NCBI GenBank assembly: GCA_013314775.1
Contig: JABUFB010000010.1
Location: forward strand, 310,001-374,000
Length of the DNA: 64,000 bases
Reading direction: 5' to 3'
From: Armatimonadota bacterium
GTDB taxonomy: Bacteria > Armatimonadota > Zipacnadia > Zipacnadales > JABUFB01
This document shows positions 1 through 64,000 of the stretch, one piece after another; positions within the stretch are counted from its first letter, which is position 1, and the number at the start of each line of letters is the position of its first letter. The notes under the pieces are model-generated. The model made no database searches, was not told the DNA's origin, and saw only the letters and a program-made list of their open reading frames with translations. A program made the translations under genes and the position numbers.

Positions 1-1
1 C

Positions 2-3000
2 GCACGTTACGCCTCGGCCCTGGCGGAGAGCGAAGAGAGATATCGCCGCATCGTCGAGACCGCCAACGAGGGCATTTGGGCGATGGACGGCGAGATGCGC
101 ACGACGTACGTGAACCGCCAGCTCACCGAATTTCTCGGCTACTCACCCGAGGAAATGCTGGGCCGACGAGTGGACGAGTTCATGTTCGAAGAGGACCTGG
201 AAGAACACGCGAAGGAGATATCGCGCCGAAGCCGTGGGGAATCCAGCCGCTACGAGCGAAGATTCCGACACCGCGACGGCAGCGTGCGCTGGCTGGCGGT
301 CTCTGCTACACCGATCATGGATGCGCTGGGTCGGTTCGCGGGCTCCTTTGCCATGTTCACCGATATCACCGAACGGCGCGCGATTGAGGAGAAATTGCGG
401 CAGCAGGCCCTTGTACTTGACCAGATACACGACTGCGTAACCGTCACCGATCTGGACGGCGTGATTACATACGTCAATGACGCTGAAATCTCCACTCTGG
501 GGTACTCCCGCGAGGAGCTCATCGGCAGAAGCGTGCGCCAGTATGGCGACGACGCGGCCAGGGGAGCAACCCAGGAGGAGATCATCGAGAGAACGCTCCG
601 GGACGGGGAATGGCGTGGCGAAGTCGTCAACTACACCGCGGATGGCAGAGCCGTCATCCTGGACTGCCGAACGCGACTGGTGCATGACCTCTCCGGGAAG
701 CCGATCGCCATGTGCGGCATCGCGACGGACATCACCGAACAGAAACGCGCGGAGGAGGCATTGCGGCAGAGCCAGGAGCGCCTCCAGAGCATTCTGCGAG
801 TAGCGCCGGTGGGGATCGGAGTCGTCCACAACCGGGTGTTCACCGAAGTGAACCCGCGGGTCTGCCAAATGACCGGCTATTCCCGCGAGGAGCTGATCGG
901 CCAGAATGCGCGCCTATTGTACCCGACCCAGGAAGAGTTCGAGTTCGTGGGTACAGATAAGTACCGCCAAATCGTGGAAGACGGCCTCGGGACTGTCGAG
1001 ACGCGCTGGATCACGAAGGATGGTCGCATCATCGACGTCCTGATTGCCTCGACACCCACAGATCCGGATGACGAAAGCCTCGGGGTGACATTCACTGCAC
1101 TGGATATTACCGAACGCAAGCAAGCCACCGAGGCCCTGCGGAAGAGCGAAAACCTCCTGCGTCGGGCGCTGGAAGTTGTGCCTGTCGGCCTGTGGATCGC
1201 CGACGCCGAAGGCAATCTCCTCAGCGGGAATGAAGCGGCGCGCAGAATCTGGGGTGCGCACCTGCTGCCGCGACGCGACGAATACGGGTTGTTCAAAGCA
1301 CGCAGGCTCCCCTCGGGCGAGGAAGTCGGGCCTGACGACTGGGCCATCGTACGCACCCTCAGCGAAGGCGTGACCGTGCTCGATGAGTTGCTCGAGATCG
1401 AGACATTCGATGGCCGGACGCGGATCGTCCATAACTCAACGGCGCCCGTCATGGACGATGATGGCAATATCGAGGCGGTAATCATCGTCAACCAGGACAT
1501 CACCGAGCGCGCAATCACCGAACGGGCCCTGCGAGCAAGCGAGGAACGTTACAGAATCATCACGCACACAAGCCCTCTGTCAATCATGCTGATCCGCAAG
1601 GGACGGCTCCTCTTTGCGAACCCCACCGCAGTGCGAATCTTCGGCCGCTCACAGGCTTACGAGCTTGTCGGTGCGCGTATCGGAGAACTGATCGGGCGCG
1701 AGCAGTTCAAGCGAATCGCTGACAGCCTGCAACGGCCACCCGGCGCTGAGCCTGACATGCCGATGGGGATGAGCATCACGCGCCCGGACGGAACTGTAGC
1801 CCATGTAGAAGTGGTCGCCTCACACATTCAGCTGGAAGACGGTCCTGCTATCCTGGCGATGGCCGTCGACGTCACCCAGCGCAAGCGCGCCGAGACCCAG
1901 GCCGAGCAGCTCAAGTCGGTCTTCGACCATGCCCAGTTCGGCGCAGTGATCAGCGACCTCAACGGCCGATTGACCTACATAAACCCGGCCATGGCCCATC
2001 AACATGGCTACGAGCCTGAAGAACTGCTTGGAGGCAATATCTCCGATCTTCACAGTGCTGAACAGATGGACGCTGTCGAGTCTCTCCTGCAGACGCTGCT
2101 CACGGAGGGGCGTTTCGCGCCAACTGAAGTGTGGCATCTGCACCGCGATGGTCACACCTTCCCGATGCTCATGACCGGCGTTGCCCTCTTCGACGAGGAA
2201 GGCCGCCCCACTGCACTTGCGGCCACGGCCGTGGACATAACCGACCGCAAGCGCGCCGAAGACTCCGCGCGTCTCGCAACAGTTGGACAGCTTGCGGCGG
2301 GGGTGGCTCATGAATTCAACAACCTCCTCGCAGGCCTGCTGCTGGCGTCCGAACGGGCGATGTTCAGCCGCGATATCGTCGACTATGAGCGTCTGGCGGA
2401 GATGACCCGCAGACAGGCGCTACGCGGCGCCGAGATCTGCAGGGGACTGTCAGCCTTCAGCCGACCGCCTGAGCTGACGCGCGAACCGATCCACCTCGAA
2501 ACACCTATCGATTGCGCCCTTTCGCTGGCGAGCCACCAACTGAGCATCGCCGGCGTTGAGGTGGTTCGGGACGCCGGCCCTGACACCCCGCGCATACTCG
2601 CCGACGCAGGCCAACTTGAGCAGGTCTTCGTGAACCTGTTCATCAACGCCGCCCATGCCATGCCCGACGGCGGCACACTCACAGTCACTACACGTCATCT
2701 CCCCGCCAAAGACGGCCCCGGGCAGGTAGTCGCCCGGGTCAGCGACACCGGAGTTGGCATGTCACCCGAGACCCTGCGACGCATCTTCGAACCCTTCTTC
2801 ACAACCAAGGGCCGCCTGGGAGAAAGCGACGTGCCCGGCACCGGCCTGGGCCTCACGGTATCCCACGGGATCGTGACGGCTCACGGGGGGACCATCGCTG
2901 TGCGCAGCGAACTTGGCAGGGGAACGACTTTCGAACTCACATTCCCGGTCTACGAGCCTGGCGAGCTCGAGACAAAGCGCTCGGACTCCACCCGGCCGAT

Positions 3001-3412
3001 GGATTGGGGCGACACGGCGGTCGGGCACATCCTTCTTGTCGAGGACGAACCTGATGTCCGCGACACTCTCGCCGCAGTACTGCGGCATTACGGCCATCGG
3101 GTCCGCACCGCCGGGGCTGCACCGGAGGCGATACGCGAACTCGACGAGAGACAGTTTGACATCGTCATCACAGACCTGCTCCTGCCCGGGGGTGGTGGTC
3201 GCGCGGTGCTTCAGCATTGTGCGCGACTGTCCAAGCCGATTCCTGTGTTAGTCGTAACCGGCCAAGACAGTGAGGACGCTGACCGGAAGGTGCTGCAGAT
3301 GGGCGCCCGTGGGCTCTTGCGCAAGCCCGTCACCGCCCAGCAGATGCTCGCCGAGATCCGCCGCGTGCTCGATGAGCAACGCGCCACTGCAACCCCCGAC
3401 AGCACAGCCTAG
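2..3412 (+). CDS. Multi-PAS hybrid sensor histidine kinase, 5' partial
   Basis: The reading frame is open from base 2, so the gene begins before the window; an internal ATG at 83 lies inside the first visible PAS domain and is not the true start. Six PAS/PAC modules follow one another, each closing with an ITERK-like PAC tail, over about residues 1-725 counted from base 83. Next comes a HisKA H-box (GVAHEFNN, phospho-acceptor His at about residue 743), then a HATPase_c domain with an N box (NAAHAMPDGG), a G1 box (DTGVGM) and a G2 box (GTGLGL). A C-terminal receiver domain has the acidic pair (VEDEPD), an acceptor Asp in VITDLLLP (about residue 1031) and the conserved Lys of LRKPV. No transmembrane segment is seen in the visible part. 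The family autophosphorylates on His and passes phosphate to its own receiver. The signal and output partner are unknown; no response-regulator gene is adjacent. Confidence 0.93.
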   Translation, partial: ARYASALAESEERYRRIVETANEGIWAMDGEMRTTYVNRQLTEFLGYSPEEMLGRRVDEFMFEEDLEEHAKEISRRSRGESSRYERRFRHRDGSVRWLAVSATPIMDALGRFAGSFAMFTDITERRAIEEKLRQQALVLDQIHDCVTVTDLDGVITYVNDAEISTLGYSREELIGRSVRQYGDDAARGATQEEIIERTLRDGEWRGEVVNYTADGRAVILDCRTRLVHDLSGKPIAMCGIATDITEQKRAEEALRQSQERLQSILRVAPVGIGVVHNRVFTEVNPRVCQMTGYSREELIGQNARLLYPTQEEFEFVGTDKYRQIVEDGLGTVETRWITKDGRIIDVLIASTPTDPDDESLGVTFTALDITERKQATEALRKSENLLRRALEVVPVGLWIADAEGNLLSGNEAARRIWGAHLLPRRDEYGLFKARRLPSGEEVGPDDWAIVRTLSEGVTVLDELLEIETFDGRTRIVHNSTAPVMDDDGNIEAVIIVNQDITERAITERALRASEERYRIITHTSPLSIMLIRKGRLLFANPTAVRIFGRSQAYELVGARIGELIGREQFKRIADSLQRPPGAEPDMPMGMSITRPDGTVAHVEVVASHIQLEDGPAILAMAVDVTQRKRAETQAEQLKSVFDHAQFGAVISDLNGRLTYINPAMAHQHGYEPEELLGGNISDLHSAEQMDAVESLLQTLLTEGRFAPTEVWHLHRDGHTFPMLMTGVALFDEEGRPTALAATAVDITDRKRAEDSARLATVGQLAAGVAHEFNNLLAGLLLASERAMFSRDIVDYERLAEMTRRQALRGAEICRGLSAFSRPPELTREPIHLETPIDCALSLASHQLSIAGVEVVRDAGPDTPRILADAGQLEQVFVNLFINAAHAMPDGGTLTVTTRHLPAKDGPGQVVARVSDTGVGMSPETLRRIFEPFFTTKGRLGESDVPGTGLGLTVSHGIVTAHGGTIAVRSELGRGTTFELTFPVYEPGELETKRSDSTRPMDWGDTAVGHILLVEDEPDVRDTLAAVLRHYGHRVRTAGAAPEAIRELDERQFDIVITDLLLPGGGGRAVLQHCARLSKPIPVLVVTGQDSEDADRKVLQMGARGLLRKPVTAQQMLAEIRRVLDEQRATATPDSTA

Positions 3413-3980
3413 AGGGCGCGGAATTGCGTGCGAGCATCGACGCGCATGTTGCAGGCGCCCGGGGGAACTGAAGTGGCTGCGCACCGGAGCGGCTCGCCGC
3501 ACTGGCACAATCGCCAGTGATGCCCGTGGAAGTCGCCTGCAATGGGACGGTGGGGGCCGCACTTCGCCTGCCCATTCGCGACTGAGTGCTCCGGCGGCCC
3601 TGCAGGGGATAGCGAGGTTCAGGCGGTGGCGGCAGAGGAATGGAGCCTCGCCCGCCTGCGCCGAAGAAGGCGTCGGTACTGGAATCCCTCAAGGCCTCTC
3701 GGTCTCCCCTATCCCCGACGGACAAGAGACTGTGGCCGTCATGGACGGCGCGGTGGTGCTCACGGAGCTGTGCGCGGAAGAGGGCTCCCCTCGCGGTGGT
3801 TGGGACGATACCGGATGAAACCTCGTGGCCGGCAGTCAGCGCGTATGGAGCCTCTGGCTCAACGCGCACCCCGATGTGAAACAGCAACGCAGCATACGCT
3901 CAGGGCCGTTGTACGAGTTGATTGAAAAGCCTCATACCCTCTACTTCCCGGTTCGCGCGAGGTGGGCGGGAGACTTTCGG
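3413..3980. other. Gene-free stretch between convergent genes
   Basis: About 570 bases lie between the stop of the histidine kinase and the stop of the minus-strand sialidase-like gene. Open frames exist on both strands, but they overlap each other, lack clear ribosome sites and encode arginine/proline-rich, low-complexity products typical of chance frames in GC-rich DNA. Apart from one small hairpin near its left end I see nothing interpretable. A decayed gene cannot be excluded. Confidence 0.5.
3500..3519. terminator. Small inverted repeat downstream of the histidine kinase
   Basis: CACTGG and CCAGTG form a 6-bp stem around an 8-base loop, about 90 bases after the kinase stop. There is no T-run, so the terminator role is only a guess. 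Confidence 0.3.
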
Positions 3981-5102
3981 TCAAAGCAGGCTTCCATACC
4001 GGCTGATCCGGTGGAATGTCATCCGGTTCGCGTCGTGGAAGTTGTGCGCGCCGTCGTACGCGCAGCGAACCATGTAGATGATGTCCTCCCCATCAAACTG
4101 CCAGTCCACGTACTGGAAGCCCGTCTTGCGGATGGACTCCTCCCACGGAATCGGGAGGTCATCTTCCAGCAACGTGGTCACATGCCGCCAGTTGCGCAGG
4201 TCCGCGGATGCGTTCAGGCACAGCACATTGCGCTGGGCGGGGTACTTCGGGTCCGTGTTGTTGTTACTAAGGGTGAGATACAGGCCGGTCACCGGGTCAC
4301 GGCGGATGGTGAACTTGGTCATGCCACCGGGAAAGTCGATGAAGCCGGTGGCGGGGTCGAAGTCGATGCGGCGTCCATCGTCGTGCACAGTCACGATGGC
4401 GGCCTTGTCCACTTCCGGGTCCGAGTGGAAACGCAGGATGTTCCAGATCTCGCCCCCAGGAGTCTCCACCACATTGCCCTCCAGCCAGCCCCGCACCGGA
4501 CCCTCGCGCCAGTCCTTGGGGATCCACGCGCGTTCGCACAGGAGCTTGTTGCTCATGATCCAGTTGCGGGCATCCAGCAGGTCGCAGTCTTCGGGGCAGG
4601 AGATGACACAGGAGAGGAATCCGTTGCCCCAGACGGCATCGCGGCAGTCTTCCACGGCGCGGTAGATGCGCCCACCGGTCTTGAGTATCGGGACCGGCGC
4701 GCAGTGGTAGTTGGGGTTGGTGCGGAAGGGCCCGCCGCGGAACAGCAGGCCGGTCTCGGCGCTCATGGGATGGGTCCAGCGCTCGCCGCCGGTGTCGCTG
4801 CGGCGAATCACCACCGACCCGTACTCCTGGCTGATCCCGAGAATGTAGATAGACCCTTCGTGCTCGAACAGGTTGCCCCAGAAGAGGCCCATGATGTGGT
4901 TGATCTCGGTCCAGGTTTCGCCATCGTCGCTGGAGCGGTAGACGCTGGTGAGCCCCCACTCGTTCTCGTGAGTGCGGGGCGAGCCGGGGCCGAAGTAGTC
5001 ATGGGTGGCGAGGATGTCGCCATTGTCGAGCCGGAGAATGCTGGGACTGCCGAGGTACGAACCGGTTGAGGCGTGCTGGAAGCGGATTTCGTTGAACTTC
5101 AT
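3981..5102 (-). CDS. Sialidase-like (BNR-repeat) protein, cytoplasmic
   Basis: The 373-residue product begins MKFNEIRF and is preceded by AAAAGGAACCCC, a good ribosome site; the longer upstream frame has no such signal. It shows the BNR/Asp-box pattern of sialidase-fold six-bladed propellers, for example SSDDGETWTEI near residue 55 and SDTGGERWTHPM near residue 100. Two Cys-rich stretches (SCVISCPEDC) lie mid-protein. No signal peptide is seen, so it should act in the cytoplasm. Related proteins are usually annotated as exo-alpha-sialidases, but the catalytic Arg triad cannot be assigned by eye, so the substrate is unknown. It lies 180 bases downstream of the heparinase-like gene on the same strand and may be read from the same transcript. 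A similar but secreted protein is encoded at 55104-56360. Confidence 0.8.
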   Translation of the reverse strand: MKFNEIRFQHASTGSYLGSPSILRLDNGDILATHDYFGPGSPRTHENEWGLTSVYRSSDDGETWTEINHIMGLFWGNLFEHEGSIYILGISQEYGSVVIRRSDTGGERWTHPMSAETGLLFRGGPFRTNPNYHCAPVPILKTGGRIYRAVEDCRDAVWGNGFLSCVISCPEDCDLLDARNWIMSNKLLCERAWIPKDWREGPVRGWLEGNVVETPGGEIWNILRFHSDPEVDKAAIVTVHDDGRRIDFDPATGFIDFPGGMTKFTIRRDPVTGLYLTLSNNNTDPKYPAQRNVLCLNASADLRNWRHVTTLLEDDLPIPWEESIRKTGFQYVDWQFDGEDIIYMVRCAYDGAHNFHDANRMTFHRISRYGSLL

Positions 5103-5120
5103 GGGGTTCCTTTTCGTGGG

Positions 5121-5183
5121 GGGCAGCAAGTCTCCCGTCAGGAGTCCAGGGGTTTCGGCCCCCTGGCTATAGGCGAGCTGCCC
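5121..5183 (-). promoter_or_regulatory. Nested hairpin in the gap before the sialidase-like gene
   Basis: An outer 7-bp stem (GGGCAGC at 5121-5127 with GCTGCCC at 5177-5183) encloses an inner 7-bp hairpin (CCAGGGG at 5146-5152, CCCCTGG at 5160-5166). It sits between the stop of the heparinase-like gene and the ribosome site of the sialidase-like gene. It may terminate or attenuate read-through, or stabilise the end of the upstream message. Confidence 0.45.
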
Positions 5184-5282
5184 CTCCGGGGCCTTGACGG
5201 CGACAACCAACACCAGTGGTACGCGAGAACAGACGACAGGCCGCCCGAGGCGGTCGGCCTACGCGAGTCCACGTCTTCTGAC

Positions 5283-8200
5283 TCACGGCAGCCGGAACGC
5301 CACCATCTCCCCGGCATCGGAGACAGCCACAACCTGCCCCTCGCCGCACAGCACGCGCATTGCGCGGCCGGGGACTTCGCCGTGCGCGGTGAGCCTGCCT
5401 TCGGCATTCAGCGCCACGATTCCTGCCGAACCCGCTGCGGCAACAATGTGCCTTCCATCCGCGCTCAGGGCGAGGTCTCCCGCGCCGTCCGGGAGCGCCG
5501 TGCGCCACTTCGTGGTGCCGTCGAGGTTGAGGGCGAACACGTTGGCGCTCTCGGCCGCCGCGAGGATCACCGGGGTCCCGTCAGCGGCTTTCGCCTTGCC
5601 GATGATCCGGGTCACGCGATCGCCCAAGTTCACGAGCCACAGTTGCGTCCCGTTGCCATCATAGCAGAGCAGGTCGCCGCCGTCGGTGCCCACGAGCACC
5701 TCGGGCAGTCCGTCGCCATCCACGTCCGCCGAAGAGACCGCGGTCATGTCCGGGCCCAGATTCCCGGCAGTGTATATGCGCTTGCCGTCATTGTCGATGA
5801 GGTTGATCCGGTAGTACTCATTGCCCGCCACGATTTCGGGCAGGCCGTCGCCGTCGAAGTCATCAGCGCAACTGACCGTGGCCGAATGGGCGTAGATGAT
5901 GTTCGACCACATGAGGGTGCCGTCGGCGCGGTAGGCCACGTACTGCCAGTTCTTGCAGCCGCAGACCATCTCGTCCTTGCCGTCGCCGTCCAGGTCAGCA
6001 GCGAGTATGGTCATGACATCCGGCGCGATTCCTCTGTACGGCGGCGGCGTCTGCTCCCAAAGCAGCTTGCCGTCGCTGGACAGCAGCGCAGCCCGGCTCC
6101 CGAGACCTCCGGCCATCACTTCGTCCTTCCCGTCGCCGTCCACGTCGCCGCAGGCCAGGGTGAGGAACCCGGCGCGCTGCTTCGATGCGAAGCTCCAGAT
6201 CGGCTCGCCGCTGGCGCGGAAGGCCTGGATCTCCCCCGCCTTGCTGCAGGCCAGCAGTTCATCGACGCCGTCCCCGTCGATGTCGCCGCTGGTGATGTCC
6301 GTGATCTCCGGTCTGGCGCCAGGCGCAGTTCCGCGGACCTCGATTTCGGCGATATAGACCGCGGAATCTTCACGCGCCGGAGTTGCCGTTAGCCGCAGAT
6401 AGCGGGCCTTCTGCCCGATGGGAACCGAGTAAATCGTGTTGACGTTGTTCCCCCAGCTTTCCGTGCCCGTCTCGGTGAAGGGTGTGGCGAGAGCGCGGAG
6501 GTCCTGCTGGAAGTTGTCGTCGCTCAGTTCCAGGGAGCGCGCCGCGATGTCCCAGCCCTCGTTCATGTGCCATTCGCGCAGGGAGACGGAAGAGATTTCG
6601 ACGACCTCGCCCATGTCCAGAGTGATCTTCGCTTCCTGCCCAGCCGGCCACATGGCCGAATAGATGGATGAGCTGTACATGCCGTCCACGAGGCGCTCCA
6701 CCGGGCTGTGACTCGCCCGGGGGGCCGGCTCCGAAGTGATGCTCGCAGGTCGCAGCATTTCCAGCGGTGCCTCGAAGCCCGCCTGTTTCCATGCCACCGT
6801 CAGTTTGGGGCAGGCGAGACCGTTGTCTGCCCCTGCAGTTTCCGGCGCGGGAAGCGCAGCGGCTTTGCGGATCAGGTCCGCCAGTTCGCTTCCTGCCGGG
6901 GCAGCTTCGAACCCCAGGCGGTGAGTGCCTTCCTCCAGCGTCAGGCGAAGCGTGCCGTCGGCAGTGACCTGGTGCGGCGTGCCGTCCAGATTAGCCACAG
7001 CATTCGGGGTCGCCCGCAGCGACACCTCGCAGGCGCCATCGGCCTGCAGGACCGCCAGGCCCTCCCCCGCGACCATTTCTACTGACACCGGGCCATCGGC
7101 GGTCAGGCTCATACCGGGCCCGGATACCCTCGTCGCGCCGAAAGCCGCCCAGCGGTCGGCTGCGATGACAAGCAGGTCGGCGTCGGTCTCGATCCCCAGT
7201 TCCGCGGCGGAGAGTCTGCCGACGACCACATCCGGGCCGCCGGGACCGTCAACGATGACTCCATCCGCGCCGGCTCTCCGCACCGAACGCTCCACCGGAT
7301 CGTCCTGCGGGAAAGAGTGCACCAGGTTCACAAAGCGGTACTCGCCGCCGGGTTCGAGTGTCAGCCCGACCTGTCGCGACAGCCGGCTCACCGGCATGCT
7401 CTCAACGGTCTTGAGGTTCTCCAGGCGTGCCGGGGCAGCATCTCCGGCGGCGATTACCAGCCGCATGGGCTTGTGATCAACGGTGAGCACCCCGTCGTGC
7501 AGTTGCGCATCTCCCCACGGCCGCCAGCAGGAGCGCAGTGTGAAATCCCCCGCTTCCTTTGCAGTCACCGTATCAAGCACCAGGAAGTATGCGCCCCTGC
7601 GCCAGAGGATCCTGCGCTGCCAGTCGGCGCCGGAGTAATCGTTGAGATATGTGCGCGTGCAGGCGTAATGGTCCAGATCGGCAACGAGCCCCAGCCCAGT
7701 GATTGCCGGGGTCTTGTCGGTCTGCCCGTTGCGCATGATAGCCACCGAACAGTGGTACTTGGGCGCGTTCTTGATATACTCGCCGTCCACCAGCAGCGGT
7801 GCGCCGCCGTCCGAGTACCGCACAATGGCGTTCGCGTCAAAGTGCATGTGGGTACCCCGGCCGAAACCATCCAGCAGCAGGTACTGGTCTTCCGGAGCCA
7901 GCCCGGCGCGAAAGGCCAGTTTATCGAAGCTGACTTCCCAGGGCAGATTGGGCTCAACCGGGTACTGAGGGCTGTGGTCGATGTAGTCGTAGCAGAGCTT
8001 CGGCAACCGGGAAAGACTGATCCCGACATGGCTCTCGGCCGGCCGGGGCTCGAAGCCTACATTATACGGCTGCCCCAGGGTGTAGGTGTGCCGGTCGCCC
8101 GCGAGTTCCGCGCCCCAGAGCAGCTCGGGATCCTTGTAGTACCACGCCGCGCGCTGGACAACCGGGCGAATACCCGAGGAGGACTTCTCGTCGGTGTGGT

Positions 8201-9551
8201 CGCCGAAAGCCGCCTGGTAGCCCCTGTTGTCCATGACCATCATCGCAACCCGCGCTGCTTCTCGCGCGTGGCCTTCGTCGAAGAAGGTGGTGTCGCCCTG
8301 GGCGAGGGAGTAGATCATCACATGCTCGATGGGCAGCCACTGGTATGCCGCGGCGTCCTCCAGGGGCTTGGGGCTGTGCTTCTGTCCGGCGAAGATGCCC
8401 TCGGCCACAGTCAGCCAGTCTTCCACTTGCGGGCGCTGATAGTGGGCCTTCAAATAGCGCCCCACGAAATAGATGCCCAGCGCCGGGAAGGTGTTGTGAT
8501 TATGGACGATGGTGGTATTCTCACGCCACTTGTCCACCGCTCCCGGGCGGTTGTAGCCCTGGTAGATAACGCACTCCAGGGCAAGGCGCACCAGTAGGTT
8601 CGTGAAGTCCAGGCGTTCCTGGTCGCTGAAGGCCCCACTCTCTTCCAGAAGGTCCCAGAGGATAGCCACCGGATGGGTCCAGGCGTCCCGGAAGTCCCCG
8701 TCATATCGGGCCATGCCCTCTTCATTGATGGTCTTGTCGGTCCGGTAGTACTCCAGCAGCGCGTGCATAAGGTCCCGGTAGATCTCCAGGGCGACCGGGT
8801 CTCCGGTGCGATGTGCCTTGTAACCCCAGCGGATCAGCACCGACACGCCGTTGCGTCCCTGGCCCGGGCTGAACATGCTCTTGCGGCCGGTGGCGATGGC
8901 GGAGGCCTTCTCCTGCGCGGAAGTGAGTTCACTTGCACCCTTCGGCTTCTCGTCCGACTCCAGTTCAAGCACCTGAAGCCTGCCGAGGGACAGGCCATTG
9001 CCCTGTGCCGCCTCCGTGACCAATTCCGCAAAGGCCTGAGCGGCCCGGGCAGTCCCCTCGGCCTTGCTCCCTCCCACCAGGATCGCGTTCTTCCCTCCGC
9101 CGAAGGGGTCGTGGATCGAGCGGATCACGTACCCGCTGGGCCCGGTGTACTGCTGGTCCAGGCAAACGAAGAAGTTGTGGTAGAGCCGGGCCACGATGCG
9201 GTTGTTGTCCAGATGGCCCACGAGTATCACATTCGCCGGCCCCTCATCCGGCCAGCGGCAGTTGGCCTCACTCACGAGCGGCAACTCCACCCCGGTGGCC
9301 TGCTTCACTGCATTCTGGATCGCCTGCGCTGCCTGCTTCCACGCCGCCTCATCCGCGTGACAGATGACCGCCTGCGCCTCACCGTCCCGCACCAGTTCGG
9401 TATCCAGGTCCAGCGGCATCAGCTCGTCGGCGCGGATTTCGAGTTCCGCCAGGAGGGCTTTCTCGGCTTCCAGCACTTCCTTCGGCGCAGCGCAGGCGAC
9501 GCCCGCAGCGAGCACCGCGAAAATCCAGATGGACACCGTAGGGATGGACAT
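5283..9551 (-). CDS. Secreted heparinase II/III-like lyase with F5/8C and FG-GAP propeller modules
   Basis: The product has 1422 residues. I place the start at 9551 (MSIPTVSIW), where GGAGG lies 9 bases upstream and a clean signal peptide ending near ACAAP follows. The first 650 residues resemble the alpha/alpha toroid plus beta-sandwich of heparinase II/III-type polysaccharide lyases, with the typical motif THMHFDANAIVRYSDGG. Around residues 980-1105 there is an F5/8 type C-like carbohydrate-binding module (LVDGMYSSSIYS, ITLDMGEVVEISSVSLREW). The last 320 residues carry repeated DxDGDGxxE segments (GDIDGDGVDE, GDVDGDGKDE, ADLDGDGKDE, DDFDGDGLPE, ADVDGDGLPE), which are calcium-binding FG-GAP/VCBS blades. 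It follows the lipoprotein gene at 9581-11332 by 29 bases, so the two are probably one operon. The lyase assignment is by fold; the polysaccharide is not known. Confidence 0.82.
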   Translation of the reverse strand: MSIPTVSIWIFAVLAAGVACAAPKEVLEAEKALLAELEIRADELMPLDLDTELVRDGEAQAVICHADEAAWKQAAQAIQNAVKQATGVELPLVSEANCRWPDEGPANVILVGHLDNNRIVARLYHNFFVCLDQQYTGPSGYVIRSIHDPFGGGKNAILVGGSKAEGTARAAQAFAELVTEAAQGNGLSLGRLQVLELESDEKPKGASELTSAQEKASAIATGRKSMFSPGQGRNGVSVLIRWGYKAHRTGDPVALEIYRDLMHALLEYYRTDKTINEEGMARYDGDFRDAWTHPVAILWDLLEESGAFSDQERLDFTNLLVRLALECVIYQGYNRPGAVDKWRENTTIVHNHNTFPALGIYFVGRYLKAHYQRPQVEDWLTVAEGIFAGQKHSPKPLEDAAAYQWLPIEHVMIYSLAQGDTTFFDEGHAREAARVAMMVMDNRGYQAAFGDHTDEKSSSGIRPVVQRAAWYYKDPELLWGAELAGDRHTYTLGQPYNVGFEPRPAESHVGISLSRLPKLCYDYIDHSPQYPVEPNLPWEVSFDKLAFRAGLAPEDQYLLLDGFGRGTHMHFDANAIVRYSDGGAPLLVDGEYIKNAPKYHCSVAIMRNGQTDKTPAITGLGLVADLDHYACTRTYLNDYSGADWQRRILWRRGAYFLVLDTVTAKEAGDFTLRSCWRPWGDAQLHDGVLTVDHKPMRLVIAAGDAAPARLENLKTVESMPVSRLSRQVGLTLEPGGEYRFVNLVHSFPQDDPVERSVRRAGADGVIVDGPGGPDVVVGRLSAAELGIETDADLLVIAADRWAAFGATRVSGPGMSLTADGPVSVEMVAGEGLAVLQADGACEVSLRATPNAVANLDGTPHQVTADGTLRLTLEEGTHRLGFEAAPAGSELADLIRKAAALPAPETAGADNGLACPKLTVAWKQAGFEAPLEMLRPASITSEPAPRASHSPVERLVDGMYSSSIYSAMWPAGQEAKITLDMGEVVEISSVSLREWHMNEGWDIAARSLELSDDNFQQDLRALATPFTETGTESWGNNVNTIYSVPIGQKARYLRLTATPAREDSAVYIAEIEVRGTAPGARPEITDITSGDIDGDGVDELLACSKAGEIQAFRASGEPIWSFASKQRAGFLTLACGDVDGDGKDEVMAGGLGSRAALLSSDGKLLWEQTPPPYRGIAPDVMTILAADLDGDGKDEMVCGCKNWQYVAYRADGTLMWSNIIYAHSATVSCADDFDGDGLPEIVAGNEYYRINLIDNDGKRIYTAGNLGPDMTAVSSADVDGDGLPEVLVGTDGGDLLCYDGNGTQLWLVNLGDRVTRIIGKAKAADGTPVILAAAESANVFALNLDGTTKWRTALPDGAGDLALSADGRHIVAAAGSAGIVALNAEGRLTAHGEVPGRAMRVLCGEGQVVAVSDAGEMVAFRLP

Positions 9552-9580
9552 CACTTGAGGCCTCCGTATGCGTTGCATCT

Positions 9581-11332
9581 CTAGTCAACCGCGTCCTTGA
9601 GCACGAACAAGCGAGTCTGCGCGTCGGCAGGGAGCGTTACCCTCCGTCCGGGCACGCCGTCGAAATCTTCCAGCACGATCTGCCTGGGGCCTTCCTGCGC
9701 GGCCCAGTCCTGGTCGTAGGTCAGCACGATGTGGTACGGCCCGGTCTTCACGCGCCGGACGATGGGCAGCGTCTCCTTGAACTGCTTCTGCGCGGGGACA
9801 TCAATCCTTACATCACCTGTGCGCAAGCAGTACTCGACGCACTTCGCCAAGGCAAGCCCCTCGATCATCGCCGCCACCGGTTCGGACGCACACCGCAGAT
9901 ACGGGTTCAGCGCTTCCCCGCTCATGCTGAACACAGGGCGGTCTTCGCGGATACCGTATTTCTCGGCGGGCTTGTCGCGCTCGATGCGCTGGAAACGCAC
10001 GGTCCCATCATCGGCCACGTCCAGCACATGGAGCACTTCGTAGCGCTCGAACCGGGCAGGCTCGTCACTTCCCTCGGGAGCCAGTTCGAAGGGGGTGCCG
10101 ACCATGAGGTCCGCGTCCTTCGCCGGCTTCCCCGGCCTGTGATGGTTCCCGGTGCCCGACCAGTTCCAGAGCACGAGACCGTCGCAGCCCGTGAAAAAGC
10201 ATGCGGCGGTCATTGCGCGGGTCTCCTCATTGGACAGCGGCTGATTCTGCCACCACCGCCACCCTCCCCCGCCGCCATGCAGGAGGGTCCAGTAGTAGGG
10301 CCGCACCGGTTTGCGTACCTCGCACGAGTTGACCAGACGCATGTTCAGATCGATGTTTGCGAGGGTATAGGCCACATTCTGACTGGACCAGTAGAAGCAG
10401 TAGACAGAGGGGTTCAAGATGTCCACTTCGTCGTAGATCGCTTTGCCGAAAGCGTTCCAGGCCCAGTCGGTTTCCGGGTCCACTTCCGCCCTCTCGATGC
10501 CGAACCAGCGCCGTCCGAAAGGCTGCCAGCCGTAGATGCTGATGTTCTTCCAGCCGGCTTCTCGCGCCGCCTGCACGGGAGCGATGTAAGTCAGGGCATA
10601 CCCATCGTAGTAGCGCTTTTCAAAGTCCACCCGCTCCTGTTCCGGCGCGTCGGTGGGGTACCAGTCTTGCTTGCGAAGAGCATCGAGGGACAGCAGCCCG
10701 TGCTCCATATCGATCATCAACTGGTCGTACCCGGGGTCCAGCTTGAAGACACCGGCCTTCACCAGTTCGCCCTTGACATCCATTGCAGGCAGCAGATCGT
10801 AACGGCCATCTTCGATGCCATGCTCGGGCAGCCACTTGTGCCAGTCCACGAAGCCTCCCCAGCGCAGCCAGCCGGTGCCCTCGGGCATATGGGTCCAGTC
10901 ATCGGGCTTGTGGTTATACGGATAGATGACCTGGAAGCCATGGGTCGCCGCATAGTCGTGCATCGCCCAGTTATGCCAGCCACCGTAGCTGAACTCGTTA
11001 GTGAAGTGCCGGAACCGGAAGGGTTGAATGCCGTCTGCCACGTATGGCGCGGTCCCGTCCGGCCAGTCGTCCGTCATGTTCGCAGGGTATGGTTTCCCAG
11101 GCCGGCCGACAACCGGCGGATCATTATCCAGGGGCACTCCGCGCAGCATGTCGGCGGTGATCGAGCTTTCTGCGGCTATCTCGACCTGCCCGGCACCGGC
11201 AGGCAACGTGATGATCGCGAACCCGGGCAGTTTGTCGGCGAGTGCTGAGAGTTCAGCGGCTGCCGGATCGGGCTGAGCCATGCAACCACTCACAGCGGCC
11301 AGTATCATGACAAGTGCGCAGAGCAGTCTCAT
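9581..11332 (-). CDS. Putative lipoprotein of unknown function, possible TIM-barrel glycosidase
   Basis: I do not recognise the family. The product is 583 residues from ATG 11332, which has GGGGGAG at a good distance. A much longer upstream frame is open but has no ribosome site. The N-terminus (MRLLCALVMI, then AAVSGC) fits a lipoprotein signal with lipobox VSGC, so it is probably membrane-anchored and exported. The body is rich in Trp and Tyr and reads like a (beta/alpha)8 enzyme: LMIDMEHGLLS near residue 200, NISIYGWQPFGRRWFG, ILNPSVYCFYW, RPYYWTLLHGG and DGLVLWNWSG follow in an order that could mark successive strand ends. A beta-sandwich-like tail of about 120 residues follows. It is the first gene of a minus-strand operon with the heparinase-like lyase and is divergent from the gene at 11503, so a role in glycan breakdown is inferred from context only. 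Confidence 0.7.
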   Translation of the reverse strand: MRLLCALVMILAAVSGCMAQPDPAAAELSALADKLPGFAIITLPAGAGQVEIAAESSITADMLRGVPLDNDPPVVGRPGKPYPANMTDDWPDGTAPYVADGIQPFRFRHFTNEFSYGGWHNWAMHDYAATHGFQVIYPYNHKPDDWTHMPEGTGWLRWGGFVDWHKWLPEHGIEDGRYDLLPAMDVKGELVKAGVFKLDPGYDQLMIDMEHGLLSLDALRKQDWYPTDAPEQERVDFEKRYYDGYALTYIAPVQAAREAGWKNISIYGWQPFGRRWFGIERAEVDPETDWAWNAFGKAIYDEVDILNPSVYCFYWSSQNVAYTLANIDLNMRLVNSCEVRKPVRPYYWTLLHGGGGGWRWWQNQPLSNEETRAMTAACFFTGCDGLVLWNWSGTGNHHRPGKPAKDADLMVGTPFELAPEGSDEPARFERYEVLHVLDVADDGTVRFQRIERDKPAEKYGIREDRPVFSMSGEALNPYLRCASEPVAAMIEGLALAKCVEYCLRTGDVRIDVPAQKQFKETLPIVRRVKTGPYHIVLTYDQDWAAQEGPRQIVLEDFDGVPGRRVTLPADAQTRLFVLKDAVD

Positions 11333-11502
11333 GGTCGATTCTCCCCCGGGAGTCTGGGATGTGAGCGCCCATTTCGCCCCGGCAACCCTCCAATCCTGCG
11401 CGGAAGGGGCAGGTGTGATGCGGCGCGAATATGGGGTAGGCTGGTAGAGCAGCGAACCATCTCGCATCGTGGCGACCTTTGCGCGGAGAGATCCCTTCGA
11501 CC
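11333..11502. promoter_or_regulatory. Divergent intergenic region of the first glycan locus
   Basis: These 170 bases separate the lipoprotein gene (minus) from the glycosidase-like gene (plus), so they must hold both promoters. I could not pick a convincing -35/-10 pair or an operator palindrome by eye. Confidence 0.4.
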
Positions 11503-14085
11503 ATGGAACACTGCCCGGCACTTAGGCGCAACATCACTCTCATTCCCGAGGTACTTGCGATTTTCTGCCTGCTCTGCTGCCTGAACACGGCCTGGGCGCA
11601 ACCCCTCGCGACCGTGTCGGATATCGCGACGCCGCAAGTCAGGCCGGAGGGTGCGCCGAAGCCTTCGGACGTCTGCTTCTCCACCCGCTGGCCCCGGGGA
11701 TTGAACTCGAAGGACCCGTACGACGGTCTCGCCGCTGCGCACCAGTTCCACGCCACCCGGCTGGACTGGCTCTACACTCAGGGGAAGGCCGAGTTCATCC
11801 GGCGGGCGAAAGAGCGCGGTTACGCGGTCAGCGCGGCGGTGAACAGCACGCTGCCGGATAGCCTCGGCAGCCGCGACTATACCATCGGACGGGCCAGGTA
11901 CCTGGACGGCAAGCCGATCATCGCCTCCTGGATGCGGGCCTGGGGCATGTATTGGGGCTGCTGCAACAACCCCGCGTACCGCAAGCTGTACCTGGACTTC
12001 GCCACTGCGGACGTGGACCTGGGAGCAGATTCTCTCCAGACTGACGGCGAGTTGGGCAACATCCACCTGCCCGACTGGGGCGGGTGTTTCTGCGAGCACT
12101 GCGTGGCTGGATTCCGCGAGTTTCTGCAGGAAAACACCACCCCCGAGCGTCGGGCGGAATTGGGCATTCCCGATCTGGCGAACTTCGACTATGCCGCGTA
12201 CCTGCGGGAGCGAGGCACGGAAAGCAACGTCCACTGGCGGAACTGGAAGGGCGACCCGCGGCTCGCCGAGCTGTTCGTGAAGTTCCAGGAAGAGAGCATG
12301 GTCCGCTTCTACACCGAGGTCTTCGCGGCCATCGACGCCCATGCCGGGCGGCACGTACCCCAATCCGGCAATCACGCCGGCCCGTACCGCCCGCACCACA
12401 GACTCTTCGACTACTTCATGGCCGAGACGTACCCGTACCGGGAAGGACTGCCCCGCCTGCTGTACTACGAACGCATCCTGCCCTCACGGGAAGCAGGCAA
12501 GCCCTACGTGTTCACCTTCGTGACCGATGACGTGTCCCGGACCCGGCGGTTCATTGCGCTTTCTTACGCATTGGGCGCCCACGTGATCGTGCCCTGGGAC
12601 GTGTATACGGGCTCCAATACGCCGCGCGTGTTCGCCACACCGGACCAGTATGCCGACCTGTACGGCTTCGTGCGCGCCAATGCCGAACTGCTGGATGGTT
12701 ACGAAGAGGCTGCCGTCTCTGGTCCGGGCTGGACGGATGACCGGTACGACTCCCGCCCTCCGGTTCGCGTGGACGGGCCGAGCGATGTCTACGCCACGGT
12801 GCGCGCCAGACCCGGAGATTCCAACGCTCCGGTTGCGGTGCATCTCGTGGACTACTCCGAGGACCCCGAGCCCTTCCGCATTGTTCTCGACCCCGCGCGG
12901 TTCTTCGGCGACCGTCCCCTGAAGCTGCGGCTCCTCACGCCTGCCGCCTATGACGCCGACGCCCACGCGCAGGCCGAGGCGAGCGGGGATTTCGCGGCCC
13001 TGGCGGAATCCGTGGACATTCCCGGCGGTCGCGCGACACAGATTGCGATTCCCGCTCTGAAGCCCTGGGGGATCTTGTTGGTTGAACCCGGTGACGGTGA
13101 TCCGGAAAAGTCGTGGGAGCCGGCGATCTGGGCCGAGCACGCAGATCGCTTCCGCGAGCAGATCCCCATTCACATCACCTCACCGGACAGCGATGCGACA
13201 CTCCGCTATACGTTGGACGGATCCGCGCCGGGGCCTGACTCCCCCGAGTACACTGGCCCCATTCAGCTGAACCAGACCACTACCGTAAGCGCCCGAGCAT
13301 ACACGACTCGCGGCCCAAGCGCCACGGTGCGAGCCACATTCACGCTGGACGAAAGCGCACCGAAACCCGCCGCACCGGACACTCCCGGTCTGGGTGCGCC
13401 GCTGTTGTCGTGGCTTTCCGCACAGCGTCTCCTGGAGACCCACGATGACGGCGACGAAGTGCGGGTCTGGCCCGCCGAAGCCGGCCCCGATGCCACGGTG
13501 CCTGCGCTGGACCTGTCCACGGGCGTCAAAGCCGGACCGCCGTTGCTGGACGTCGACGGCATCAACGGACGCGCGGCTCTGCGCTTCCGCGCTCAGGGCG
13601 ACCTGCTGTCGGCGCCCGGGGTGTTCGCCGACCTCGCGGTGCCCGGCGCGCCCACGGTCTTCGTGGTGATGCGCTCCGAAGACCCCGAGTTTGGCATTTG
13701 CGGCAACGCGCTCAACGGCTCCGGGGGAATCCCGCGCCTCTACATGACCCGGGGACGGATGCATTACGACACCTTGGACCGGTACGTGGGGGTGGCATTG
13801 AGCGACAATGAGCCCGGGCTGGTGGCATACATGCACGATGGAGTTTCCACGGCCGGCGTGCGGACCAACGGCATACCCACCGCAAGCCGCAACGACATCC
13901 CGGCGGTGGCGGAATTCGGCGGCGGGAATCTCGCGATGCCCTTCTGCTCCGGCAATCGCGAGCGAGCAGGATTGATCGCCGAAATCGTGGTCTTTGGCGG
14001 GCCCCTGCCCGAGGAGAGTATCCGGGGCGTTGAGGAGTACCTGCTCGCGAAATATGGCATCCCTGGCGCGCTCAAATGGCGATGA
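11503..14085 (+). CDS. Secreted glycosidase-like protein with chitobiase C-terminal-type and LamG-like domains
   Basis: The product is 860 residues from ATG 11503, with GGAGAG 12 bases upstream. An in-frame TTG at 11479 is an alternative. A signal peptide runs to about AWAQPL. Residues 60-430 look like a TIM-barrel glycosidase of the beta-galactosidase-like superfamily, with an internal Cys cluster (GGCFCEHC) and SLQTDGELGN near the expected active-site region. Around residues 565-625 is a chitobiase/hexosaminidase C-terminal-type module (ATLRYTLDGSAPGPDSPEY). The last 220 residues resemble a concanavalin/LamG-like domain (VFVVMRSEDPEFG ... EEYLLAKYG). It is 24 bases upstream of the next gene and co-oriented, so the two form an operon ending at the strong hairpin at 16974. 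Substrate unknown. Confidence 0.78.
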   Translation: MEHCPALRRNITLIPEVLAIFCLLCCLNTAWAQPLATVSDIATPQVRPEGAPKPSDVCFSTRWPRGLNSKDPYDGLAAAHQFHATRLDWLYTQGKAEFIRRAKERGYAVSAAVNSTLPDSLGSRDYTIGRARYLDGKPIIASWMRAWGMYWGCCNNPAYRKLYLDFATADVDLGADSLQTDGELGNIHLPDWGGCFCEHCVAGFREFLQENTTPERRAELGIPDLANFDYAAYLRERGTESNVHWRNWKGDPRLAELFVKFQEESMVRFYTEVFAAIDAHAGRHVPQSGNHAGPYRPHHRLFDYFMAETYPYREGLPRLLYYERILPSREAGKPYVFTFVTDDVSRTRRFIALSYALGAHVIVPWDVYTGSNTPRVFATPDQYADLYGFVRANAELLDGYEEAAVSGPGWTDDRYDSRPPVRVDGPSDVYATVRARPGDSNAPVAVHLVDYSEDPEPFRIVLDPARFFGDRPLKLRLLTPAAYDADAHAQAEASGDFAALAESVDIPGGRATQIAIPALKPWGILLVEPGDGDPEKSWEPAIWAEHADRFREQIPIHITSPDSDATLRYTLDGSAPGPDSPEYTGPIQLNQTTTVSARAYTTRGPSATVRATFTLDESAPKPAAPDTPGLGAPLLSWLSAQRLLETHDDGDEVRVWPAEAGPDATVPALDLSTGVKAGPPLLDVDGINGRAALRFRAQGDLLSAPGVFADLAVPGAPTVFVVMRSEDPEFGICGNALNGSGGIPRLYMTRGRMHYDTLDRYVGVALSDNEPGLVAYMHDGVSTAGVRTNGIPTASRNDIPAVAEFGGGNLAMPFCSGNRERAGLIAEIVVFGGPLPEESIRGVEEYLLAKYGIPGALKWR

Positions 14086-14109
14086 TTACCGTCGCGTGGA
14101 GGTCGTGAG

Positions 14110-16947
14110 ATGAGGATCTCCTGCCTGCTCCTTCTGTCCGCACTGCCGGCATTCTGCCAGGTGCGACCTGATGCGAACACCACTTTCCTGTGCACATTCG
14201 ACCGCGACCTGCGCGCCGACTACGCTCTCGGTGACTGGCGCGGCTCCGCTCCGCCCGGCGTTTCGCTGAGTCCCGGCAGATTCGGCTCCGCGGCCCGCAC
14301 CAGTGGGCAGGGCATCACATACAATGCCCACCAGAACCTGTCCCTTCCCGAAGGCAGCCTTGAAGTCTGGTTGCGACCGCTATGGATCAACGCCACGCCG
14401 CCCACGGCTACAGTGTTCGCCTTCACCACCGACGCCGGCGACTACCTGAATCTGAACGTCATCGCAGGAGGCCGTTTCGGAGTAGCCGTGCGCACAGGAG
14501 GACAGGAGGACTGGGTGTGGCGGAGGATTGATGTGGACGCCTCAAACTGGGACCCGGAAACCTGGAGACATGTTGCCGCCACCTGGAACGCCACCAGCCT
14601 GCGGCTCTACGTGGACGGTCAGCCAGTGGGGAATCCGGTGGACGACGTCCAGCCCTTCGAGGGCGAGGCGACGACATTCCGGGTCGGCGGCGGCGAGATG
14701 CTTCTGGATTGCCTGCGCCTCTCGAACTGCGTCCGCGGTCCTGAGGCCATCGCAGCAGCAGCGCTGTCTCAGCCCGGCCCGCCCGACCTGCTGTACCTGT
14801 CTTCCCTGCCGATGTCCGCGACCGGCGAAGTACGCGCCGATGGGCTGCCCGACCGCGCACACCTGATTCTGCCCCTGATGGTCGGCTCCCGTGTGCACGC
14901 GCGAGGTGTGGGCATGAACTCCCCCGCAAGCGCCGCCTTTGACGTCCCCGACGGCTTCACAATCCTGTCGGGGATTGCCGGTCCGGCGACTTTCGAGCAG
15001 TCAGGCGACGTGCTCCGCCTGTCCGTAACCGGAGACGGCCGCACGCTTTGGCAGTCCGACGCCACAGCAGCGACCGATCTGCGGGTGGATATCACCGGGG
15101 TGCACAGGCTTGAGCTTTCCGCGGAGTCGTCGGCCAACGCAAGCCACGCCGTCGTCTGGGCGGACATGATACTGCTGAAGCCCGGTGTCGATGCGCCGCC
15201 CAGTTTCAGCCGGGAGGCGCAGGCCAAAGACCTTGCCATCGCCCGTCTGAAGCTGAACAGCCACCGATTCACCTTCGACCTGCCCCCCGGGGATGAGCTG
15301 TACTACTTGTACGAGCATAGTCCACTGGACAGCGTGGACCCGGCGGTTGCGCCCGAATCAGCCAATCCCCACGAAATCCGGGCCTTCGCATGCCCGGGTG
15401 AGTACGAGCCGCTGGGGCTGATTGTCGCAGCCCGCCGCAGGCTGGAAGAGGTCCGCATCTCCGTGCAGCCACTGACCAGCGACGCGCACGTCATCCCGAC
15501 GTCGGAAGTCGACATCCGCTGGGCGCTGCGCGGCCCACAGCGTAAGGGCTACTGGCTCAAGCCCGAGGAAAGTGAAATCACTTCCCGATTTCTCCTGCCC
15601 TGCACCCCGTTCGATCTTGCCCCCGGCAGCTTCCGGGAGATCCTCTTCGACATCCACGTGCCCGAAGACACTCCACCGGGGGTGTACGTGTCAGAGATAT
15701 CCATCCGGCCCGGCAATGCACCAGAGAAGACCGTGGGCATCGCTCTGCGCGTCCTGCCGGTAAACCTCCCGCCGACGAGACAGCACAAGTTCGGGATGTA
15801 CTACCGCTGGAACCATGCACCCGAGGCTGAAGAGCGGTTGCGCCTGGAACTGCGGGACATGCGCCGCCACGGCATCAATACCATGGGTCCGGCTCTGGGC
15901 ATTGAGTGGCGGAAGGAGGGAGATCAGATTCGCGCGGACCTGGAACCCCTGCGTAGAGCCCTGACGATCCTGCGCGAGGAGGGCTTCTCAGGCCCAATCC
16001 CAATCCAAGACAACCTGGTCCAGCTTGCGCGGATGATTGGCTTCAGCAGCGTAGGTGGGCCGGCCAATACCGTTGTGCCCGGCCTTGAGGACGACGCGGG
16101 ATTGCTGGCGGCCGCGAAATCGGGCTTTGATGCCCTGAAGCTGCTTGCCGCCGACTTCCCGGAGTTCCAGCTTTCGGTCACCCACATGGACGAGGTCTTC
16201 GGGCGCGATAGACTACCGCTCTACATCCAGCTCGCAAAGATCGTGCGGAAGACCACCGACCTGCCCCTGTACGTAACCCTGAACACCCGCCCCGGCAGTG
16301 GCTGGGAGCAGATGATGGCCGAAGCCGATCCGTATATCGATATCCGCTGCCATCACGGGTACACCATCGACCTGTGGCTCAAGTCCGGGCACACCTTCGA
16401 GGAGTTCGGCGAGCTCGCGCGGCGCTCGGGCGACCAGCAGTGGATGTATTACAACATGCGCGGCGCGTACTTCACGCCCGAATGGGTCCGCGTGGTCAAC
16501 GGGTACTACATGTGGATGTCACCCGTCAGTCTACACGTTCCATGGATGTACTACAGTTTTGGCGGCGACCCCTTCGACGACACTGATTCCGAAAACTACG
16601 ACTTCGGATACTCCGTGCCATCGCCGCAGGACGGCAAGACGCCGGTGCCGACACTGCACATGAAGGCATTCCGCGAGGGCATTGACGACCTGCGTTACCT
16701 GGAGCTCCTTGAGAGCCTCATCGAGCAGGCTCGCATCCAGAAACCCCGAGCGGCGCGGGAGGCCCAGCAGTTCCTCGCCCGGCTTCGAAAGATGATGCCG
16801 GCGATCCCCGCTGATCTTGCCGAGGTCGAGGGCGAGAGCCCGGTGCTGATCTGGTTCGACCGCAACTACACGGGTGAAGACTACCAACACTTGAGATACG
16901 GTGTTGCCGACCACATCCTACGACTGCAGGCAGCGCTGGGCGACTGA
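14110..16947 (+). CDS. Secreted LamG-NPCBM-DUF4091-type glycosidase-like protein
   Basis: The product has 945 residues. The start ATG is preceded by GGAGG at 7 bases, and a signal peptide ends near PAFCQV. Residues 20-210 form a LamG/concanavalin-like module (GSLEVWLRPLWI, WRHVAATWNATSLRLYVDG). Residues 215-360 look like an NPCBM-type carbohydrate-binding domain (SRVHARGVGMNSPA). The remainder resembles DUF4091, related to GH123-type hexosaminidases: a beta-sandwich ending APEKTVGIALRVLP, a barrel with SVTHMDEVFGRDR, and the diagnostic C-terminal segment AFREGIDDLRYLELLESL. This points to an exported enzyme acting on amino-sugar-containing or other complex glycans, but the catalytic residues are not proved. 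It is the second gene of the plus-strand operon starting at 11503. Confidence 0.83.
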   Translation: MRISCLLLLSALPAFCQVRPDANTTFLCTFDRDLRADYALGDWRGSAPPGVSLSPGRFGSAARTSGQGITYNAHQNLSLPEGSLEVWLRPLWINATPPTATVFAFTTDAGDYLNLNVIAGGRFGVAVRTGGQEDWVWRRIDVDASNWDPETWRHVAATWNATSLRLYVDGQPVGNPVDDVQPFEGEATTFRVGGGEMLLDCLRLSNCVRGPEAIAAAALSQPGPPDLLYLSSLPMSATGEVRADGLPDRAHLILPLMVGSRVHARGVGMNSPASAAFDVPDGFTILSGIAGPATFEQSGDVLRLSVTGDGRTLWQSDATAATDLRVDITGVHRLELSAESSANASHAVVWADMILLKPGVDAPPSFSREAQAKDLAIARLKLNSHRFTFDLPPGDELYYLYEHSPLDSVDPAVAPESANPHEIRAFACPGEYEPLGLIVAARRRLEEVRISVQPLTSDAHVIPTSEVDIRWALRGPQRKGYWLKPEESEITSRFLLPCTPFDLAPGSFREILFDIHVPEDTPPGVYVSEISIRPGNAPEKTVGIALRVLPVNLPPTRQHKFGMYYRWNHAPEAEERLRLELRDMRRHGINTMGPALGIEWRKEGDQIRADLEPLRRALTILREEGFSGPIPIQDNLVQLARMIGFSSVGGPANTVVPGLEDDAGLLAAAKSGFDALKLLAADFPEFQLSVTHMDEVFGRDRLPLYIQLAKIVRKTTDLPLYVTLNTRPGSGWEQMMAEADPYIDIRCHHGYTIDLWLKSGHTFEEFGELARRSGDQQWMYYNMRGAYFTPEWVRVVNGYYMWMSPVSLHVPWMYYSFGGDPFDDTDSENYDFGYSVPSPQDGKTPVPTLHMKAFREGIDDLRYLELLESLIEQARIQKPRAAREAQQFLARLRKMMPAIPADLAEVEGESPVLIWFDRNYTGEDYQHLRYGVADHILRLQAALGD

Positions 16948-16973
16948 CGCGAACCGTTGGGCCTCGCGTCCGG

Positions 16974-17016
16974 GCCGGCGAACAGCCCCCCACGGTGGGG
17001 GGCCCTGTTCGCCGGC
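16974..17016 (+). terminator. Long GC-rich hairpin ending the glycan operon
   Basis: A 12-bp perfect stem (GCCGGCGAACAG with CTGTTCGCCGGC) is extended by a 6-bp C/G stem with a 2-base bulge and a 5-base loop. It lies 27 bases after the stop at 16947 and 34 bases before the promoter of rsmE. There is no clear T-run, but the stability makes a transcription barrier likely. Confidence 0.75.
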
Positions 17017-17049
17017 GCCCGTGTTGACGCGCGCCGTGGCGCGGGACGC

Positions 17050-17078
17050 TTGACGGGGGAATCGCCGTCTCCTATCAT
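17050..17078 (+). promoter_or_regulatory. Sigma-70-type promoter for rsmE
   Basis: TTGACG (17050-17055) and TATCAT (17073-17078) are separated by exactly 17 bases. This is the best -35/-10 pair I found in the window, 58 bases upstream of the rsmE start. Confidence 0.7.
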
Positions 17079-17135
17079 GCGCCCTGTACGCTTCCCTGAC
17101 CCGGCGGTTCCGCGCCTCGCCCCGGAGTGCCAGAC

Positions 17136-17885
17136 ATGACGCGCCTGTTCATCGACCGCGTGATCTCGGCAGGCGAAGTGGTTGCCTTGCCGGAGGATGC
17201 CGCGCACTACCTGCTGAGGGTCCTGCGCAGGCAGCCGGGTGACAGCTTCGTCATCGTCGCAGCCGATGGCAGCGAGCATGTCGCAACATTGGAGCCGAGT
17301 GAGGGCCCCGCGCGGGCAAGGGTGATCGAGAGCCTGGAACCCGTTCCTGCTCCGACGGTCAATCTCGTGTTGTATCCCGCGGTGCTCAAGGGCAAGCACT
17401 TCGACCTGGTAATCCAGAAGACTGTGGAACTGGGCGTGGCAGAAATCGTCCCGGTGATCACGCGCAGGACTGTCAGCAGGCCCGAAGGCGAGCGCGTTGA
17501 AGGCCGGCTGGCGAGGTGGAACAAGATCGCGCTGGAAGCCTGTCGCCAGTGCGGGCGCAACGAGCCCCCACCGGTCTGCGAGCCGCTTTCCTGGTGCAGT
17601 GCCCTGGCCGACTGGAGCCGACGCGGGATACCGGGGATCATCCCGTATGAGGCCCTGGCGCGCAACCCGGAGGCGAGAATCAAGCGGGGCCTCGCCGGGA
17701 TCGGATACGCCGACAGCATCGCCGCGTTCATCGGCCCTGAAGGCGGGTTCGCCCCATCTGAGATCGAGGAAGCACTGTCCGCGGGTCTCACTCCGGTGAG
17801 TCTCGGGCCTCGGATTCTGCGCGCCGAAACGGCGTCCATCGCCGTATGCGCAATCGTGATGAACGAAATGGAGTGTCCCCAATGA
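17136..17885 (+). CDS. rsmE: 16S rRNA (uracil(1498)-N(3))-methyltransferase RsmE
   Basis: The 249-residue product has the usual RsmE length and architecture: an N-terminal PUA-like domain (residues 1-70, HYLLRVLRRQPGD) and a C-terminal SPOUT methyltransferase domain. The knot motifs are clear: VIQKTVELGVAEIVPV, FIGPEGGFAPSEIEEA and LGPRILRAETA. The enzyme uses S-adenosylmethionine to methylate N3 of U1498 in 16S rRNA. I choose ATG 17136, which has GGAG 8 bases upstream, over the in-frame GTG at 17127 that overlaps that ribosome site. A good promoter lies at 17050-17078. Its stop overlaps the start of the next gene in an ATGA, so translation of the sugar-binding lipoprotein is probably coupled to it, an odd pairing. 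Confidence 0.95.
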   Translation: MTRLFIDRVISAGEVVALPEDAAHYLLRVLRRQPGDSFVIVAADGSEHVATLEPSEGPARARVIESLEPVPAPTVNLVLYPAVLKGKHFDLVIQKTVELGVAEIVPVITRRTVSRPEGERVEGRLARWNKIALEACRQCGRNEPPPVCEPLSWCSALADWSRRGIPGIIPYEALARNPEARIKRGLAGIGYADSIAAFIGPEGGFAPSEIEEALSAGLTPVSLGPRILRAETASIAVCAIVMNEMECPQ

Positions 17886-19243
17886 TACGCCCGTCACGCC
17901 TGCTTCTGTGCGCCATATCGCTGGCGACCCTGAACCTTCTCGCAGGATGCGTGGAGAAGGTCTCTGAGCCTGTGGGGCCACCCCCGGGCGGCGAGATCAT
18001 CAACAAGCCAACAGCCGGAGCCACCACGACGAGTGGCGGGATCGAGCTCGAGCTCTACACCTGGACCGAGACCGATGAACTTGAGGTCAACCGCGAACTG
18101 CTCAAGCAGTTCGAGGCCGATCACCCGGGCATCAAGGTGAACCTGGTCAACATCTCCGGCAGCCGCGAAGCCATGCAGAAGCTGGAGACGAAGATGGCCG
18201 CAAAGGACGGACCGGATGTCATGTCCCTGCATGGGGCGTACTATGTGGGTTTCGCGGATGCGGGCGTTCTGGCCGATCTGGAGGAGTTCGCCCGGGATGA
18301 CGCGGACTTCGGCCTGAGCGACTTCCACCCGCGCCTGGTGGACATGTGCCGCTACCAGGGCAAGCTCTTTTCCCTGCCCCGGTATACCAGCATCTACTCT
18401 CTCTTCTACAACAAGGCTCTGTTTGACGCTGAGGGCATTCCCCACCCCGGCAAGGGTTCCTCATGGACCTGGGACGACTACCTGAAGGCATGCAAGGCGC
18501 TCACCAAAGACACCAACGGCGACGGCAAACCCGACCAGTGGGGCTGCATGATTGACTTCTGGGGCGCGCGCCTGTACCCGTGGCTTTGGTCGAACGGAGC
18601 CGATCTCATGGACAAGGAGATCAAGCGCTGCATCATCGACGACCCCAATGCAGTGGAGGCGCTGCAGTTCCTGGTGGACCTGCGCCATAAGTACAAGGTC
18701 TGCCCGGCCAGCACCTCCACAGAGCGCAATGAGGGCCTCACCAGTTTCGCGCGGGGCAATGTGGGCATGTATATGTCCGGACCGTGGGACATCCAAACGT
18801 TGAACGAAGCGGAGAATCTGGACTGGGATGTGGCCCCGGTGCCTGAAAAGAAGACGCGCTCCACCATGCTCGGCACCGAGAATTACGCCATCTGGGCGGG
18901 TTCGCGTCACCCGAAGGAAGCTTGGGAGCTGTTCAAGTTCCTGCTCAGCGCGGAAAGCCAGACGGTGATGGCCGAGAGGCTGGACAAGATGCCCTCGCGG
19001 ATCTCGGTCCTCCAGGGCGCGTACGCCGGTGGGGATGCCGGCTATGACCGTTCGGTCTACGTGAAGGCCCTTGAGTATGCAAAGAACCCGCCGAACTTCC
19101 CGGAGTACAACCAGGTGGAGGGCATCCTGCAGGCGGAGCTTGATCGCATCTGGCTGGGCAGCGTGGCTCCGAAGGCGGGGCTGAAGACCGCCGCGGAGAA
19201 AGTGAACAAGAAGCTGGAGGAAATCAGATCCAGGCCTGAGTAG
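17882..19243 (+). CDS. ABC transporter solute-binding lipoprotein (family 1, sugar type)
   Basis: The product has 453 residues with a lipoprotein signal (LATLNLLAGC, lipobox LAGC). It shows the classic family-1 extracellular solute-binding pattern: LELYTWTETDE near the mature N-terminus, FEADHPGIKVNLV, KDGPDVMSLHG, LPRYTSIYSLFYNKALFD, WTWDDYLKACKALT and a late GNVGMYMSGPW. Such proteins bind mono- or oligosaccharides outside the membrane and deliver them to an ABC permease pair. No permease or ATPase of that type lies nearby, so it is an orphan and must work with a transporter encoded elsewhere. The start ATG overlaps the rsmE stop (ATGA). Confidence 0.92.
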   Translation: MIRPSRLLLCAISLATLNLLAGCVEKVSEPVGPPPGGEIINKPTAGATTTSGGIELELYTWTETDELEVNRELLKQFEADHPGIKVNLVNISGSREAMQKLETKMAAKDGPDVMSLHGAYYVGFADAGVLADLEEFARDDADFGLSDFHPRLVDMCRYQGKLFSLPRYTSIYSLFYNKALFDAEGIPHPGKGSSWTWDDYLKACKALTKDTNGDGKPDQWGCMIDFWGARLYPWLWSNGADLMDKEIKRCIIDDPNAVEALQFLVDLRHKYKVCPASTSTERNEGLTSFARGNVGMYMSGPWDIQTLNEAENLDWDVAPVPEKKTRSTMLGTENYAIWAGSRHPKEAWELFKFLLSAESQTVMAERLDKMPSRISVLQGAYAGGDAGYDRSVYVKALEYAKNPPNFPEYNQVEGILQAELDRIWLGSVAPKAGLKTAAEKVNKKLEEIRSRPE

Positions 19244-19289
19244 GCGGCTGGTGATGCCGACCATTGTCGTATGCCGTGCAAGTATGTGG

Positions 19290-19354
19290 GGCGCGGGCTC
19301 GTACCGCGCCGCGCCGTGTGGCGTATCGGCGGACGGTGTGGCGGGGGAGCCCGC
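19290..19354. terminator. Two hairpins between convergent genes
   Basis: GGCGCGG (19290-19296) pairs with CCGCGCC (19304-19310), and GCGGG (19341-19345) pairs with CCCGC (19350-19354). They sit between the stops of the solute-binding protein and the H-x9-DG protein and may serve both. The second hairpin resembles short GCGGG/CCCGC hairpins in other gaps of the window. Confidence 0.45.
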
Positions 19355-19406
19355 TCCAAAAGTGTAACCGCGCGCCGGGAGCAATTCCCTCGCTTCTCCC
19401 GCTCCC

Positions 19407-20315
19407 CTACTCGAAGGGATTCCGCTCCAGGGCCCGCCGCAGCTCCAGCGACGACATCATCTCGACGTGGCCGTCCATGAACCCCACCGCCAGCATCCCG
19501 TTATGGAATCCCGGGTCGGGCACATCTGCCGCATTGCCCACCTGGCTCTCTCCACCACCACGCACTTCGAAAAGTGCGACGGTCTCTGACGGCAGCTTGA
19601 TATCTCCCAGCCTGGCCCCGACCAACTTCTCGTTGAGTGCGTAGCCCACCGGCACATCCGGGCGCCCGGGGCAGCGAAGAAGCTGCTCATTGTTCCCGAC
19701 GTATGGCAGCAGGTCCTTGGCCCAGGTCGCCCCTGGCAACGTCTGGTCGAAGTCCTGCGTGTACATGAGCACCCCCAGCATGAGCTGCTTCATGTTGCTC
19801 ACGCAGGACTGGACCTGGGCCTCACCCCGCAGGTCTTGCGCCTGAGCGCGGAACATGAACATCTTCGCGAGCAGTCCCAGCGATACCGCCTCGAGTTCGG
19901 ATTCATCGCGATAGGGCAACCGGGCGGCGACTTCCATCGTCTCGGTGTTGATTTTCACCAGCACCCCGTCTTCCACGATGAACACGAACTCCCCGTCGCG
20001 CCACCAGGGCGGCTGGCCCTTATTCGCCTGGCGAATGCCGTTCATGAGCATCATAAAGCCCAGGGCGTCGTCTCCGCCGCCCCTGCCGGCCATGCCCATC
20101 ATCAACATCAACATGGCTTCGGAGTTGATCTTGCCCCCGGTGAGGACCGCCATCATGGTGGCTTCGTCTTCTGGAAATCCCATGTTCAGGTAGATCTGCT
20201 TGTGCTTCGCGATCTGGTCGGGCAGCGGTGCCGCGGCAGCCGCCGGTGCGTGTTCTTGTGCATGGGACGTCACTGCGAAAGCAAGCAGAGACGCTGCGAA
20301 CAGGTGCTTCAGCAT
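19407..20315 (-). CDS. Secreted H-x9-DG (DUF1559-like) protein without a pilin N-terminus
   Basis: The product has 302 residues. AAGGAGGGG lies 5 bases before the ATG and a signal peptide ends near TSHAQE. The C-terminal third carries the hallmarks of DUF1559/H-x9-DG proteins: CVSNMKQLMLGVLMYTQD, then LPYVGNNEQLLRCPG, then HNGMLAVGFMDG, in which His and Asp-Gly are exactly nine residues apart. Such proteins in Planctomycetota and Armatimonadota normally start with a type IV prepilin leader and helix. Here an ordinary signal peptide and about 170 residues with a Met/Gly-rich stretch (MLMLMMGMAGRGGGDD) replace it. Function unknown. The gene converges on the sugar-binding protein and is divergent from 20502. 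Confidence 0.82.
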   Translation of the reverse strand: MLKHLFAASLLAFAVTSHAQEHAPAAAAAPLPDQIAKHKQIYLNMGFPEDEATMMAVLTGGKINSEAMLMLMMGMAGRGGGDDALGFMMLMNGIRQANKGQPPWWRDGEFVFIVEDGVLVKINTETMEVAARLPYRDESELEAVSLGLLAKMFMFRAQAQDLRGEAQVQSCVSNMKQLMLGVLMYTQDFDQTLPGATWAKDLLPYVGNNEQLLRCPGRPDVPVGYALNEKLVGARLGDIKLPSETVALFEVRGGGESQVGNAADVPDPGFHNGMLAVGFMDGHVEMMSSLELRRALERNPFE

Positions 20316-20501
20316 TTTGTCCCCTCCTTAGAGGTTGGATCTAGCAAAGTGAGCGAAGTGCGCGTGCATATGAGTGTACCAACACTGTCCTGAGCGCGGC
20401 TCCTCCACCGATTTGAGCGAGGGCTCCGCAGGAGGGCAGATGCTTCCCCGTGACGAAGTAGTCCTGTGAGTAGTACCAGCCCAATGAGAGGAACCACGAT
20501 C

Positions 20502-22454
20502 ATGCGCACGCTATGCCTCCTCTTCGCGCTCACCCTGTCGGCTTCCTGCCTCGCGCAGGATTCGACCACGCCCAACATCGTTCAGAATCCCGGCTTCGAG
20601 ACCCTCGCCGCCAACGGCCTGCCCGAAGCCTGGGGAGCCGATGGTACGGTTTTCACTTCTGACGAGACCGTCGCCCACAATGGCGGGCGTTCCCTGAAAT
20701 ACTCCAATGACGACGCGGGCAAATACGTCCTGTGCGGCCAGACTATCCCACTTGAGCCCGGCCTGGCATACGAGTTCAGCGGCTGGATCAAGACGGAGGA
20801 CGTAAAGGGCGAGGACAACGGGGCCACGATCTGCCTGGAGTGGTACGCCGAGGATGGCAAGTACCTGGGCGGCTCGTACCCTGCCGGCTTCAAGGGAACC
20901 ACGGACTGGCGCCAACTCCGGGCTACGGGGGGACGCGTGCCCCCGAACGCTGCGAAATGCACCGTAACCTGTTACCTGCGCAAGGGGTGCACGGGCACCG
21001 CGTGGTGGGATGACATCGAGGTCCGCAAGTTCCGCTACCCGGCGCTGCGCACCACGCTGATTGAGCCCAACTACCGCGGGCAGGTCACCCCCTCCACGAA
21101 GCGCATCGCCGTTGCGGCCGATCTCAACCTGCGGGACTACGGAATGCGGCCTGACCAGGTTGTGCTGAAGCTCTCGCTGAACCCCGCCGCTGGTGGTGAT
21201 GCGGTGAGAACAGTGACACTCACACCGAAGTCCGAGACGCTACTGGCGGAGATGCCTGCCGACGGCCTTGCGCCAGGCAAGTACACTCTCGAGAGCGCAC
21301 TCACCACCGCCGACGGTGCGCAGAAGCTTGGCGTGGATTCATGGCGCGTTCATGTGCTCACGGACGCGGAAGCGGCCTCGCGAACCTGCTATATTGACGA
21401 GCACAACCGGCTGATCATCGACGGCGAGCCGTTCTTCCCGCTGGGCATGTATTGGGGCGGAATCAGTGCGGGAGACCTGGAGACCTATGCCGACAGCGCG
21501 TTCAACTGCCTGATGCCCTACGGCGGCGCGAATCAGGAGCAGATGAAGCTCCTGGAGAAACACAACCTCAAGATTATCTACACACTCAAGGACGTCTACT
21601 ACGGTTCGACCTGGTGCCCCAAAGGCATCGAGACCATCGACGATGAACGCAGGTTCATCGAGGCAAAGGTCGCGGAGTACGGCAATCACCCGGCGGTCAT
21701 CGCCTGGTATCTCAACGATGAGCTGTCCACAGCGTACATGGACCGGCTCGAAGCCCACCAGGAATGGATGGGGGATCTCGACCCCAATCACCCGACCTGG
21801 GTGGTGCTCTACCAGGTGGGGGAGATTGAGCAGTACCGGAAGACTTTCGACGTCATCGGTACCGACCCGTATCCAATCCCCGGAAGTCCCGCTGCACGCG
21901 CAGCGCAGTGGACGCGGATGACCGTGGACGCCATGCACGGTGCGCGACCTGTCTGGATGGTTCCCCAGGTGTTCAACTGGGCGGTGTACAGGAAGGGCGA
22001 GGAGGCCAAGCAAGGGCTGCGTCCGCCCACGCTGGATGAGATGCGCAGCATGGCCTGGCAATGCATCGCCGAAGGCGCCAAAGGCCTGGTTTTCTACTCG
22101 TTCATGGACATCAAGAGGGATCCCACAGTGCCCTTCGAGGAGCAGTGGGGGCACGTCAAAACCATGGCGGCGGAAATTGCGGAGATGATCCCGGTGATCC
22201 TCTCTGTGGAAGAGACGCCGAAGATTACCGCCGACGAGGCGCCGTGGCTCAACTGGACGCTGCGCAGCAGGGATGGGATCTGCACGCTGATCGCGGTAAA
22301 CAACGGGCCTGACGAGGGCACACACACTTTCCAGCTTCCGTCCGCGCCGACGAGCGTGAAGGCCGTCCGCGGCGACAACCCGACGGTGGAAGGGACGGTC
22401 CTCGCTTTGCCATTCAAGCCCTTTGAAGTGCGGATCGTACAGCTTACCTTCTGA
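20502..22454 (+). CDS. Secreted glycosidase-like protein with N-terminal CBM-like domain
   Basis: The product has 650 residues from ATG 20502 (GAGAGGAA 10 bases upstream; a further in-frame ATG at 20484 is possible). A signal peptide ends near ASCLAQD. Residues 25-180 match the CBM4/9-type jelly roll pattern (NPGFETLAANGLPEAWG, TAWWDDIEVRKF). A beta-sandwich follows, then a TIM barrel of the GH2/GH5 superfamily from residue about 300 (DGEPFFPLGMYWGG), with VIAWYLNDE holding the likely acid/base Glu and GLVFYSFMDIKRD late in the barrel. A short C-terminal beta domain ends in FKPFEVRIVQLTF. It probably hydrolyses an extracellular glycan; the substrate is unknown. It is a single-gene unit closed by a strong hairpin. 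Confidence 0.82.
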   Translation: MRTLCLLFALTLSASCLAQDSTTPNIVQNPGFETLAANGLPEAWGADGTVFTSDETVAHNGGRSLKYSNDDAGKYVLCGQTIPLEPGLAYEFSGWIKTEDVKGEDNGATICLEWYAEDGKYLGGSYPAGFKGTTDWRQLRATGGRVPPNAAKCTVTCYLRKGCTGTAWWDDIEVRKFRYPALRTTLIEPNYRGQVTPSTKRIAVAADLNLRDYGMRPDQVVLKLSLNPAAGGDAVRTVTLTPKSETLLAEMPADGLAPGKYTLESALTTADGAQKLGVDSWRVHVLTDAEAASRTCYIDEHNRLIIDGEPFFPLGMYWGGISAGDLETYADSAFNCLMPYGGANQEQMKLLEKHNLKIIYTLKDVYYGSTWCPKGIETIDDERRFIEAKVAEYGNHPAVIAWYLNDELSTAYMDRLEAHQEWMGDLDPNHPTWVVLYQVGEIEQYRKTFDVIGTDPYPIPGSPAARAAQWTRMTVDAMHGARPVWMVPQVFNWAVYRKGEEAKQGLRPPTLDEMRSMAWQCIAEGAKGLVFYSFMDIKRDPTVPFEEQWGHVKTMAAEIAEMIPVILSVEETPKITADEAPWLNWTLRSRDGICTLIAVNNGPDEGTHTFQLPSAPTSVKAVRGDNPTVEGTVLALPFKPFEVRIVQLTF

Positions 22455-22487
22455 GTTTCCTGAACAGATCCGTCCGGACACAAAGCA

Positions 22488-22516
22488 GCCCGGCCCCCTG
22501 ATCTCGGGGGCCGGGC
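22488..22516. terminator. Strong bidirectional-type terminator hairpin
   Basis: An 11-bp perfect stem (GCCCGGCCCCC with GGGGGCCGGGC) around a 7-base loop lies 33 bases after the stop at 22454 and 34 bases before the stop of the convergent radical SAM gene. Confidence 0.8.
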
Positions 22517-22550
22517 TTATGAGTGTATGATCGCGTGCTTCCGGCTGTCT

Positions 22551-23627
22551 TCACTTCTCGGCCGGGATCTCATCCTGGTGATTGAGATGGGCCGGGCACA
22601 CGGAAGGACAGACACGTTCCAGCAGATCGCGCAACTGGGTAGCATTGGGCAGACCGACGTCAGCCCGCATGCCGTCGTCCAAAGGCTCTCCGTCGCGTAC
22701 AAGGACAACCACGGAGTCCACGCCGAACTGCAGTGCAATCTGGGTGGTTTTCATGCCCAGATCATTGGCGTAACACCGAATATGTGGGAAGTTCTGCAAG
22801 AAAACGCGGCTCACCGCGAACTCCCGCAGGTCCTCGAGGCCTCCGACCAGCCCGTTGCGCACCCGCTTGCTGCGCCGGAAAGCCCGCGGGGCGAAGAACG
22901 TGAACCCGTCGGTCTCATCCTGTAAGTCGCGCAGCCGGCTGAGGTGCTCGGTCTTGGTCTCGGGGCCTTCAAGGTGCCCGTACAGCATGCTTGCTCCGGT
23001 AAACATCCCGAGTTCGTGGGCCTCGCGCATGATCTGCAACCAGGTCCCTCCGGTGCACTTCGCGGGGCACAGGTAAGTCCGGATTGTGGGGTCGAAGATG
23101 TCCGCTCCATCCTCGAGGAGCGAACTCAGGCCGGCGTTCTTCAGATCGCGCAACACTTCGGTGAAGGTGAGCGCCGCACGCTTGGCGATATTGGCCAGCT
23201 GCTCGGGTGCGAAGCCCTGAATGTGGATGTCGGGGAAGGCGGCTCGCACCGCACCTACCATCTCCATGTAGTAGTCATACGCAGGCTCCGGATTCGAGCC
23301 ACCCGTCAGCTGAATCTGGTCAACACCGACCTCGACCGCTTCCCCCACCCGGTTCACGACTTCGGAGACGCTCGCTGTGTAAGCTCCTTCTGCGCCCTCT
23401 ATCAGAGAGCCGTCACAATGGCGACAGCGGTTCCGACAGACGTTGCTGTAACGAATGCGTCTTACCGAAATCAGGCTACATGCGGATGACCCTACACGTT
23501 GACGAACGGTCTGCGCGAGCATGCCCAGGCCAAGCAGGTCGCTTGAGCTATACAGTTCCGTGGCGTCGTGATCCTCAAGAGGAACACCGCTATCGATTTT
23601 CTCGCGAATACTGGTGATATCAACCAT
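22551..23627 (-). CDS. Radical SAM protein, divergent MqnE/CofH-like
   Basis: The 358-residue product has a canonical radical SAM Cys-x3-Cys-x2-Cys site (NVCRNRCRHCD; Cys64, Cys68, Cys71) that should bind a [4Fe-4S] cluster and SAM. The overall order matches the MqnE/MqnC/CofH group: IQLTGGSNPEPAYDYY, DIHIQGFAPEQ, ADIFDPTIR, LGMFTGASMLYGHLEGPE, LRDLQDETDGFTFFAPRAF. That group makes aminodeoxyfutalosine-type intermediates of menaquinone or F420 synthesis. Several positions differ from typical MqnE: His-Cys-Asp-Gly after the cluster instead of Phe-Cys-Ala-Phe, and LLEDGAD instead of the Gly-rich PGGGAE. The C-terminus adds a CPSVCPAHLNH segment. No other menaquinone gene is nearby, so it may be a distinct paralogue. 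The start region has only a weak ribosome site. Confidence 0.85.
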   Translation of the reverse strand: MVDITSIREKIDSGVPLEDHDATELYSSSDLLGLGMLAQTVRQRVGSSACSLISVRRIRYSNVCRNRCRHCDGSLIEGAEGAYTASVSEVVNRVGEAVEVGVDQIQLTGGSNPEPAYDYYMEMVGAVRAAFPDIHIQGFAPEQLANIAKRAALTFTEVLRDLKNAGLSSLLEDGADIFDPTIRTYLCPAKCTGGTWLQIMREAHELGMFTGASMLYGHLEGPETKTEHLSRLRDLQDETDGFTFFAPRAFRRSKRVRNGLVGGLEDLREFAVSRVFLQNFPHIRCYANDLGMKTTQIALQFGVDSVVVLVRDGEPLDDGMRADVGLPNATQLRDLLERVCPSVCPAHLNHQDEIPAEK

Positions 23628-23733
23628 AGAGCGCGTGTAATTTCCGCCTGCGGTCTGAATGCTGCCAAGATACCCGGCGCCATACGGACACCGGCTCGGA
23701 CAAGGTTCATTCTCCGCTGGGTCAGCGGAACCC

Positions 23734-23762
23734 TTCCACCTCCTTGCGGTTTGTGCTAGACT
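23734..23762 (+). promoter_or_regulatory. Putative extended -10 promoter for the DUF5010 gene
   Basis: TTCCAC (23734-23739), 17 bases, then TAGACT (23757-23762) preceded by TGC as an extended -10. It lies 46 bases upstream of the start at 23808. Confidence 0.5.
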
Positions 23763-23807
23763 GATTGTCCAGCGTGTTGTGTACTCATCCCCCCGGAGGT
23801 ACCACAG

Positions 23808-25352
23808 ATGACGGCTGCGTTGCTACTATTGCTTGCTGTCACTTCTTGCCATGCCCAGCAAGCCGGCTGGTTCACCGAGCCGCCGCCGCCCGGGCCATTT
23901 ACCGGGCTGACTGAGACGGACCTCTCCACTGTTCCCACCTTCACCCCCGATCAACCCGTCATCGGCACGTATCTCTTCTACTGGTATGACGTTTATTCCG
24001 GCGCCCATCTCGTCGACCATGACGGGACTGACGCCTGCACCACGCACCCACCATCATGGGAGGACTACAGTTTCCACTCCACCCGCTGGTGGCGCGAGCA
24101 ACTCAAGGACATTGCAGCCGCGGGTATAGACTTCGCCGCGCCGGTCTACTGGGGTTTCCCAAACGGCTATGACGGCTGGTCCTTCGCCGGTCTGCCCCAT
24201 CTGGTCCGCGCCTGCGACTATATGACCCGAATCGGCGAGACCTGCCCGCGTATCGCGCTATTCTACGACACCAGCACTCTCGCGCACAATGGCGCGGGAC
24301 GCCGTATAGATCTTTCGACAGCGGAAGGCAAGGATTGGTTTTACTGCACCATCCGCGATTTCTTCAGTTTCATCCCCCCGCGACACTGGGCAGCGATCAA
24401 CGGGCGTCCCATCATCCTGCTCTATGCGGCCGCATTCGCGGCCAAACAGGACCCGGCACTCTTCCCGCACGTTCGTGAGCGCTTCAAGAAGGACTTCGGC
24501 GTGGACCCCTACATCATTAAACAGAATGCGTGGCAGGGCGAGGCTGACAGCGTCTGCGAGTGGGGTGGCGCCCTGGGACTGAATATCAGCGCCTGTGCGG
24601 CTCTTGGGCCTGGCTACGACCACTCGGCTGTTCCCGGACGCACGCCGCTGGTGCGCGACCGCGAAAACGGCGCCTTCTACTCCCGAAGCTGGGAGACCCT
24701 CTTGAAGCTCAATCCAGCGCGACGCCCCAAGCTGGTGATGGTCGAAACCTGGAACGAGTTCCACGAAGGAACCGATGTGGCCGAATCCGCCGAATACGGC
24801 CGCCAGTATATTGAAATAACGCGAAAATACGCCGACATGTTCCACGCCGGGGAGCGCGTGGAGGTGGTTGCTGGGCCATATTCGAACGCTAACACTGTCG
24901 TAGTTACGTTCGGTAATGACGGCAAGGCAAGCGGCCTGCGCGTCCCCAGCCAGGCCGACGGCCAGAACGAACTCACACAGGTGGCCGGCAGAGAGTGCGT
25001 CCGCACCCGCACCACCGAGTGGGAAATCCGCTACCTCTACGTGGACCTCGACGACAGCTTCGTCTTCGATGCCGACCCGCGCCCGTACACGGTGGAGTTC
25101 GAATACCTGGATGAGGGCCCCGTGGCCCTTGAGCTTCACTACGACTCCCAGGACCCGAAGGGCTCCGTTCGAGACGGGGCCTTCAAACCGGGCGGACGCG
25201 TGGAGATCACCGGGAGCGGCGAGTGGAAGACAGCCCGGCTCACCGTGCCGGACGGACGGTTCGCCAACCGCACCAACGGCGCGGACTTCCGCATTGCTGT
25301 TTTCGGCCCGGGCGAGCTCTGCGTTTCGCGAATCTCAGTCACGCGCGATTGA
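23808..25352 (+). CDS. Secreted DUF5010/GH99-like protein
   Basis: The product has 514 residues; GGAGG lies 9 bases before the ATG and a signal peptide ends near TSCHAQQ. The N-terminal 340 residues match DUF5010-type proteins, distant relatives of GH99/GH71 barrel enzymes: IGTYLFYWYDVYSG, WWREQLKDIAAAGIDFAAPV, NGRPIILLYAA and the C-terminal strand VMVETWNEFHEGTDVAES, which resembles the (N/T)xNEWHEGT motif of GH99-like enzymes. The last 150 residues form a beta-rich tail (VEFEYLDEGPVALELHYDS) like the DUF5010 C-terminal domain. The likely role is exported hydrolysis of a mannan-like or other glycan, by fold only. It is divergent from the radical SAM gene and monocistronic. Confidence 0.82.
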   Translation: MTAALLLLLAVTSCHAQQAGWFTEPPPPGPFTGLTETDLSTVPTFTPDQPVIGTYLFYWYDVYSGAHLVDHDGTDACTTHPPSWEDYSFHSTRWWREQLKDIAAAGIDFAAPVYWGFPNGYDGWSFAGLPHLVRACDYMTRIGETCPRIALFYDTSTLAHNGAGRRIDLSTAEGKDWFYCTIRDFFSFIPPRHWAAINGRPIILLYAAAFAAKQDPALFPHVRERFKKDFGVDPYIIKQNAWQGEADSVCEWGGALGLNISACAALGPGYDHSAVPGRTPLVRDRENGAFYSRSWETLLKLNPARRPKLVMVETWNEFHEGTDVAESAEYGRQYIEITRKYADMFHAGERVEVVAGPYSNANTVVVTFGNDGKASGLRVPSQADGQNELTQVAGRECVRTRTTEWEIRYLYVDLDDSFVFDADPRPYTVEFEYLDEGPVALELHYDSQDPKGSVRDGAFKPGGRVEITGSGEWKTARLTVPDGRFANRTNGADFRIAVFGPGELCVSRISVTRD

Positions 25353-25363
25353 ACGCGAGAACA

Positions 25364-25394
25364 TTGCATAACCCGGCTACACTTCTGGTATACT
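25364..25394 (+). promoter_or_regulatory. Putative promoter for tpx
   Basis: TATACT (25389-25394) is preceded by TGG, forming an extended -10, with TTGCAT (25364-25369) 19 bases upstream as a weakly spaced -35. It lies 44 bases before the tpx start. Confidence 0.55.
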
Positions 25395-25437
25395 GAACAG
25401 TCTCGAAGTCGTAACATGGAATAGGAGGCGAGGGCAA

Positions 25438-25962
25438 ATGGCAGAACGAACCGGCGTAGTGGCGTTCAAAGGCGATGGTTTGACTCTCGAAGGTGGGGAG
25501 TTGGTTCTGGGGCAGCCTGCACCTGAATTCAGAATTCGCACGGGACTTGCCCCTGACACGGAGTACACTCTCGCAACGGACGCGGGGAAGATCCGGCTCC
25601 TGAGCGTGGTGCCCTCCCTGGATACGCCGGTCTGCAGTCTGCAGACCCAGCGGTTCAATGCAGAAGCTGAGGCGCTCGGTGACAAGGTGGTCATCGTTAC
25701 GGTGTCCATGGATCTGCCGCCGGCCCAGGAGCGCTGGTGTCAGGCCAACTCCGTGGCGAATCTGAAGACCGCGTCGGACTACTACGACCACAGCTTCGGG
25801 CTGGCCACGGGCTTGCGAATCAAGGAACTGGGGCTGCTGGCCCGGGCGGTGGTCATCCTGGACGGAGACGGGGTCGTGCGATATATCCAGATTGTTCCGG
25901 AAGTCACCGACGAGCCGGACTACGACGACGCACTTGCTGCGGCGAAAAAGATCGCTGGATAG
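25438..25962 (+). CDS. tpx: Thiol peroxidase (atypical 2-Cys peroxiredoxin)
   Basis: The 174-residue product has the standard Tpx length and motifs. The peroxidatic Cys is Cys66 in VPSLDTPVCSLQTQ, and the resolving Cys is Cys101 in RWCQANSV, close to the usual Tpx spacing. The enzyme reduces hydrogen peroxide and alkyl hydroperoxides in the cytoplasm with electrons from thioredoxin. AGGAGG lies 10 bases before the ATG and a likely promoter at 25364-25394. It stands alone and is closed by a 13-bp terminator. Confidence 0.96.
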   Translation: MAERTGVVAFKGDGLTLEGGELVLGQPAPEFRIRTGLAPDTEYTLATDAGKIRLLSVVPSLDTPVCSLQTQRFNAEAEALGDKVVIVTVSMDLPPAQERWCQANSVANLKTASDYYDHSFGLATGLRIKELGLLARAVVILDGDGVVRYIQIVPEVTDEPDYDDALAAAKKIAG

Positions 25963-25980
25963 CAGGCCGCGCGGAGCACC

Positions 25981-26018
25981 AATCAGGGCGCACGCAAGGT
26001 GCGCCGTGCGCCCTGATT
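25981..26018. terminator. Bidirectional terminator between tpx and the HIT gene
   Basis: A 13-bp perfect stem (AATCAGGGCGCAC with GTGCGCCCTGATT) around a 12-base loop. A/T-rich ends give a T-run on each strand. It lies 18 bases after the tpx stop and faces the convergent HIT gene. Confidence 0.85.
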
Positions 26019-26162
26019 TCAACCACTGATAGGTGGGCCATTCGTTGTGCGACCCGCGCCCACTGCGATCGGCCTGCAGACGACGGCAGACGGCCTGCGC
26101 TGACTGCAACGGCGAAACGCGTGGCACGCTGGGAGCTCTCTCACCCAGAAAGCGTCTCGGAT

Positions 26163-26507
26163 CTAGCCCGGCGGCCAGGCCATCTGGCGACCGCCGATGA
26201 CGTGCAGGTGCAGGTGGGGCACCGACTCTCCCGCGTGGGGCCCCACATTGAGCACCAGGCGGTAGCCGGTCTCCTCGATGCCTTCCTCTCGCGCAACTTC
26301 CGCTCCGGCCAACACAAGTCTACCCACGAGTTCCGCGTCGCCCTGCTCCACCGACGCGATATTCCCCACATGCTCCCGTGGGATCATCAATACGTGAACA
26401 GGGCCCTGGGGGTTGATGTCCTCGAACCCCACGACGAATTCATCCTCGTATACGATCTTCGCCGGGATGTGCCCCGCAGCGATCTTGCAGAAAATGCAGT
26501 CAGCCAT
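26163..26507 (-). CDS. HIT-family hydrolase (HINT-like)
   Basis: The 114-residue product starts MADCIFCKIAAG and has AGGAGGG upstream. It carries the Cys4/Cys7 pair typical of bacterial HINT proteins and the histidine triad HLHLHVIGG (His98, His100, His102; His100 is the expected nucleophile). The family hydrolyses nucleoside phosphoramidates and related nucleotidyl conjugates; the physiological substrate is not known. The upstream epimerase gene stops in the TAG that is part of this gene's TAGGAGG ribosome site, so the two are one operon and probably translationally linked. Confidence 0.93.
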   Translation of the reverse strand: MADCIFCKIAAGHIPAKIVYEDEFVVGFEDINPQGPVHVLMIPREHVGNIASVEQGDAELVGRLVLAGAEVAREEGIEETGYRLVLNVGPHAGESVPHLHLHVIGGRQMAWPPG

Positions 26508-26518
26508 TTCGATCCCTC

Positions 26519-27277
26519 CTAAGCAAGCCCTATGCTGCGCAGGTAGTCCATGCATGCGATCACTTTCTCGTGGCGCTGGGCCACATCCAGACCGTCTACG
26601 AGCGGCCCCTCGAGCTCCAGGGTCAGCGGCCCGGCGAAATTCGCCGAAGCCAGGATCTGCTTGATGCGCGGGAACTGCACAACGCCCTCGCCGAGAACGG
26701 GGAAGTTGGGCGAGTGGTAACCGCCGTCGGTGTCCTTCAGGTGCAGGCTTGCGGTGAAACCTATCACGCGCTCCAACTCGTCGGCGCTGTCCAGCCCCTC
26801 ATTGTAGTAGAAGATGTTGGCGGTATCCAGGTTGATCCGCACTGCCGGGCTGTTCACTTCCTCGATGGTTCGCAGCATGCCGTCGGCATTCTGACAGAAG
26901 GGCGGGTGGGTCTCCAGAGCGATCACGACACCGCGGGCGGAGGCCTCATCGCCCAGGTACTTGAGCCGCGCCATGTGAATTGCGCGGTCCAGTTCGGTAC
27001 CGTTGGCGCTGCAGAACCAGATGGGCACGCCCAGCTTCGCGCAGGCGTCAAGGGTGGCAGTCGCTGCGTCGATGGAGGCCTCCTGATCCAGGTTCACTCC
27101 GCCACTGAGAGTGAGAATACTGACACCGGCGTCCTTGCAGGCTGCGGCAATGGTCTCGAGCTGATCCAGGGGGCGAACATTGATCTCGAGATGACGGATA
27201 CCGGCGTCGGCGATGTTGGCCACGGCGTTTTCCCAGCTACCGTAGCCGCCCTCGCGGATAGAGATGATCCCGGACAT
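26519..27277 (-). CDS. Sugar phosphate isomerase/epimerase (xylose isomerase-like TIM barrel)
   Basis: The product is 252 residues. I place the start at ATG 27277 (MSGIISIREGG), which has AGGTGA 8 bases upstream; a GTG at 27286 overlaps that ribosome site. The family pattern is clear: HLEINV, LTLSGGVNLD, GVVIALETHP with the metal-binding Glu, VRINLDTANIFYYN, SLHLKDTDGG and GPLTLELEGP. These match the AP_endonuc_2/IolE-type barrel that isomerises or epimerises keto sugars or inositol derivatives in the cytoplasm with a divalent metal. The exact substrate is unknown. It is the first gene of a two-gene operon with the HIT protein. Confidence 0.88.
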   Translation of the reverse strand: MSGIISIREGGYGSWENAVANIADAGIRHLEINVRPLDQLETIAAACKDAGVSILTLSGGVNLDQEASIDAATATLDACAKLGVPIWFCSANGTELDRAIHMARLKYLGDEASARGVVIALETHPPFCQNADGMLRTIEEVNSPAVRINLDTANIFYYNEGLDSADELERVIGFTASLHLKDTDGGYHSPNFPVLGEGVVQFPRIKQILASANFAGPLTLELEGPLVDGLDVAQRHEKVIACMDYLRSIGLA

Positions 27278-27465
27278 GAGTTTCACCTGAATTGTGACCG
27301 GCGGGCCGGCCTGAGATGCGCTTCATCAGGACAGTTGACCGTCCGGTGCCCGGATTCCTCCGCGATCTGGAGATGGTGAGCGCACGGTGTGGGAGGGACT
27401 GGCCTGTCGTGGAGGGAACATATATAGCGATCAGCCGGGTATCCAGGAGCCGTGGGAAGAGCTCG

Positions 27466-28401
27466 ATGTCCCGTTTTCTCGTCCGCCATAAGTGGGCCGT
27501 GCTCGCTGCCATCGTCCTGATTTTGGTGGCAGTGATGGGTGTTGTGCGGGCGATGGGTCGTGCGCCGGAGGTTACGGTTGCCCGGGCGCACAGGGGTGAT
27601 CTGCGCCTGCGCATCGCCGCATCCGGGCTGGTCGAGGCAGACAGCTCCGATCTGTCCTTCGAGGCGTCGGGCCGAATCTCTGCGCTCTACGTGGCCGAGG
27701 GAGACCCCGTCGCCCGTTCCCAGTTGCTCGCCCGAATCTCACCCGTCGGTGGGCTGCCGGGAGCTACTTTGGGCCAGGATGCCATCCAGTCGCCCTTTGA
27801 CGGCACCGTGGTGGAGGTCTACCTGCGCCGGGGTTCCATCGTGCAGCCCGGACAGGCAGTGCTGCGTGTGGTGTCCGCTGCGGGCGGCTGGGTGACCGCG
27901 TTCATCGAAAGCGAGGATGCGGCCTATCTGAGCCCGGGTGATCGCTTCGCATGCCGCGCCGGCGGCTATCTGAGCCGCGCCTGGGATGTGACGGTGGACC
28001 AGGTCGGGCGCGAAGCCGTCGTGCGTAGGGACCTGCCGGGCGCGTCACGGCAGGTGCGGGTGCGGATGCTCCCGGTCCAGGGCGCACTGCCCCTCGCCCC
28101 GGGAACTGAGGTGGATATCGACGGCGAAGTTACCCTGGCCCATGACGCGGTGCTCATCCCTGCGGCCTGCATAGTCCGGGAAGGGCCAAGAGACCTCGTC
28201 TGGACCGTGGAAGGCGGGCAGGCTTGGCGGCGTGACGTGCAAGTTGGCCCCAACAACTTCGACCAGATCCAAATTCTCGAGGGCTTGCGAGAAGGCGAGG
28301 CGGTGATCGTCGACGGGAAGGCCGATCTGCGCGAGGGCATGCGCGTGGATGCGCGCGAGGAGCCCTCGCCGGCCGGCGACAGGGCCGGTGGCGCGCGATG
28401 A
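27466..28401 (+). CDS. Periplasmic adaptor (HlyD/MacA-like) of an ABC efflux system
   Basis: The product is 311 residues from ATG 27466 (GGGAAGA upstream). One N-terminal transmembrane helix (WAVLAAIVLILVAVMGVV) anchors it. Next are a split lipoyl-like domain (ASGLVEADSSDLSFEASGRI ... QSPFDGTVVEVYLRRGSIV) and beta-barrel domains (GTEVDIDGEV, ILEGLREGEAVIVDG). The helical hairpin is very short, so it probably cannot reach an outer-membrane channel by itself. It overlaps the next gene by ATGA and forms an operon with the ATPase and FtsX-type permease. The likely role is export of a lipid, peptide or drug across the cell envelope. Confidence 0.88.
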   Translation: MSRFLVRHKWAVLAAIVLILVAVMGVVRAMGRAPEVTVARAHRGDLRLRIAASGLVEADSSDLSFEASGRISALYVAEGDPVARSQLLARISPVGGLPGATLGQDAIQSPFDGTVVEVYLRRGSIVQPGQAVLRVVSAAGGWVTAFIESEDAAYLSPGDRFACRAGGYLSRAWDVTVDQVGREAVVRRDLPGASRQVRVRMLPVQGALPLAPGTEVDIDGEVTLAHDAVLIPAACIVREGPRDLVWTVEGGQAWRRDVQVGPNNFDQIQILEGLREGEAVIVDGKADLREGMRVDAREEPSPAGDRAGGAR

Positions 28402-29105
28402 GTTCCAGAGAGCCGGCGGTGGTGGCTCGCGGCCTGCGCAAGGATTACCCGCTGGGCGACGTGACGGTCCAGGCGCTGCGAGGCGTTGATCTCGAACTGC
28501 CTGCCGGCAAGTTCGTGGTCATGCTGGGCCCCAGCGGCTGCGGTAAAACGACGCTCCTCAATCTCATCGGCGGACTTGACAAGCCTACAGCGGGAGAGCT
28601 GTCCGCCTTCGGCAGGCGGCTGTCCGAACTCAATGAGGCGCGCCTGACGGAGTACCGACGGGAGGACGTGGGTTTCGTCTTCCAAATGTTCAACCTCGTC
28701 CCAACCCTCACCGCATTGGAGAATGTTCTCCTCATCGAGCAACTTGTGGGTTTCGAGGGGCGTTCCGCGTCGGTGCTGGAGTCCGTTGGGCTGTCCGAGT
28801 TCGCCGACCACCTCCCTTCCCAATTGAGCGGTGGCCAGCAGCAACGCGTGGCAATCGCCCGAGCTCTGGTGAAGCAGCCTCGCCTGCTGCTGGCTGACGA
28901 GCCTACCGGTGCGCTGGATGTCCAGACCGGTCGCGAGGTGCTGTCGGTCCTGTGGCACGAGACGCGGTCGCGCGACATGACCCTCATCATGGTTACCCAC
29001 AATCCTGTGTTCGCACACATCGGTGATCTGGTCGTGACCATGCGGGACGGCATCGTGGTGGAGGTGGCCGAGGGTGAGGCCCGGGACCCCGTCACCGTTG
29101 CCTGA
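28398..29105 (+). CDS. ABC transporter ATP-binding protein (LolD/MacB type)
   Basis: The 235-residue product has Walker A GPSGCGKTT, a Q-loop (VFQMFNLVPTLT), signature LSGGQQQRVAIARAL, Walker B LLLADEPTGALD and the H-loop in MVTHNP. TGALD is typical of LolD/MacB/FtsE ATPases that drive FtsX-type permeases. Its start overlaps the adaptor gene (ATGA), and its 3' end overlaps the longest reading of the permease gene. Confidence 0.95.
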   Translation: MSSREPAVVARGLRKDYPLGDVTVQALRGVDLELPAGKFVVMLGPSGCGKTTLLNLIGGLDKPTAGELSAFGRRLSELNEARLTEYRREDVGFVFQMFNLVPTLTALENVLLIEQLVGFEGRSASVLESVGLSEFADHLPSQLSGGQQQRVAIARALVKQPRLLLADEPTGALDVQTGREVLSVLWHETRSRDMTLIMVTHNPVFAHIGDLVVTMRDGIVVEVAEGEARDPVTVA

Positions 29106-31548
29106 GCGACTCCTGTCCCCCGTCAGCGGGTTTCTGCAGTTCGCAGGGGCGCTGGTGGAGGCCGCGGTCGTGCCCATGTTCCGGCGCAAAGTCTTCGCCG
29201 ATGCGAGGGCATTGGGCGGTCAAACCGTCAGCCTCATGATCCTCGTGGCTATCGGCGTCTTGTTGTTCGTTGGACTCTACCAGGCGTACCAGTTCCTCAC
29301 GGTAACGTACTCCACGATCTACTCCACAGGGCGCCTTGCAGATGCGTCCGTCCTGTTCGACCGCGGCCCCGAAGGCCTCGTGGACCAGGCACGGACCATC
29401 CCGCATGTGCGCGAGGCCATGGGCCGGGTGGTGCGCGACGGCGCGATCATCCAGGATGGCCGGGAGCATGAGCGGGTTATGGGACGGTTCGTGGGTGTCC
29501 CGCGCTTTCGCCCGCCAGCCATCAATGATCTCCTCCTCGTGCACGGGCGCAGAATCCGCAATGCCGACGAGGCGGTGCTCGAGCACCAGTTCGCCGCCGA
29601 GTCGGGTTACCGGCTCGGCGACGTCATCAAGTGCTCCTACGTGGGCCGGGAGCGAGAGTTCACCCTGGTGGGATTCGCGATCAGCCCGGAGTATGTCTAC
29701 CCGGTCCCTTCCCAGTATTCGCTGTTCGTGGCCCGGGGGACTTTCGGGGTAGTCTTCATCGACGAGGCCAGGGCGCGGGAGTGGCTGGGGATCGGTCGCC
29801 AGATCACCGAACTGCATGTGCTGACGGACCCCGGAACCCGGGAGGAAGTCCTGGAGAAGCTCGAGGGCCTGGTCGAGAGCTACGGCCTCGAGACCGGGTT
29901 CGTACAGGACGACCAGCCTAGCAAGCGGCTCCTTGACATGGACCAGCAGGGCTTCGCGACCCTCAGCGTGTTCTTCCCTTTGCTTTTCCTGGCAGCCGCG
30001 GGGCTGTCGCTGTACGGCGCACTTAGCCGGATCGTCCGCCTGCAAGTCTCGCTCATCGGGATGCTCAAGGCCTGCGGGTTCAGCGACGCCCAGATCCTCG
30101 TCCAGCATGTGCTGCAAGGGGTGATTGTGAGCGTCGGAGGCGCCATTCCCGGCGTCGTGCTGGGGCATCTTCTCGCACAATGGCTGGGGAAGCAGTATGC
30201 CGAGTCCCTGAAGCTCGCCATGTTCTACACGGAACCCCAGTGGACCACCATGGGCTCGGCATTCCTCATGGCCGCGGGAACAGGCTTCTTGGCTGCATAT
30301 CTACCGGCGCGGATGGCAGCGCGGCTCACGCCGGCGGTGGCGATGCGCGGGGATATTGAGAGCCCCCGTGGTATACTGGCCCAGCGCCGGCTTACCCGGC
30401 TGATCCGTCTGCCGCGCGTCGTGTATCTCATACCCCTGCGAGGCATTTTCCGCCGGGCATCGAGAACGCTCCTTGCGATGGCCGGGATTATCGGCGGGGC
30501 CGCCATTATTATCACCACCTTCGGCATGTATGTGTCGACGATGGATGCCATCGATGAGTATCTGCAGGGGACCCGCACGTACGAGATTGACGCGCAGTTC
30601 ACATCGCCCGGCGGCCTGGAGGTAGCACGGTTCATCCGCGGCCTGCCCGGGGTGCGCGAGGTGTCGCCGAACACCGGTCTGCCGGTGCGATTACGGTCAG
30701 ACCGAGGGGAGGCCGAACTGATGCTCACGGGAATCCGATCCGGCCAAAGACTCCTGCGTCTCCACGCGGTCACGGGGGAACTGATCCACACAACGCCGGA
30801 CGGAATCTGGGTTCCGCTGAAGATCGCTGAACGCCTCGGAGTGGAGACGGGCGATCCCATCTGGGTCGAGTGGATCCGCACCAGCAGGCGCAGGCCGGTG
30901 GGCAGGCTCATGAGGGTGTCCGGGCTCGTGGACGTGTCCATGGGTAACTCGTGCTATGGCGAGTACCACGACGTGCGCCGCGCGTTCTCGGACCGCGTAT
31001 ATCCGGAGAGTTCCTACGGAGCCTTCATCGCCTGCGACCCGGCAGAGACAGAGGCCCTGCGGCGCCGGCTGGAGCGATCTGACGCTGTGGCCGCGGTCAC
31101 CACCACCCGGGACGCCGAAGAGCAGATTGAAGAGCAGATGGGACTGATGTTCGTTTTCATCGGCGTCCTGCTGAGTTTCGGCAGCGTCCTGGCGGGAGCT
31201 GCTGTCCAGAGCGTGGCCTCCGTATCCATCCTGGAACGCACCCGGGAACTGGCGACCTTGCGCAGCCTGGGCTTCGCCGCAAGATCTGCTGCGGGGCTGA
31301 TCGCCTTCGAGCTGTTCGTGCTTGCGGTTCTGGGGCTGATTGTGGGTATTCCGCTGGGGGTGAGGCTCAACACGCTGTTCATGGCGAGTTACAACACGGA
31401 GAACATGACTTTCCGGGCGATCCTCCCGCCGTGGGTCCATGTTGTGACGGTTGCCATCGTGTTCGCGCTGGTGGGGGCATCTGCGTGGGCCGGTGCGCGA
31501 CGCCTGGCCACCATGGACCTGTCCCAGGCCACGAAGGCCAGGGAATAG
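29074..31548 (+). CDS. FtsX-family ABC permease, two-unit form
   Basis: The product is up to 824 residues. From GTG 29074 it overlaps the ATPase gene by 32 bases. An alternative GTG at 29170 has GGAGG 8 bases upstream and gives a more typical short lead before the first helix (SLMILVAIGVLLFVGLYQAY). Membrane segments fall in two FtsX-type sets: one helix near residue 60, a soluble domain, three helices near 305-410, a second N-terminal helix near 475-495, a second soluble domain and three C-terminal helices (LMFVFIGVLLSFGSVL, AFELFVLAVLGLIVGIPLGV, VVTVAIVFALVGASAWAGA). The duplication means one chain supplies both halves. It works with the adaptor and the ATPase upstream. Confidence 0.9.
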   Translation: MRPGTPSPLPERLLSPVSGFLQFAGALVEAAVVPMFRRKVFADARALGGQTVSLMILVAIGVLLFVGLYQAYQFLTVTYSTIYSTGRLADASVLFDRGPEGLVDQARTIPHVREAMGRVVRDGAIIQDGREHERVMGRFVGVPRFRPPAINDLLLVHGRRIRNADEAVLEHQFAAESGYRLGDVIKCSYVGREREFTLVGFAISPEYVYPVPSQYSLFVARGTFGVVFIDEARAREWLGIGRQITELHVLTDPGTREEVLEKLEGLVESYGLETGFVQDDQPSKRLLDMDQQGFATLSVFFPLLFLAAAGLSLYGALSRIVRLQVSLIGMLKACGFSDAQILVQHVLQGVIVSVGGAIPGVVLGHLLAQWLGKQYAESLKLAMFYTEPQWTTMGSAFLMAAGTGFLAAYLPARMAARLTPAVAMRGDIESPRGILAQRRLTRLIRLPRVVYLIPLRGIFRRASRTLLAMAGIIGGAAIIITTFGMYVSTMDAIDEYLQGTRTYEIDAQFTSPGGLEVARFIRGLPGVREVSPNTGLPVRLRSDRGEAELMLTGIRSGQRLLRLHAVTGELIHTTPDGIWVPLKIAERLGVETGDPIWVEWIRTSRRRPVGRLMRVSGLVDVSMGNSCYGEYHDVRRAFSDRVYPESSYGAFIACDPAETEALRRRLERSDAVAAVTTTRDAEEQIEEQMGLMFVFIGVLLSFGSVLAGAAVQSVASVSILERTRELATLRSLGFAARSAAGLIAFELFVLAVLGLIVGIPLGVRLNTLFMASYNTENMTFRAILPPWVHVVTVAIVFALVGASAWAGARRLATMDLSQATKARE

Positions 31549-31649
31549 CGGGGGCTCGCACATGATTTGAAGCGCGGGTCGCCCGCCGGCCGTTGCCTCT
31601 CGCGCGAACCCCATATGACCCTTTGCAGCTGCCTGATTTGGAGGCCTCA

Positions 31650-33050
31650 ATGCCGCCCAATATTCTCTGGATCATGACCGACCAGCATCGCCGTGACTGT
31701 GTTGGCGCGTACTCGGATCGCCCGGTGCGAACGCCGAATCTGGACGCCCTCGCCGCGCGTTCAGCAGTCTTCCAGCGCCACTACACCACCTGTCCGCTCT
31801 GCGTGCCGGCGAGGTCCTCGCTGCATACCGGCCGCTACTCCCATTCTTGCGGAGCGATTGTCAACGGCTTTGGGGCCGCCGGCGACCGTGAAGCATCTCA
31901 GCTCAACCCGGGTGAGCGCACCATCGGCGAACTGCTGGCCTCGTGTGGGTACCGAGTTGGCCATTTCGGGGTTGATCACGTGCGGACGGTGCCGCCGCTC
32001 GGAGAGAGCACGGCATTCAGCCGTTTCATCTCGAAGGCAGACTGGATCCGACACGTCCGCGAGCGTGGCCTGGAGATGCCTGACATGAGCCCACACCAGC
32101 ACCCGTGCCCCACACGGGTCGGTAACAGCGTCGTCACCCACCGGTTCTCCGCGCCGAAGCCCGGCCGGCATCCCTTCGATCTGCCGGACTTCGAGGACGT
32201 GTACTACGCTGATCGCGCCGTCGAGTTCATCCGCGAAGCGCCTGACGGCCAGCCAACGTTCCTGATGTGCTTCCTGTGGTTGCCTCACCCGCCCTTCGTG
32301 ATCCCGGAGCCCTACTTCAGCATGTACGAACCCGCCGACATCGCGCTTCCTCCCAACGTTCCGGGCAATCAGGCGGGCAAGCCCGGCATGCATCTGGAAC
32401 ATCTCCCCGGACAGGTGGGAGCGGGGAAATCCCTGGATGACTGGCGCGAGGCCTGGGCGGCGTACTACGGCTGCGTGACGCTGGTGGACCACTGCATCGG
32501 CAGGGTGCTGGATGCCGCCGATGAGCGCTGGGGCCTGGATGAGACTGCGATCATCTTCCACCCGGACCACGGCGAGATGCTCGGCGCCCACCAGTATTTC
32601 CAGAAGATGGTCTGCTATGAGGAGGCAATCCACCTGCCGATGATGGTGTCAGCCCCGGGAACGCTGCCCGGTCCGCGAGAGCAGCTGACCAGCCATGTGG
32701 ACATCGCCCCGACGATCCTGGACTTGTGCGGGGCACCGGCGCCCGAGGCCATGCAGGGGCAGTCCCTGCGGCCGCTGCTTTGGGGGAACGGTGAATTGCT
32801 TCACGAAGCGGTTTTCTGCGAGTACAATGGCAACCTGGTGCCCGACCTGTATCAGCGTTGCGTAGTATCGGGTGACTACAAGTACATTTGGAACCGTGAC
32901 GACATCGACGAGTTGTATGACCTGCGCGAGGACCCGTGGGAGCTGCGCAACCTGGCGTCCGAGCCTGCACTGAAGGACATTCGCAACCGCCTGCGCGATC
33001 TCCTGAAGCGCTGGATGCGGGACACGGGAGACTTCCTGTCCTTGGACTGA
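31650..33050 (+). CDS. S1-family sulfatase, no signal peptide
   Basis: The 466-residue product starts MPPNILWIMTDQH, with GGAGG 5-6 bases upstream. It has the formylglycine site CVPARSSLHTGR; Cys51 should be converted to formylglycine by a maturase, since CxPxR matches the recognition motif. Metal-binding Asp residues are in TDQHRRDC and HPDHGEM. The family hydrolyses sulfate esters of sugars or choline-like compounds. No signal peptide is seen, which is unusual because most polysaccharide sulfatases are exported. It is 51 bases upstream of the GH38 gene in the same direction, which suggests the two act on the same sulfated glycan inside the cell. Confidence 0.92.
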   Translation: MPPNILWIMTDQHRRDCVGAYSDRPVRTPNLDALAARSAVFQRHYTTCPLCVPARSSLHTGRYSHSCGAIVNGFGAAGDREASQLNPGERTIGELLASCGYRVGHFGVDHVRTVPPLGESTAFSRFISKADWIRHVRERGLEMPDMSPHQHPCPTRVGNSVVTHRFSAPKPGRHPFDLPDFEDVYYADRAVEFIREAPDGQPTFLMCFLWLPHPPFVIPEPYFSMYEPADIALPPNVPGNQAGKPGMHLEHLPGQVGAGKSLDDWREAWAAYYGCVTLVDHCIGRVLDAADERWGLDETAIIFHPDHGEMLGAHQYFQKMVCYEEAIHLPMMVSAPGTLPGPREQLTSHVDIAPTILDLCGAPAPEAMQGQSLRPLLWGNGELLHEAVFCEYNGNLVPDLYQRCVVSGDYKYIWNRDDIDELYDLREDPWELRNLASEPALKDIRNRLRDLLKRWMRDTGDFLSLD

Positions 33051-33101
33051 TCCGAACCATAATACTGAACCCATCGCCAATCTGTGAGGATCACGGCAAT
33101 C

Positions 33102-36100
33102 ATGGATCCGCGCATCATCATCAAGAAGCTACAGATTCTCGAAGGCCTGTGCGCCGAGAAGTCACTGCCCATTGGCCCGTGGAAGGCGCGCACGGCGAAA
33201 CATATCGCGCCAGAGCGGTATGAGGAACTCGACGACTGGGCGGAGATTCCGGCGCGGTCTCACTGGCTCGCGGGGCTCACGGTGTTCATGCGGGGGCGCG
33301 TCCACGTGCCCGATGACTGGGACCTTGCGAACACCTTCCTGCAGTTCGGGTTCGAAACCATGGAAGGCCTGCTCAGCGTCAACGGGCGGCCGTGGTCGGG
33401 GCTGGATCACGGCCACAGTCGGTGTCCGGCTCCCGCGCCGGGGGATCTGGACCTGGAGATCGAATGGGATTGTGTTCCCCGGGTGCGCTGCGAGCCTCAT
33501 CTCGCAGGCACTACCAGCACCTTCACCGGTGCAAGACTGGTGCAGATCAACCCCGACGTCGAGGCCGCGCTGTGGGACATGCGGTTCGCTTTTGAAGCCT
33601 TCAATGCGCTGGAGGACGGCCGGCGCAAGGAGCTTCTGGGGAAGGCCATCGAGGAGTCGATGCTCGCGTTTACTCTCTCCGCTCCCCGCGAATTGGTGCT
33701 GGAGGAACTTGACCGGGCGCGCAAGCACCTGCTGGCGGCCATCCTGAGCATCGCACAGGATCCAGAGAACGGCCGCATCATGCTCACGGGGCACACCCAC
33801 ATCGACGTGGCGTACCTGTGGCCCATCAAGGAGACCATCCGCAAGTGCGGCCGCACGTTCTCAACCGCCTGTTGGATGATGGACCGCTACCCCGACTACA
33901 AGTTTTCGTGCAGCCAGGCCCAGGTTTACCAGTTCACGCGGGACCACTACCCCGACGTGTACTCCCGGATGCGCGAGCTTGTGGCCTCCGGGCGCTGGGA
34001 GACCACCGGAGGGATGTGGGTCGAAGCGGACTGCAACGTGACCTCGGGCGAATCCTTGATCCGCCAGATTCTCCACGGGCTCGCGTTTTTCCGCGAGGAG
34101 TTCGGCACCCGGCCCACTGTCTGCTGGTTGCCCGATGTGTTCGGCTACAACGCCGGCCTGCCACAGATTCTCGCAGGCTGCGGGCTCACATCATTCTGGA
34201 CCTGGAAACTCCACTGGCAGTCGCGCAATCCGTTCCCGCATCATCTCTTCTGGTGGCAGGGCTGCGACGGCACCCGGGTGCTAGCGCATATCCCGAAGCT
34301 CGGGGGCGGCGGCTACAATGGCCAGCCCACGCCGGAGCAGCTCGCGACTGCCTGGCGCACCTACCTGCAGAAGGGCACCTATGACCAACAGTTGTTCCCC
34401 TTCGGGTTCGGCGACGGTGGTGGCGGCGTGAACGAACAGATGATGGAATACGCCCGGCGTGCCGAACGCTTCCCAGGCCTGCCTGAGTGCAGAATCGGGA
34501 CCACCGAGGAGTTCTTCGCGCAGGTACGGGAGCATAACCCGGACCTGCCCGTCTGGGTGGGCGAACTGTACCTGGAGACCCACCGGGGCACATCCACAAG
34601 CCAGGCGCGCATCAAACGATCCAACCGGCAGTGTGAGCTTGCCTTGCGCAGCGCCGAGATGATAGCCGTTGTTGCGAATCGCCTGCACGAAAGCGTGGAC
34701 GTGGCGCCGTTGCGCGCAGCGTGGGAGAAGGTTCTGCTGCACCAGTTCCATGATATCCTGCCCGGGACGTCGGTGAAGGAAACCTTCGAAGATGCCGCGC
34801 GAGACCACGAGCAGGTGCTTCAGACAGCCCGCAAGGTGGGTCAGCAGGCGCTGTCGCGCATCGTTGGGGATGCGCGGGACACCCTGCGGTTCGCGGTGTT
34901 CAACCCGCTTTCGTGGGAACGAAGCGGCGTGGTTGAACTGGATGCGCCGGATGTGGGGGACGACCTGGTCGGAGTCATCCGGGGGCAGCAGGTACCGGTG
35001 CAGGTAGTCGGACACGATGGCGACCGCATCCGGGTGCTCGCGGCTGCGGAAAGGGTCCCGTCACTGGGCGGCGCGCTGCTGGAGTTGGTGCAGGATCGGC
35101 CGCTGCGGTCTCTGGTGACCGCATCTGGGAACACCCTCGAGAATCAGTTCTTCCGCGTGCAATTGTCAGAGATCGGCGAGGTGCTGAGCATCTACGACAA
35201 GCGCGCCGGACGCGAGGTTATCCCCGACGGGCAGCCCGCGAACCGCCTGCAACTGTTCCAGGACGGCCCCGAGCGCGAGGCGGCCTGGAATGTGCACCCG
35301 ACCTCCACCAGGCGCGAGTACCCCTGGGAAGGTGACTGCAGCCTGCGGGTCACGGAAAGCGGGCCGGTGCGGGCGACGATTCGGGTGGAGCGCAGTCACC
35401 GGGATACCCGGCTGATCCAAGACATCATGCTATATGACAACAAGCCCCGCATTGACTTCCGCACCTGGGTCGACTGGCGCGAGCGGCAGACCATGCTCAA
35501 GGCCGCCTTCCCGCTGGCCATCCATACAGACCAGGCGACATACGAGGTGCAGTTCGGGGTGATCCAACGCCCGACGCACCGCAACACGTCCTGGGATGAA
35601 GAGAAGTTCGAAGTCGCCGCTCAGCGCTGGGTCGACCTTTCCGAGGGGGGATACGGCGTGAGCCTGCTCAATGACTGCAAGTACGGGCACGATGCCCTCG
35701 GCAATGTGCTGCGGCTCACACTGCTGCGAGGGCCGGAGTACCCGGACCCGGAGGCAGATCTCGGTGAACACGAGTTCACCTACTCGCTCCTGCCCCACGA
35801 GGGCGACTGGCGTCAGGGGGGGACCGTGCAGCAAGCCTGGCAGCTCAATGTTCCGCTCTTCGCCGTGCCTACGGATCGCCAGCAGAGCAGTGTCTGCTTC
35901 ATGCGGGTGGATGGACCGGCAATCGTAGAGACATTGAAGCCCGCCGAGAACGGTGACGGGGACATCCTGCGCCTGTATGAACCTTACGGCAGCCGAGGGC
36001 GAGTCACGGTGGAGATCAACTTCCCGGTGAGCGAAGTGCGCGAATGCAATCTGGTGGAAGAGGACGCAAAGGCGGCCGACTTCGCGGAGGGAGTGCTGGC

Positions 36101-36146
36101 CTTCGACATTCGGCCCTTCGAGATAAAGACTTTCAGGCTGGTGTAG
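33102..36146 (+). CDS. GH38 alpha-mannosidase, cytoplasmic
   Basis: The product is 1014 residues from ATG 33102, with GAGGA upstream; the longer GTG reading lacks a ribosome site. The GH38 signature is clear: GHTHIDVAYLWP (zinc ligands His233 and Asp235), SSQ-like SCSQAQVYQ, GMWVEADCNVTSGESLIRQ (catalytic nucleophile Asp310), LPDVFGYNAGLPQI and HQFHDILPGTSV (a late zinc ligand). A long C-terminal beta-sandwich follows. The enzyme cleaves alpha-mannosidic bonds with retention. It lacks a signal peptide, so it works on imported oligosaccharides. It probably forms an operon with the sulfatase. Confidence 0.95.
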   Translation: MDPRIIIKKLQILEGLCAEKSLPIGPWKARTAKHIAPERYEELDDWAEIPARSHWLAGLTVFMRGRVHVPDDWDLANTFLQFGFETMEGLLSVNGRPWSGLDHGHSRCPAPAPGDLDLEIEWDCVPRVRCEPHLAGTTSTFTGARLVQINPDVEAALWDMRFAFEAFNALEDGRRKELLGKAIEESMLAFTLSAPRELVLEELDRARKHLLAAILSIAQDPENGRIMLTGHTHIDVAYLWPIKETIRKCGRTFSTACWMMDRYPDYKFSCSQAQVYQFTRDHYPDVYSRMRELVASGRWETTGGMWVEADCNVTSGESLIRQILHGLAFFREEFGTRPTVCWLPDVFGYNAGLPQILAGCGLTSFWTWKLHWQSRNPFPHHLFWWQGCDGTRVLAHIPKLGGGGYNGQPTPEQLATAWRTYLQKGTYDQQLFPFGFGDGGGGVNEQMMEYARRAERFPGLPECRIGTTEEFFAQVREHNPDLPVWVGELYLETHRGTSTSQARIKRSNRQCELALRSAEMIAVVANRLHESVDVAPLRAAWEKVLLHQFHDILPGTSVKETFEDAARDHEQVLQTARKVGQQALSRIVGDARDTLRFAVFNPLSWERSGVVELDAPDVGDDLVGVIRGQQVPVQVVGHDGDRIRVLAAAERVPSLGGALLELVQDRPLRSLVTASGNTLENQFFRVQLSEIGEVLSIYDKRAGREVIPDGQPANRLQLFQDGPEREAAWNVHPTSTRREYPWEGDCSLRVTESGPVRATIRVERSHRDTRLIQDIMLYDNKPRIDFRTWVDWRERQTMLKAAFPLAIHTDQATYEVQFGVIQRPTHRNTSWDEEKFEVAAQRWVDLSEGGYGVSLLNDCKYGHDALGNVLRLTLLRGPEYPDPEADLGEHEFTYSLLPHEGDWRQGGTVQQAWQLNVPLFAVPTDRQQSSVCFMRVDGPAIVETLKPAENGDGDILRLYEPYGSRGRVTVEINFPVSEVRECNLVEEDAKAADFAEGVLAFDIRPFEIKTFRLV

Positions 36147-36224
36147 TGGTCTGCGCGGGTCGTTTGCCTTGTGTCGCGTGGGGCGGGCGTCCCGACGCCG
36201 GCTGCACACCTGGGCGACTGGCAT

Positions 36225-36244
36225 CTGAGGCCGCGAACCCTCAG
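36225..36244. terminator. Hairpin between GH38 and DUF58 genes
   Basis: CTGAGG and CCTCAG form a 6-bp stem around 8 bases in the convergent gap. A GGGCGGGCGTC segment with a short stem (GGCG/CGCC) lies just upstream of it. Confidence 0.4.
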
Positions 36245-36262
36245 GCCGGTCCCCGGTGCGAT

Positions 36263-37573
36263 CTATAACATCCCCCGCGCCTTGAGCTGCAGGTACTGGT
36301 TCACCGTCGCGACCGTAAAGTTCCCCGCCGGCGCATCTACTACCAGTGCCCCGCGCGCCCGGAGCGTTGCCAACGCTGCATCTCGCCGGGCGAGCACATC
36401 CGCTGCGACAGCCCGCTCATACGCGGCGTTCACATCGCCCGGGATGCCTCGCCCTACTGCCTCCAGATCGGGATCGCGCAGTGTCACTAGCAGCGGCAAG
36501 TGGCGCGGGCGAAGCGCGCCAGCATGCGCTATCAGTGAACGCGAGCAGTCCTCGTCCACGAGGTCCGAGAACAGCACCACCAGCGCGCGTTTACGGCAGC
36601 GGTGGGCCAGCGCCGCGAAAGCCCGGTCGTAGTCCGGCTCCTCGAGAGCGGGCTGGACGGCGTACAACTGATCGATTATCCGCCCGACCTGCGCCGCGCC
36701 GCGACCCGCGGGCACGAAGGCTTTCGGGGTGCGCCCGAAGGCCAGCATCCCCACACAATCACCCGTGTGTGAGGCCACATGGGCGAGCATCAGCGCCGCG
36801 TTCACGGCGTGGTCGAGCTTCGTAAGCCCCCCGACTTCCGCCGTCATCATGCGCCCGGCGTCCAGCATGAGCATGAGCGTCTGGCTGCGCTCTATGTCAT
36901 AAAGGCGCACGATGGGACGGTTCCGTCGCGCCGTGGCCTTCCAGTCGATGCTCCCGTATTCGTCATCCGGGATGTACTCCCGGAGGCTCTCGAACTCGGC
37001 GCCTTGCCCCTGAATGCGGAGGGGCCGGAAACCAGCCTGCTGCAAACGGTCGGCGCGTGCGAGGGCCTCATAGCGGTCCACCTGCACCAGGTTCGGATAG
37101 ACCCTGGTTGGGGCCGCAAGGGGCACGGTCTTGTGCCAGGCGCAGAGGCCCAACCTGCCCGTGCCGCGCAGGTGGACATCTCCAAACGTGAAGTCACCGC
37201 GGCGCGTGGGCAGGAGCGGATACCGGATTTCGCCCTGCTCAAAGGGTGCTAGCCGGACTGTGCGCTCACGGCCGATCTGCCGGAAGAGCTCCGGCGGGTC
37301 GTCCTTGACTATCAGTCGCCATGACCGTGGGGTCCTGTTGCGCACGCGAATTCCGACCTGGGTCTCCACCCCTAACGACAGGCGCTCGGGGACGAGACGC
37401 TCCAGCTCGACCCGGCATGCGCCCCGTGCCCAGAGGGCGTCCAGCATCGCCAGCATCGCGATCAGGCCGAGCCACGCCCAACCGACAGCGCCGGCAGCCG
37501 GAACGTAAGCCCCGGCCAGTTGCAGCGCCACAGCGGGCAGCATCAGCAGCAGCCCGAGCACGGTGAGTCGCAT
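36263..37573 (-). CDS. DUF58-family protein
   Basis: The 436-residue product has two N-terminal transmembrane helices (VLGLLLMLPAVALQLAG, GWAWLGLIAMLAMLDAL), a beta-rich segment with RRGDFTFGDVHLRGTGRLGL, and the DUF58 core GAEFESLREYIPDDEY, IDWKATAR, then a von Willebrand A-like domain (TLMLMLDAGRMM). DUF58 proteins are partners of MoxR ATPases and are thought to help assemble or mature exported complexes. It is the last gene of the four-gene MoxR operon and begins 3 bases after the MoxR stop. Confidence 0.93.
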   Translation of the reverse strand: MRLTVLGLLLMLPAVALQLAGAYVPAAGAVGWAWLGLIAMLAMLDALWARGACRVELERLVPERLSLGVETQVGIRVRNRTPRSWRLIVKDDPPELFRQIGRERTVRLAPFEQGEIRYPLLPTRRGDFTFGDVHLRGTGRLGLCAWHKTVPLAAPTRVYPNLVQVDRYEALARADRLQQAGFRPLRIQGQGAEFESLREYIPDDEYGSIDWKATARRNRPIVRLYDIERSQTLMLMLDAGRMMTAEVGGLTKLDHAVNAALMLAHVASHTGDCVGMLAFGRTPKAFVPAGRGAAQVGRIIDQLYAVQPALEEPDYDRAFAALAHRCRKRALVVLFSDLVDEDCSRSLIAHAGALRPRHLPLLVTLRDPDLEAVGRGIPGDVNAAYERAVAADVLARRDAALATLRARGALVVDAPAGNFTVATVNQYLQLKARGML

Positions 37574-37576
37574 GGT

Positions 37577-38548
37577 CTATCTCGGCACCTCAACTGCGGC
37601 CAGCACGTTGCGGATCACGTCGTCCGCCCCGATGCCCTCAATTTCCGCCTCCGGCCGCAGGATGACCCGGTGGCGCAGGACCGGCAGGGCAATGTCCTTC
37701 ACATCATCGGGGGTCACAAAAGCCCGTCCGCGCAGGGCTGCTAGAGACTTGGCCGCTTGCAGGAGCATCACCCCTGCCCGCGGGCTGCACCCCAGCACCA
37801 GGTTCGGGTGAATACGTGTAGCCCGAACGATCTCCCCCACGTAATGCAGGAGCTCCGGTTCGGCAGTGAGCTCCTGAATCTCCCGTCGCACAGCCCCCAA
37901 TTCATCTGCGCTGGTCACCACCGTAACGCCGGCCTCGTCCAGCCGGTCGGCGTCGAAGCCATCATTGTACCGGGCGAGGAGCTCATCCTCCGCCTGGGGC
38001 TCCAGGTACGGAACCAGTATCTTCAGCATGAAGCGATCCAGTTGGGCCTCCGGCAGTGGATATGTACCCTCGTACTCCACCGGGTTCTGAGTGGCAAAAA
38101 CGGTGAAGTCTGCGGGAAGCGGGCGGCGCTCTCCATCCACCGTCACCTGACGCTCCTGCATGGCCTCGAGGAGCGCAGACTGGGTCTTCGCCGGCGCGCG
38201 GTTGATCTCATCCGCCAGGAGAACAGTGGTGAACACCGGCCCTGGCTGGAAGTGAAAGGTGCGGGTTGCGAGTTCGAAGACGCTGGTGCCCAGAATGTCA
38301 GAGGGCATGAGATCCGGCGTCATCTGCGCGCGTTTGAACTCCATCCCAAGGCTGACTGCAAGCGTCTTCACCAGCAGCGTTTTTGCGGTGCCCGGTACGC
38401 CTTCCAGCAGCACGTGTCCCCGAGCGAGAATCGCCACAAGAAGCTGCTGAATCACGGTCTCATTGCCGATCACCGCCTTGCGTACGGACTCGATGATTCG
38501 TCCGGCAAGGTCGGCAGCCCGTCGAGGTGCAGCGCTCTCAAAGGTCAT
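37577..38548 (-). CDS. MoxR-family AAA+ ATPase
   Basis: The 323-residue product has Walker A GVPGTAKT (residues 50-57), Walker B LLADEINRAP (110-119), sensor-1 FATQNPVEYEGTYPLPEAQ and a C-terminal lid (LGCSPRAGVMLLQAAKSLA). MoxR ATPases act as chaperones in the cytoplasm. The start overlaps the end of the DUF4350 gene by 11 bases, with GGAG 10 bases upstream, so the genes are co-translated. Confidence 0.96.
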   Translation of the reverse strand: MTFESAAPRRAADLAGRIIESVRKAVIGNETVIQQLLVAILARGHVLLEGVPGTAKTLLVKTLAVSLGMEFKRAQMTPDLMPSDILGTSVFELATRTFHFQPGPVFTTVLLADEINRAPAKTQSALLEAMQERQVTVDGERRPLPADFTVFATQNPVEYEGTYPLPEAQLDRFMLKILVPYLEPQAEDELLARYNDGFDADRLDEAGVTVVTSADELGAVRREIQELTAEPELLHYVGEIVRATRIHPNLVLGCSPRAGVMLLQAAKSLAALRGRAFVTPDDVKDIALPVLRHRVILRPEAEIEGIGADDVIRNVLAAVEVPR

Positions 38549-39779
38549 GGGGCGTAAGCTCCTGCTCGAAGCGGGAGATTTGGCGGACCAGGCGCAGCAA
38601 GTCCGCGTCATGCAGGTGACTGCCGGGCTCCAGCGCTGCGCGGCATTCGCGCAGCAGCGTCTCCAGCTCGTCTGGGTCGATCGCCGGGCGCCTGCGCGCA
38701 ACTGCCCGGACCAGGGCATCGGGTTCGAGTGTCGGCGACACGGCGCACGCAATCGCCAGGCGCGACTGAAAATGGCTGAATGCCATCTCCAGCGCGGCCC
38801 TGGGCCGCCCCGCGCGCTGGTAGACGGTGGCGAAGGCGCGCACATACTCCACCGCAGAACGCCGGGGAGGCAGAGGCGACGGAACGATGCCGCCGAACCG
38901 AATCACCCGCCCTGCGATAAAAGCCGCCAAGATCAGGATCAGCGTCCAGACTGCCCGATCGGGGGCCGACCTGTCCAGCTTCTTGCTCGCCGCCGCGGGA
39001 GCGCGCTCCCGGTGGCCCTCATCGAAGAACACCCGGTCTCCGGGTCCGCCGAAGGAGAGGTTCGCCGCGAGCACGACATTGTCCGCTTCTCCGATGGAAG
39101 CGTTGGCGAGCATGTCTGCGTCACACAAGACCACAAGTTCGCCCTGGCCGATCGATCCCACCGCAAGGACCGGGCTGCCCGGCTTGCCCACCAGGCGCCA
39201 CAGGCTCGGGACCTCCTCCAGCCGCTGCTGAGTTCCGCCCTGCGCAGGCCGCAGAGAGTCGTCCTGCAATCGCCAGCCACGCGGCAGGTGAAGCTGGTCC
39301 ACGTCCCTGCAGAAAGGATCGGTGGGCTGGACATGGACGCGCTCGGGAATGGGCGCACCCGACTGTGCGGCACTCCAGCCAAGAGCGGCCAGAAGGGAGC
39401 GGTCCGGCCCCGCATTGGGGAGGGTTGCCCCTCGGACCGAGTCCGCCGGATCGGGGGCGATGATGGCCCGGTTCCCCCGCGCAACCCACGCCAGCATCCC
39501 CCGGATTTCGTCCCTGTTGATCTCCTCCTGGGGGTCGAACACCCAGAGCACGCCGCGCTCATTGCCAAGCTCGCCGAAGGGCTTGCTCCAGTCGGATGTC
39601 TTTAGTCCCGCGCGCCCGAGAAGCTCCCGCAGGGCCTTGACGCCCCACTCATTGGTGCGGTGACTGGCGTGATCGGCGTTCAGGTCCTGTCTGGGCGTAC
39701 GGGATGACATGTAGGTGGCCGTGAGCGAAAAACAAAGCACGGCGACAACAACAACGACGAGAACGGTGAAGCGGTTCAT
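38538..39779 (-). CDS. DUF4350-type membrane protein
   Basis: The 413-residue product starts MNRFTVLVVVVVAV. It has one N-terminal and one central transmembrane helix (AVWTLILILAAFIAGRVI). Between them is a GATase1-like extracytoplasmic domain (WGVKALRELLGRAG, GNRAIIAPDP, GQGELVVLCDADMLAN) followed by FFDEGHR. The C-terminal 110 residues are a cytoplasmic helical domain. This layout is the DUF4350 family that travels with MoxR, DUF58 and DUF4129; its biochemical role is unknown. Start and stop overlap the neighbours on both sides. Confidence 0.87.
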   Translation of the reverse strand: MNRFTVLVVVVVAVLCFSLTATYMSSRTPRQDLNADHASHRTNEWGVKALRELLGRAGLKTSDWSKPFGELGNERGVLWVFDPQEEINRDEIRGMLAWVARGNRAIIAPDPADSVRGATLPNAGPDRSLLAALGWSAAQSGAPIPERVHVQPTDPFCRDVDQLHLPRGWRLQDDSLRPAQGGTQQRLEEVPSLWRLVGKPGSPVLAVGSIGQGELVVLCDADMLANASIGEADNVVLAANLSFGGPGDRVFFDEGHRERAPAAASKKLDRSAPDRAVWTLILILAAFIAGRVIRFGGIVPSPLPPRRSAVEYVRAFATVYQRAGRPRAALEMAFSHFQSRLAIACAVSPTLEPDALVRAVARRRPAIDPDELETLLRECRAALEPGSHLHDADLLRLVRQISRFEQELTPHDL

Positions 39780-40477
39780 CCGAGCTCCACCGCCAATTCC
39801 CAGACCCGGTCCAGCTTCGCAGCGCACTCCTCAAAGCGGTCACCATCCAGCGGCACGCCGCCATACCAGACAACATCGAGTTCGCGGGCAAGCTCCTGAA
39901 GTTCGCTCCGGATCGTAGGATGGTCCCCGAGAGCCGCCACGTACTCCCAGTTCGTGCTGGCCGGGTCGTATCGCAATGCCCCGGCCCGGTCCAGTTGCCG
40001 CACAACCGCTTCGAACAGCAGATGGACCGCCTCGTGCAGCCTGCCGGCGCTCGCGAGTCTCCGGGCCTGTTCCCTGAGCTGTGCCGGATCTGCGGAACGA
40101 CCTCTTGGCGCTGGAGCGCGGGTTACAACGCCTTCGCGAAAGGCATTGCGGATGGTGATCAGGATGTGCGCCAGCAGCAGGGCCAAGGCGACGATCAATA
40201 GAGCCACAATCCCCCAGTAAAGCCCCGGCCAGGCCTCCTTCAGCGCGAAGACCTCGTCTCCCCACCAGCTCCGCAGGAGCTCATCGATCCATTCCAGCAG
40301 CTTCTGGATCAGCGGCACGCCCCGCCGGTATTCGGGCTGCGCCAGGATCGCCTCGATCTCCCGGTGCAGCCATTCAGCCGCCGGGCGGGAACCAGCCGCT
40401 ACGCACAGGGCGCAGATGAGAAGCACCAGGATGGGAGGGCGTGTCAGAGACATGGCGTTGGCCGGGACCTCGGTCAT
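39776..40477 (-). CDS. DUF4129-domain membrane protein
   Basis: The 233-residue product has an N-terminal hydrophobic segment (PPILVLLICALCVAAG), a second helix (WGIVALLIVALALLLAHILI), and a C-terminal DUF4129 domain (REQARRLASAGRLHEAVHLL, NWEYVAALGDHP, LDVVWYGGVPLDGDRF). DUF4129 is often the C-terminal part of transglutaminase-like proteins; here it is free-standing. It heads the MoxR operon and overlaps the DUF4350 gene by ATGA. An internal ATG near 40453 is an alternative start. Confidence 0.85.
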   Translation of the reverse strand: MTEVPANAMSLTRPPILVLLICALCVAAGSRPAAEWLHREIEAILAQPEYRRGVPLIQKLLEWIDELLRSWWGDEVFALKEAWPGLYWGIVALLIVALALLLAHILITIRNAFREGVVTRAPAPRGRSADPAQLREQARRLASAGRLHEAVHLLFEAVVRQLDRAGALRYDPASTNWEYVAALGDHPTIRSELQELARELDVVWYGGVPLDGDRFEECAAKLDRVWELAVELG

Positions 40478-40649
40478 CTGTGAAGGGCACCCGCGGCAGG
40501 CGCGACGTGAGAGACTCCCTGTGCGGGTGGCTATTCGCGCAGCGCTCCTTTTAGTCCTGCATTGCTCGACGCAGGAAGGTGTTCGGGCCCCGAAGTCGAA
40601 TATGCTCGCGAACGCAGCGTGTGTATCACAGGATCGAAGGAGTTCAAAG

Positions 40650-41624
40650 ATGCGCTACATCATGCTCTGCATCACCGTCTTCGCTGTCTTGCTGGGGGGC
40701 CATGCTGTCTGGGCGCTCAGCGAAAACGATCAGGCCGGAATGGACAAGTTGCTCGCCGACACGGTGACCTCGCTCACCACCGGCGAACCGGCGCTGTGGA
40801 ACCTTTTCAGCAGCCAGGGGTCGGCGGCCATCATCGGCACCGCCGACAGTTTCACCGCCGCGTCCCGCTCCAAACTCAAGAGCAACGCCGACCTTGCGGC
40901 CGCATTCAGGCTACCCGAGGGCACGAAAATCGCTTCGGCCAACCTCTCCCGTTTGGGGGAGTTCGTTGCTGGGCGACTGAAGCTCACCTTCGAAACCACG
41001 CCGCCGCCACCGCCGCCTGTGGTTGAGCCGCCCTCGCTGGGCGACGTCTGGGACGCTTTCATGCCGCCGCAGATGTCCCGGTTCGTCGTGCGCGAAGCAC
41101 CCGCGGCTTGCGAACCCGAGCCTCCGGCCCCGATCGTTCAGACCTGGGATGTCTGCGTCTCGGCCGTCCAGGATGGTCCGCAGCGATCCTTCAGGTACGT
41201 CTCTCTCACCATCACCCCGGAAGCCAAGACCACCGATCAGGCCGCCGTCGGTGCAGTGGTTGATACGCTGCGTTCGTGGGAACGCTCCATGCTCCAGGGC
41301 GACGTAACCGAACTGGCACAGGGGCTGTACTCCGACCCCTTTGTGGTTGGCGCATACACTCCCGACGGCCAGGCGTGGTTCTTCACCTACCCCGAATATC
41401 TCACGACCATGCTCGCGACCGCCCTGTCCATGGGCTCTGCGGAACGGTCCGCCATGCTGGACCTGGACACCGTGGTTAGCGGACCCGTGGCGTCCACCAT
41501 CGGAAAGTGGAGCGTTGACATCCCCATGTTCGGCCACATGACCATGGGAATGACGGGCAGCTTCGTGAATGAGGATGGCCGCTGGCTAATGGTCTCTCTC
41601 TGCGGAGGCCTGCTGGAGGACTGA
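40650..41624 (+). CDS. Secreted protein with two NTF2-like halves and a proline linker
   Basis: The product is 324 residues from ATG 40650, preceded by AAGGAG at 9 bases; upstream readings to 40416 lack a signal peptide. A signal peptide ends near HAVWALSE. The N-terminal half (LLADTVTSLTTGEPALWNLF) and the C-terminal half (VVDTLRSWERSMLQGDVTEL ... GSFVNEDGRWLMVSL) each look like a SnoaL/DUF4440-type NTF2-like fold. A PPPPPP linker and a Cys-containing segment lie between. I do not recognise a named family. It is divergent from the MoxR operon. Confidence 0.75.
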   Translation: MRYIMLCITVFAVLLGGHAVWALSENDQAGMDKLLADTVTSLTTGEPALWNLFSSQGSAAIIGTADSFTAASRSKLKSNADLAAAFRLPEGTKIASANLSRLGEFVAGRLKLTFETTPPPPPPVVEPPSLGDVWDAFMPPQMSRFVVREAPAACEPEPPAPIVQTWDVCVSAVQDGPQRSFRYVSLTITPEAKTTDQAAVGAVVDTLRSWERSMLQGDVTELAQGLYSDPFVVGAYTPDGQAWFFTYPEYLTTMLATALSMGSAERSAMLDLDTVVSGPVASTIGKWSVDIPMFGHMTMGMTGSFVNEDGRWLMVSLCGGLLED

Positions 41625-41658
41625 AGAGACCACGCGGTTACCGAGACTGACTTGGTCT

Positions 41659-41684
41659 GCCCGCGCGCTGCCACGGGTGCGGGC
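41659..41684 (+). terminator. Hairpin upstream of the aldo/keto reductase gene
   Basis: GCCCGC and GCGGGC form a 6-bp stem around a 14-base loop, ending just before the AGGAGG ribosome site at about 41687. It may separate the secreted-protein gene from the following operon or modulate translation. Confidence 0.35.
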
Positions 41685-41698
41685 TCAGGAGGGATTCC

Positions 41699-42691
41699 AT
41701 GATCTACCGGCAACTGGGCAACAGTGACATCCAGGTTCCGGCCATCACTTTCGGCGCGTGGGCAATCGGCGGCTGGTGGTGGGGCCCGACAGACGACCAG
41801 GAGGCCATCGCCGCGATCCAGGCCGGCATCGACGCCGGGATCACATGCATCGATACCGCGCCCATGTATGGTTTCGGGCACAGCGAGGAAGTCGTGGGCC
41901 AAGCCATCAAGGGCCGCCGTGATCAGGTGATCGTCGCCACAAAATGCGGGCTCATCTGGGACCGCGTGGAGGGCGAGTACTTCTTCGAAGCCGAGGACGA
42001 GCGCGGCCAGCACCCGGTCTACCGGTGCCTGAAGAAGCGCAGTATCCTTGCCGAATGTGACCGTAGCCTGCAACGGCTGGGCGTGGACGTGATAGACCTG
42101 TACCAGTGCCACTGGCCGGACCCGACTACGCCTATCGAGGAGACCATGGAAGCGCTCCTCGAACTGCGCGACGCCGGCAAGATCCGGGCGATCGGGGTGA
42201 GCAACTTCACCGAAGAGATGATCGAGGAATGTCTGGAGTACGGGCCGGTCCACAGCAACCAGCCCAAGTTCAGCCTCATCTCCCGAGAGCATCTGGACGG
42301 CGTGATCCGCTTCGCCCACAGCAAAGGCATCGCCAGCATCGTCTACAGCCCCCTTGAGCAAGGGCTGCTCACGGGCAAGGTCACCATGGACCGAAAGTTC
42401 GCGCCCGGTGATTACCGAGCCGAACAGCCATGGTTCCGGCCTGCCAACCGCAGGCGCGTATTGGACGTGCTGGAGGAAGTGGTCCAGCCCATCGCTGATG
42501 CCCACAATGCGACCCTGGGCCAGGTCGCCATCGCCTGGACAATTCACGCGCCGGGGATCACCAGCGCGCTTGTCGGCGCCCGCAATGCAAAGCAAGTGGC
42601 CGAGAACGCGGCAGCAGCGGACATCCAGCTTACGCCTGAAGAGCAGCTGTCTATCTTCGCCGCTTTTGACAGGCTGGACGAGCCGGAATGA
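41699..42691 (+). CDS. Aldo/keto reductase
   Basis: The 330-residue product is a standard AKR barrel with the complete catalytic tetrad: Asp52 and Tyr57 in CIDTAPMYGFG, Lys82 in VATKCGL and His138 in YQCHWPDP. IGVSNFTEEMIEE and the NADPH-binding C-terminal region (GARNAKQVAENAAA) are also present. It reduces a carbonyl compound with NAD(P)H in the cytoplasm; the substrate is unknown. AGGAGGG precedes the ATG. Its stop overlaps the photolyase start (ATGA). Confidence 0.95.
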   Translation: MIYRQLGNSDIQVPAITFGAWAIGGWWWGPTDDQEAIAAIQAGIDAGITCIDTAPMYGFGHSEEVVGQAIKGRRDQVIVATKCGLIWDRVEGEYFFEAEDERGQHPVYRCLKKRSILAECDRSLQRLGVDVIDLYQCHWPDPTTPIEETMEALLELRDAGKIRAIGVSNFTEEMIEECLEYGPVHSNQPKFSLISREHLDGVIRFAHSKGIASIVYSPLEQGLLTGKVTMDRKFAPGDYRAEQPWFRPANRRRVLDVLEEVVQPIADAHNATLGQVAIAWTIHAPGITSALVGARNAKQVAENAAAADIQLTPEEQLSIFAAFDRLDEPE

Positions 42692-44040
42692 TCCAGCCGG
42701 CGCGCATCCGCATCCTGAGGGACCTGCCGATCCGTCCGGGCCGGTTCGTGCTCTACTGGATGCAGGCCTCGCAGCGTGCCCATTGCAATCATGCGCTGGA
42801 ACACACCATCGACCTCGCGAATGAGGCGTCTGTACCGGTGGTGGTTCTGTTCGGTCTCACCGGGGGATACCCCGAGGCAAATGCGCGTCACTACGCCTTC
42901 ATGCTGCAGGGCCTGGCGGAGCTGCATCGAGACCTGAAAGAGAGGGGCATCCCCTTCGTTCTCCGCACCGCGTCGCCCGAGATCGCCGCCTGCGAACTGG
43001 CGGAGGATGCCTGTGCGCTGGTCACGGACCGCGGCTACACGCGCATCCAGAAGCAGTGGAGACAGCACGTCGCAGAGAACGCCCCCTGCCGGGCGATCCA
43101 GGTCGAGACGGACGTGGTCGTGCCGGTCGAGGAGGTATCAGGCAAAGAGGAATATGCGGCCCGCACAATCCGGCCGAAGATCCACCGCCTGTTGCCGGAG
43201 TATCTCGTGCCGCTGAAGCAGCGCAAGCTCCGGAAGAAATGGGCGGATGCTGACTTGAGTTCGGAGGATTTGGCCGACCCGGAAAAGCTTCTCGCACGCC
43301 TGGACATTGACCGCTCCGTTCCCCCGGTGAGCGCTTTTCGAGGGGGGTATTCGCAAGCCAGGAAGCTTCTTCGCGAGTTCATCGACCACAAACTCGACCA
43401 CTACGATGAGCGGAGCAATGACCCGTCACTGGACTTCACCTCCCACCTGAGCCCCTATCTGCATTTCGGGCAGATTTCTCCGCTCGAGGTCGCCCTTGCA
43501 GTAGCAGAAGCGCCCGGGCCAAATGAGGAAGCTTTTCTGGAGCAACTCATCGTGCGCCGCGAGCTTTCCATGAACTTCGTCCACTACAACCCGGCATACG
43601 ACACCTACGACTGCCTGCCGGACTGGGCGAAGGCGACGCTCGCGGAGCACGAGAAAGATCCGAGGCCCTACGTTTACTCGGAAGATGAACTCGAGCAGGC
43701 GCAGACCCATGACCCATACTGGAACGCGGCGCAGCTGGAGATGGTCCGTGCGGGCAAGATGCACAACTACATGCGCATGTACTGGGGCAAGAAGATTCTC
43801 GAATGGTCGCCCACGCCGCGAGCGGCCTTCGAGACCGCATTGCGCTTGAATAACCGGTACGAATTGGACGGGCGTGACCCGAACGGTTTCACCGGGGTGG
43901 CGTGGTGCTTCGGGAAACATGATCGGCCCTGGCAGGAACGGCCGGTATTCGGGAGAGTGCGGTACATGAACGCCGCCGGTCTCGAGCGCAAGTTCAGAAT
44001 GGACGCTTACGTGGCGAAAGTCGCGGGTCTGGCTCAGTAG
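42688..44040 (+). CDS. phr: Class II CPD photolyase
   Basis: The 450-residue product has the class II photolyase signature: FVLYWMQASQRAHCNHALEH near the N-terminus, LSPYLHFGQISPLEV, KMHNYMRMYWGKKILEW and RYELDGRDPNGFTGVAW. The family uses FADH- and blue light to split cyclobutane pyrimidine dimers in DNA. Class II enzymes are less common in bacteria than class I. The start overlaps the aldo/keto reductase stop by 4 bases, so the two are co-translated. Confidence 0.95.
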   Translation: MIQPARIRILRDLPIRPGRFVLYWMQASQRAHCNHALEHTIDLANEASVPVVVLFGLTGGYPEANARHYAFMLQGLAELHRDLKERGIPFVLRTASPEIAACELAEDACALVTDRGYTRIQKQWRQHVAENAPCRAIQVETDVVVPVEEVSGKEEYAARTIRPKIHRLLPEYLVPLKQRKLRKKWADADLSSEDLADPEKLLARLDIDRSVPPVSAFRGGYSQARKLLREFIDHKLDHYDERSNDPSLDFTSHLSPYLHFGQISPLEVALAVAEAPGPNEEAFLEQLIVRRELSMNFVHYNPAYDTYDCLPDWAKATLAEHEKDPRPYVYSEDELEQAQTHDPYWNAAQLEMVRAGKMHNYMRMYWGKKILEWSPTPRAAFETALRLNNRYELDGRDPNGFTGVAWCFGKHDRPWQERPVFGRVRYMNAAGLERKFRMDAYVAKVAGLAQ

Positions 44041-44081
44041 CGCAAGGCGCCGCGCAGCCCGGCTCCACGGAGGAATCGTTT

Positions 44082-45527
44082 GTGTCAGAACGCATTGCCG
44101 CGCAACTCGTATCGGGCAGCGTCTCCGAGCCTGCACGTTCGCTCCCGGTCCGGGATGAGTATGACGTCATCGTTGCCGGCGGAGGGTTGGCGGGAGTCTC
44201 AGCTGCAGTTGCGTCAGCGCGCGCCGGGGCAAAGACGGTGCTTCTCGAACGCAACGGGTTCCCCGGCGGCGTCGCAACCGCGGGCATGTGCTGCTCAGTG
44301 TTCAACTGCTACTACACCGCCGGACATGAGCTTGTGGTGAAGGGAAACTCACTGGAGTTCGTGGACCGTCTGGCCCAGGCCCACGGCCCGGGTTCTCGCT
44401 GGCATCGCCACAAGGGGCATATCATCTACGACGTGGAGACCGCGAAAGTGGTCCTCACTGACCTCGTAGAGGAAGCCGGCGCTCACGTGCTTTTCGAGGC
44501 CCCGGTGGTCGGGGCGGTCATGGACGAGAACCGCCTGCGCGGAGTGGTGATCGAGACCAACTCCGGGCGCGAATCGCTTCTCGCGAAGACCGTGGTGGAC
44601 TGCACCGGCAACAGCGACGTCGCCTGGCATTCCGGCGCACCGGTGCGCGAGATCGGCGACGGTATCCACGGGCTGGAGACCCTTGTCTTCCGTGTGGGCG
44701 GCGTCGACGTGGACCGCTTCGTGGAGTACTTCGTAGACCACCCGGACGAGTACCCGCCTTACATGGACGTGGACTGGACCTTCGAGGAGGCGCTGGCGCA
44801 GTACCGTGACACCGGCACATTCCTCTTCCCGCACGGTGGCGGCGAACTCTTCAGCATTGTCCAAGACGGCATCGCATCGGGCGCCTACCCGACCAGGGTC
44901 GGCGTGCATGACCACATCGACGCCCTGCAGATCCACGCCATCCGCGACCTCGGCGTGGCCCACCTCATAACCGGGTTCAGCCGGATCGAAAAACTGGACG
45001 TGGGCAGAATTACCCGGGCGATGATCGACGGCCGCAAGATGGCTTTTCAGGTGACCGAGTTCTTCCGGGGGCATGTTCCCGGGTTCGAGAGGGCGTATGT
45101 CAGCGCCACGGGGGATGACCTGGGGATTCGCGTGAGCCGCTGGATCGACGGGGAGTTCCAGTTCGCGCCGGAGATGAAGGCCAACGCCACGCGGTTCGAA
45201 GATTCCGTCGGCCGCGGGGTGGTTGAGAGCGATTTCGTGAAGAACCCCGCGCCAGGAGCGTGGGGAGTCCAGGCCATGGAAGACTCCACCTTCGACATCC
45301 CGTATCGCTGCATGCTGCCGCGCGACGTGGACGGACTGATTATGGGCGCAGGACGCAGCGTCAGCGCGGTGAACCCGTGGACCTTGCGGGTCATGGCGCT
45401 AACCATGGTCATCGGCCAGGGGGCGGGGGTTGCGGCGGCGGTCTGCGCGGACAGAGACACGGTCCCGCGTGATGTAGACATCACCGAGGTGCAATCCGTT
45501 CTCCGTCACCAGGGAGCTGAAGTGTAG
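44082..45527 (+). CDS. FAD-dependent oxidoreductase (FAD_oxidored type)
   Basis: The product is 481 residues from GTG 44082, with GGAGGA 8 bases upstream. An N-terminal Rossmann motif (VIVAGGGLAGVSAAVASARA) is followed by LLERNGFPGGVAT, typical of the FAD_oxidored family, which often acts on sugars or sugar acids in Planctomycetota and Armatimonadota. VVDCTGNSDVAW and the late RCMLPRDVDGLIMGAGRSVS segment are further family marks. The redox substrate is unknown. It follows the photolyase by 41 bases and probably shares its transcript. Confidence 0.92.
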   Translation: MSERIAAQLVSGSVSEPARSLPVRDEYDVIVAGGGLAGVSAAVASARAGAKTVLLERNGFPGGVATAGMCCSVFNCYYTAGHELVVKGNSLEFVDRLAQAHGPGSRWHRHKGHIIYDVETAKVVLTDLVEEAGAHVLFEAPVVGAVMDENRLRGVVIETNSGRESLLAKTVVDCTGNSDVAWHSGAPVREIGDGIHGLETLVFRVGGVDVDRFVEYFVDHPDEYPPYMDVDWTFEEALAQYRDTGTFLFPHGGGELFSIVQDGIASGAYPTRVGVHDHIDALQIHAIRDLGVAHLITGFSRIEKLDVGRITRAMIDGRKMAFQVTEFFRGHVPGFERAYVSATGDDLGIRVSRWIDGEFQFAPEMKANATRFEDSVGRGVVESDFVKNPAPGAWGVQAMEDSTFDIPYRCMLPRDVDGLIMGAGRSVSAVNPWTLRVMALTMVIGQGAGVAAAVCADRDTVPRDVDITEVQSVLRHQGAEV

Positions 45528-45594
45528 GATCGGAAGCAAGCGCCAGCAGGCGCCTCACATGCGGCCACGGATCGCGGTGCCAGTCCCCCGACTC

Positions 45595-48500
45595 CTATGA
45601 CTCCAACGGCGCGCCCATCACGTCGAAGGTCACGCCGCCGCGATGGCGTTCGCCTGCGAAGACGCCCTTCTTCAGCTTTGTGGTCCGTTCGGTCTGCCGC
45701 GTGGCCACGAGGCGTCTGCAGCGGACCGTATCCATGCCCCAGGATGCATCTCCCGGCACGCCGGAGTTCAGCTCAACGCGCAACTCATCGGTGTCCACCT
45801 GCACGCGGACCTGGAATCGCACCTCGCGCCAGTTCTGGTCCAGCTTGACGCTCTGTCGCAGGCCCATCAGCTCGTTCGCCCCGTGGAAGACTCGCATGCT
45901 CAGGGCGCCCTCGCGGAAGCCCTCCATCCGGGCGCTCACTGAGATGTCGATGAGATTGCCTGCATCAATGCCCGGGAAGGGCCCAAGAACCAGGGGCTCC
46001 GGATCAACTCCAAACCGGCCTTCTTCGGAGTACACCAAAGGCTCCACATCCACATGTGCGTGGAAGGGGTTCGCGTAGACCAGCCCGTCCCACTTGCCCT
46101 CCGGGGTGACGCTCTTGAGCAAGCCCGTGCGGTCCTCGCCGGTGCCGATCGAGACGATCTCCAACCCGTTCCAGGCACGCACGGCACCAGTACCACCGGT
46201 GACACCGGGTCTCGGCCTGTCATCCTCAGCGACGAGTCGTCTGAGCGCATCGCGCAGCGCGGCATTGTAGCCCTGGTCGTGTCCCTCGGGCCAGACCATG
46301 CAGTGGATGAACTGGACGCCGTTGTCACGCATGTACTGAAGCTGCCGGTAGGCCGCGTCCACGTCGGGGGTGAGGGACTGGTACTCGCCGACCACCATGT
46401 TGTCGAAGCCTGAACTGTGGGGGCCCTGAACCGCGTTGAACTCCTGGGTGTACCAGACGCCGTAGCGCGTGAAGCCGAAGCCCACGCCTGCGTTGAGGTT
46501 CCAGTCAATGGGCGTCACTCTCTGCGCGGGCCGGCTGAAGGCCGTGAGGCTGCTGATGGCATAGTGGTCGGGGATCTGGTGGCACTTGATGGTTTCGGCG
46601 GGGAAACCTGCCAGGAGCGCTTCTCGGTACGTCCCTGCGATGATGCGGTAGATGCAGTAGTTCATGAACCGCATCCACACCATGTAGTACGGGTTCTCCA
46701 CGGAATATGCATCCCAGTGACCCCGGCCGATATTGCGCGGAGCGTCGAACCGGTCCGAGGTGAATTCGGTGCCGAAGGTTCGGTTGATGCCACCAAGACC
46801 GCCGTACAGGTCTGACAGGTAGCGATAGAAAGCCCGGATCATATTGGGATTGTAGTCGCCGTGGGTGGCCTGGCTCTCGGCGTTGATCTCCATCTCATGG
46901 TTGGGCTCTACGGCCACGAAATGCTCGGGATTGGCGCGGAACGCTTCAACGAGTTCGCCCAGGAACGCCCGCAGGGGCAGGTCATACAGGCACTCGATGG
47001 GCTTCACTCCGGGCGCATAGGTGCCCGATACGAAGCTCTTGGTCTCGCCGAATTCGCCGTAGGTGCCGGCCACGTTCTCACGGTCCACCAGGGTATACGC
47101 AGGCAGGCCGGTCTCGTCGTCTGTCGCGGCCATCCACTTGCCGGCCTGCCCGTAGAACCAGCGGTGGGTGAAGCACGGCTCCCAGCACGCAGGCAGGTCG
47201 GCGTCGTACCGACCGACGCGGCCGCGCACCCACTTCATGTAGTCTTCATTGGCCCAGAATGCCGGGTCGGTACGCTGGAAGTCCGGGTTCCGCGCGGCGG
47301 AAGTCGCGAAGTCGGTGCGCAGGTGAGCGAACTCGCTGCGCTTCACATACTTCCCCTCGGGAACTTCATCGAACAGCCCGCCGGTGGTAAACCAGAAGAG
47401 ATTCTCCCGCACACCCACGTTGATCTGTTCCACCTCTCCGGGGCCTTTGATGCGCAGGATATGAGACAGTTCACTCTCCTGCAGCGTGGCCGCCAGCCCC
47501 CCGTCCGCGGCGCGATGAATACCGGTGCAATTGGCAGGCAGATCGGCCTCCATTCTCGCCAGATCGCCCGACCGGAGATCGAGCAGGTAATAGCCGCTGT
47601 CTCCCCGGGAGTAGATGATGAGCTTGCACCCAGGCCTCTCCGGGCCGTCAGCACCGATGAACAGGTCGTCGTCGGGCTTGCGAGGAAACGGCACTACTCG
47701 CGTGCGCGCGAGCAACCCCTCCTGCCCCCAAAGGTCAACGGAAACGGTCTCGTCGTTCGTGTGATAGGCAGTGGCAAGCTCCCAGCCCGGTTTGTCGGGA
47801 AGAAAATCCCCACCGGCGATGCGCACGCCCCTGCCTTCAGGCACCGGCAGGCTCATCGATGCCAGCTGGTTGCCCCAGCGGGTGAAAATGCCTGCGGGCA
47901 CTGCGCCCCCAGACCGGAAAGATGCTGCCCCGATATTCCAGTCGCCATCTGCAGTCTTGAGCGCAACCACCTGCACGCCACCTCGGACCCATTCGGAGAA
48001 GGCCAGGAATTGCACCTCGCAGATACCCCGCGGGTTCAGCACGCGGATCACCGAGTGGTTCTCCGGCGAAGGCCCCTCCCCCACCACGATCCAGGGACGC
48101 GGGACCTCTTCGCTGGTCTGCACGCCGTCGTACTCGCGCAACTGGCTTGCGAGGTCCAGTTCCCGCCCCACCACGGAGATCGCCGTGGTGTTCAGGCCCG
48201 ACGTGAACCGCTGCGTGCCCGCGATCACGTCCTCCCACGGCTTGATGCTCGCGGGCCTGATGAGACGCGCTTCGATCTGCTGCTGCAGGGCTTCCAGCTT
48301 CTCCCGGGCCTCGCGCTGTCGGGCCTCTTCCGCCGCGATTTCAGCCCGCGTCGGCTCCCGCAGGCGCAGGTTGCGGATGGTGAGCAGGCGCCCGTCCTCG
48401 TCGCCCAGGTCCAAGCGGAAATCCAGCACCCTGGCGTCCCACTCGCCGGGCTTCTGGGCCTTGATGTCGATGGCGACCTCCTGCCACTGGTCCGACGCAG

Positions 48501-48816
48501 GGAGCGGACCGAAGCTGGCGATGGCGTACTGGTTGAATGGATTGCCAAAGTAGATCTGGAAGCTCGAGGACCCACGGGGCGCGAGGCAGTCGAAGGCGAG
48601 GACATGGATCTTTTCGTGATCGAAGGGGGCGACGCGCTCCAGCACCACATAAGGGTCGCCGCCGGTGGACCGCATTTCCCAGGTTTCCTGGCCCAACGGC
48701 TTGACCGTCATGGCATGCATGATGGCGGTGGGGATCAAGGGCACGGACGGCGCTTCATCGGCGGCGACGCAAGTGAATGCAAGACACAGCAGGCCGAAGG
48801 TGAGAAGGGCGTCCAT
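45595..48816 (-). CDS. Large secreted GH42-like multidomain protein
   Basis: The product has 1073 residues from ATG 48816, with GGAGGT 8 bases upstream, and a signal peptide ending near FTCVAADE. Residues 20-160 resemble a carbohydrate-binding beta sandwich, followed by a coiled, Glu/Arg-rich helix (AEEARQREAREKLEALQQQ) and a propeller- or sandwich-like region. Residues 525-870 look like a GH42-type barrel: AVEPNHEMEINAES, MIRAFYRYLSDLYGG and INRTFGTEF resemble the GH42 RYGTLEALNRAWGT pattern, and QFIHCMVWPEGHDQ comes late. A C-terminal beta sandwich follows. The acid/base Glu is probably in NHEMEINAE. No substrate can be named. It is divergent from the secreted propeller gene at 48955. Confidence 0.8.
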   Translation of the reverse strand: MDALLTFGLLCLAFTCVAADEAPSVPLIPTAIMHAMTVKPLGQETWEMRSTGGDPYVVLERVAPFDHEKIHVLAFDCLAPRGSSSFQIYFGNPFNQYAIASFGPLPASDQWQEVAIDIKAQKPGEWDARVLDFRLDLGDEDGRLLTIRNLRLREPTRAEIAAEEARQREAREKLEALQQQIEARLIRPASIKPWEDVIAGTQRFTSGLNTTAISVVGRELDLASQLREYDGVQTSEEVPRPWIVVGEGPSPENHSVIRVLNPRGICEVQFLAFSEWVRGGVQVVALKTADGDWNIGAASFRSGGAVPAGIFTRWGNQLASMSLPVPEGRGVRIAGGDFLPDKPGWELATAYHTNDETVSVDLWGQEGLLARTRVVPFPRKPDDDLFIGADGPERPGCKLIIYSRGDSGYYLLDLRSGDLARMEADLPANCTGIHRAADGGLAATLQESELSHILRIKGPGEVEQINVGVRENLFWFTTGGLFDEVPEGKYVKRSEFAHLRTDFATSAARNPDFQRTDPAFWANEDYMKWVRGRVGRYDADLPACWEPCFTHRWFYGQAGKWMAATDDETGLPAYTLVDRENVAGTYGEFGETKSFVSGTYAPGVKPIECLYDLPLRAFLGELVEAFRANPEHFVAVEPNHEMEINAESQATHGDYNPNMIRAFYRYLSDLYGGLGGINRTFGTEFTSDRFDAPRNIGRGHWDAYSVENPYYMVWMRFMNYCIYRIIAGTYREALLAGFPAETIKCHQIPDHYAISSLTAFSRPAQRVTPIDWNLNAGVGFGFTRYGVWYTQEFNAVQGPHSSGFDNMVVGEYQSLTPDVDAAYRQLQYMRDNGVQFIHCMVWPEGHDQGYNAALRDALRRLVAEDDRPRPGVTGGTGAVRAWNGLEIVSIGTGEDRTGLLKSVTPEGKWDGLVYANPFHAHVDVEPLVYSEEGRFGVDPEPLVLGPFPGIDAGNLIDISVSARMEGFREGALSMRVFHGANELMGLRQSVKLDQNWREVRFQVRVQVDTDELRVELNSGVPGDASWGMDTVRCRRLVATRQTERTTKLKKGVFAGERHRGGVTFDVMGAPLES

Positions 48817-48954
48817 GAACGCGGACCTCCCATGGATCGTCAAGTAAACTGGGCACATTTTCCCCGGACGTGGGAGGGACACCTTGCCTCGGTCGCGAAA
48901 TGTGGGCCTCAGCGTGAGCTGTGGCCGTGGAAATCGCAACGCCAGGAGGCGCTA

Positions 48955-50898
48955 ATGGACGCCCAGTTGATCCGTGCAGTCGTTCTCATCGCCCTTCCCC
49001 TCGTGCTCATTCTCGCACAGATGGTCTTCGCCGCAAGCGAAGACCTCGGCAATGGATTCCGGCACCACGGAGTCTGCACCCCGGTCAGCAATCACCGGGG
49101 CATTGTCGCAACCCAGGACGCAGAGGGACGCGACATTGTGCTGGTTTGGCTGTTTGACCACCGCGGTGGGTATGCGCTCCTTCTCATCGACGCTGAGACC
49201 GGCAAGACCGAAACCTATCCGATGCCTTTCCCGCCGGGCGGCGACTGCCCGTATTCTTCGATCCTATCCAGCAAGAACAAGTTCTACACCCATTTCAACA
49301 GCTGGTTCTGCGAGTTCGACCCGGTAAAGCGGGCCTTTACTTTCCATACCAAGACAACCCCGCAGATGGCCATGGGCATGACCGAAGACGACAATGGGGT
49401 CATCTGGTCGGTCACTTACCCCGACAGCGGTGTGGTTTCTTTCGACCCCGAGACCCGGGAGTTCAAGGACTATGGCCGGGTGCATGCCGAGAACTGGCGG
49501 CAGTACCAGCGCTATGTGGCCGCCGATGACACGGGCTGGATCTACTTCGGCATCGGCAGCACAAACAGCCAGGTCATCGGGTTCAACCCGAAAGAGGGAA
49601 CCGCCAAGCCCATGTGCCCAGAGAACGAGCGGGGCAAGGGCACCGGCTATGTCTACCGCGACATGGATGGCAAGGTCTACGGCCGGCCGCTCACGGGTGC
49701 ACCCAACAACCCGACGGACAACTGGTATGTCTTCTATCGGGGCGAGGCCACGAAGATCGGAACAAAGGAGAAGCAGAACCCGAAGCCGATCATCACCTCC
49801 AGCCAGGGTCTCTTCCACCAGAAGTTCCCCAGCGGCAAGATTCTCTCGGTCTGCGACACCGTGGAGAAGATCATGAAGGTCACTGACCCGGCTACCGGCG
49901 AGACGAAGCAGCTGACCTTCGAATACGAGAGCGAAGGCGCGCATGTCATGGGTCTGTGCGTTGCGCCCGGAGACACCATCTGCGGCGGCACCGCCTTCCC
50001 CATGCGCTTCTTCCAGTTCGACCCGAAGACCGACGAGTGGGTGAACCGCGCCAGCTACGGCCAGTGGAACACAGTTGTGCGCCAAGGCGACCGATATTTC
50101 GTGGGGGGCTACGGCGGCGGCTTCCTGCTGGAGTGGGACCCCTCACAGCCCTGGGTGCCCACGGTGAAAGGCAAGGACGGCTGCAATCCGCAGTTCATCA
50201 CTGAGTGCACACCGGCCATACACCGCCCCCATGAGCTGCTCGCCCACCCGGACGGCAAGACCATCGTTCTCGCGGGAACTCCGGGATATGGATACACCGG
50301 CGGCGGATTGCTCTTCTATGACCGCGAAACGAAGGAGCACGTGCTTGTGGAGCACGAGGACATCATTCCGCAACTGTCCACCATGAGTCTCGTTGCCCTT
50401 CCCGACGGCAAGCTGCTGGGCGGCACCACAACGAGCCCCGGGACCGGCGGCGAGAAGCTGGCGGACCAGGCCGAGATGTACATCATGGACATGGAATCCA
50501 AGGGAATCGAATGGCGCGAGGTGCTCTTCCCAGGCGCCCAGAACTACACCGACATGTGCCCGGGACCCAACGGGCTGGTGTACGGCGTGGTCGACTCACA
50601 CATCTTCTTCGTCTTCGACCCTGTGAAACGCGAGGTCATCCACAAGGAAGACACCAGCGCGACCCTGGGTTCGACCAACGGCCAACAGGGCCCGCGGGTG
50701 TTTGTCACCGCGCCTGATGGAACCATCTATATGCTGTTCGTGAAGGGCATCGCGAAAGTGGACCCGGCGACGTTTGCGATCGACCTGATCGCCCAGTCGC
50801 CAGTGCCCATCGGCCCCGGCGGAGACATACTCGATGGCCGCATCTACTTCGCCAGCGGCTCGCACATGTACAGCTACGAGGTGCCGAAAGGCGAATAG
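48955..50898 (+). CDS. Secreted beta-propeller protein (SMP-30/YncE-like)
   Basis: The 647-residue product starts MDAQLIRAVVLI with AGGAGG 6 bases upstream. The frame is open far upstream (to 46861), but that part is antisense to the GH42-like gene and is not coding. After a signal peptide (ALPLVLILAQMVFAA), repeated blades carry DxxTG or FDPxT/K phrases: LIDAETGKTETYPM, VSFDPETREFKDYG, IGFNPKEGTAKPM, QFDPKTDEWVNRA, FDPVKREVIHKEDT. Such propellers bind sugars, metals or lactones. It probably functions outside the membrane with the neighbouring glycosidases. Confidence 0.83.
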   Translation: MDAQLIRAVVLIALPLVLILAQMVFAASEDLGNGFRHHGVCTPVSNHRGIVATQDAEGRDIVLVWLFDHRGGYALLLIDAETGKTETYPMPFPPGGDCPYSSILSSKNKFYTHFNSWFCEFDPVKRAFTFHTKTTPQMAMGMTEDDNGVIWSVTYPDSGVVSFDPETREFKDYGRVHAENWRQYQRYVAADDTGWIYFGIGSTNSQVIGFNPKEGTAKPMCPENERGKGTGYVYRDMDGKVYGRPLTGAPNNPTDNWYVFYRGEATKIGTKEKQNPKPIITSSQGLFHQKFPSGKILSVCDTVEKIMKVTDPATGETKQLTFEYESEGAHVMGLCVAPGDTICGGTAFPMRFFQFDPKTDEWVNRASYGQWNTVVRQGDRYFVGGYGGGFLLEWDPSQPWVPTVKGKDGCNPQFITECTPAIHRPHELLAHPDGKTIVLAGTPGYGYTGGGLLFYDRETKEHVLVEHEDIIPQLSTMSLVALPDGKLLGGTTTSPGTGGEKLADQAEMYIMDMESKGIEWREVLFPGAQNYTDMCPGPNGLVYGVVDSHIFFVFDPVKREVIHKEDTSATLGSTNGQQGPRVFVTAPDGTIYMLFVKGIAKVDPATFAIDLIAQSPVPIGPGGDILDGRIYFASGSHMYSYEVPKGE

Positions 50899-50921
50899 CC
50901 AACGATACTGCAGACACAAAG

Positions 50922-50953
50922 CGGCGGCCCCTGGTTGTCTCCGAGGGCCGCCG
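50922..50953. terminator. Terminator between two convergent glycan genes
   Basis: CGGCGGCCC (50922-50930) and GGGCCGCCG (50945-50953) form a 9-bp stem around 14 bases, followed by TTCTCGTTT, 23 bases after the propeller gene stop and 22 bases before the stop of the convergent gene. Confidence 0.75.
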
Positions 50954-50975
50954 TTCTCGTTTGCTCGCTGCCCCT

Positions 50976-53225
50976 CTACGGCTCGACCGAGACCCGCACA
51001 TCATCGATGTAGAGAGTGCAGTTCGCGTTGTTCGGCCCGAAGAGCACCGTCTGGATGCGTCGTACCCCATCCATCGCGAATGGCAGCCCCTGCACTGTTC
51101 TCGGGCCGATGGTCAGGTCGAACACGCCCTGGTCCAGGTGAGCCCGAATGCGCACATCTTGCCATGTATCCGGCTCAAGGCGCATGCCGTCCACCGGATT
51201 CTCGATCTCTCGGAAGTACGTCACCGTACCGTCCGCTGCGATGCGCACATGAAACGCGCGGCAGGAGAATTCGCCGGGTGGATTGTCGTACGCGTCGATC
51301 TCAATGCGACCTTTATTGCTGGACGGCACGTAGACCCTGGCGCGCACCTCGACCAGTCCACGGGTGGTGTCGGCCGCGTCCTGGGGGCTTAGCCGGACCC
51401 AGGCGAGCCCGCCCTGCATGTGGGTCTCGGCGAGCCGCTGGATCTTCAGATACTGCCGCTCGCCAGCCTGTCCGCCGCCGACGGGATCATCATTGAGCAC
51501 CTGGACGCGATCCGGCGAGCCCTCGGAGATGAACCAGGCGGTTCCGCTCGAAGCCGCCACCGGATCAAGGTCGCCATCCACCGCTCCCGTCCCTGCGACT
51601 GCTGCCTGGAAGTCATCCTGCAGGGCCACGAAAGGCTCCCGGTCCCGGTTTTTCCGCGGCAGAGCGCCCAGTTGAACGGTGTCTGGGTATTCGGGCTCCG
51701 GCTCCAGCGGCACGAATTGGAAGGAGTACAGGTCGGCGTCGCTCAGGACGAACCGAAGGCGAACCGGGGTGCCTGCGAGCTTGCGAAGGTCCCCGCCCTC
51801 ATAGTCCCACCGGACAACGTGCCGCAGGTCGTCGCAGAGGATGGGCGCACACTCTTCCAAATTGTAGCCCTCGATGGGGTTGCCTTCGGCATCCTGAATC
51901 TCCACCCGGATCCCCCCGGCGCCCGAAGTCTCCGCATTGATCGCCAGACTCCCGCCTTCGAAAATCAGGGGCCTGGTGACGATCTCGCCGCCCTTGAGGG
52001 TGGCCTGTGCGGAGACGAAACCGTCCACGCGTATTGTGTATCGCCGCACCGCAGTGCCGATCCCCTCCCAGTAGCTTTCCGTGGCGTAAAGGGACAGCTC
52101 ATCGGGCGCATCTTCGGTTGCCGAAGCCGTCTCCACCATGCCCCAGAAGATGAAGTTGTCGCCATAGACCCAGCTTTCCCGGTCACGCGGGCCGGGACGA
52201 ATGAAGGCTTCGGGCCAGCGCTTGAAGGTCAGGCCATCGCGGCTGGACATGAAAAGCCCGTCGGTGATCGCGGTCCCGTAGCGGGGGTGAGATTTCGCCC
52301 TGACCACCCGTTCATCCAGACCGGGGAGTTCCAGGATCGACTTGTTCCAGCCGCGGTCGGTATAGCGCATGGGGAAGCCCACGAGTATATGTGGCGCTCG
52401 GTAGTACGGCTGGATCGCGTTGGTATACAGGTGCTCTTTCGGCGCATCGGGCCACTGGAGCCACTCCGGCTCGGGGAACTTGCGGATGTCGGGTGAGGTG
52501 GCGGTCATGATGTCGCGAACGCCATCCTTGAAGCCTCGGTGGTACTCCCGGTACTGCTTGATATGCGGGTCCCAGAAGGCCAGGTTCTGCGAGTCGAAAG
52601 CGCCGGTGGTGGTGATGGGCTCCTTGCTCAGGATTTCAAAGTGGATCCCATCCGGTGATGCCAGCACGTACAGGCCCACCGCGGGCTTGTGGCCGACGAC
52701 GATGATTTTGTACCGCTCATTCTCGGGGCAGTCGGGGTTCTCGTCTTTGAAAACCGCGGTGTGCGCCGGGTCGCCACCAATCTCGGACAGGAATTCGGGG
52801 GTGAGGATGATGTTGTTATCGGTGGACCCGTTGAACTCGAATCTGCCCACCACGGGCCTGCGCCAGTTGATCCCGTCGTCGCTCTCGGCGTAACACAGGA
52901 ACCACGGGTGGTCTGCCATCGCCTGGGCCGGCTCGCCGCTGTGAAGATAATGCAGGCCACGGTAGTACATGCGGTACAGGTCGCCGTCCCTGAATACCGA
53001 CTGGAAGGCGCTGGCATTGCCTTCCCAGGGAGCATCGGTGCGCAGGACAATCTCGCGGCGCACCGGCTGGTGCAACGCCAGGCGCACCTCTCCGTCCATC
53101 CGCTCGATGAGCGCGTCATCCACCAGCAGTTCGAGACGCGACCCGATGTTGACCGGCTCCTGTGCGGACGACTGGGTACACATGGCGAGCACCACCGTGG
53201 CAAGCAGCAGGATGCGTGCGGGCAT
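50976..53225 (-). CDS. Secreted GH43/GH32-like five-bladed propeller protein
   Basis: The product is 749 residues from ATG 53225; the longer frame upstream overlaps the next gene and has no ribosome site. A signal peptide ends near QSSAQEPV. Residues 25-420 have the sequence rhythm of GH43/GH32/GH130 propellers: RLELLVDDALIER, GDLYRMYYRGLHY, WFLCYAESDDGINWRRPV, VFKDENPDCPENERYK, LASPDGIHFEIL, LFMSSRDGLTFKRW. The C-terminal 330 residues hold two beta sandwiches, one of concanavalin type (GEFSCRAFHVRIAADGTVTY). The catalytic acids are not assigned. It is the third gene of the minus-strand operon beginning at 56360. Confidence 0.82.
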   Translation of the reverse strand: MPARILLLATVVLAMCTQSSAQEPVNIGSRLELLVDDALIERMDGEVRLALHQPVRREIVLRTDAPWEGNASAFQSVFRDGDLYRMYYRGLHYLHSGEPAQAMADHPWFLCYAESDDGINWRRPVVGRFEFNGSTDNNIILTPEFLSEIGGDPAHTAVFKDENPDCPENERYKIIVVGHKPAVGLYVLASPDGIHFEILSKEPITTTGAFDSQNLAFWDPHIKQYREYHRGFKDGVRDIMTATSPDIRKFPEPEWLQWPDAPKEHLYTNAIQPYYRAPHILVGFPMRYTDRGWNKSILELPGLDERVVRAKSHPRYGTAITDGLFMSSRDGLTFKRWPEAFIRPGPRDRESWVYGDNFIFWGMVETASATEDAPDELSLYATESYWEGIGTAVRRYTIRVDGFVSAQATLKGGEIVTRPLIFEGGSLAINAETSGAGGIRVEIQDAEGNPIEGYNLEECAPILCDDLRHVVRWDYEGGDLRKLAGTPVRLRFVLSDADLYSFQFVPLEPEPEYPDTVQLGALPRKNRDREPFVALQDDFQAAVAGTGAVDGDLDPVAASSGTAWFISEGSPDRVQVLNDDPVGGGQAGERQYLKIQRLAETHMQGGLAWVRLSPQDAADTTRGLVEVRARVYVPSSNKGRIEIDAYDNPPGEFSCRAFHVRIAADGTVTYFREIENPVDGMRLEPDTWQDVRIRAHLDQGVFDLTIGPRTVQGLPFAMDGVRRIQTVLFGPNNANCTLYIDDVRVSVEP

Positions 53226-53274
53226 GAAAGGACCCCCGGTTTCCGACTTCCGGCATTTCTGGGACACGCGCCCC

Positions 53275-55059
53275 CTACTTCCGCGGCTCCGGGTTGAACA
53301 TGGACAGGTGCTCCGCCCGGGGCTCCACGGCGACGACCTCATTCCCGACCCAGCGTGCCCGGACCTCCTGCTCTCGACCGGGAATGCTCTTCGCCGCAAA
53401 GCTCTGGCTGAAGGCCGGAACGGCCCAGGAGATGACCAACTCATCGCCCGGCGCACACTGCGCGAAAACCACGTAGGCGTCCGCGGGACCACCCCAGACC
53501 ACAGGGGCGGGCTGGCCGTTGCGGCAGGCCCCGACCAGTGTCCTCTCGGCCCACGCCGGCGGGCGGAGGTGGAAGTCCGCAGTCTTGAGGGCGACAACTT
53601 CCAGCCGGCCGTCCGCGGGGCGACAGGCGGTCACCCGCGCCGCCGGATGCTCGCGGGTGAAGCACAGGTTGATGTACACGTCGTTCCCCACATCCAGCAC
53701 CGTCCCACGCCAGGCTTCCCACAGCCCGCGCATTCCTTCGGGCGGGCAGCAACCCATCATGTGGATGCCGTTCCTGCTGATGCCCGGGGCGCCAAGGTGC
53801 GGATCTCCGGGGTAGCTGACCCAATCGTCGAAGGTGGTTTGGGCCACGAACCCGCCCTCGAGCCGCCGCAGTTCGCGCAGCGCCGCATCCACTTCAAGGG
53901 CGGGCTTGTCGCGATGCACATGCTCAAAGAGTGCGACGAACTCGGGCGTCAGGAAGAACTGGCTGCGACGCAGCTTATTGCGCACCGTGCGCTCCACCTG
54001 GTCCCAGTAGTCCGGCGACAGGCCCCGCGCCAGCCACGCGCCGAGGCTTACCATGTCGCCAACCACGCAGACCTCGCTGCGGTATTCGCCCTGCGGAACG
54101 AACTCCGGGTACCAGCCCCAGTCGGTACCCTGATCGACAACGAACCGGTATACACTGGCCGCCCAGTCCAGATAGCGCTTCTCCCCCAGGACCGCACCGA
54201 GATGCGCCACACCCCAGACCGCGTGGGTGTGCAGGTGAACATGGCCGGTGAAGGCTCCGGACTCGGGGTCAATCCGCTGGGTGCCCATGTCCGGCTGGAC
54301 CTCGTCCAGGAAGCCCTCGGCAAAGGCCTTCGCGAGGTCGAGCGCCTCGTCGTCGCCAGTGCATTCCCAATACCGGACCAGGGGCTCCACGATGAAAGGG
54401 TAGTTCCGCCCGTGGCTTTCGCACCAACCATCCAGGAGCCATGTGCGGTCTTTCCAGGGCGCGATTCCCATGTGCCAGGCCCGGTCGCCCTTCCACTCTG
54501 TCATGTCCCGCAGGCCCTCAAACAGCCTGCGCGCGTTGGCAAACGCGGTCTCGTCCCGCTCGCGCTCCCACTGCTCAGCCAGGCGCCACATGAGTTTTGC
54601 GGTGGTCCAGTTCAGGGCATACTCGCCCTCAACCGCATGTCCCACCGCCGCCGCGGGATTGACCCAGCACAGGTTCTCCGCGCCCATGTAGCTCTCGATG
54701 CGCCGGTGGACGCCAAGCTCGATCGGACAGGGACTGGGTTCGCCCGACATCTCGCGCATATTCGCATACTGGGTGCTCATGCGCGCGTCAGTGTCGCCCA
54801 GGGAGATGGGATCGTAGGCGTACTGATTGGGCCGGCACCATTCCGGAAAATGACAGGGAATCCCCAGCGGCCCCAGCGTGAACTTGCACTCAAAGTCCCG
54901 TGTGGGCTCGGGATTGCCCCTGAGGTAGTTCAGGGCGGCCCGGGCCATTGAGGTGAGGCTCAGCGGGTCGAGAACCGCGGGCTTACCGGGCTCCAGTTCG
55001 CTGACGCTGGATATCTCGTCCCGGAACGTGCGGCGCAGGGCGGAACTCAAGTCCGGCAT
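53275..55059 (-). CDS. GH127-like alpha/alpha-barrel glycosidase, cytoplasmic
   Basis: The 594-residue product has GAGGTGAT before the ATG and no signal peptide. It reads as an alpha/alpha6 barrel: HAVEGEYALNWTTAKLMWRL, DGWCESHGRNYPFIVEPLV, THAVWGVAHLG. Two features match the Cys-zinc site of GH127-type beta-L-arabinofuranosidases: Glu-x-Cys in SEVCVVGDM (Glu329, Cys331) and a Cys pair in MMGCCPPEGMR (Cys437, Cys438). A C-terminal beta sandwich ends the protein. The residues are seen; the substrate, possibly beta-L-arabinofuranose or a related sugar, is inferred. It lies between the propeller gene and the secreted sialidase-like gene in a three-gene operon. Confidence 0.83.
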   Translation of the reverse strand: MPDLSSALRRTFRDEISSVSELEPGKPAVLDPLSLTSMARAALNYLRGNPEPTRDFECKFTLGPLGIPCHFPEWCRPNQYAYDPISLGDTDARMSTQYANMREMSGEPSPCPIELGVHRRIESYMGAENLCWVNPAAAVGHAVEGEYALNWTTAKLMWRLAEQWERERDETAFANARRLFEGLRDMTEWKGDRAWHMGIAPWKDRTWLLDGWCESHGRNYPFIVEPLVRYWECTGDDEALDLAKAFAEGFLDEVQPDMGTQRIDPESGAFTGHVHLHTHAVWGVAHLGAVLGEKRYLDWAASVYRFVVDQGTDWGWYPEFVPQGEYRSEVCVVGDMVSLGAWLARGLSPDYWDQVERTVRNKLRRSQFFLTPEFVALFEHVHRDKPALEVDAALRELRRLEGGFVAQTTFDDWVSYPGDPHLGAPGISRNGIHMMGCCPPEGMRGLWEAWRGTVLDVGNDVYINLCFTREHPAARVTACRPADGRLEVVALKTADFHLRPPAWAERTLVGACRNGQPAPVVWGGPADAYVVFAQCAPGDELVISWAVPAFSQSFAAKSIPGREQEVRARWVGNEVVAVEPRAEHLSMFNPEPRK

Positions 55060-55103
55060 CTGCCATCACCTCACGCGAGAGAACTGGGGGCCAGGTCGCC
55101 TCT

Positions 55104-56360
55104 TCAGCCTTGGGGAATCCCCGCCGCCAGCGCGTTGGGCCTGTTCCAGATGATGCGCGCCAGGAAGGTCGCTCCCGTTGCCCCGCGACGCCGCGCATCA
55201 TCGCCCCAGACGCCTTCCGAGACAGTCACCCACGACTCGCGCTCGGAGACGGCATTCGCGCCGAAATTGCCGAGTGTCGCACCGCGTTCGGGAATCAGCA
55301 CCCGCTCCGTGTCGCGCAGGACCACCAGCCGCTCCGGGTCCACCTGGGCGATGAATAACGGCGCGCGGTGGCGCATGATGTGATCATTATTCGCGCCGCT
55401 GCGGGTGTACACCAGGAAAAGGCCGTCGCTGTGAGAGACCCAGTGCTGCTGAGTGTTGTAGCTGCCCAGTTCCGCACCGTCGTCGAAAGTCCACGGGCGG
55501 ATGTCCTCGTAGTGCAGGCCGTCATCGCTTCGCGTCACGTAGCCCTTCAGGTCATTGCGGAGGGTCAGGTAGAACTTCCCACCGTGCCAGGCAATGGACG
55601 GTTCACAGAGCCCCCGGACGATGGGCAGCTCCATCTCGTTGCCATGCTCCAGGTACTTGAGTTCGTTGCCGTCAAAGGAGCAGCGGACCACCGTCACCGA
55701 TGCCGGGGCACTTGCGTTCGGCCCGTAGTAGAACGGCAGCAAGAGGGTCCCGTCCGGTAATGTGAGCCACTGGGCGCAGGCGGACCGGGCATAGTCGAAC
55801 TTCGCATCGGCCGGCATGTCAATGACCCGCCAAGGCGTCCAGGTACCCGCGGCGGGGTCAAGCACAGTGTATGCCGTCTGATTGTCCCTCTGGTCATTGT
55901 CCAATTGCTCACCGCCCTGTCCGTAACGCACTCGAGCGCCCACGGCGATGAGCTTGCCGGTGGGGGCATGCCAGCCCGGGGTCACATCGCAGACGGCGAA
56001 GTTGGTTCCGTTGGGCCCTGGCACCCAGTCCAGCTCCGGGCGGGCCTCCGGACCGCTCCAGGTCGCGCCGAGATCATCGGTGCGCATAACGCTCAGGCCT
56101 GAGTAATGGTCGGACACTCGGAGATGCTTCTGTAGAGTCATCACCACAGCCGGGACGCCGCCAGTGGCCGACGGAACCGGGGCGACTCTCGGATGGAACC
56201 ACAGGAACTGCCCATCATCGTGTTCCAGGACGGTCTGCAGGCGGATCTCGTAGTCAAGCACGGTGGGTGTTTCTCCCTGGGCGAAGGTGATGCAGGCCAA
56301 TGGGAACACCATTGCCCCCGTCAATACGCGAAACGTCCTTCTGTAAATCGCGAGCGCCAT
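55104..56360 (-). CDS. Secreted sialidase-like (BNR) protein
   Basis: The product is 418 residues from ATG 56360, with GGAGAG 8 bases upstream. A signal peptide ends near ITFAQGE. BNR/Asp-box-like motifs include MRTDDLGATWSGP and VTRSDDGLHYEDI. The FRIP-like region near the N-terminus (FHPRVAPVPSATGGVP) and YSGLSVMR are typical of sialidase-fold propellers. It is the first gene of the minus-strand operon (44 bases to the GH127-like gene), so it probably acts first, outside the membrane. The sugar it recognises is not known. Confidence 0.82.
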   Translation of the reverse strand: MALAIYRRTFRVLTGAMVFPLACITFAQGETPTVLDYEIRLQTVLEHDDGQFLWFHPRVAPVPSATGGVPAVVMTLQKHLRVSDHYSGLSVMRTDDLGATWSGPEARPELDWVPGPNGTNFAVCDVTPGWHAPTGKLIAVGARVRYGQGGEQLDNDQRDNQTAYTVLDPAAGTWTPWRVIDMPADAKFDYARSACAQWLTLPDGTLLLPFYYGPNASAPASVTVVRCSFDGNELKYLEHGNEMELPIVRGLCEPSIAWHGGKFYLTLRNDLKGYVTRSDDGLHYEDIRPWTFDDGAELGSYNTQQHWVSHSDGLFLVYTRSGANNDHIMRHRAPLFIAQVDPERLVVLRDTERVLIPERGATLGNFGANAVSERESWVTVSEGVWGDDARRRGATGATFLARIIWNRPNALAAGIPQG

Positions 56361-56535
56361 TGCGCGTCTCTCCGGCAGTGCAGGGGTGGGATACACCGGT
56401 ACGTTTCCACACCCACACCGGATTGGCCTCCAGGGTTCCGGCCTGGTGTCTGCCTGCGCGAGGAGGAATCACCGGGAGCTATTGGGGAACACTCCCATCA
56501 CAGGCAGCGACCCTCAATTGGTGGAGGCCCCCGGT

Positions 56536-57651
56536 ATGCTTAGGACTGCAATCATCGGTTTCGGCGGGATTGCTCGCTCGCATCTGGACGACATCGCGTT
56601 CTTCAGACCCGACAATCCGCTCCGGGCAGCTGATGACCCGGTGGTGGAGCTTGTGGGCTGCTGCGATGTGATGCCCGCGGCGCTGGAGCGGTTCAAGACG
56701 GAGACCGGCTTGGAAGCAGTCTACACGGACGTCGAGAAGATGCTGGACGACCTGCACCCGGACTATGTCCACGTGGCCACGTGCGCCGACGTCCGCCTGG
56801 AGCCCGTGCTGGCAGCGGCGGCCCGGGGGATTCACGTGCTGTGCGAAAAGCCCCTTGCGCGGGACCCGGCAGAATGCGACGCGATGATCGCAGCCTGCGA
56901 CGCGGCAGGAGTGCAGTTCGTGGTCAGCCACCAGCGGCGCAGTTCACCTGCATACTGGCACGTGAAGAGGTTGCTGGATGACGGGATCATCGGCACAGTG
57001 CGATATGTCACCGGAGGAGGAAAGTCCCGGCGCGGCGGCCCGGAGCTGCACAATATCGGCAGCCACCTCAACGACGCGGTAGGGATACTGCTTGGCGATG
57101 CGGACTGGGTGTTCGCTTACTGCAGCATCGACGGCCGCCCATGCGCCAGAGAGGATCGGGAACCCGGAGACCGCGGCGCAGGATGGGTGCTGGGGGAAAG
57201 GATCGACCTGACCACCTATTACAAGAGCGGTGTTCGGGCCGACTTACATTTCAACGAGGACCCTGGGATCTTCCACTGGATTGCCTGGGGCACCGAGGGG
57301 CGCCTCGCTGCCTTCAACAACGACTTCATGATCAACCGCGCCCCGGAACCCTCCGCGGGCGAGACGTGGGAGACGGTGGAGATTCCGGATGATGCTGTGA
57401 CTACCGCTTCCGGCTACACCATGCGCGCAGGCTGGCAGGAGATTAGCCGCCAGGTGGCAATCCACAACCGGGTCCACATGATGCGGGAGATGTTCGAGCG
57501 GATGCAGTCCGGCGGGGAGCATACGTCATCTGGCCGGGTGGGCGCGGTCCCGATCGAGATCATGCAGGCCACGTTCCTGTCCCACCTGCGCGGCGCACCG
57601 GTGAAGCTGCCCGTGGATGAACGCGTGTCTCCGTTAGCGGATGTGGGCTGA
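56536..57651 (+). CDS. Gfo/Idh/MocA-family oxidoreductase
   Basis: The product is 371 residues from ATG 56536, with GGAGG about 10 bases upstream. The N-terminal Rossmann domain has AIIGFGGIARSH, and the classical active-site motif CEKPLARDPAECDAM carries the conserved Lys. The C-terminal alpha/beta domain contains GGPELHNIGSHLNDAVG. The family oxidises or reduces sugars and their derivatives with NAD(P). It is divergent from the sialidase-GH127-propeller operon and probably processes a sugar it releases. Confidence 0.93.
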   Translation: MLRTAIIGFGGIARSHLDDIAFFRPDNPLRAADDPVVELVGCCDVMPAALERFKTETGLEAVYTDVEKMLDDLHPDYVHVATCADVRLEPVLAAAARGIHVLCEKPLARDPAECDAMIAACDAAGVQFVVSHQRRSSPAYWHVKRLLDDGIIGTVRYVTGGGKSRRGGPELHNIGSHLNDAVGILLGDADWVFAYCSIDGRPCAREDREPGDRGAGWVLGERIDLTTYYKSGVRADLHFNEDPGIFHWIAWGTEGRLAAFNNDFMINRAPEPSAGETWETVEIPDDAVTTASGYTMRAGWQEISRQVAIHNRVHMMREMFERMQSGGEHTSSGRVGAVPIEIMQATFLSHLRGAPVKLPVDERVSPLADVG

Positions 57652-57685
57652 GGCCGGAATGGAACGCGGGGCGCTTTTGGTTCGT

Positions 57686-57918
57686 CTTCCGTGCCCCGGG
57701 TTGAAACCCGGGTCTGCGGGACCTTCGGTCCGAGCGTCCTGCCGGACGCCCAGGCCGACCAACTGAATCGCGTGGAGCGGGCGTCTCGCCCGCCGGCCTT
57801 CGCCTTCCGTGCCCCGGGTTGAAACCCGGGTCTGCGGGACCTTCGGTCCGAGCGTCCTGCCGGACGCCCAGGCCGACCAACTGAATCGCGTGGAGCGGGC
57901 GTCTCGCCCGCCAGCCTT
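57686..57918. repeat. Two tandem 115-bp repeats, each a row of four hairpins
   Basis: Positions 57686-57800 and 57804-57918 are the same sequence with one seen mismatch near the 3' end and a 3-base joint. In each copy four inverted repeats follow one another; in copy 1 these are CCCGGGTT/AACCCGGG (57695-57712), GGACC/GGTCC (57719-57731), GCGTCC/GGACGC (57734-57749) and GCGGGC/GCCCGC (57777-57793). The repeats lie in the 367-base gap between convergent genes, the only gap of more than 300 bases besides 3413-3980. No coding sequence is supported here. They may be REP-like elements or a strong double terminator. Confidence 0.85.
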
Positions 57919-58018
57919 CCGCCGAGTGCCACTTCCGGCAAAGCCGAAGCAGTGCTCCGAGCTGAGCACACCACGCGCGGCGTGGTGTGGTACTCGCGAT
58001 CCGCGTTGGGAATGAGCC

Positions 58019-58876
58019 CTACCCATCTGCCCCTTTACCCCTCGATTGCAGCCAAATGACGCCCTTGGCAATGAAATAACTCGCCGCGGAGATAATGGCT
58101 GCAAGGGCGCTGACAGAAAAATCAATGTAATACGACAGCACGATGCCGATAAGCCCGGACGCGAAGGCAATCCCAAAGGCCCATGCGACCACTGCATTGA
58201 CGGTGTTGCCGATCAGCAGCGCGGCAGCGCCCGGCGACACCAGCATTGCAAAGACAACAATCGCCCCGACGCCCTTCATCAGGATCGCCGCAGACAGGCC
58301 GATGAGGGCGAAGAGAATGTAGTTGTACACACCCGCCTGAATGCCAAACGCCCGCGCGCCTTCCATGTCGAAGGTAATGAACAGGAACTCGCGCCGCAGC
58401 AGGCCAAATAAGAGCACCACCAGGCCCGTGAGGCTTCCCAGGATCAGCAGATCCTGATTGCTCAGTAAGAGCAGGTCCCCGATCAGAACGCCCCACACAC
58501 GCGTAGCCGACTCAGGAATCAACGAGATGAGAAGTACTGCCAGGGCCATGGAAAATGCGAAGCCCACGCCGATGGCTGGGTCTGCGGCTCGGTCGGAACT
58601 TCTGAAAGACGCGCCTCCGGCAAGTAGCGCGAGAGCGACCGCAAAAACCGCGCCTCCGAGCACCGGATTGCCCAGGTGAACCAGGCCGTAGGCCTCGAGC
58701 ACGATGATCAGCGCCGCTCCTGCAAGCGCTGCGTGACTGGCCCCGGACACCAGGAACGTCAGGCTGCGAAAACTGGCGAAAACCCCGCTCAAAGCCGCGT
58801 TGACGGCGATCAGGAACACGCCAACGATTGCGCGCAGCACGAACGGGGAAGTGAGGTACTCTTGCAAATCAGTCAT
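58019..58876 (-). CDS. ABC transporter permease (ZnuB/MntB family)
   Basis: The 285-residue product is almost all hydrophobic, with about eight membrane segments (FVLRAIVGVFLIAVNAALSG, AMALAVLLISLIPES-like, ILFALIGLSAAILM). Motifs FRSLTFLVSGASHAALAG and GAIVVFAMLVSPGAAALLIG are typical of the ABC-3 permeases for zinc, manganese or iron. It overlaps the ATPase gene by 8 bases. No solute-binding protein gene is in the window. Confidence 0.93.
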   Translation of the reverse strand: MTDLQEYLTSPFVLRAIVGVFLIAVNAALSGVFASFRSLTFLVSGASHAALAGAALIIVLEAYGLVHLGNPVLGGAVFAVALALLAGGASFRSSDRAADPAIGVGFAFSMALAVLLISLIPESATRVWGVLIGDLLLLSNQDLLILGSLTGLVVLLFGLLRREFLFITFDMEGARAFGIQAGVYNYILFALIGLSAAILMKGVGAIVVFAMLVSPGAAALLIGNTVNAVVAWAFGIAFASGLIGIVLSYYIDFSVSALAAIISAASYFIAKGVIWLQSRGKGADG

Positions 58877-59714
58877 GCGAAGCCTGGATGACCGGATGAC
58901 GGTAGCCTTCCTCGCACACCAGCACGGGGACGAGAGTGCCGTAGGCTTCCCGCAGGTTCTCGGCGGTCAGGACCTCCAACGGCGTCCCGAAAGCGATCTG
59001 GCGCGTGCGTAGAAGGAGCGAATGGGTGATAAAGTGACAGATTGGGTTGACGTCGTGCACAACCACCATAACGGTGACACCGTGAGATTGTGCGATATGG
59101 TGCAAGAGTTCACCGATCGCCGTCTGACTGGCTGCGTCCACCTGTCCGAAGGGCTCATCCAGCACGAGCACGGGGGGATCCACTACCAGCGCCCGGGCGA
59201 TGAGTGTGCGCTGGCGCTGGCCGCCGCTCAGGGATCGAAACGGCCGCCCAGCCATGGAGAGCATCCCCACCATGTCCAGCGCCTTGTCCACTCGCTGGCG
59301 GACCTGCCCCCGTCCCCCTGAATTGCGGGTTTGTGCGGCGAGACTCACAACCTCCCGCACGCTCAACGGTGGGCTGAGATTGATGGCGGTCTGCTGCGGC
59401 GCATACCCGATGAGGCGCTGGACCGCCCCCGGGTCCTGTTCCGGGTCCTGGCCCAAAACGCGTATGGTTCCGCAACTGGGCACAAGCAGCCCCATCATCA
59501 GCTTGATGAGCGTTGTCTTCCCGGACCCGTTTGGCCCAATAACCGCGCAGAAGGCACCCCGCGGCAGCGCGAATTCCACCCCTTTGAGCGCCTCCACCGG
59601 GGGAACGCGGTAACGGAATCCTAGGCCGCGGACGTCGATGATGGTCGCCCCGACTTCCACCGGGGCCCGCGTTCCGGAGCGGCAGACGGGACAGTCGTGC
59701 CCTGCGCGGCTCAT
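58869..59714 (-). CDS. ABC transporter ATP-binding protein (ZnuC type) with N-terminal CxxC
   Basis: The 281-residue product has Walker A GPNGSGKTT, a Q-loop (YAPQQTAINLSPPLS), signature LSGGQRQR, Walker B VLVLDEPFGQVD and the H-loop in VVHDVN. This fits the ATPase of a metal-ion ABC-3 transporter. It is longer than usual because of an N-terminal extension MSRAGHDCPVCRSGTR with a CPVC pair that could bind a metal. The extension starts with an ATGA overlap with the upstream oxidoreductase gene; GGAGGT lies 13 bases upstream. Confidence 0.93.
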   Translation of the reverse strand: MSRAGHDCPVCRSGTRAPVEVGATIIDVRGLGFRYRVPPVEALKGVEFALPRGAFCAVIGPNGSGKTTLIKLMMGLLVPSCGTIRVLGQDPEQDPGAVQRLIGYAPQQTAINLSPPLSVREVVSLAAQTRNSGGRGQVRQRVDKALDMVGMLSMAGRPFRSLSGGQRQRTLIARALVVDPPVLVLDEPFGQVDAASQTAIGELLHHIAQSHGVTVMVVVHDVNPICHFITHSLLLRTRQIAFGTPLEVLTAENLREAYGTLVPVLVCEEGYRHPVIQASHD

Positions 59715-60787
59715 TCTGGCGCCGGGACCTCCATCCAGACATTCCCGTTCATCGCAGAGTCATGCGCCACGATGCCCGGCACTGTGAGTTCCCAACCGCG
59801 GATCTCATCCAGCCGCGGCTTTTCACCACGTTCCAGCGCACCCAGGAAATCCTGAAGCAGAGAGTACTCCGCGGTGCCGTGTCCACCGGCCTGGGCACTG
59901 GGTGGCAGGTTCGGGTCATTGCGCGGCACGTCGATTTCCTGCGTCGCGTCCGTCTTGCCCTGGATGTACAGGCGCCCGGGGTTCTCCCCCACCCCGTCCT
60001 GGCTTGTGGCGACAAATCCCTTTGTTCCGTGGAGCTCGTACGCGTGCATGCCGCGATCTCGGGGAAGCAGCGATGTCCGCAGCATCTTGATGGTCATGCC
60101 CTTCTCGGTCTGGAAGAGGGCCACCTGCAGATCGATGGTGCCCGGATCTGGCAGATCGAAGATGTGGTGGGTATTTCCGACGCCGCACGCGCGGACAATG
60201 CGGTCTCCGGTGATCTCAAGGATTGGCCCCAGCGAGTGCGAGCAATAGTGCAGAGGAGGTCGGTAGCTGCGCCAGCGCTTCTCGCCCGTCGCCGGGTCGT
60301 AGATGAGCGATGGGATAGGGTGCATGTACTCGCACTCCGCGTACACGATGATCCCCAGGTCGCCCGACTGCACCAGTTCACGCCAATGGTTCACGAAGTG
60401 CCAATAGACGCAGTTCTCCGCCAGCATGTACCGCTTCCCGGTGCGACGGACCGCATCTACGATCTGCTGGCACTCCCCGATGGTGGGCGCCATGGTTACC
60501 TCGCTGAGCACGTGGCAACCTGCCTCAAGCGCGCTGATCACCTGCTCGCAATGGGCGGGGATCGGTGTGCCGACAAAGACGATATCCAGGCCGCTATCCA
60601 CAAACCGCCCGTAGTCGGTGAAGCAGCGGTCGTCCGGAAGCCCGAGACCCTCCTGGAATCGCGCCAGCGCATCCGGGTCGCGGTCACACAGAGCGGTGAT
60701 CTCGCACCGCGGGTCTTCGGCCAGCAGTCTTCCGTATCCCGAGCCACGCCCCACACCCACGAGGCCGACGCGCCATCTGTCTGCCAT
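59711..60787 (-). CDS. Gfo/Idh/MocA-family oxidoreductase
   Basis: The product is 358 residues from ATG 60787. The N-terminal Rossmann fold (VGLVGVGRGSGYGRLLAED) is followed by FVGTPIPAHCEQVISALEAG and LSEVTMAPTIGEC. The usual CEKP is replaced by SEVT, so the conserved active-site Lys is absent. The C-terminal domain has MLAENCVYWHFV, HYCSHSLGPILEI and YELHGTKGFVAT. The missing Lys suggests a changed reaction or a binding role. It overlaps the metal ABC ATPase gene by 4 bases (ATGA), an unusual coupling. Confidence 0.9.
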   Translation of the reverse strand: MADRWRVGLVGVGRGSGYGRLLAEDPRCEITALCDRDPDALARFQEGLGLPDDRCFTDYGRFVDSGLDIVFVGTPIPAHCEQVISALEAGCHVLSEVTMAPTIGECQQIVDAVRRTGKRYMLAENCVYWHFVNHWRELVQSGDLGIIVYAECEYMHPIPSLIYDPATGEKRWRSYRPPLHYCSHSLGPILEITGDRIVRACGVGNTHHIFDLPDPGTIDLQVALFQTEKGMTIKMLRTSLLPRDRGMHAYELHGTKGFVATSQDGVGENPGRLYIQGKTDATQEIDVPRNDPNLPPSAQAGGHGTAEYSLLQDFLGALERGEKPRLDEIRGWELTVPGIVAHDSAMNGNVWMEVPAPE

Positions 60788-60827
60788 CAGCGTTCGCTCC
60801 TTGAGTCGGCCTGGGCCGACGAATAGT

Positions 60828-61688
60828 CTATGCGGCTCTGCGCACCACAAGGGACAGGTAAGCCACGACCTCCGCGCTGGACCCTGTTGCCACGCCTGAG
60901 TTGGTGTAGTCCACCACCTCGGCTTCGGTCGCTCCGAGAGACCTCGCGGCATGGAGCATGGCCGCAACCGGGCCATATCCGCACATGGATACATCCAGCC
61001 GCAGGCGGTCTCGAAGCAGGCCGTCCGGGTCCAGTTCCAGCATGCGGTAGATCAGCACCTGGTCTTGCTCCCGAGCATAGTCTGCACTCTCGAAATGGGT
61101 CATGTCAGTGCTCGCGATGATTACCGCATTCCGCCCGGCAAGATGCTTCGCCAGAACTCCGCCGACTTCAGCTGCCGCCGGGCCACCCTGATCCAGCATC
61201 ATGATCGGCACAATGGGCGTGTCCAGGCCGAACACATACTGGATGAAGGGAAGGTGCACCTCGAGACTGTGCTCCCCCGCGAACCCGGCTACGCCATCAG
61301 TGAACCCGTCCAGGTCTCTGGCGATAGCCGTCGCAAGATCTCCTGCGATCGGCGAGCGTCCCAGCGGCGTCTCCCACCACCCACCGGTCTGAATACCGTT
61401 CACGAAACTCCTGCCGTGGTTCGGACCAACGACCACAAACACCTCTGGACGACCGTCCTGCGCCAGTTGCAGATAGCCTTTCGCCGCCGCCGTACCCGAA
61501 TACATATAACCCGCATGCGGGCTAACGAGGCCCAGGATGCGCCGTGGACCGTCATCATCCACAGCAGGCGGCAACTGGGTGCATCCCGCTTTGCGGAAAC
61601 AAGCGTCAAGACTCGCCAACAGCTCTCGCCGCGTCGCGGCGTAGAACATCCCCGCGAAGGCCGGCTGACGCACAGCGTTCGTTGTCAT
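60828..61688 (-). CDS. AmmeMemoRadiSam system protein B (MEMO-like)
   Basis: The product is 286 residues from ATG 61688, with AGGAG 8 bases upstream. It has MEMO-family marks: RQPAFAGMFY at the N-terminus, SPHAGYMYSGTAAAKGY, VVGPNHGRS, GEHSLEVHLPFIQYVFG, IASTDMTHF and SMCGYGPVAAML. The His and Cys residues lie where MEMO1-type proteins bind metal (iron or zinc) or resemble non-haem dioxygenase folds. The full system normally adds an AMMECR1 domain and a radical SAM enzyme; neither is adjacent. It follows the DNA methyltransferase by 5 bases. Confidence 0.93.
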   Translation of the reverse strand: MTTNAVRQPAFAGMFYAATRRELLASLDACFRKAGCTQLPPAVDDDGPRRILGLVSPHAGYMYSGTAAAKGYLQLAQDGRPEVFVVVGPNHGRSFVNGIQTGGWWETPLGRSPIAGDLATAIARDLDGFTDGVAGFAGEHSLEVHLPFIQYVFGLDTPIVPIMMLDQGGPAAAEVGGVLAKHLAGRNAVIIASTDMTHFESADYAREQDQVLIYRMLELDPDGLLRDRLRLDVSMCGYGPVAAMLHAARSLGATEAEVVDYTNSGVATGSSAEVVAYLSLVVRRAA

Positions 61689-61693
61689 CGCCC

Positions 61694-62917
61694 TCACTCC
61701 TGCTCATGTGCCGCCGGTCGCCGCGCCGGTTGCAGAGGACCTGTTTCCGCCGCTCCGCGCACAAGTTCCGCGAAGCCTTTCAGCGTCCGCAGGGCATTGC
61801 GCACTCCGGCGGACACCAGACGGCGATCGGTTCCGGTCTGTGCGGCTACCGCGTCAACAATATTGGCCATCCTTTCGCGCTCTGTCAAGGAGAGCCAGCC
61901 CGGCTCTCCGGCCAGTCTCCGCGCCGCCTGCAGGATGGTCTTGCCCGACCTCGAACGCCCGTCTATCCGGCTGCCGAAGTCTATCCTATCCGCACCCTGA
62001 AGGCGCACCAGGCTTGGCTTGGGTGGTTCCTGCACCGCGACTGGTGCGGGAAGCGCTTCTCCTACGCGGCGACTGAACTCAATCCTCCCAACATGCGCCC
62101 CGAGCTTCTCCCGAATGACCGGCTCATACTCGCAGTTAATCTCGTAGCCTAGTCCGATTCTACCCTCTTCGGCGGCCACTTTCACCGTGGTCCCACTGCC
62201 CAGGAAAGGGTCCAGGACGGTCTCCCCGGGGAAGCAGTACATGCGGATCAGGCGGCGCGGGATCTCCTCGGGGAACGCAGCGAGGTGCGCATCCTGCCTT
62301 TCGCCGTGAACGCGCCAGTGCCCCGTGAAATACTCCACCCACTGCTCGTGCGTCATTCGAGCCGCCTCCTTGACCTCGCGCGAGACGGGTGGGGCCTTCC
62401 CCTGCTTCTTGAACACCAGGATGAACTCGTAGTCGATCATGATTGCCCCATTGCGTGGATAAGGGTACGAGCCCATGATCGACGCCCCGCCGGTGGTATT
62501 GCAGGTTGTGAGTTTCTGCCAGATCACAGCTCCCATGTAGTCCAGGCCGATGCTCTCACAGAAACGGATGACCTCGGTCCGGATGGGTATGATCTTGTAC
62601 CGGCCATAATGGGCGGCCCGGGCGAACTGGTCGCCGATGTTGATGCATATCCGGCAGCCGGGGTGCAGGACTCGGTCGCACTCCGCCCACACCTCATTGA
62701 GCTTCGCGATGTACTCCTCGTACGTGTCGTCGAAGCCGATCTGTCCGGGCGAACCGTAATTCTTGAGTTGCCAGTAGGGGGGCGAAGTCACTATGAGGTG
62801 CACAGACCCGGAGTCCAATTCAGGCATGCGCCGGGCGTCTGCAAAGTAGATGCGGTGGGTCAAGGTGACCGTCGGCCTCCTGAAAAAGTGAGGGGGGTTT
62901 CGCTGGCGCGAGACCAT
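61694..62917 (-). CDS. Beta-class DNA methyltransferase, probably N4-cytosine
   Basis: The product is up to 407 residues. The order of motifs is catalytic IV (TSPPYWQLKNYG) before SAM-binding I (VLDPFLGSGTTVKVAAEEGR), which defines the beta class; SPPY is more frequent in N4-cytosine enzymes than in adenine ones. The C-terminal 100 residues (LSLTERERMANIVDAVAAQT) are outside the catalytic core. No restriction endonuclease gene is adjacent, so it is an orphan. ATG 62917 has GGAGG close upstream; a TTG near 62863 with AGGAGG is an alternative that would trim the charged N-terminus. Confidence 0.9.
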   Translation of the reverse strand: MVSRQRNPPHFFRRPTVTLTHRIYFADARRMPELDSGSVHLIVTSPPYWQLKNYGSPGQIGFDDTYEEYIAKLNEVWAECDRVLHPGCRICINIGDQFARAAHYGRYKIIPIRTEVIRFCESIGLDYMGAVIWQKLTTCNTTGGASIMGSYPYPRNGAIMIDYEFILVFKKQGKAPPVSREVKEAARMTHEQWVEYFTGHWRVHGERQDAHLAAFPEEIPRRLIRMYCFPGETVLDPFLGSGTTVKVAAEEGRIGLGYEINCEYEPVIREKLGAHVGRIEFSRRVGEALPAPVAVQEPPKPSLVRLQGADRIDFGSRIDGRSRSGKTILQAARRLAGEPGWLSLTERERMANIVDAVAAQTGTDRRLVSAGVRNALRTLKGFAELVRGAAETGPLQPARRPAAHEQE

Positions 62918-62985
62918 AGTCCTCCCACATGCACATGCGGGTCGTGCCGCGGGTATGCTCGGGCGGGCTCGACGCTTTGCGCCAA

Positions 62986-63029
62986 ACAGGCGCTGGGGCC
63001 CGGTCCACCCGGGACTGCCCAGCGCCTGT
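62986..63029 (-). terminator. Nested hairpin terminator of the alpha-2-macroglobulin gene
   Basis: A 12-bp perfect stem (ACAGGCGCTGGG with CCCAGCGCCTGT) encloses a second 5-bp hairpin (CCCGG/CCGGG). It lies 17 bases after the stop of the minus-strand gene at 63047. Confidence 0.8.
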
Positions 63030-63046
63030 GGGGAAAAAGAGTCGCC

Positions 63047-64000
63047 CTACCCCTCCGTCACCTCGATGCCAACCGGCTTCGCATCCGACCGGTTCTCTGG
63101 ATTGTAGTACTCATACACCGTGCTCTTGGGCGCTTGGGCCTTGAGCGGGTACCGGGCCTGCAGGGTGTAGCTGAAGTCCAGCTTCTGCCGCCCCTCGACG
63201 GTCTCCAGGTAGACGATGACTTGTCGCCCCGTGAGGTTGAAGCGGTCGATCTTCTTCGAACCCACCAGTTCGGCAAAGTCCCCTGCGTCCACGGTGAACC
63301 CCGGCGGGATGCCCAGGTCGACCACAACCATCCCCAGCTTCGCGGGGGTGTTGTTGCTTACCGTCACCTTCGCGGTGACAGTGTCGTCTTTGGCAAGCCG
63401 GGTCTTGTCATACTGCACGTCGATGGACAGGGCTTCCGTCTTGGGCTTTTCGGCCGCCTTCCAGGGCATGTAGTATCGCCCAACCACCTGGTAAAGCGAG
63501 CTTCCCTGCCCGGCGAAGTCGATTCGCACCTTGTTCGCACCGGGCTTCACGAACTGCCGGCAGTCGATGGCGCGCATGACATCCGCGTCTTCGGGGGTGA
63601 TCGCAAAGGCGGCTGCACGCTCGCCATTCACGGTGATGGTGATCTCCGCATTGGTATCCCGGGTGGTGGCTTCCTTCTGGGCCATGACCAGGGCGCGCAG
63701 GGCAAAAATCGTGGCATTCGTCGAGAACCAGGTCCCGCGCGGGTCCTTGTTGGCGACCAGATAGTTCAGCACCCTGGAGGCTTCCATTGAGTGGTGCCCG
63801 CCCCGCAGGAGGGCCAGCGCCGCCATTCCCGTGGCCTCCAGGTCCGCACTCCTGCCGGTGCTGTTGGTGACGCCGCCGATGGAGGACTCCCACCACATCT
63901 GATCGCCGTCGGTTTTCGCCATCCCAACAAGGGTCTTCAGAACTTCCAGCGTGGTCCCGGTCAACTCGCCGTTGCCCCTGATGCTGTCGGCACCGACAAG
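63047..64000 (-). CDS. Alpha-2-macroglobulin-like protein, C-terminal part
   Basis: The frame is open to the window edge, so the 5' part and start are missing; about 317 residues are visible. The first 130 belong to the alpha/alpha toroid thioester domain (TGTTLEVLKTLVGMAKTD, ATGMAALALLRGGHH, NATIFALRALVMAQKEA). The rest is the beta-rich region with LSIDVQYDKTRL, VSNNTPAKLGMVVVDLGIPP and the receptor-binding-type fold GRQVIVYLETVEG. The thioester motif, if present, lies outside the window. Such bacterial proteins trap proteases in the periplasm or on the surface. The usual partner pbpC-like gene is not visible. Confidence 0.88.
   Translation of the reverse strand, partial: LVGADSIRGNGELTGTTLEVLKTLVGMAKTDGDQMWWESSIGGVTNSTGRSADLEATGMAALALLRGGHHSMEASRVLNYLVANKDPRGTWFSTNATIFALRALVMAQKEATTRDTNAEITITVNGERAAAFAITPEDADVMRAIDCRQFVKPGANKVRIDFAGQGSSLYQVVGRYYMPWKAAEKPKTEALSIDVQYDKTRLAKDDTVTAKVTVSNNTPAKLGMVVVDLGIPPGFTVDAGDFAELVGSKKIDRFNLTGRQVIVYLETVEGRQKLDFSYTLQARYPLKAQAPKSTVYEYYNPENRSDAKPVGIEVTEG

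What the first reader, a model, noticed from the sequence alone, without database searches (positions are those of the whole stretch)
3981..16947. A divergent five-gene glycan locus with mostly unassigned enzymes
Two operons diverge from a 170-base gap. The minus side has an unrecognised lipoprotein, a lyase with F5/8C and FG-GAP modules and a sialidase-like protein. The plus side has a barrel with a chitobiase C-terminal-type module and a LamG-NPCBM-DUF4091 protein. Amino-sugar-type modules (DUF4091/GH123-like, chitobiase-like) beside a heparinase II/III-like lyase suggest breakdown of a glycosaminoglycan-like or host/algal polymer. There is no SusC/D or TonB pair, so it would be a non-Bacteroidota type of polysaccharide locus.
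Basis: partly seen in the sequence, partly recalled or inferred. Interest (0 to 1): 0.6.

Follow-up and report, generated by a model that had tools for sequence, protein, structure and literature searches.

The report
Bacterial glycan locus with hyaluronidase-fold enzyme
Five neighbouring genes in an uncultured Armatimonadota bacterium look like a kit for cutting an amino-sugar/uronic-acid polymer, and the one nobody could name is predicted to be a distant bacterial cousin of the animal and venom hyaluronidases, with their catalytic Asp-x-Glu pair intact; nothing has been tested at the bench.

Summary
The five genes, their strands and the 170-base divergent gap are real. The locus is partly conserved. 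B, C and D keep the same layout in the only same-genus genome, where E has been deleted, leaving about 30 bp of its 3' end. B and E are neighbours in a second genus of the same family. No other pairing of the five was seen in about 100 relatives.

The main new result concerns C, the 'unrecognised lipoprotein'. It belongs to a bacterial family with no Pfam or PDB sequence match (Armatimonadota, Planctomycetota, Lentisphaerae, Kiritimatiellota, Poribacteria). Its predicted barrel is closest to GH56 hyaluronidases. A profile comparison with bacterial GH56 proteins scores 50, against 22 or less for controls, and aligns the GH56 catalytic Asp-x-Glu with an invariant Asp-x-Glu of C.

B is a remote heparinase II/III-superfamily relative; E is GH123-like with its Asp-Glu motif; D's barrel is related to alpha-agarase; A is a sialidase-fold propeller without the sialidase FRIP arginine.

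Best reading: secreted breakdown of a HexNAc-uronate polymer. The genome holds 31 heparinase II/III-like and at least 13 GH123-like genes, so the neighbourhood of B and E alone proves little. Substrate and activity are inferred.

The parts
3981..5102 (-). Gene A: Asp-box (BNR) propeller of the sialidase superfamily fold; no obvious signal peptide; no FRIP arginine
   Evidence: sub-threshold BNR_2/BNR_3; 11-member alignment, 62-69% identity; weak PDB profile hits to GH74/GH93/GH33
5283..9578 (-). Gene B: 1431-aa secreted protein; N-terminal heparinase II/III-superfamily-like lyase region (about residues 50-800), F5/8C-like domain (954-1069), FG-GAP/PQQ propeller (about 1090-1430)
   Evidence: (profile-profile with controls; orthologues flanked by DUF4962+Hepar_II_III_C lyases)
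8496..8504 (-). B: invariant His359-Asn360-His361 in the predicted helical toroid
   Evidence: invariant columns; catalytic role inferred
7830..7850 (-). B: invariant HxHxDxN (577-583), aligned with the Hepar_II_III_C region of DUF4962-type lyases
   Evidence: alignment
9581..11332 (-). Gene C: 583-aa predicted lipoprotein with a GH56-like (beta/alpha) barrel (about residues 105-400) and a C-terminal extension
   Evidence: lipobox VSGC read directly from the sequence
10703..10711 (-). C: invariant Asp208-x-Glu210 at the C-terminal end of strand beta4, aligned with the GH56 catalytic DxE
   Evidence: DSSP strands; profile alignment; 20 of 20 members
11333..11502 (.). 170-bp divergent intergenic region between C and D; no sigma-70-like promoter found by consensus scan
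11503..14085 (+). Gene D: secreted barrel related to alpha-agarase, then CHB_HEX_C/Fn3-associated module and a C-terminal domain read as LamG-like
   Evidence: (9m0b, E 9.2e-18 over residues 142-431)
14110..16947 (+). Gene E: secreted LamG + NPCBM + GH123-like/DUF4091 protein
16189..16194 (+). E: invariant Asp694-Glu695 aligned with the 'MDE' of GH123_cat proteins
17127..17885 (+). RsmE 16S rRNA methyltransferase; flank of the locus, not part of it
   Evidence: gene order in G001
17846..19243 (+). Carbohydrate-type ABC solute-binding protein; possible uptake partner only, conserved next to rsmE in G001

Best explanation
A lineage-specific set of secreted enzymes that takes apart a polysaccharide containing N-acetylhexosamine and uronic acid (glycosaminoglycan-like). 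C, a lipoprotein on the cell surface or in the periplasm, is a remote bacterial relative of GH56 hyaluronidases and would cut internal beta-hexosaminide bonds by substrate-assisted retaining catalysis, Glu210 as acid/base and Asp208 positioning the 2-acetamido group. B would cleave hexosamine-uronate bonds by beta-elimination and hold the chain with its F5/8C and propeller modules. E would remove beta-linked HexNAc from released chains with its Asp-Glu pair. D (alpha-agarase-like barrel) would cut a further linkage. A, apparently without a signal peptide, would work on imported fragments. Shown by computation: the gene layout, the fold and motif of C, the motif and homology of E, the superfamily of B, the homology of D. 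Inferred: all activities, the substrate, the order of steps, and that the five act together.
For: C: AlphaFold2 model pLDDT 88.9, pTM 0.90. Foldseek's best PDB hits are GH56 hyaluronidases. For the whole model VIA-align gives GH56 Z 15.7 (279 of 319 residues), tied with GH164 at 16.1. For the barrel alone the first five rows are all GH56, Z 15.4-14.3, next row 12.3 (on a model of only moderate confidence). Profile-profile match to PF01630-positive planctomycete proteins: score 50.4, probability 85%, E 6e-6, against at most 21.2 in 30 column shuffles, 15.0 reversed and 21.6 for four other families; DxE aligns with DxE; PSVY-like, RPY and GxVLWxW-like motifs also correspond. E: match to GH123_cat proteins, probability 99.9, E 4e-32, 'MDE' aligned. 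B: match to DUF4962+Hepar_II_III lyases scores 42.7 against shuffles at most 24.6, colinear over 470 columns; such lyases flank B orthologues in family f6. Linkage: B-C-D order conserved in G001 with a 3' remnant of E; B next to E in G002; GH123-like genes near C homologues in G055 and G059; heparinase-type lyases within 10 kb of C homologues in L135 and L139. The window also has an SGSH-type sulfatase (31593-33050) and the genome one GH88/GH105 gene.
Against: C does not match PF01630 at any reported level. The genome has 31 Hepar_II_III_C and at least 13 GH123_cat matches, so B and E lying close together is not very improbable by chance. In more distant relatives the five genes occur apart. 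D's nearest solved relative acts on agar, not on a glycosaminoglycan. GH56-like and GH123-like folds may have other substrates. There is no expression or activity evidence.
Confidence: 0.45

Rival explanations
1. No functional unit: five glycan-related genes that happen to lie together in a genome saturated with such genes, each acting on a different polymer.
For: 31 heparinase II/III and at least 13 GH123 matches in this genome; homologues of A, C, D and E mostly unlinked in about 100 relatives; E deleted in the sister species.
Against: C-B are 2 bp apart here and C-B and C-D stay neighbours in both species of the genus; E was ancestral at the same place; B-E adjacency in a second genus; three of the five point independently to HexNAc/uronate chemistry.
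Confidence: 0.3
2. A locus for red-algal or other galactan (agar/carrageenan-like) breakdown, with D as an alpha-agarase-type enzyme and B's propeller related to lambda-carrageenase.
For: D profile hits an alpha-agarase (9m0b) at E 9e-18; B's propeller matches the Pfam lambda-carrageenase propeller.
Against: The propeller match is shared with generic FG-GAP/PQQ repeats; heparinase II/III-type lyases, GH56-like and GH123-like folds do not suit galactans; D-type barrels are common in the phylum (51 of 101 genomes have a match to D, some only to its accessory module).
Confidence: 0.12
3. C is a barrel hydrolase of another kind (for example GH164- or GH42-like, double-displacement with two Glu) whose resemblance to GH56 is a shared barrel only.
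For: GH164 ties GH56 on the full model, Z 16.1 against 15.7.
Against: No conserved Glu at the end of beta7, where a clan GH-A-type nucleophile would sit; barrel-only search ranks five GH56 entries first; the GH56 profile match exceeds all controls.
Confidence: 0.13

Closest known systems
GH56 hyaluronidases (animal and venom enzymes; bacterial PF01630 proteins of Planctomycetota)
   Same: Barrel fold, DxE at the end of beta4, Tyr/Trp-rich motifs at the ends of beta5-beta8, overall motif order
   Different: No PF01630 match; about 14% identity; extra N-terminal and C-terminal parts; lipoprotein signal; activity unknown
Heparinase II/III superfamily lyases (DUF4962 + Hepar_II_III_C)
   Same: Colinear profile match over 470 columns including the HxHxDxN region
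   Different: B is below Pfam detection and carries F5/8C and propeller domains
GH123 and the DUF4091 beta-N-acetylgalactosaminidases (PMC11087588)
   Same: N-terminal beta-sandwich, barrel and DUF4091 match; Asp-Glu motif
   Different: Below the Pfam cut-off; added LamG and NPCBM modules; specificity unknown
Alpha-agarase (PDB 9m0b)
   Same: Barrel homology over about 290 residues of D
   Different: Different accessory modules; catalytic residues not mapped
Bacteroidota polysaccharide utilisation loci
   Same: Clustered secreted glycan-active enzymes
   Different: No SusC/SusD or TonB component found; a possible ABC binding protein lies beyond rsmE

Membership tests
GH56 (gene C) | GH56-type barrel fold | tested here: met
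   Whole model Z 15.7 over 279 of 319 residues (tied with GH164); barrel model has GH56 in the first five rows, Z 15.4-14.3, next 12.3
GH56 (gene C) | Catalytic Asp-x-Glu at the end of beta4 | tested here: met
   Invariant D208/E210 in 20 of 20 members, aligned with DxE of bacterial GH56
GH56 (gene C) | Match to the family HMM PF01630 at its cut-off | tested here: not met
   No PF01630 match in any of 20 members up to E 10; no genome of 101 relatives over the cut-off. Hence filed as a remote relative, not a member
GH56 (gene C) | Hydrolysis of hyaluronan or chondroitin | not testable with these tools
   needs purified protein
Heparinase II/III superfamily (gene B) | PF07940 match | tested here: not met
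   B is absent from the PF07940 list of its own genome
Heparinase II/III superfamily (gene B) | Profile-level homology with matching His/Asn motif region | tested here: met
   score 42.7 against 20 shuffles at most 24.6 and 17.0 reversed
Heparinase II/III superfamily (gene B) | Two-domain fold: (alpha/alpha) toroid plus beta-sandwich | not tested
   No structure was predicted for B, because relatives allowed in the folding tool were lacking
GH123 / DUF4091 (gene E) | PF13320 at its cut-off | tested here: not met
   18.5 bits against 23.1
GH123 / DUF4091 (gene E) | Asp-Glu catalytic motif in the barrel | tested here: met
   D694-E695 invariant in the alignment and aligned with 'MDE' of PF13320-positive proteins, E 4e-32
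Alpha-agarase family (gene D) | Sequence homology of the catalytic barrel | tested here: met
   9m0b, E 9.2e-18, residues 142-431
Alpha-agarase family (gene D) | Conserved catalytic residues | not tested
   No description of the 9m0b active site was found in the library
Sialidase GH33 (gene A) | N-terminal FRIP arginine | tested here: not met
   All 11 members read GSPS/GSPT there; the FRIP-type segment of the GH33-like protein in L142 (YRIP) lies just before the region that aligns with A
Sialidase GH33 (gene A) | Asp-box propeller | tested here: met
   Two Asp-boxes conserved; sub-threshold BNR matches
Bacteroidota PUL | SusC/SusD pair | tested here: not met
   None among 29 Pfam-scanned window ORFs

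The most novel reading that the evidence does not exclude
C founds a new bacterial glycoside hydrolase family at the root of, or sister to, the GH56 hyaluronidases, spread across Armatimonadota and Planctomycetota/Lentisphaerae-type bacteria, which hydrolyses a HexNAc-uronate polymer by the hyaluronidase mechanism next to a heparinase-type lyase.
Probability: 0.4. Interest if true: 0.65.

Novelty: new variant of a known kind. Interest (0 to 1): 0.5.

Why it matters
Hyaluronan-type polymers are broken by hydrolases of the GH56 kind mostly known from animals and venoms (PMC12254123), while bacteria are mostly credited with lyases. A deep bacterial family with the same fold and catalytic pair would give a new enzyme class to test, bear on where animal hyaluronidases came from, and put a name on a protein invisible to the family models searched here. 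It also points to a polymer that uncultured sediment bacteria may live on.

Tried and rejected
Pfam, NCBIfam and PDB sequence searches of C: nothing. PF01630 in 101 relatives: no match over cut-off. Refolding the barrel of C alone lowered confidence to pLDDT 74.9, so the full model is the main evidence. B against the F5/8C-type neighbouring lyases (A8): no signal; only the DUF4962-type lyases matched. C's profile against D and E: no signal, so the barrels are not simply paralogues. D as a GH56 relative: no. A as a true sialidase: FRIP arginine missing. Conserved promoter in the 170-bp gap: none by consensus. Paper searches found no description of this family.
Full report
WHAT IS THERE. The window lies in a 6.12-Mb, 98% complete genome. 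Its near relatives in the named collection carry the titles Armatimonadetes and Candidatus Zipacnadia. The five genes are A 3981-5102 (-), B 5283-9578 (-), C 9581-11332 (-), D 11503-14085 (+) and E 14110-16947 (+). C and B are 2 bp apart; the C and D start codons are 170 bp apart. Upstream of A is a PAS/histidine-kinase-like ORF (83-3412, read from its sequence); downstream of E come rsmE and a carbohydrate-type solute-binding lipoprotein. From the sequence itself, C has a lipobox (VSGC), B, D and E have secretion signals, and A has no obvious one.

HOW CONSERVED IS IT. In the only same-genus genome (G001) the C/D divergent arrangement sits on one contig and C-B on another, all at 88-91% identity; D is followed directly by rsmE and the binding protein. 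Aligning the D-rsmE gap shows that G001 still holds the last ~30 bases of E before rsmE, so E was there and was deleted, unless the G001 assembly is wrong at that point. The A side of G001 is cut by a contig end. In G002 (same family) a B orthologue is followed directly by an E orthologue. In about 100 further relatives homologues of A, B, C, D and E are found, but no two lie together in the regions inspected.

GENE C. C has no Pfam, NCBIfam or PDB sequence match. A scan of named genomes gave 21 loci from Armatimonadota/Zipacnadia, Planctomycetota (one Brocadiia), Lentisphaerae/Victivallales, Kiritimatiellota and Poribacteria; it is single-copy in the seven genomes searched. The 20-sequence AlphaFold2 model is confident (pLDDT 88.9, pTM 0.90). 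Foldseek ranks GH56 hyaluronidases first. VIA-align on the whole model ties GH164 (Z 16.1) and GH56 (15.7). The barrel alone, though modelled less well, puts five GH56 entries first at Z 15.4-14.3, the next row at 12.3. True bacterial GH56 proteins (PF01630 over cut-off) were found in 6 of 392 Planctomycetota genomes and aligned. Profile-profile comparison of C's barrel with them gives score 50.4, probability 85%, E 6e-6. Thirty column shuffles reach at most 21.2, the reversed profile 15.0, and four other families at most 21.6. With a relaxed alignment threshold, 'LMIDMEH' of C lies on 'AILDYEG' of GH56, DxE on DxE. D208 and E210 are invariant in all 20 members and follow strand beta4. Conserved motifs at beta6 (VDIxNPSVY against VDFVxPRxY), beta7 (KPxRPYYW against KPVYPxHS) and beta8 (GxDGxVLWNWS against GAxGVIxWHxV) correspond. 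There is no conserved Glu at the end of beta7, where a clan GH-A nucleophile would be expected. I conclude that C is a remote relative of GH56, outside the family as Pfam defines it, probably with the same substrate-assisted mechanism (mechanism of GH56: PMC12254123).

GENE B. Pfam sees only FG-GAP repeats and a weak F5/8C domain; PF07940 misses it. Its N-terminal 800 residues match DUF4962+Hepar_II_III lyases colinearly over 470 columns, score 42.7 against shuffles at most 24.6, including the invariant HxHxDxN. Those very lyases are neighbours of B orthologues in family f6. A lyase role is likely but its fold was not modelled.

GENES D, E, A. D's barrel is homologous to an alpha-agarase (9m0b, E 9e-18), followed by a CHB_HEX_C/Fn3-type module. 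E matches GH123 structures by profile (E 9e-11) and PF13320-positive proteins at E 4e-32 with the Asp-Glu motif aligned; DUF4091 enzymes with that motif are beta-N-acetylgalactosaminidases (PMC11087588). A is a conserved Asp-box propeller (62-69% identity across the order) without the FRIP arginine of sialidases.

WHAT IT PROBABLY DOES. Three of five proteins point to HexNAc/uronate chemistry by independent routes. Homologues of C elsewhere also have GH123-like neighbours (G055, G059) or heparinase-type lyases within 10 kb (L135, L139). The best reading is breakdown of a glycosaminoglycan-like polymer: C cuts internally, B by elimination, E trims, D cuts another linkage, A works on imported pieces. 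Against over-reading: this genome carries 31 Hepar_II_III_C and at least 13 GH123_cat matches, so the presence of a lyase and a GH123-like gene close together may well arise somewhere by chance. The weight therefore rests on C and on the conserved B-C-D-E arrangement within the genus.

NOVELTY. The locus type is known in kind. The new element is C: a bacterial family, invisible to the libraries searched, with GH56-like fold and catalytic pair. I found no description of it in the paper library, which is not proof that none exists.

Noticed in passing
whole genome G000: The genome has 31 matches to Hepar_II_III_C and at least 13 strong matches to GH123_cat, with only one GH88/GH105 match, an unusually lyase- and GH123-rich repertoire shared by its relatives.
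   Followed up: partly
L169-L176 (Planctomycetota): Genuine bacterial GH56 (PF01630) proteins occur in 6 of 392 Planctomycetota genomes, three of them in tandem in one genome.
   Followed up: partly
L104-L107 (family f6): B orthologues sit with two other heparinase II/III-type lyases and a HlyD/ABC transporter operon.
   Followed up: no
L109-L115: E homologues in other relatives head a conserved operon: CBM9-like protein, an unassigned 430-aa protein, a Big_7/copper-amine-oxidase-N protein and an Orn/Arg-type decarboxylase.
   Followed up: no
27316-36146: HlyD, ABC ATPase and FtsX/MacB-type permease genes, followed by a sulfatase with an SGSH C-terminal domain and a GH38 alpha-mannosidase.
   Followed up: no
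46861-50898 and 53275-55059: Long ORFs of 1345 and 594 aa without any Pfam match; both overlap long ORFs on the other strand, so their reality is uncertain.
   Followed up: no
17127-17885: rsmE lies between the glycan genes and a sugar-type solute-binding protein whose ORF overlaps it; the order is conserved in G001.
   Followed up: no
L138 and L142: C homologues in two Zipacnadia relatives share neighbours: an FAD-dependent oxidoreductase just upstream, a GDSL esterase and a BNR sialidase-like protein downstream.
   Followed up: partly
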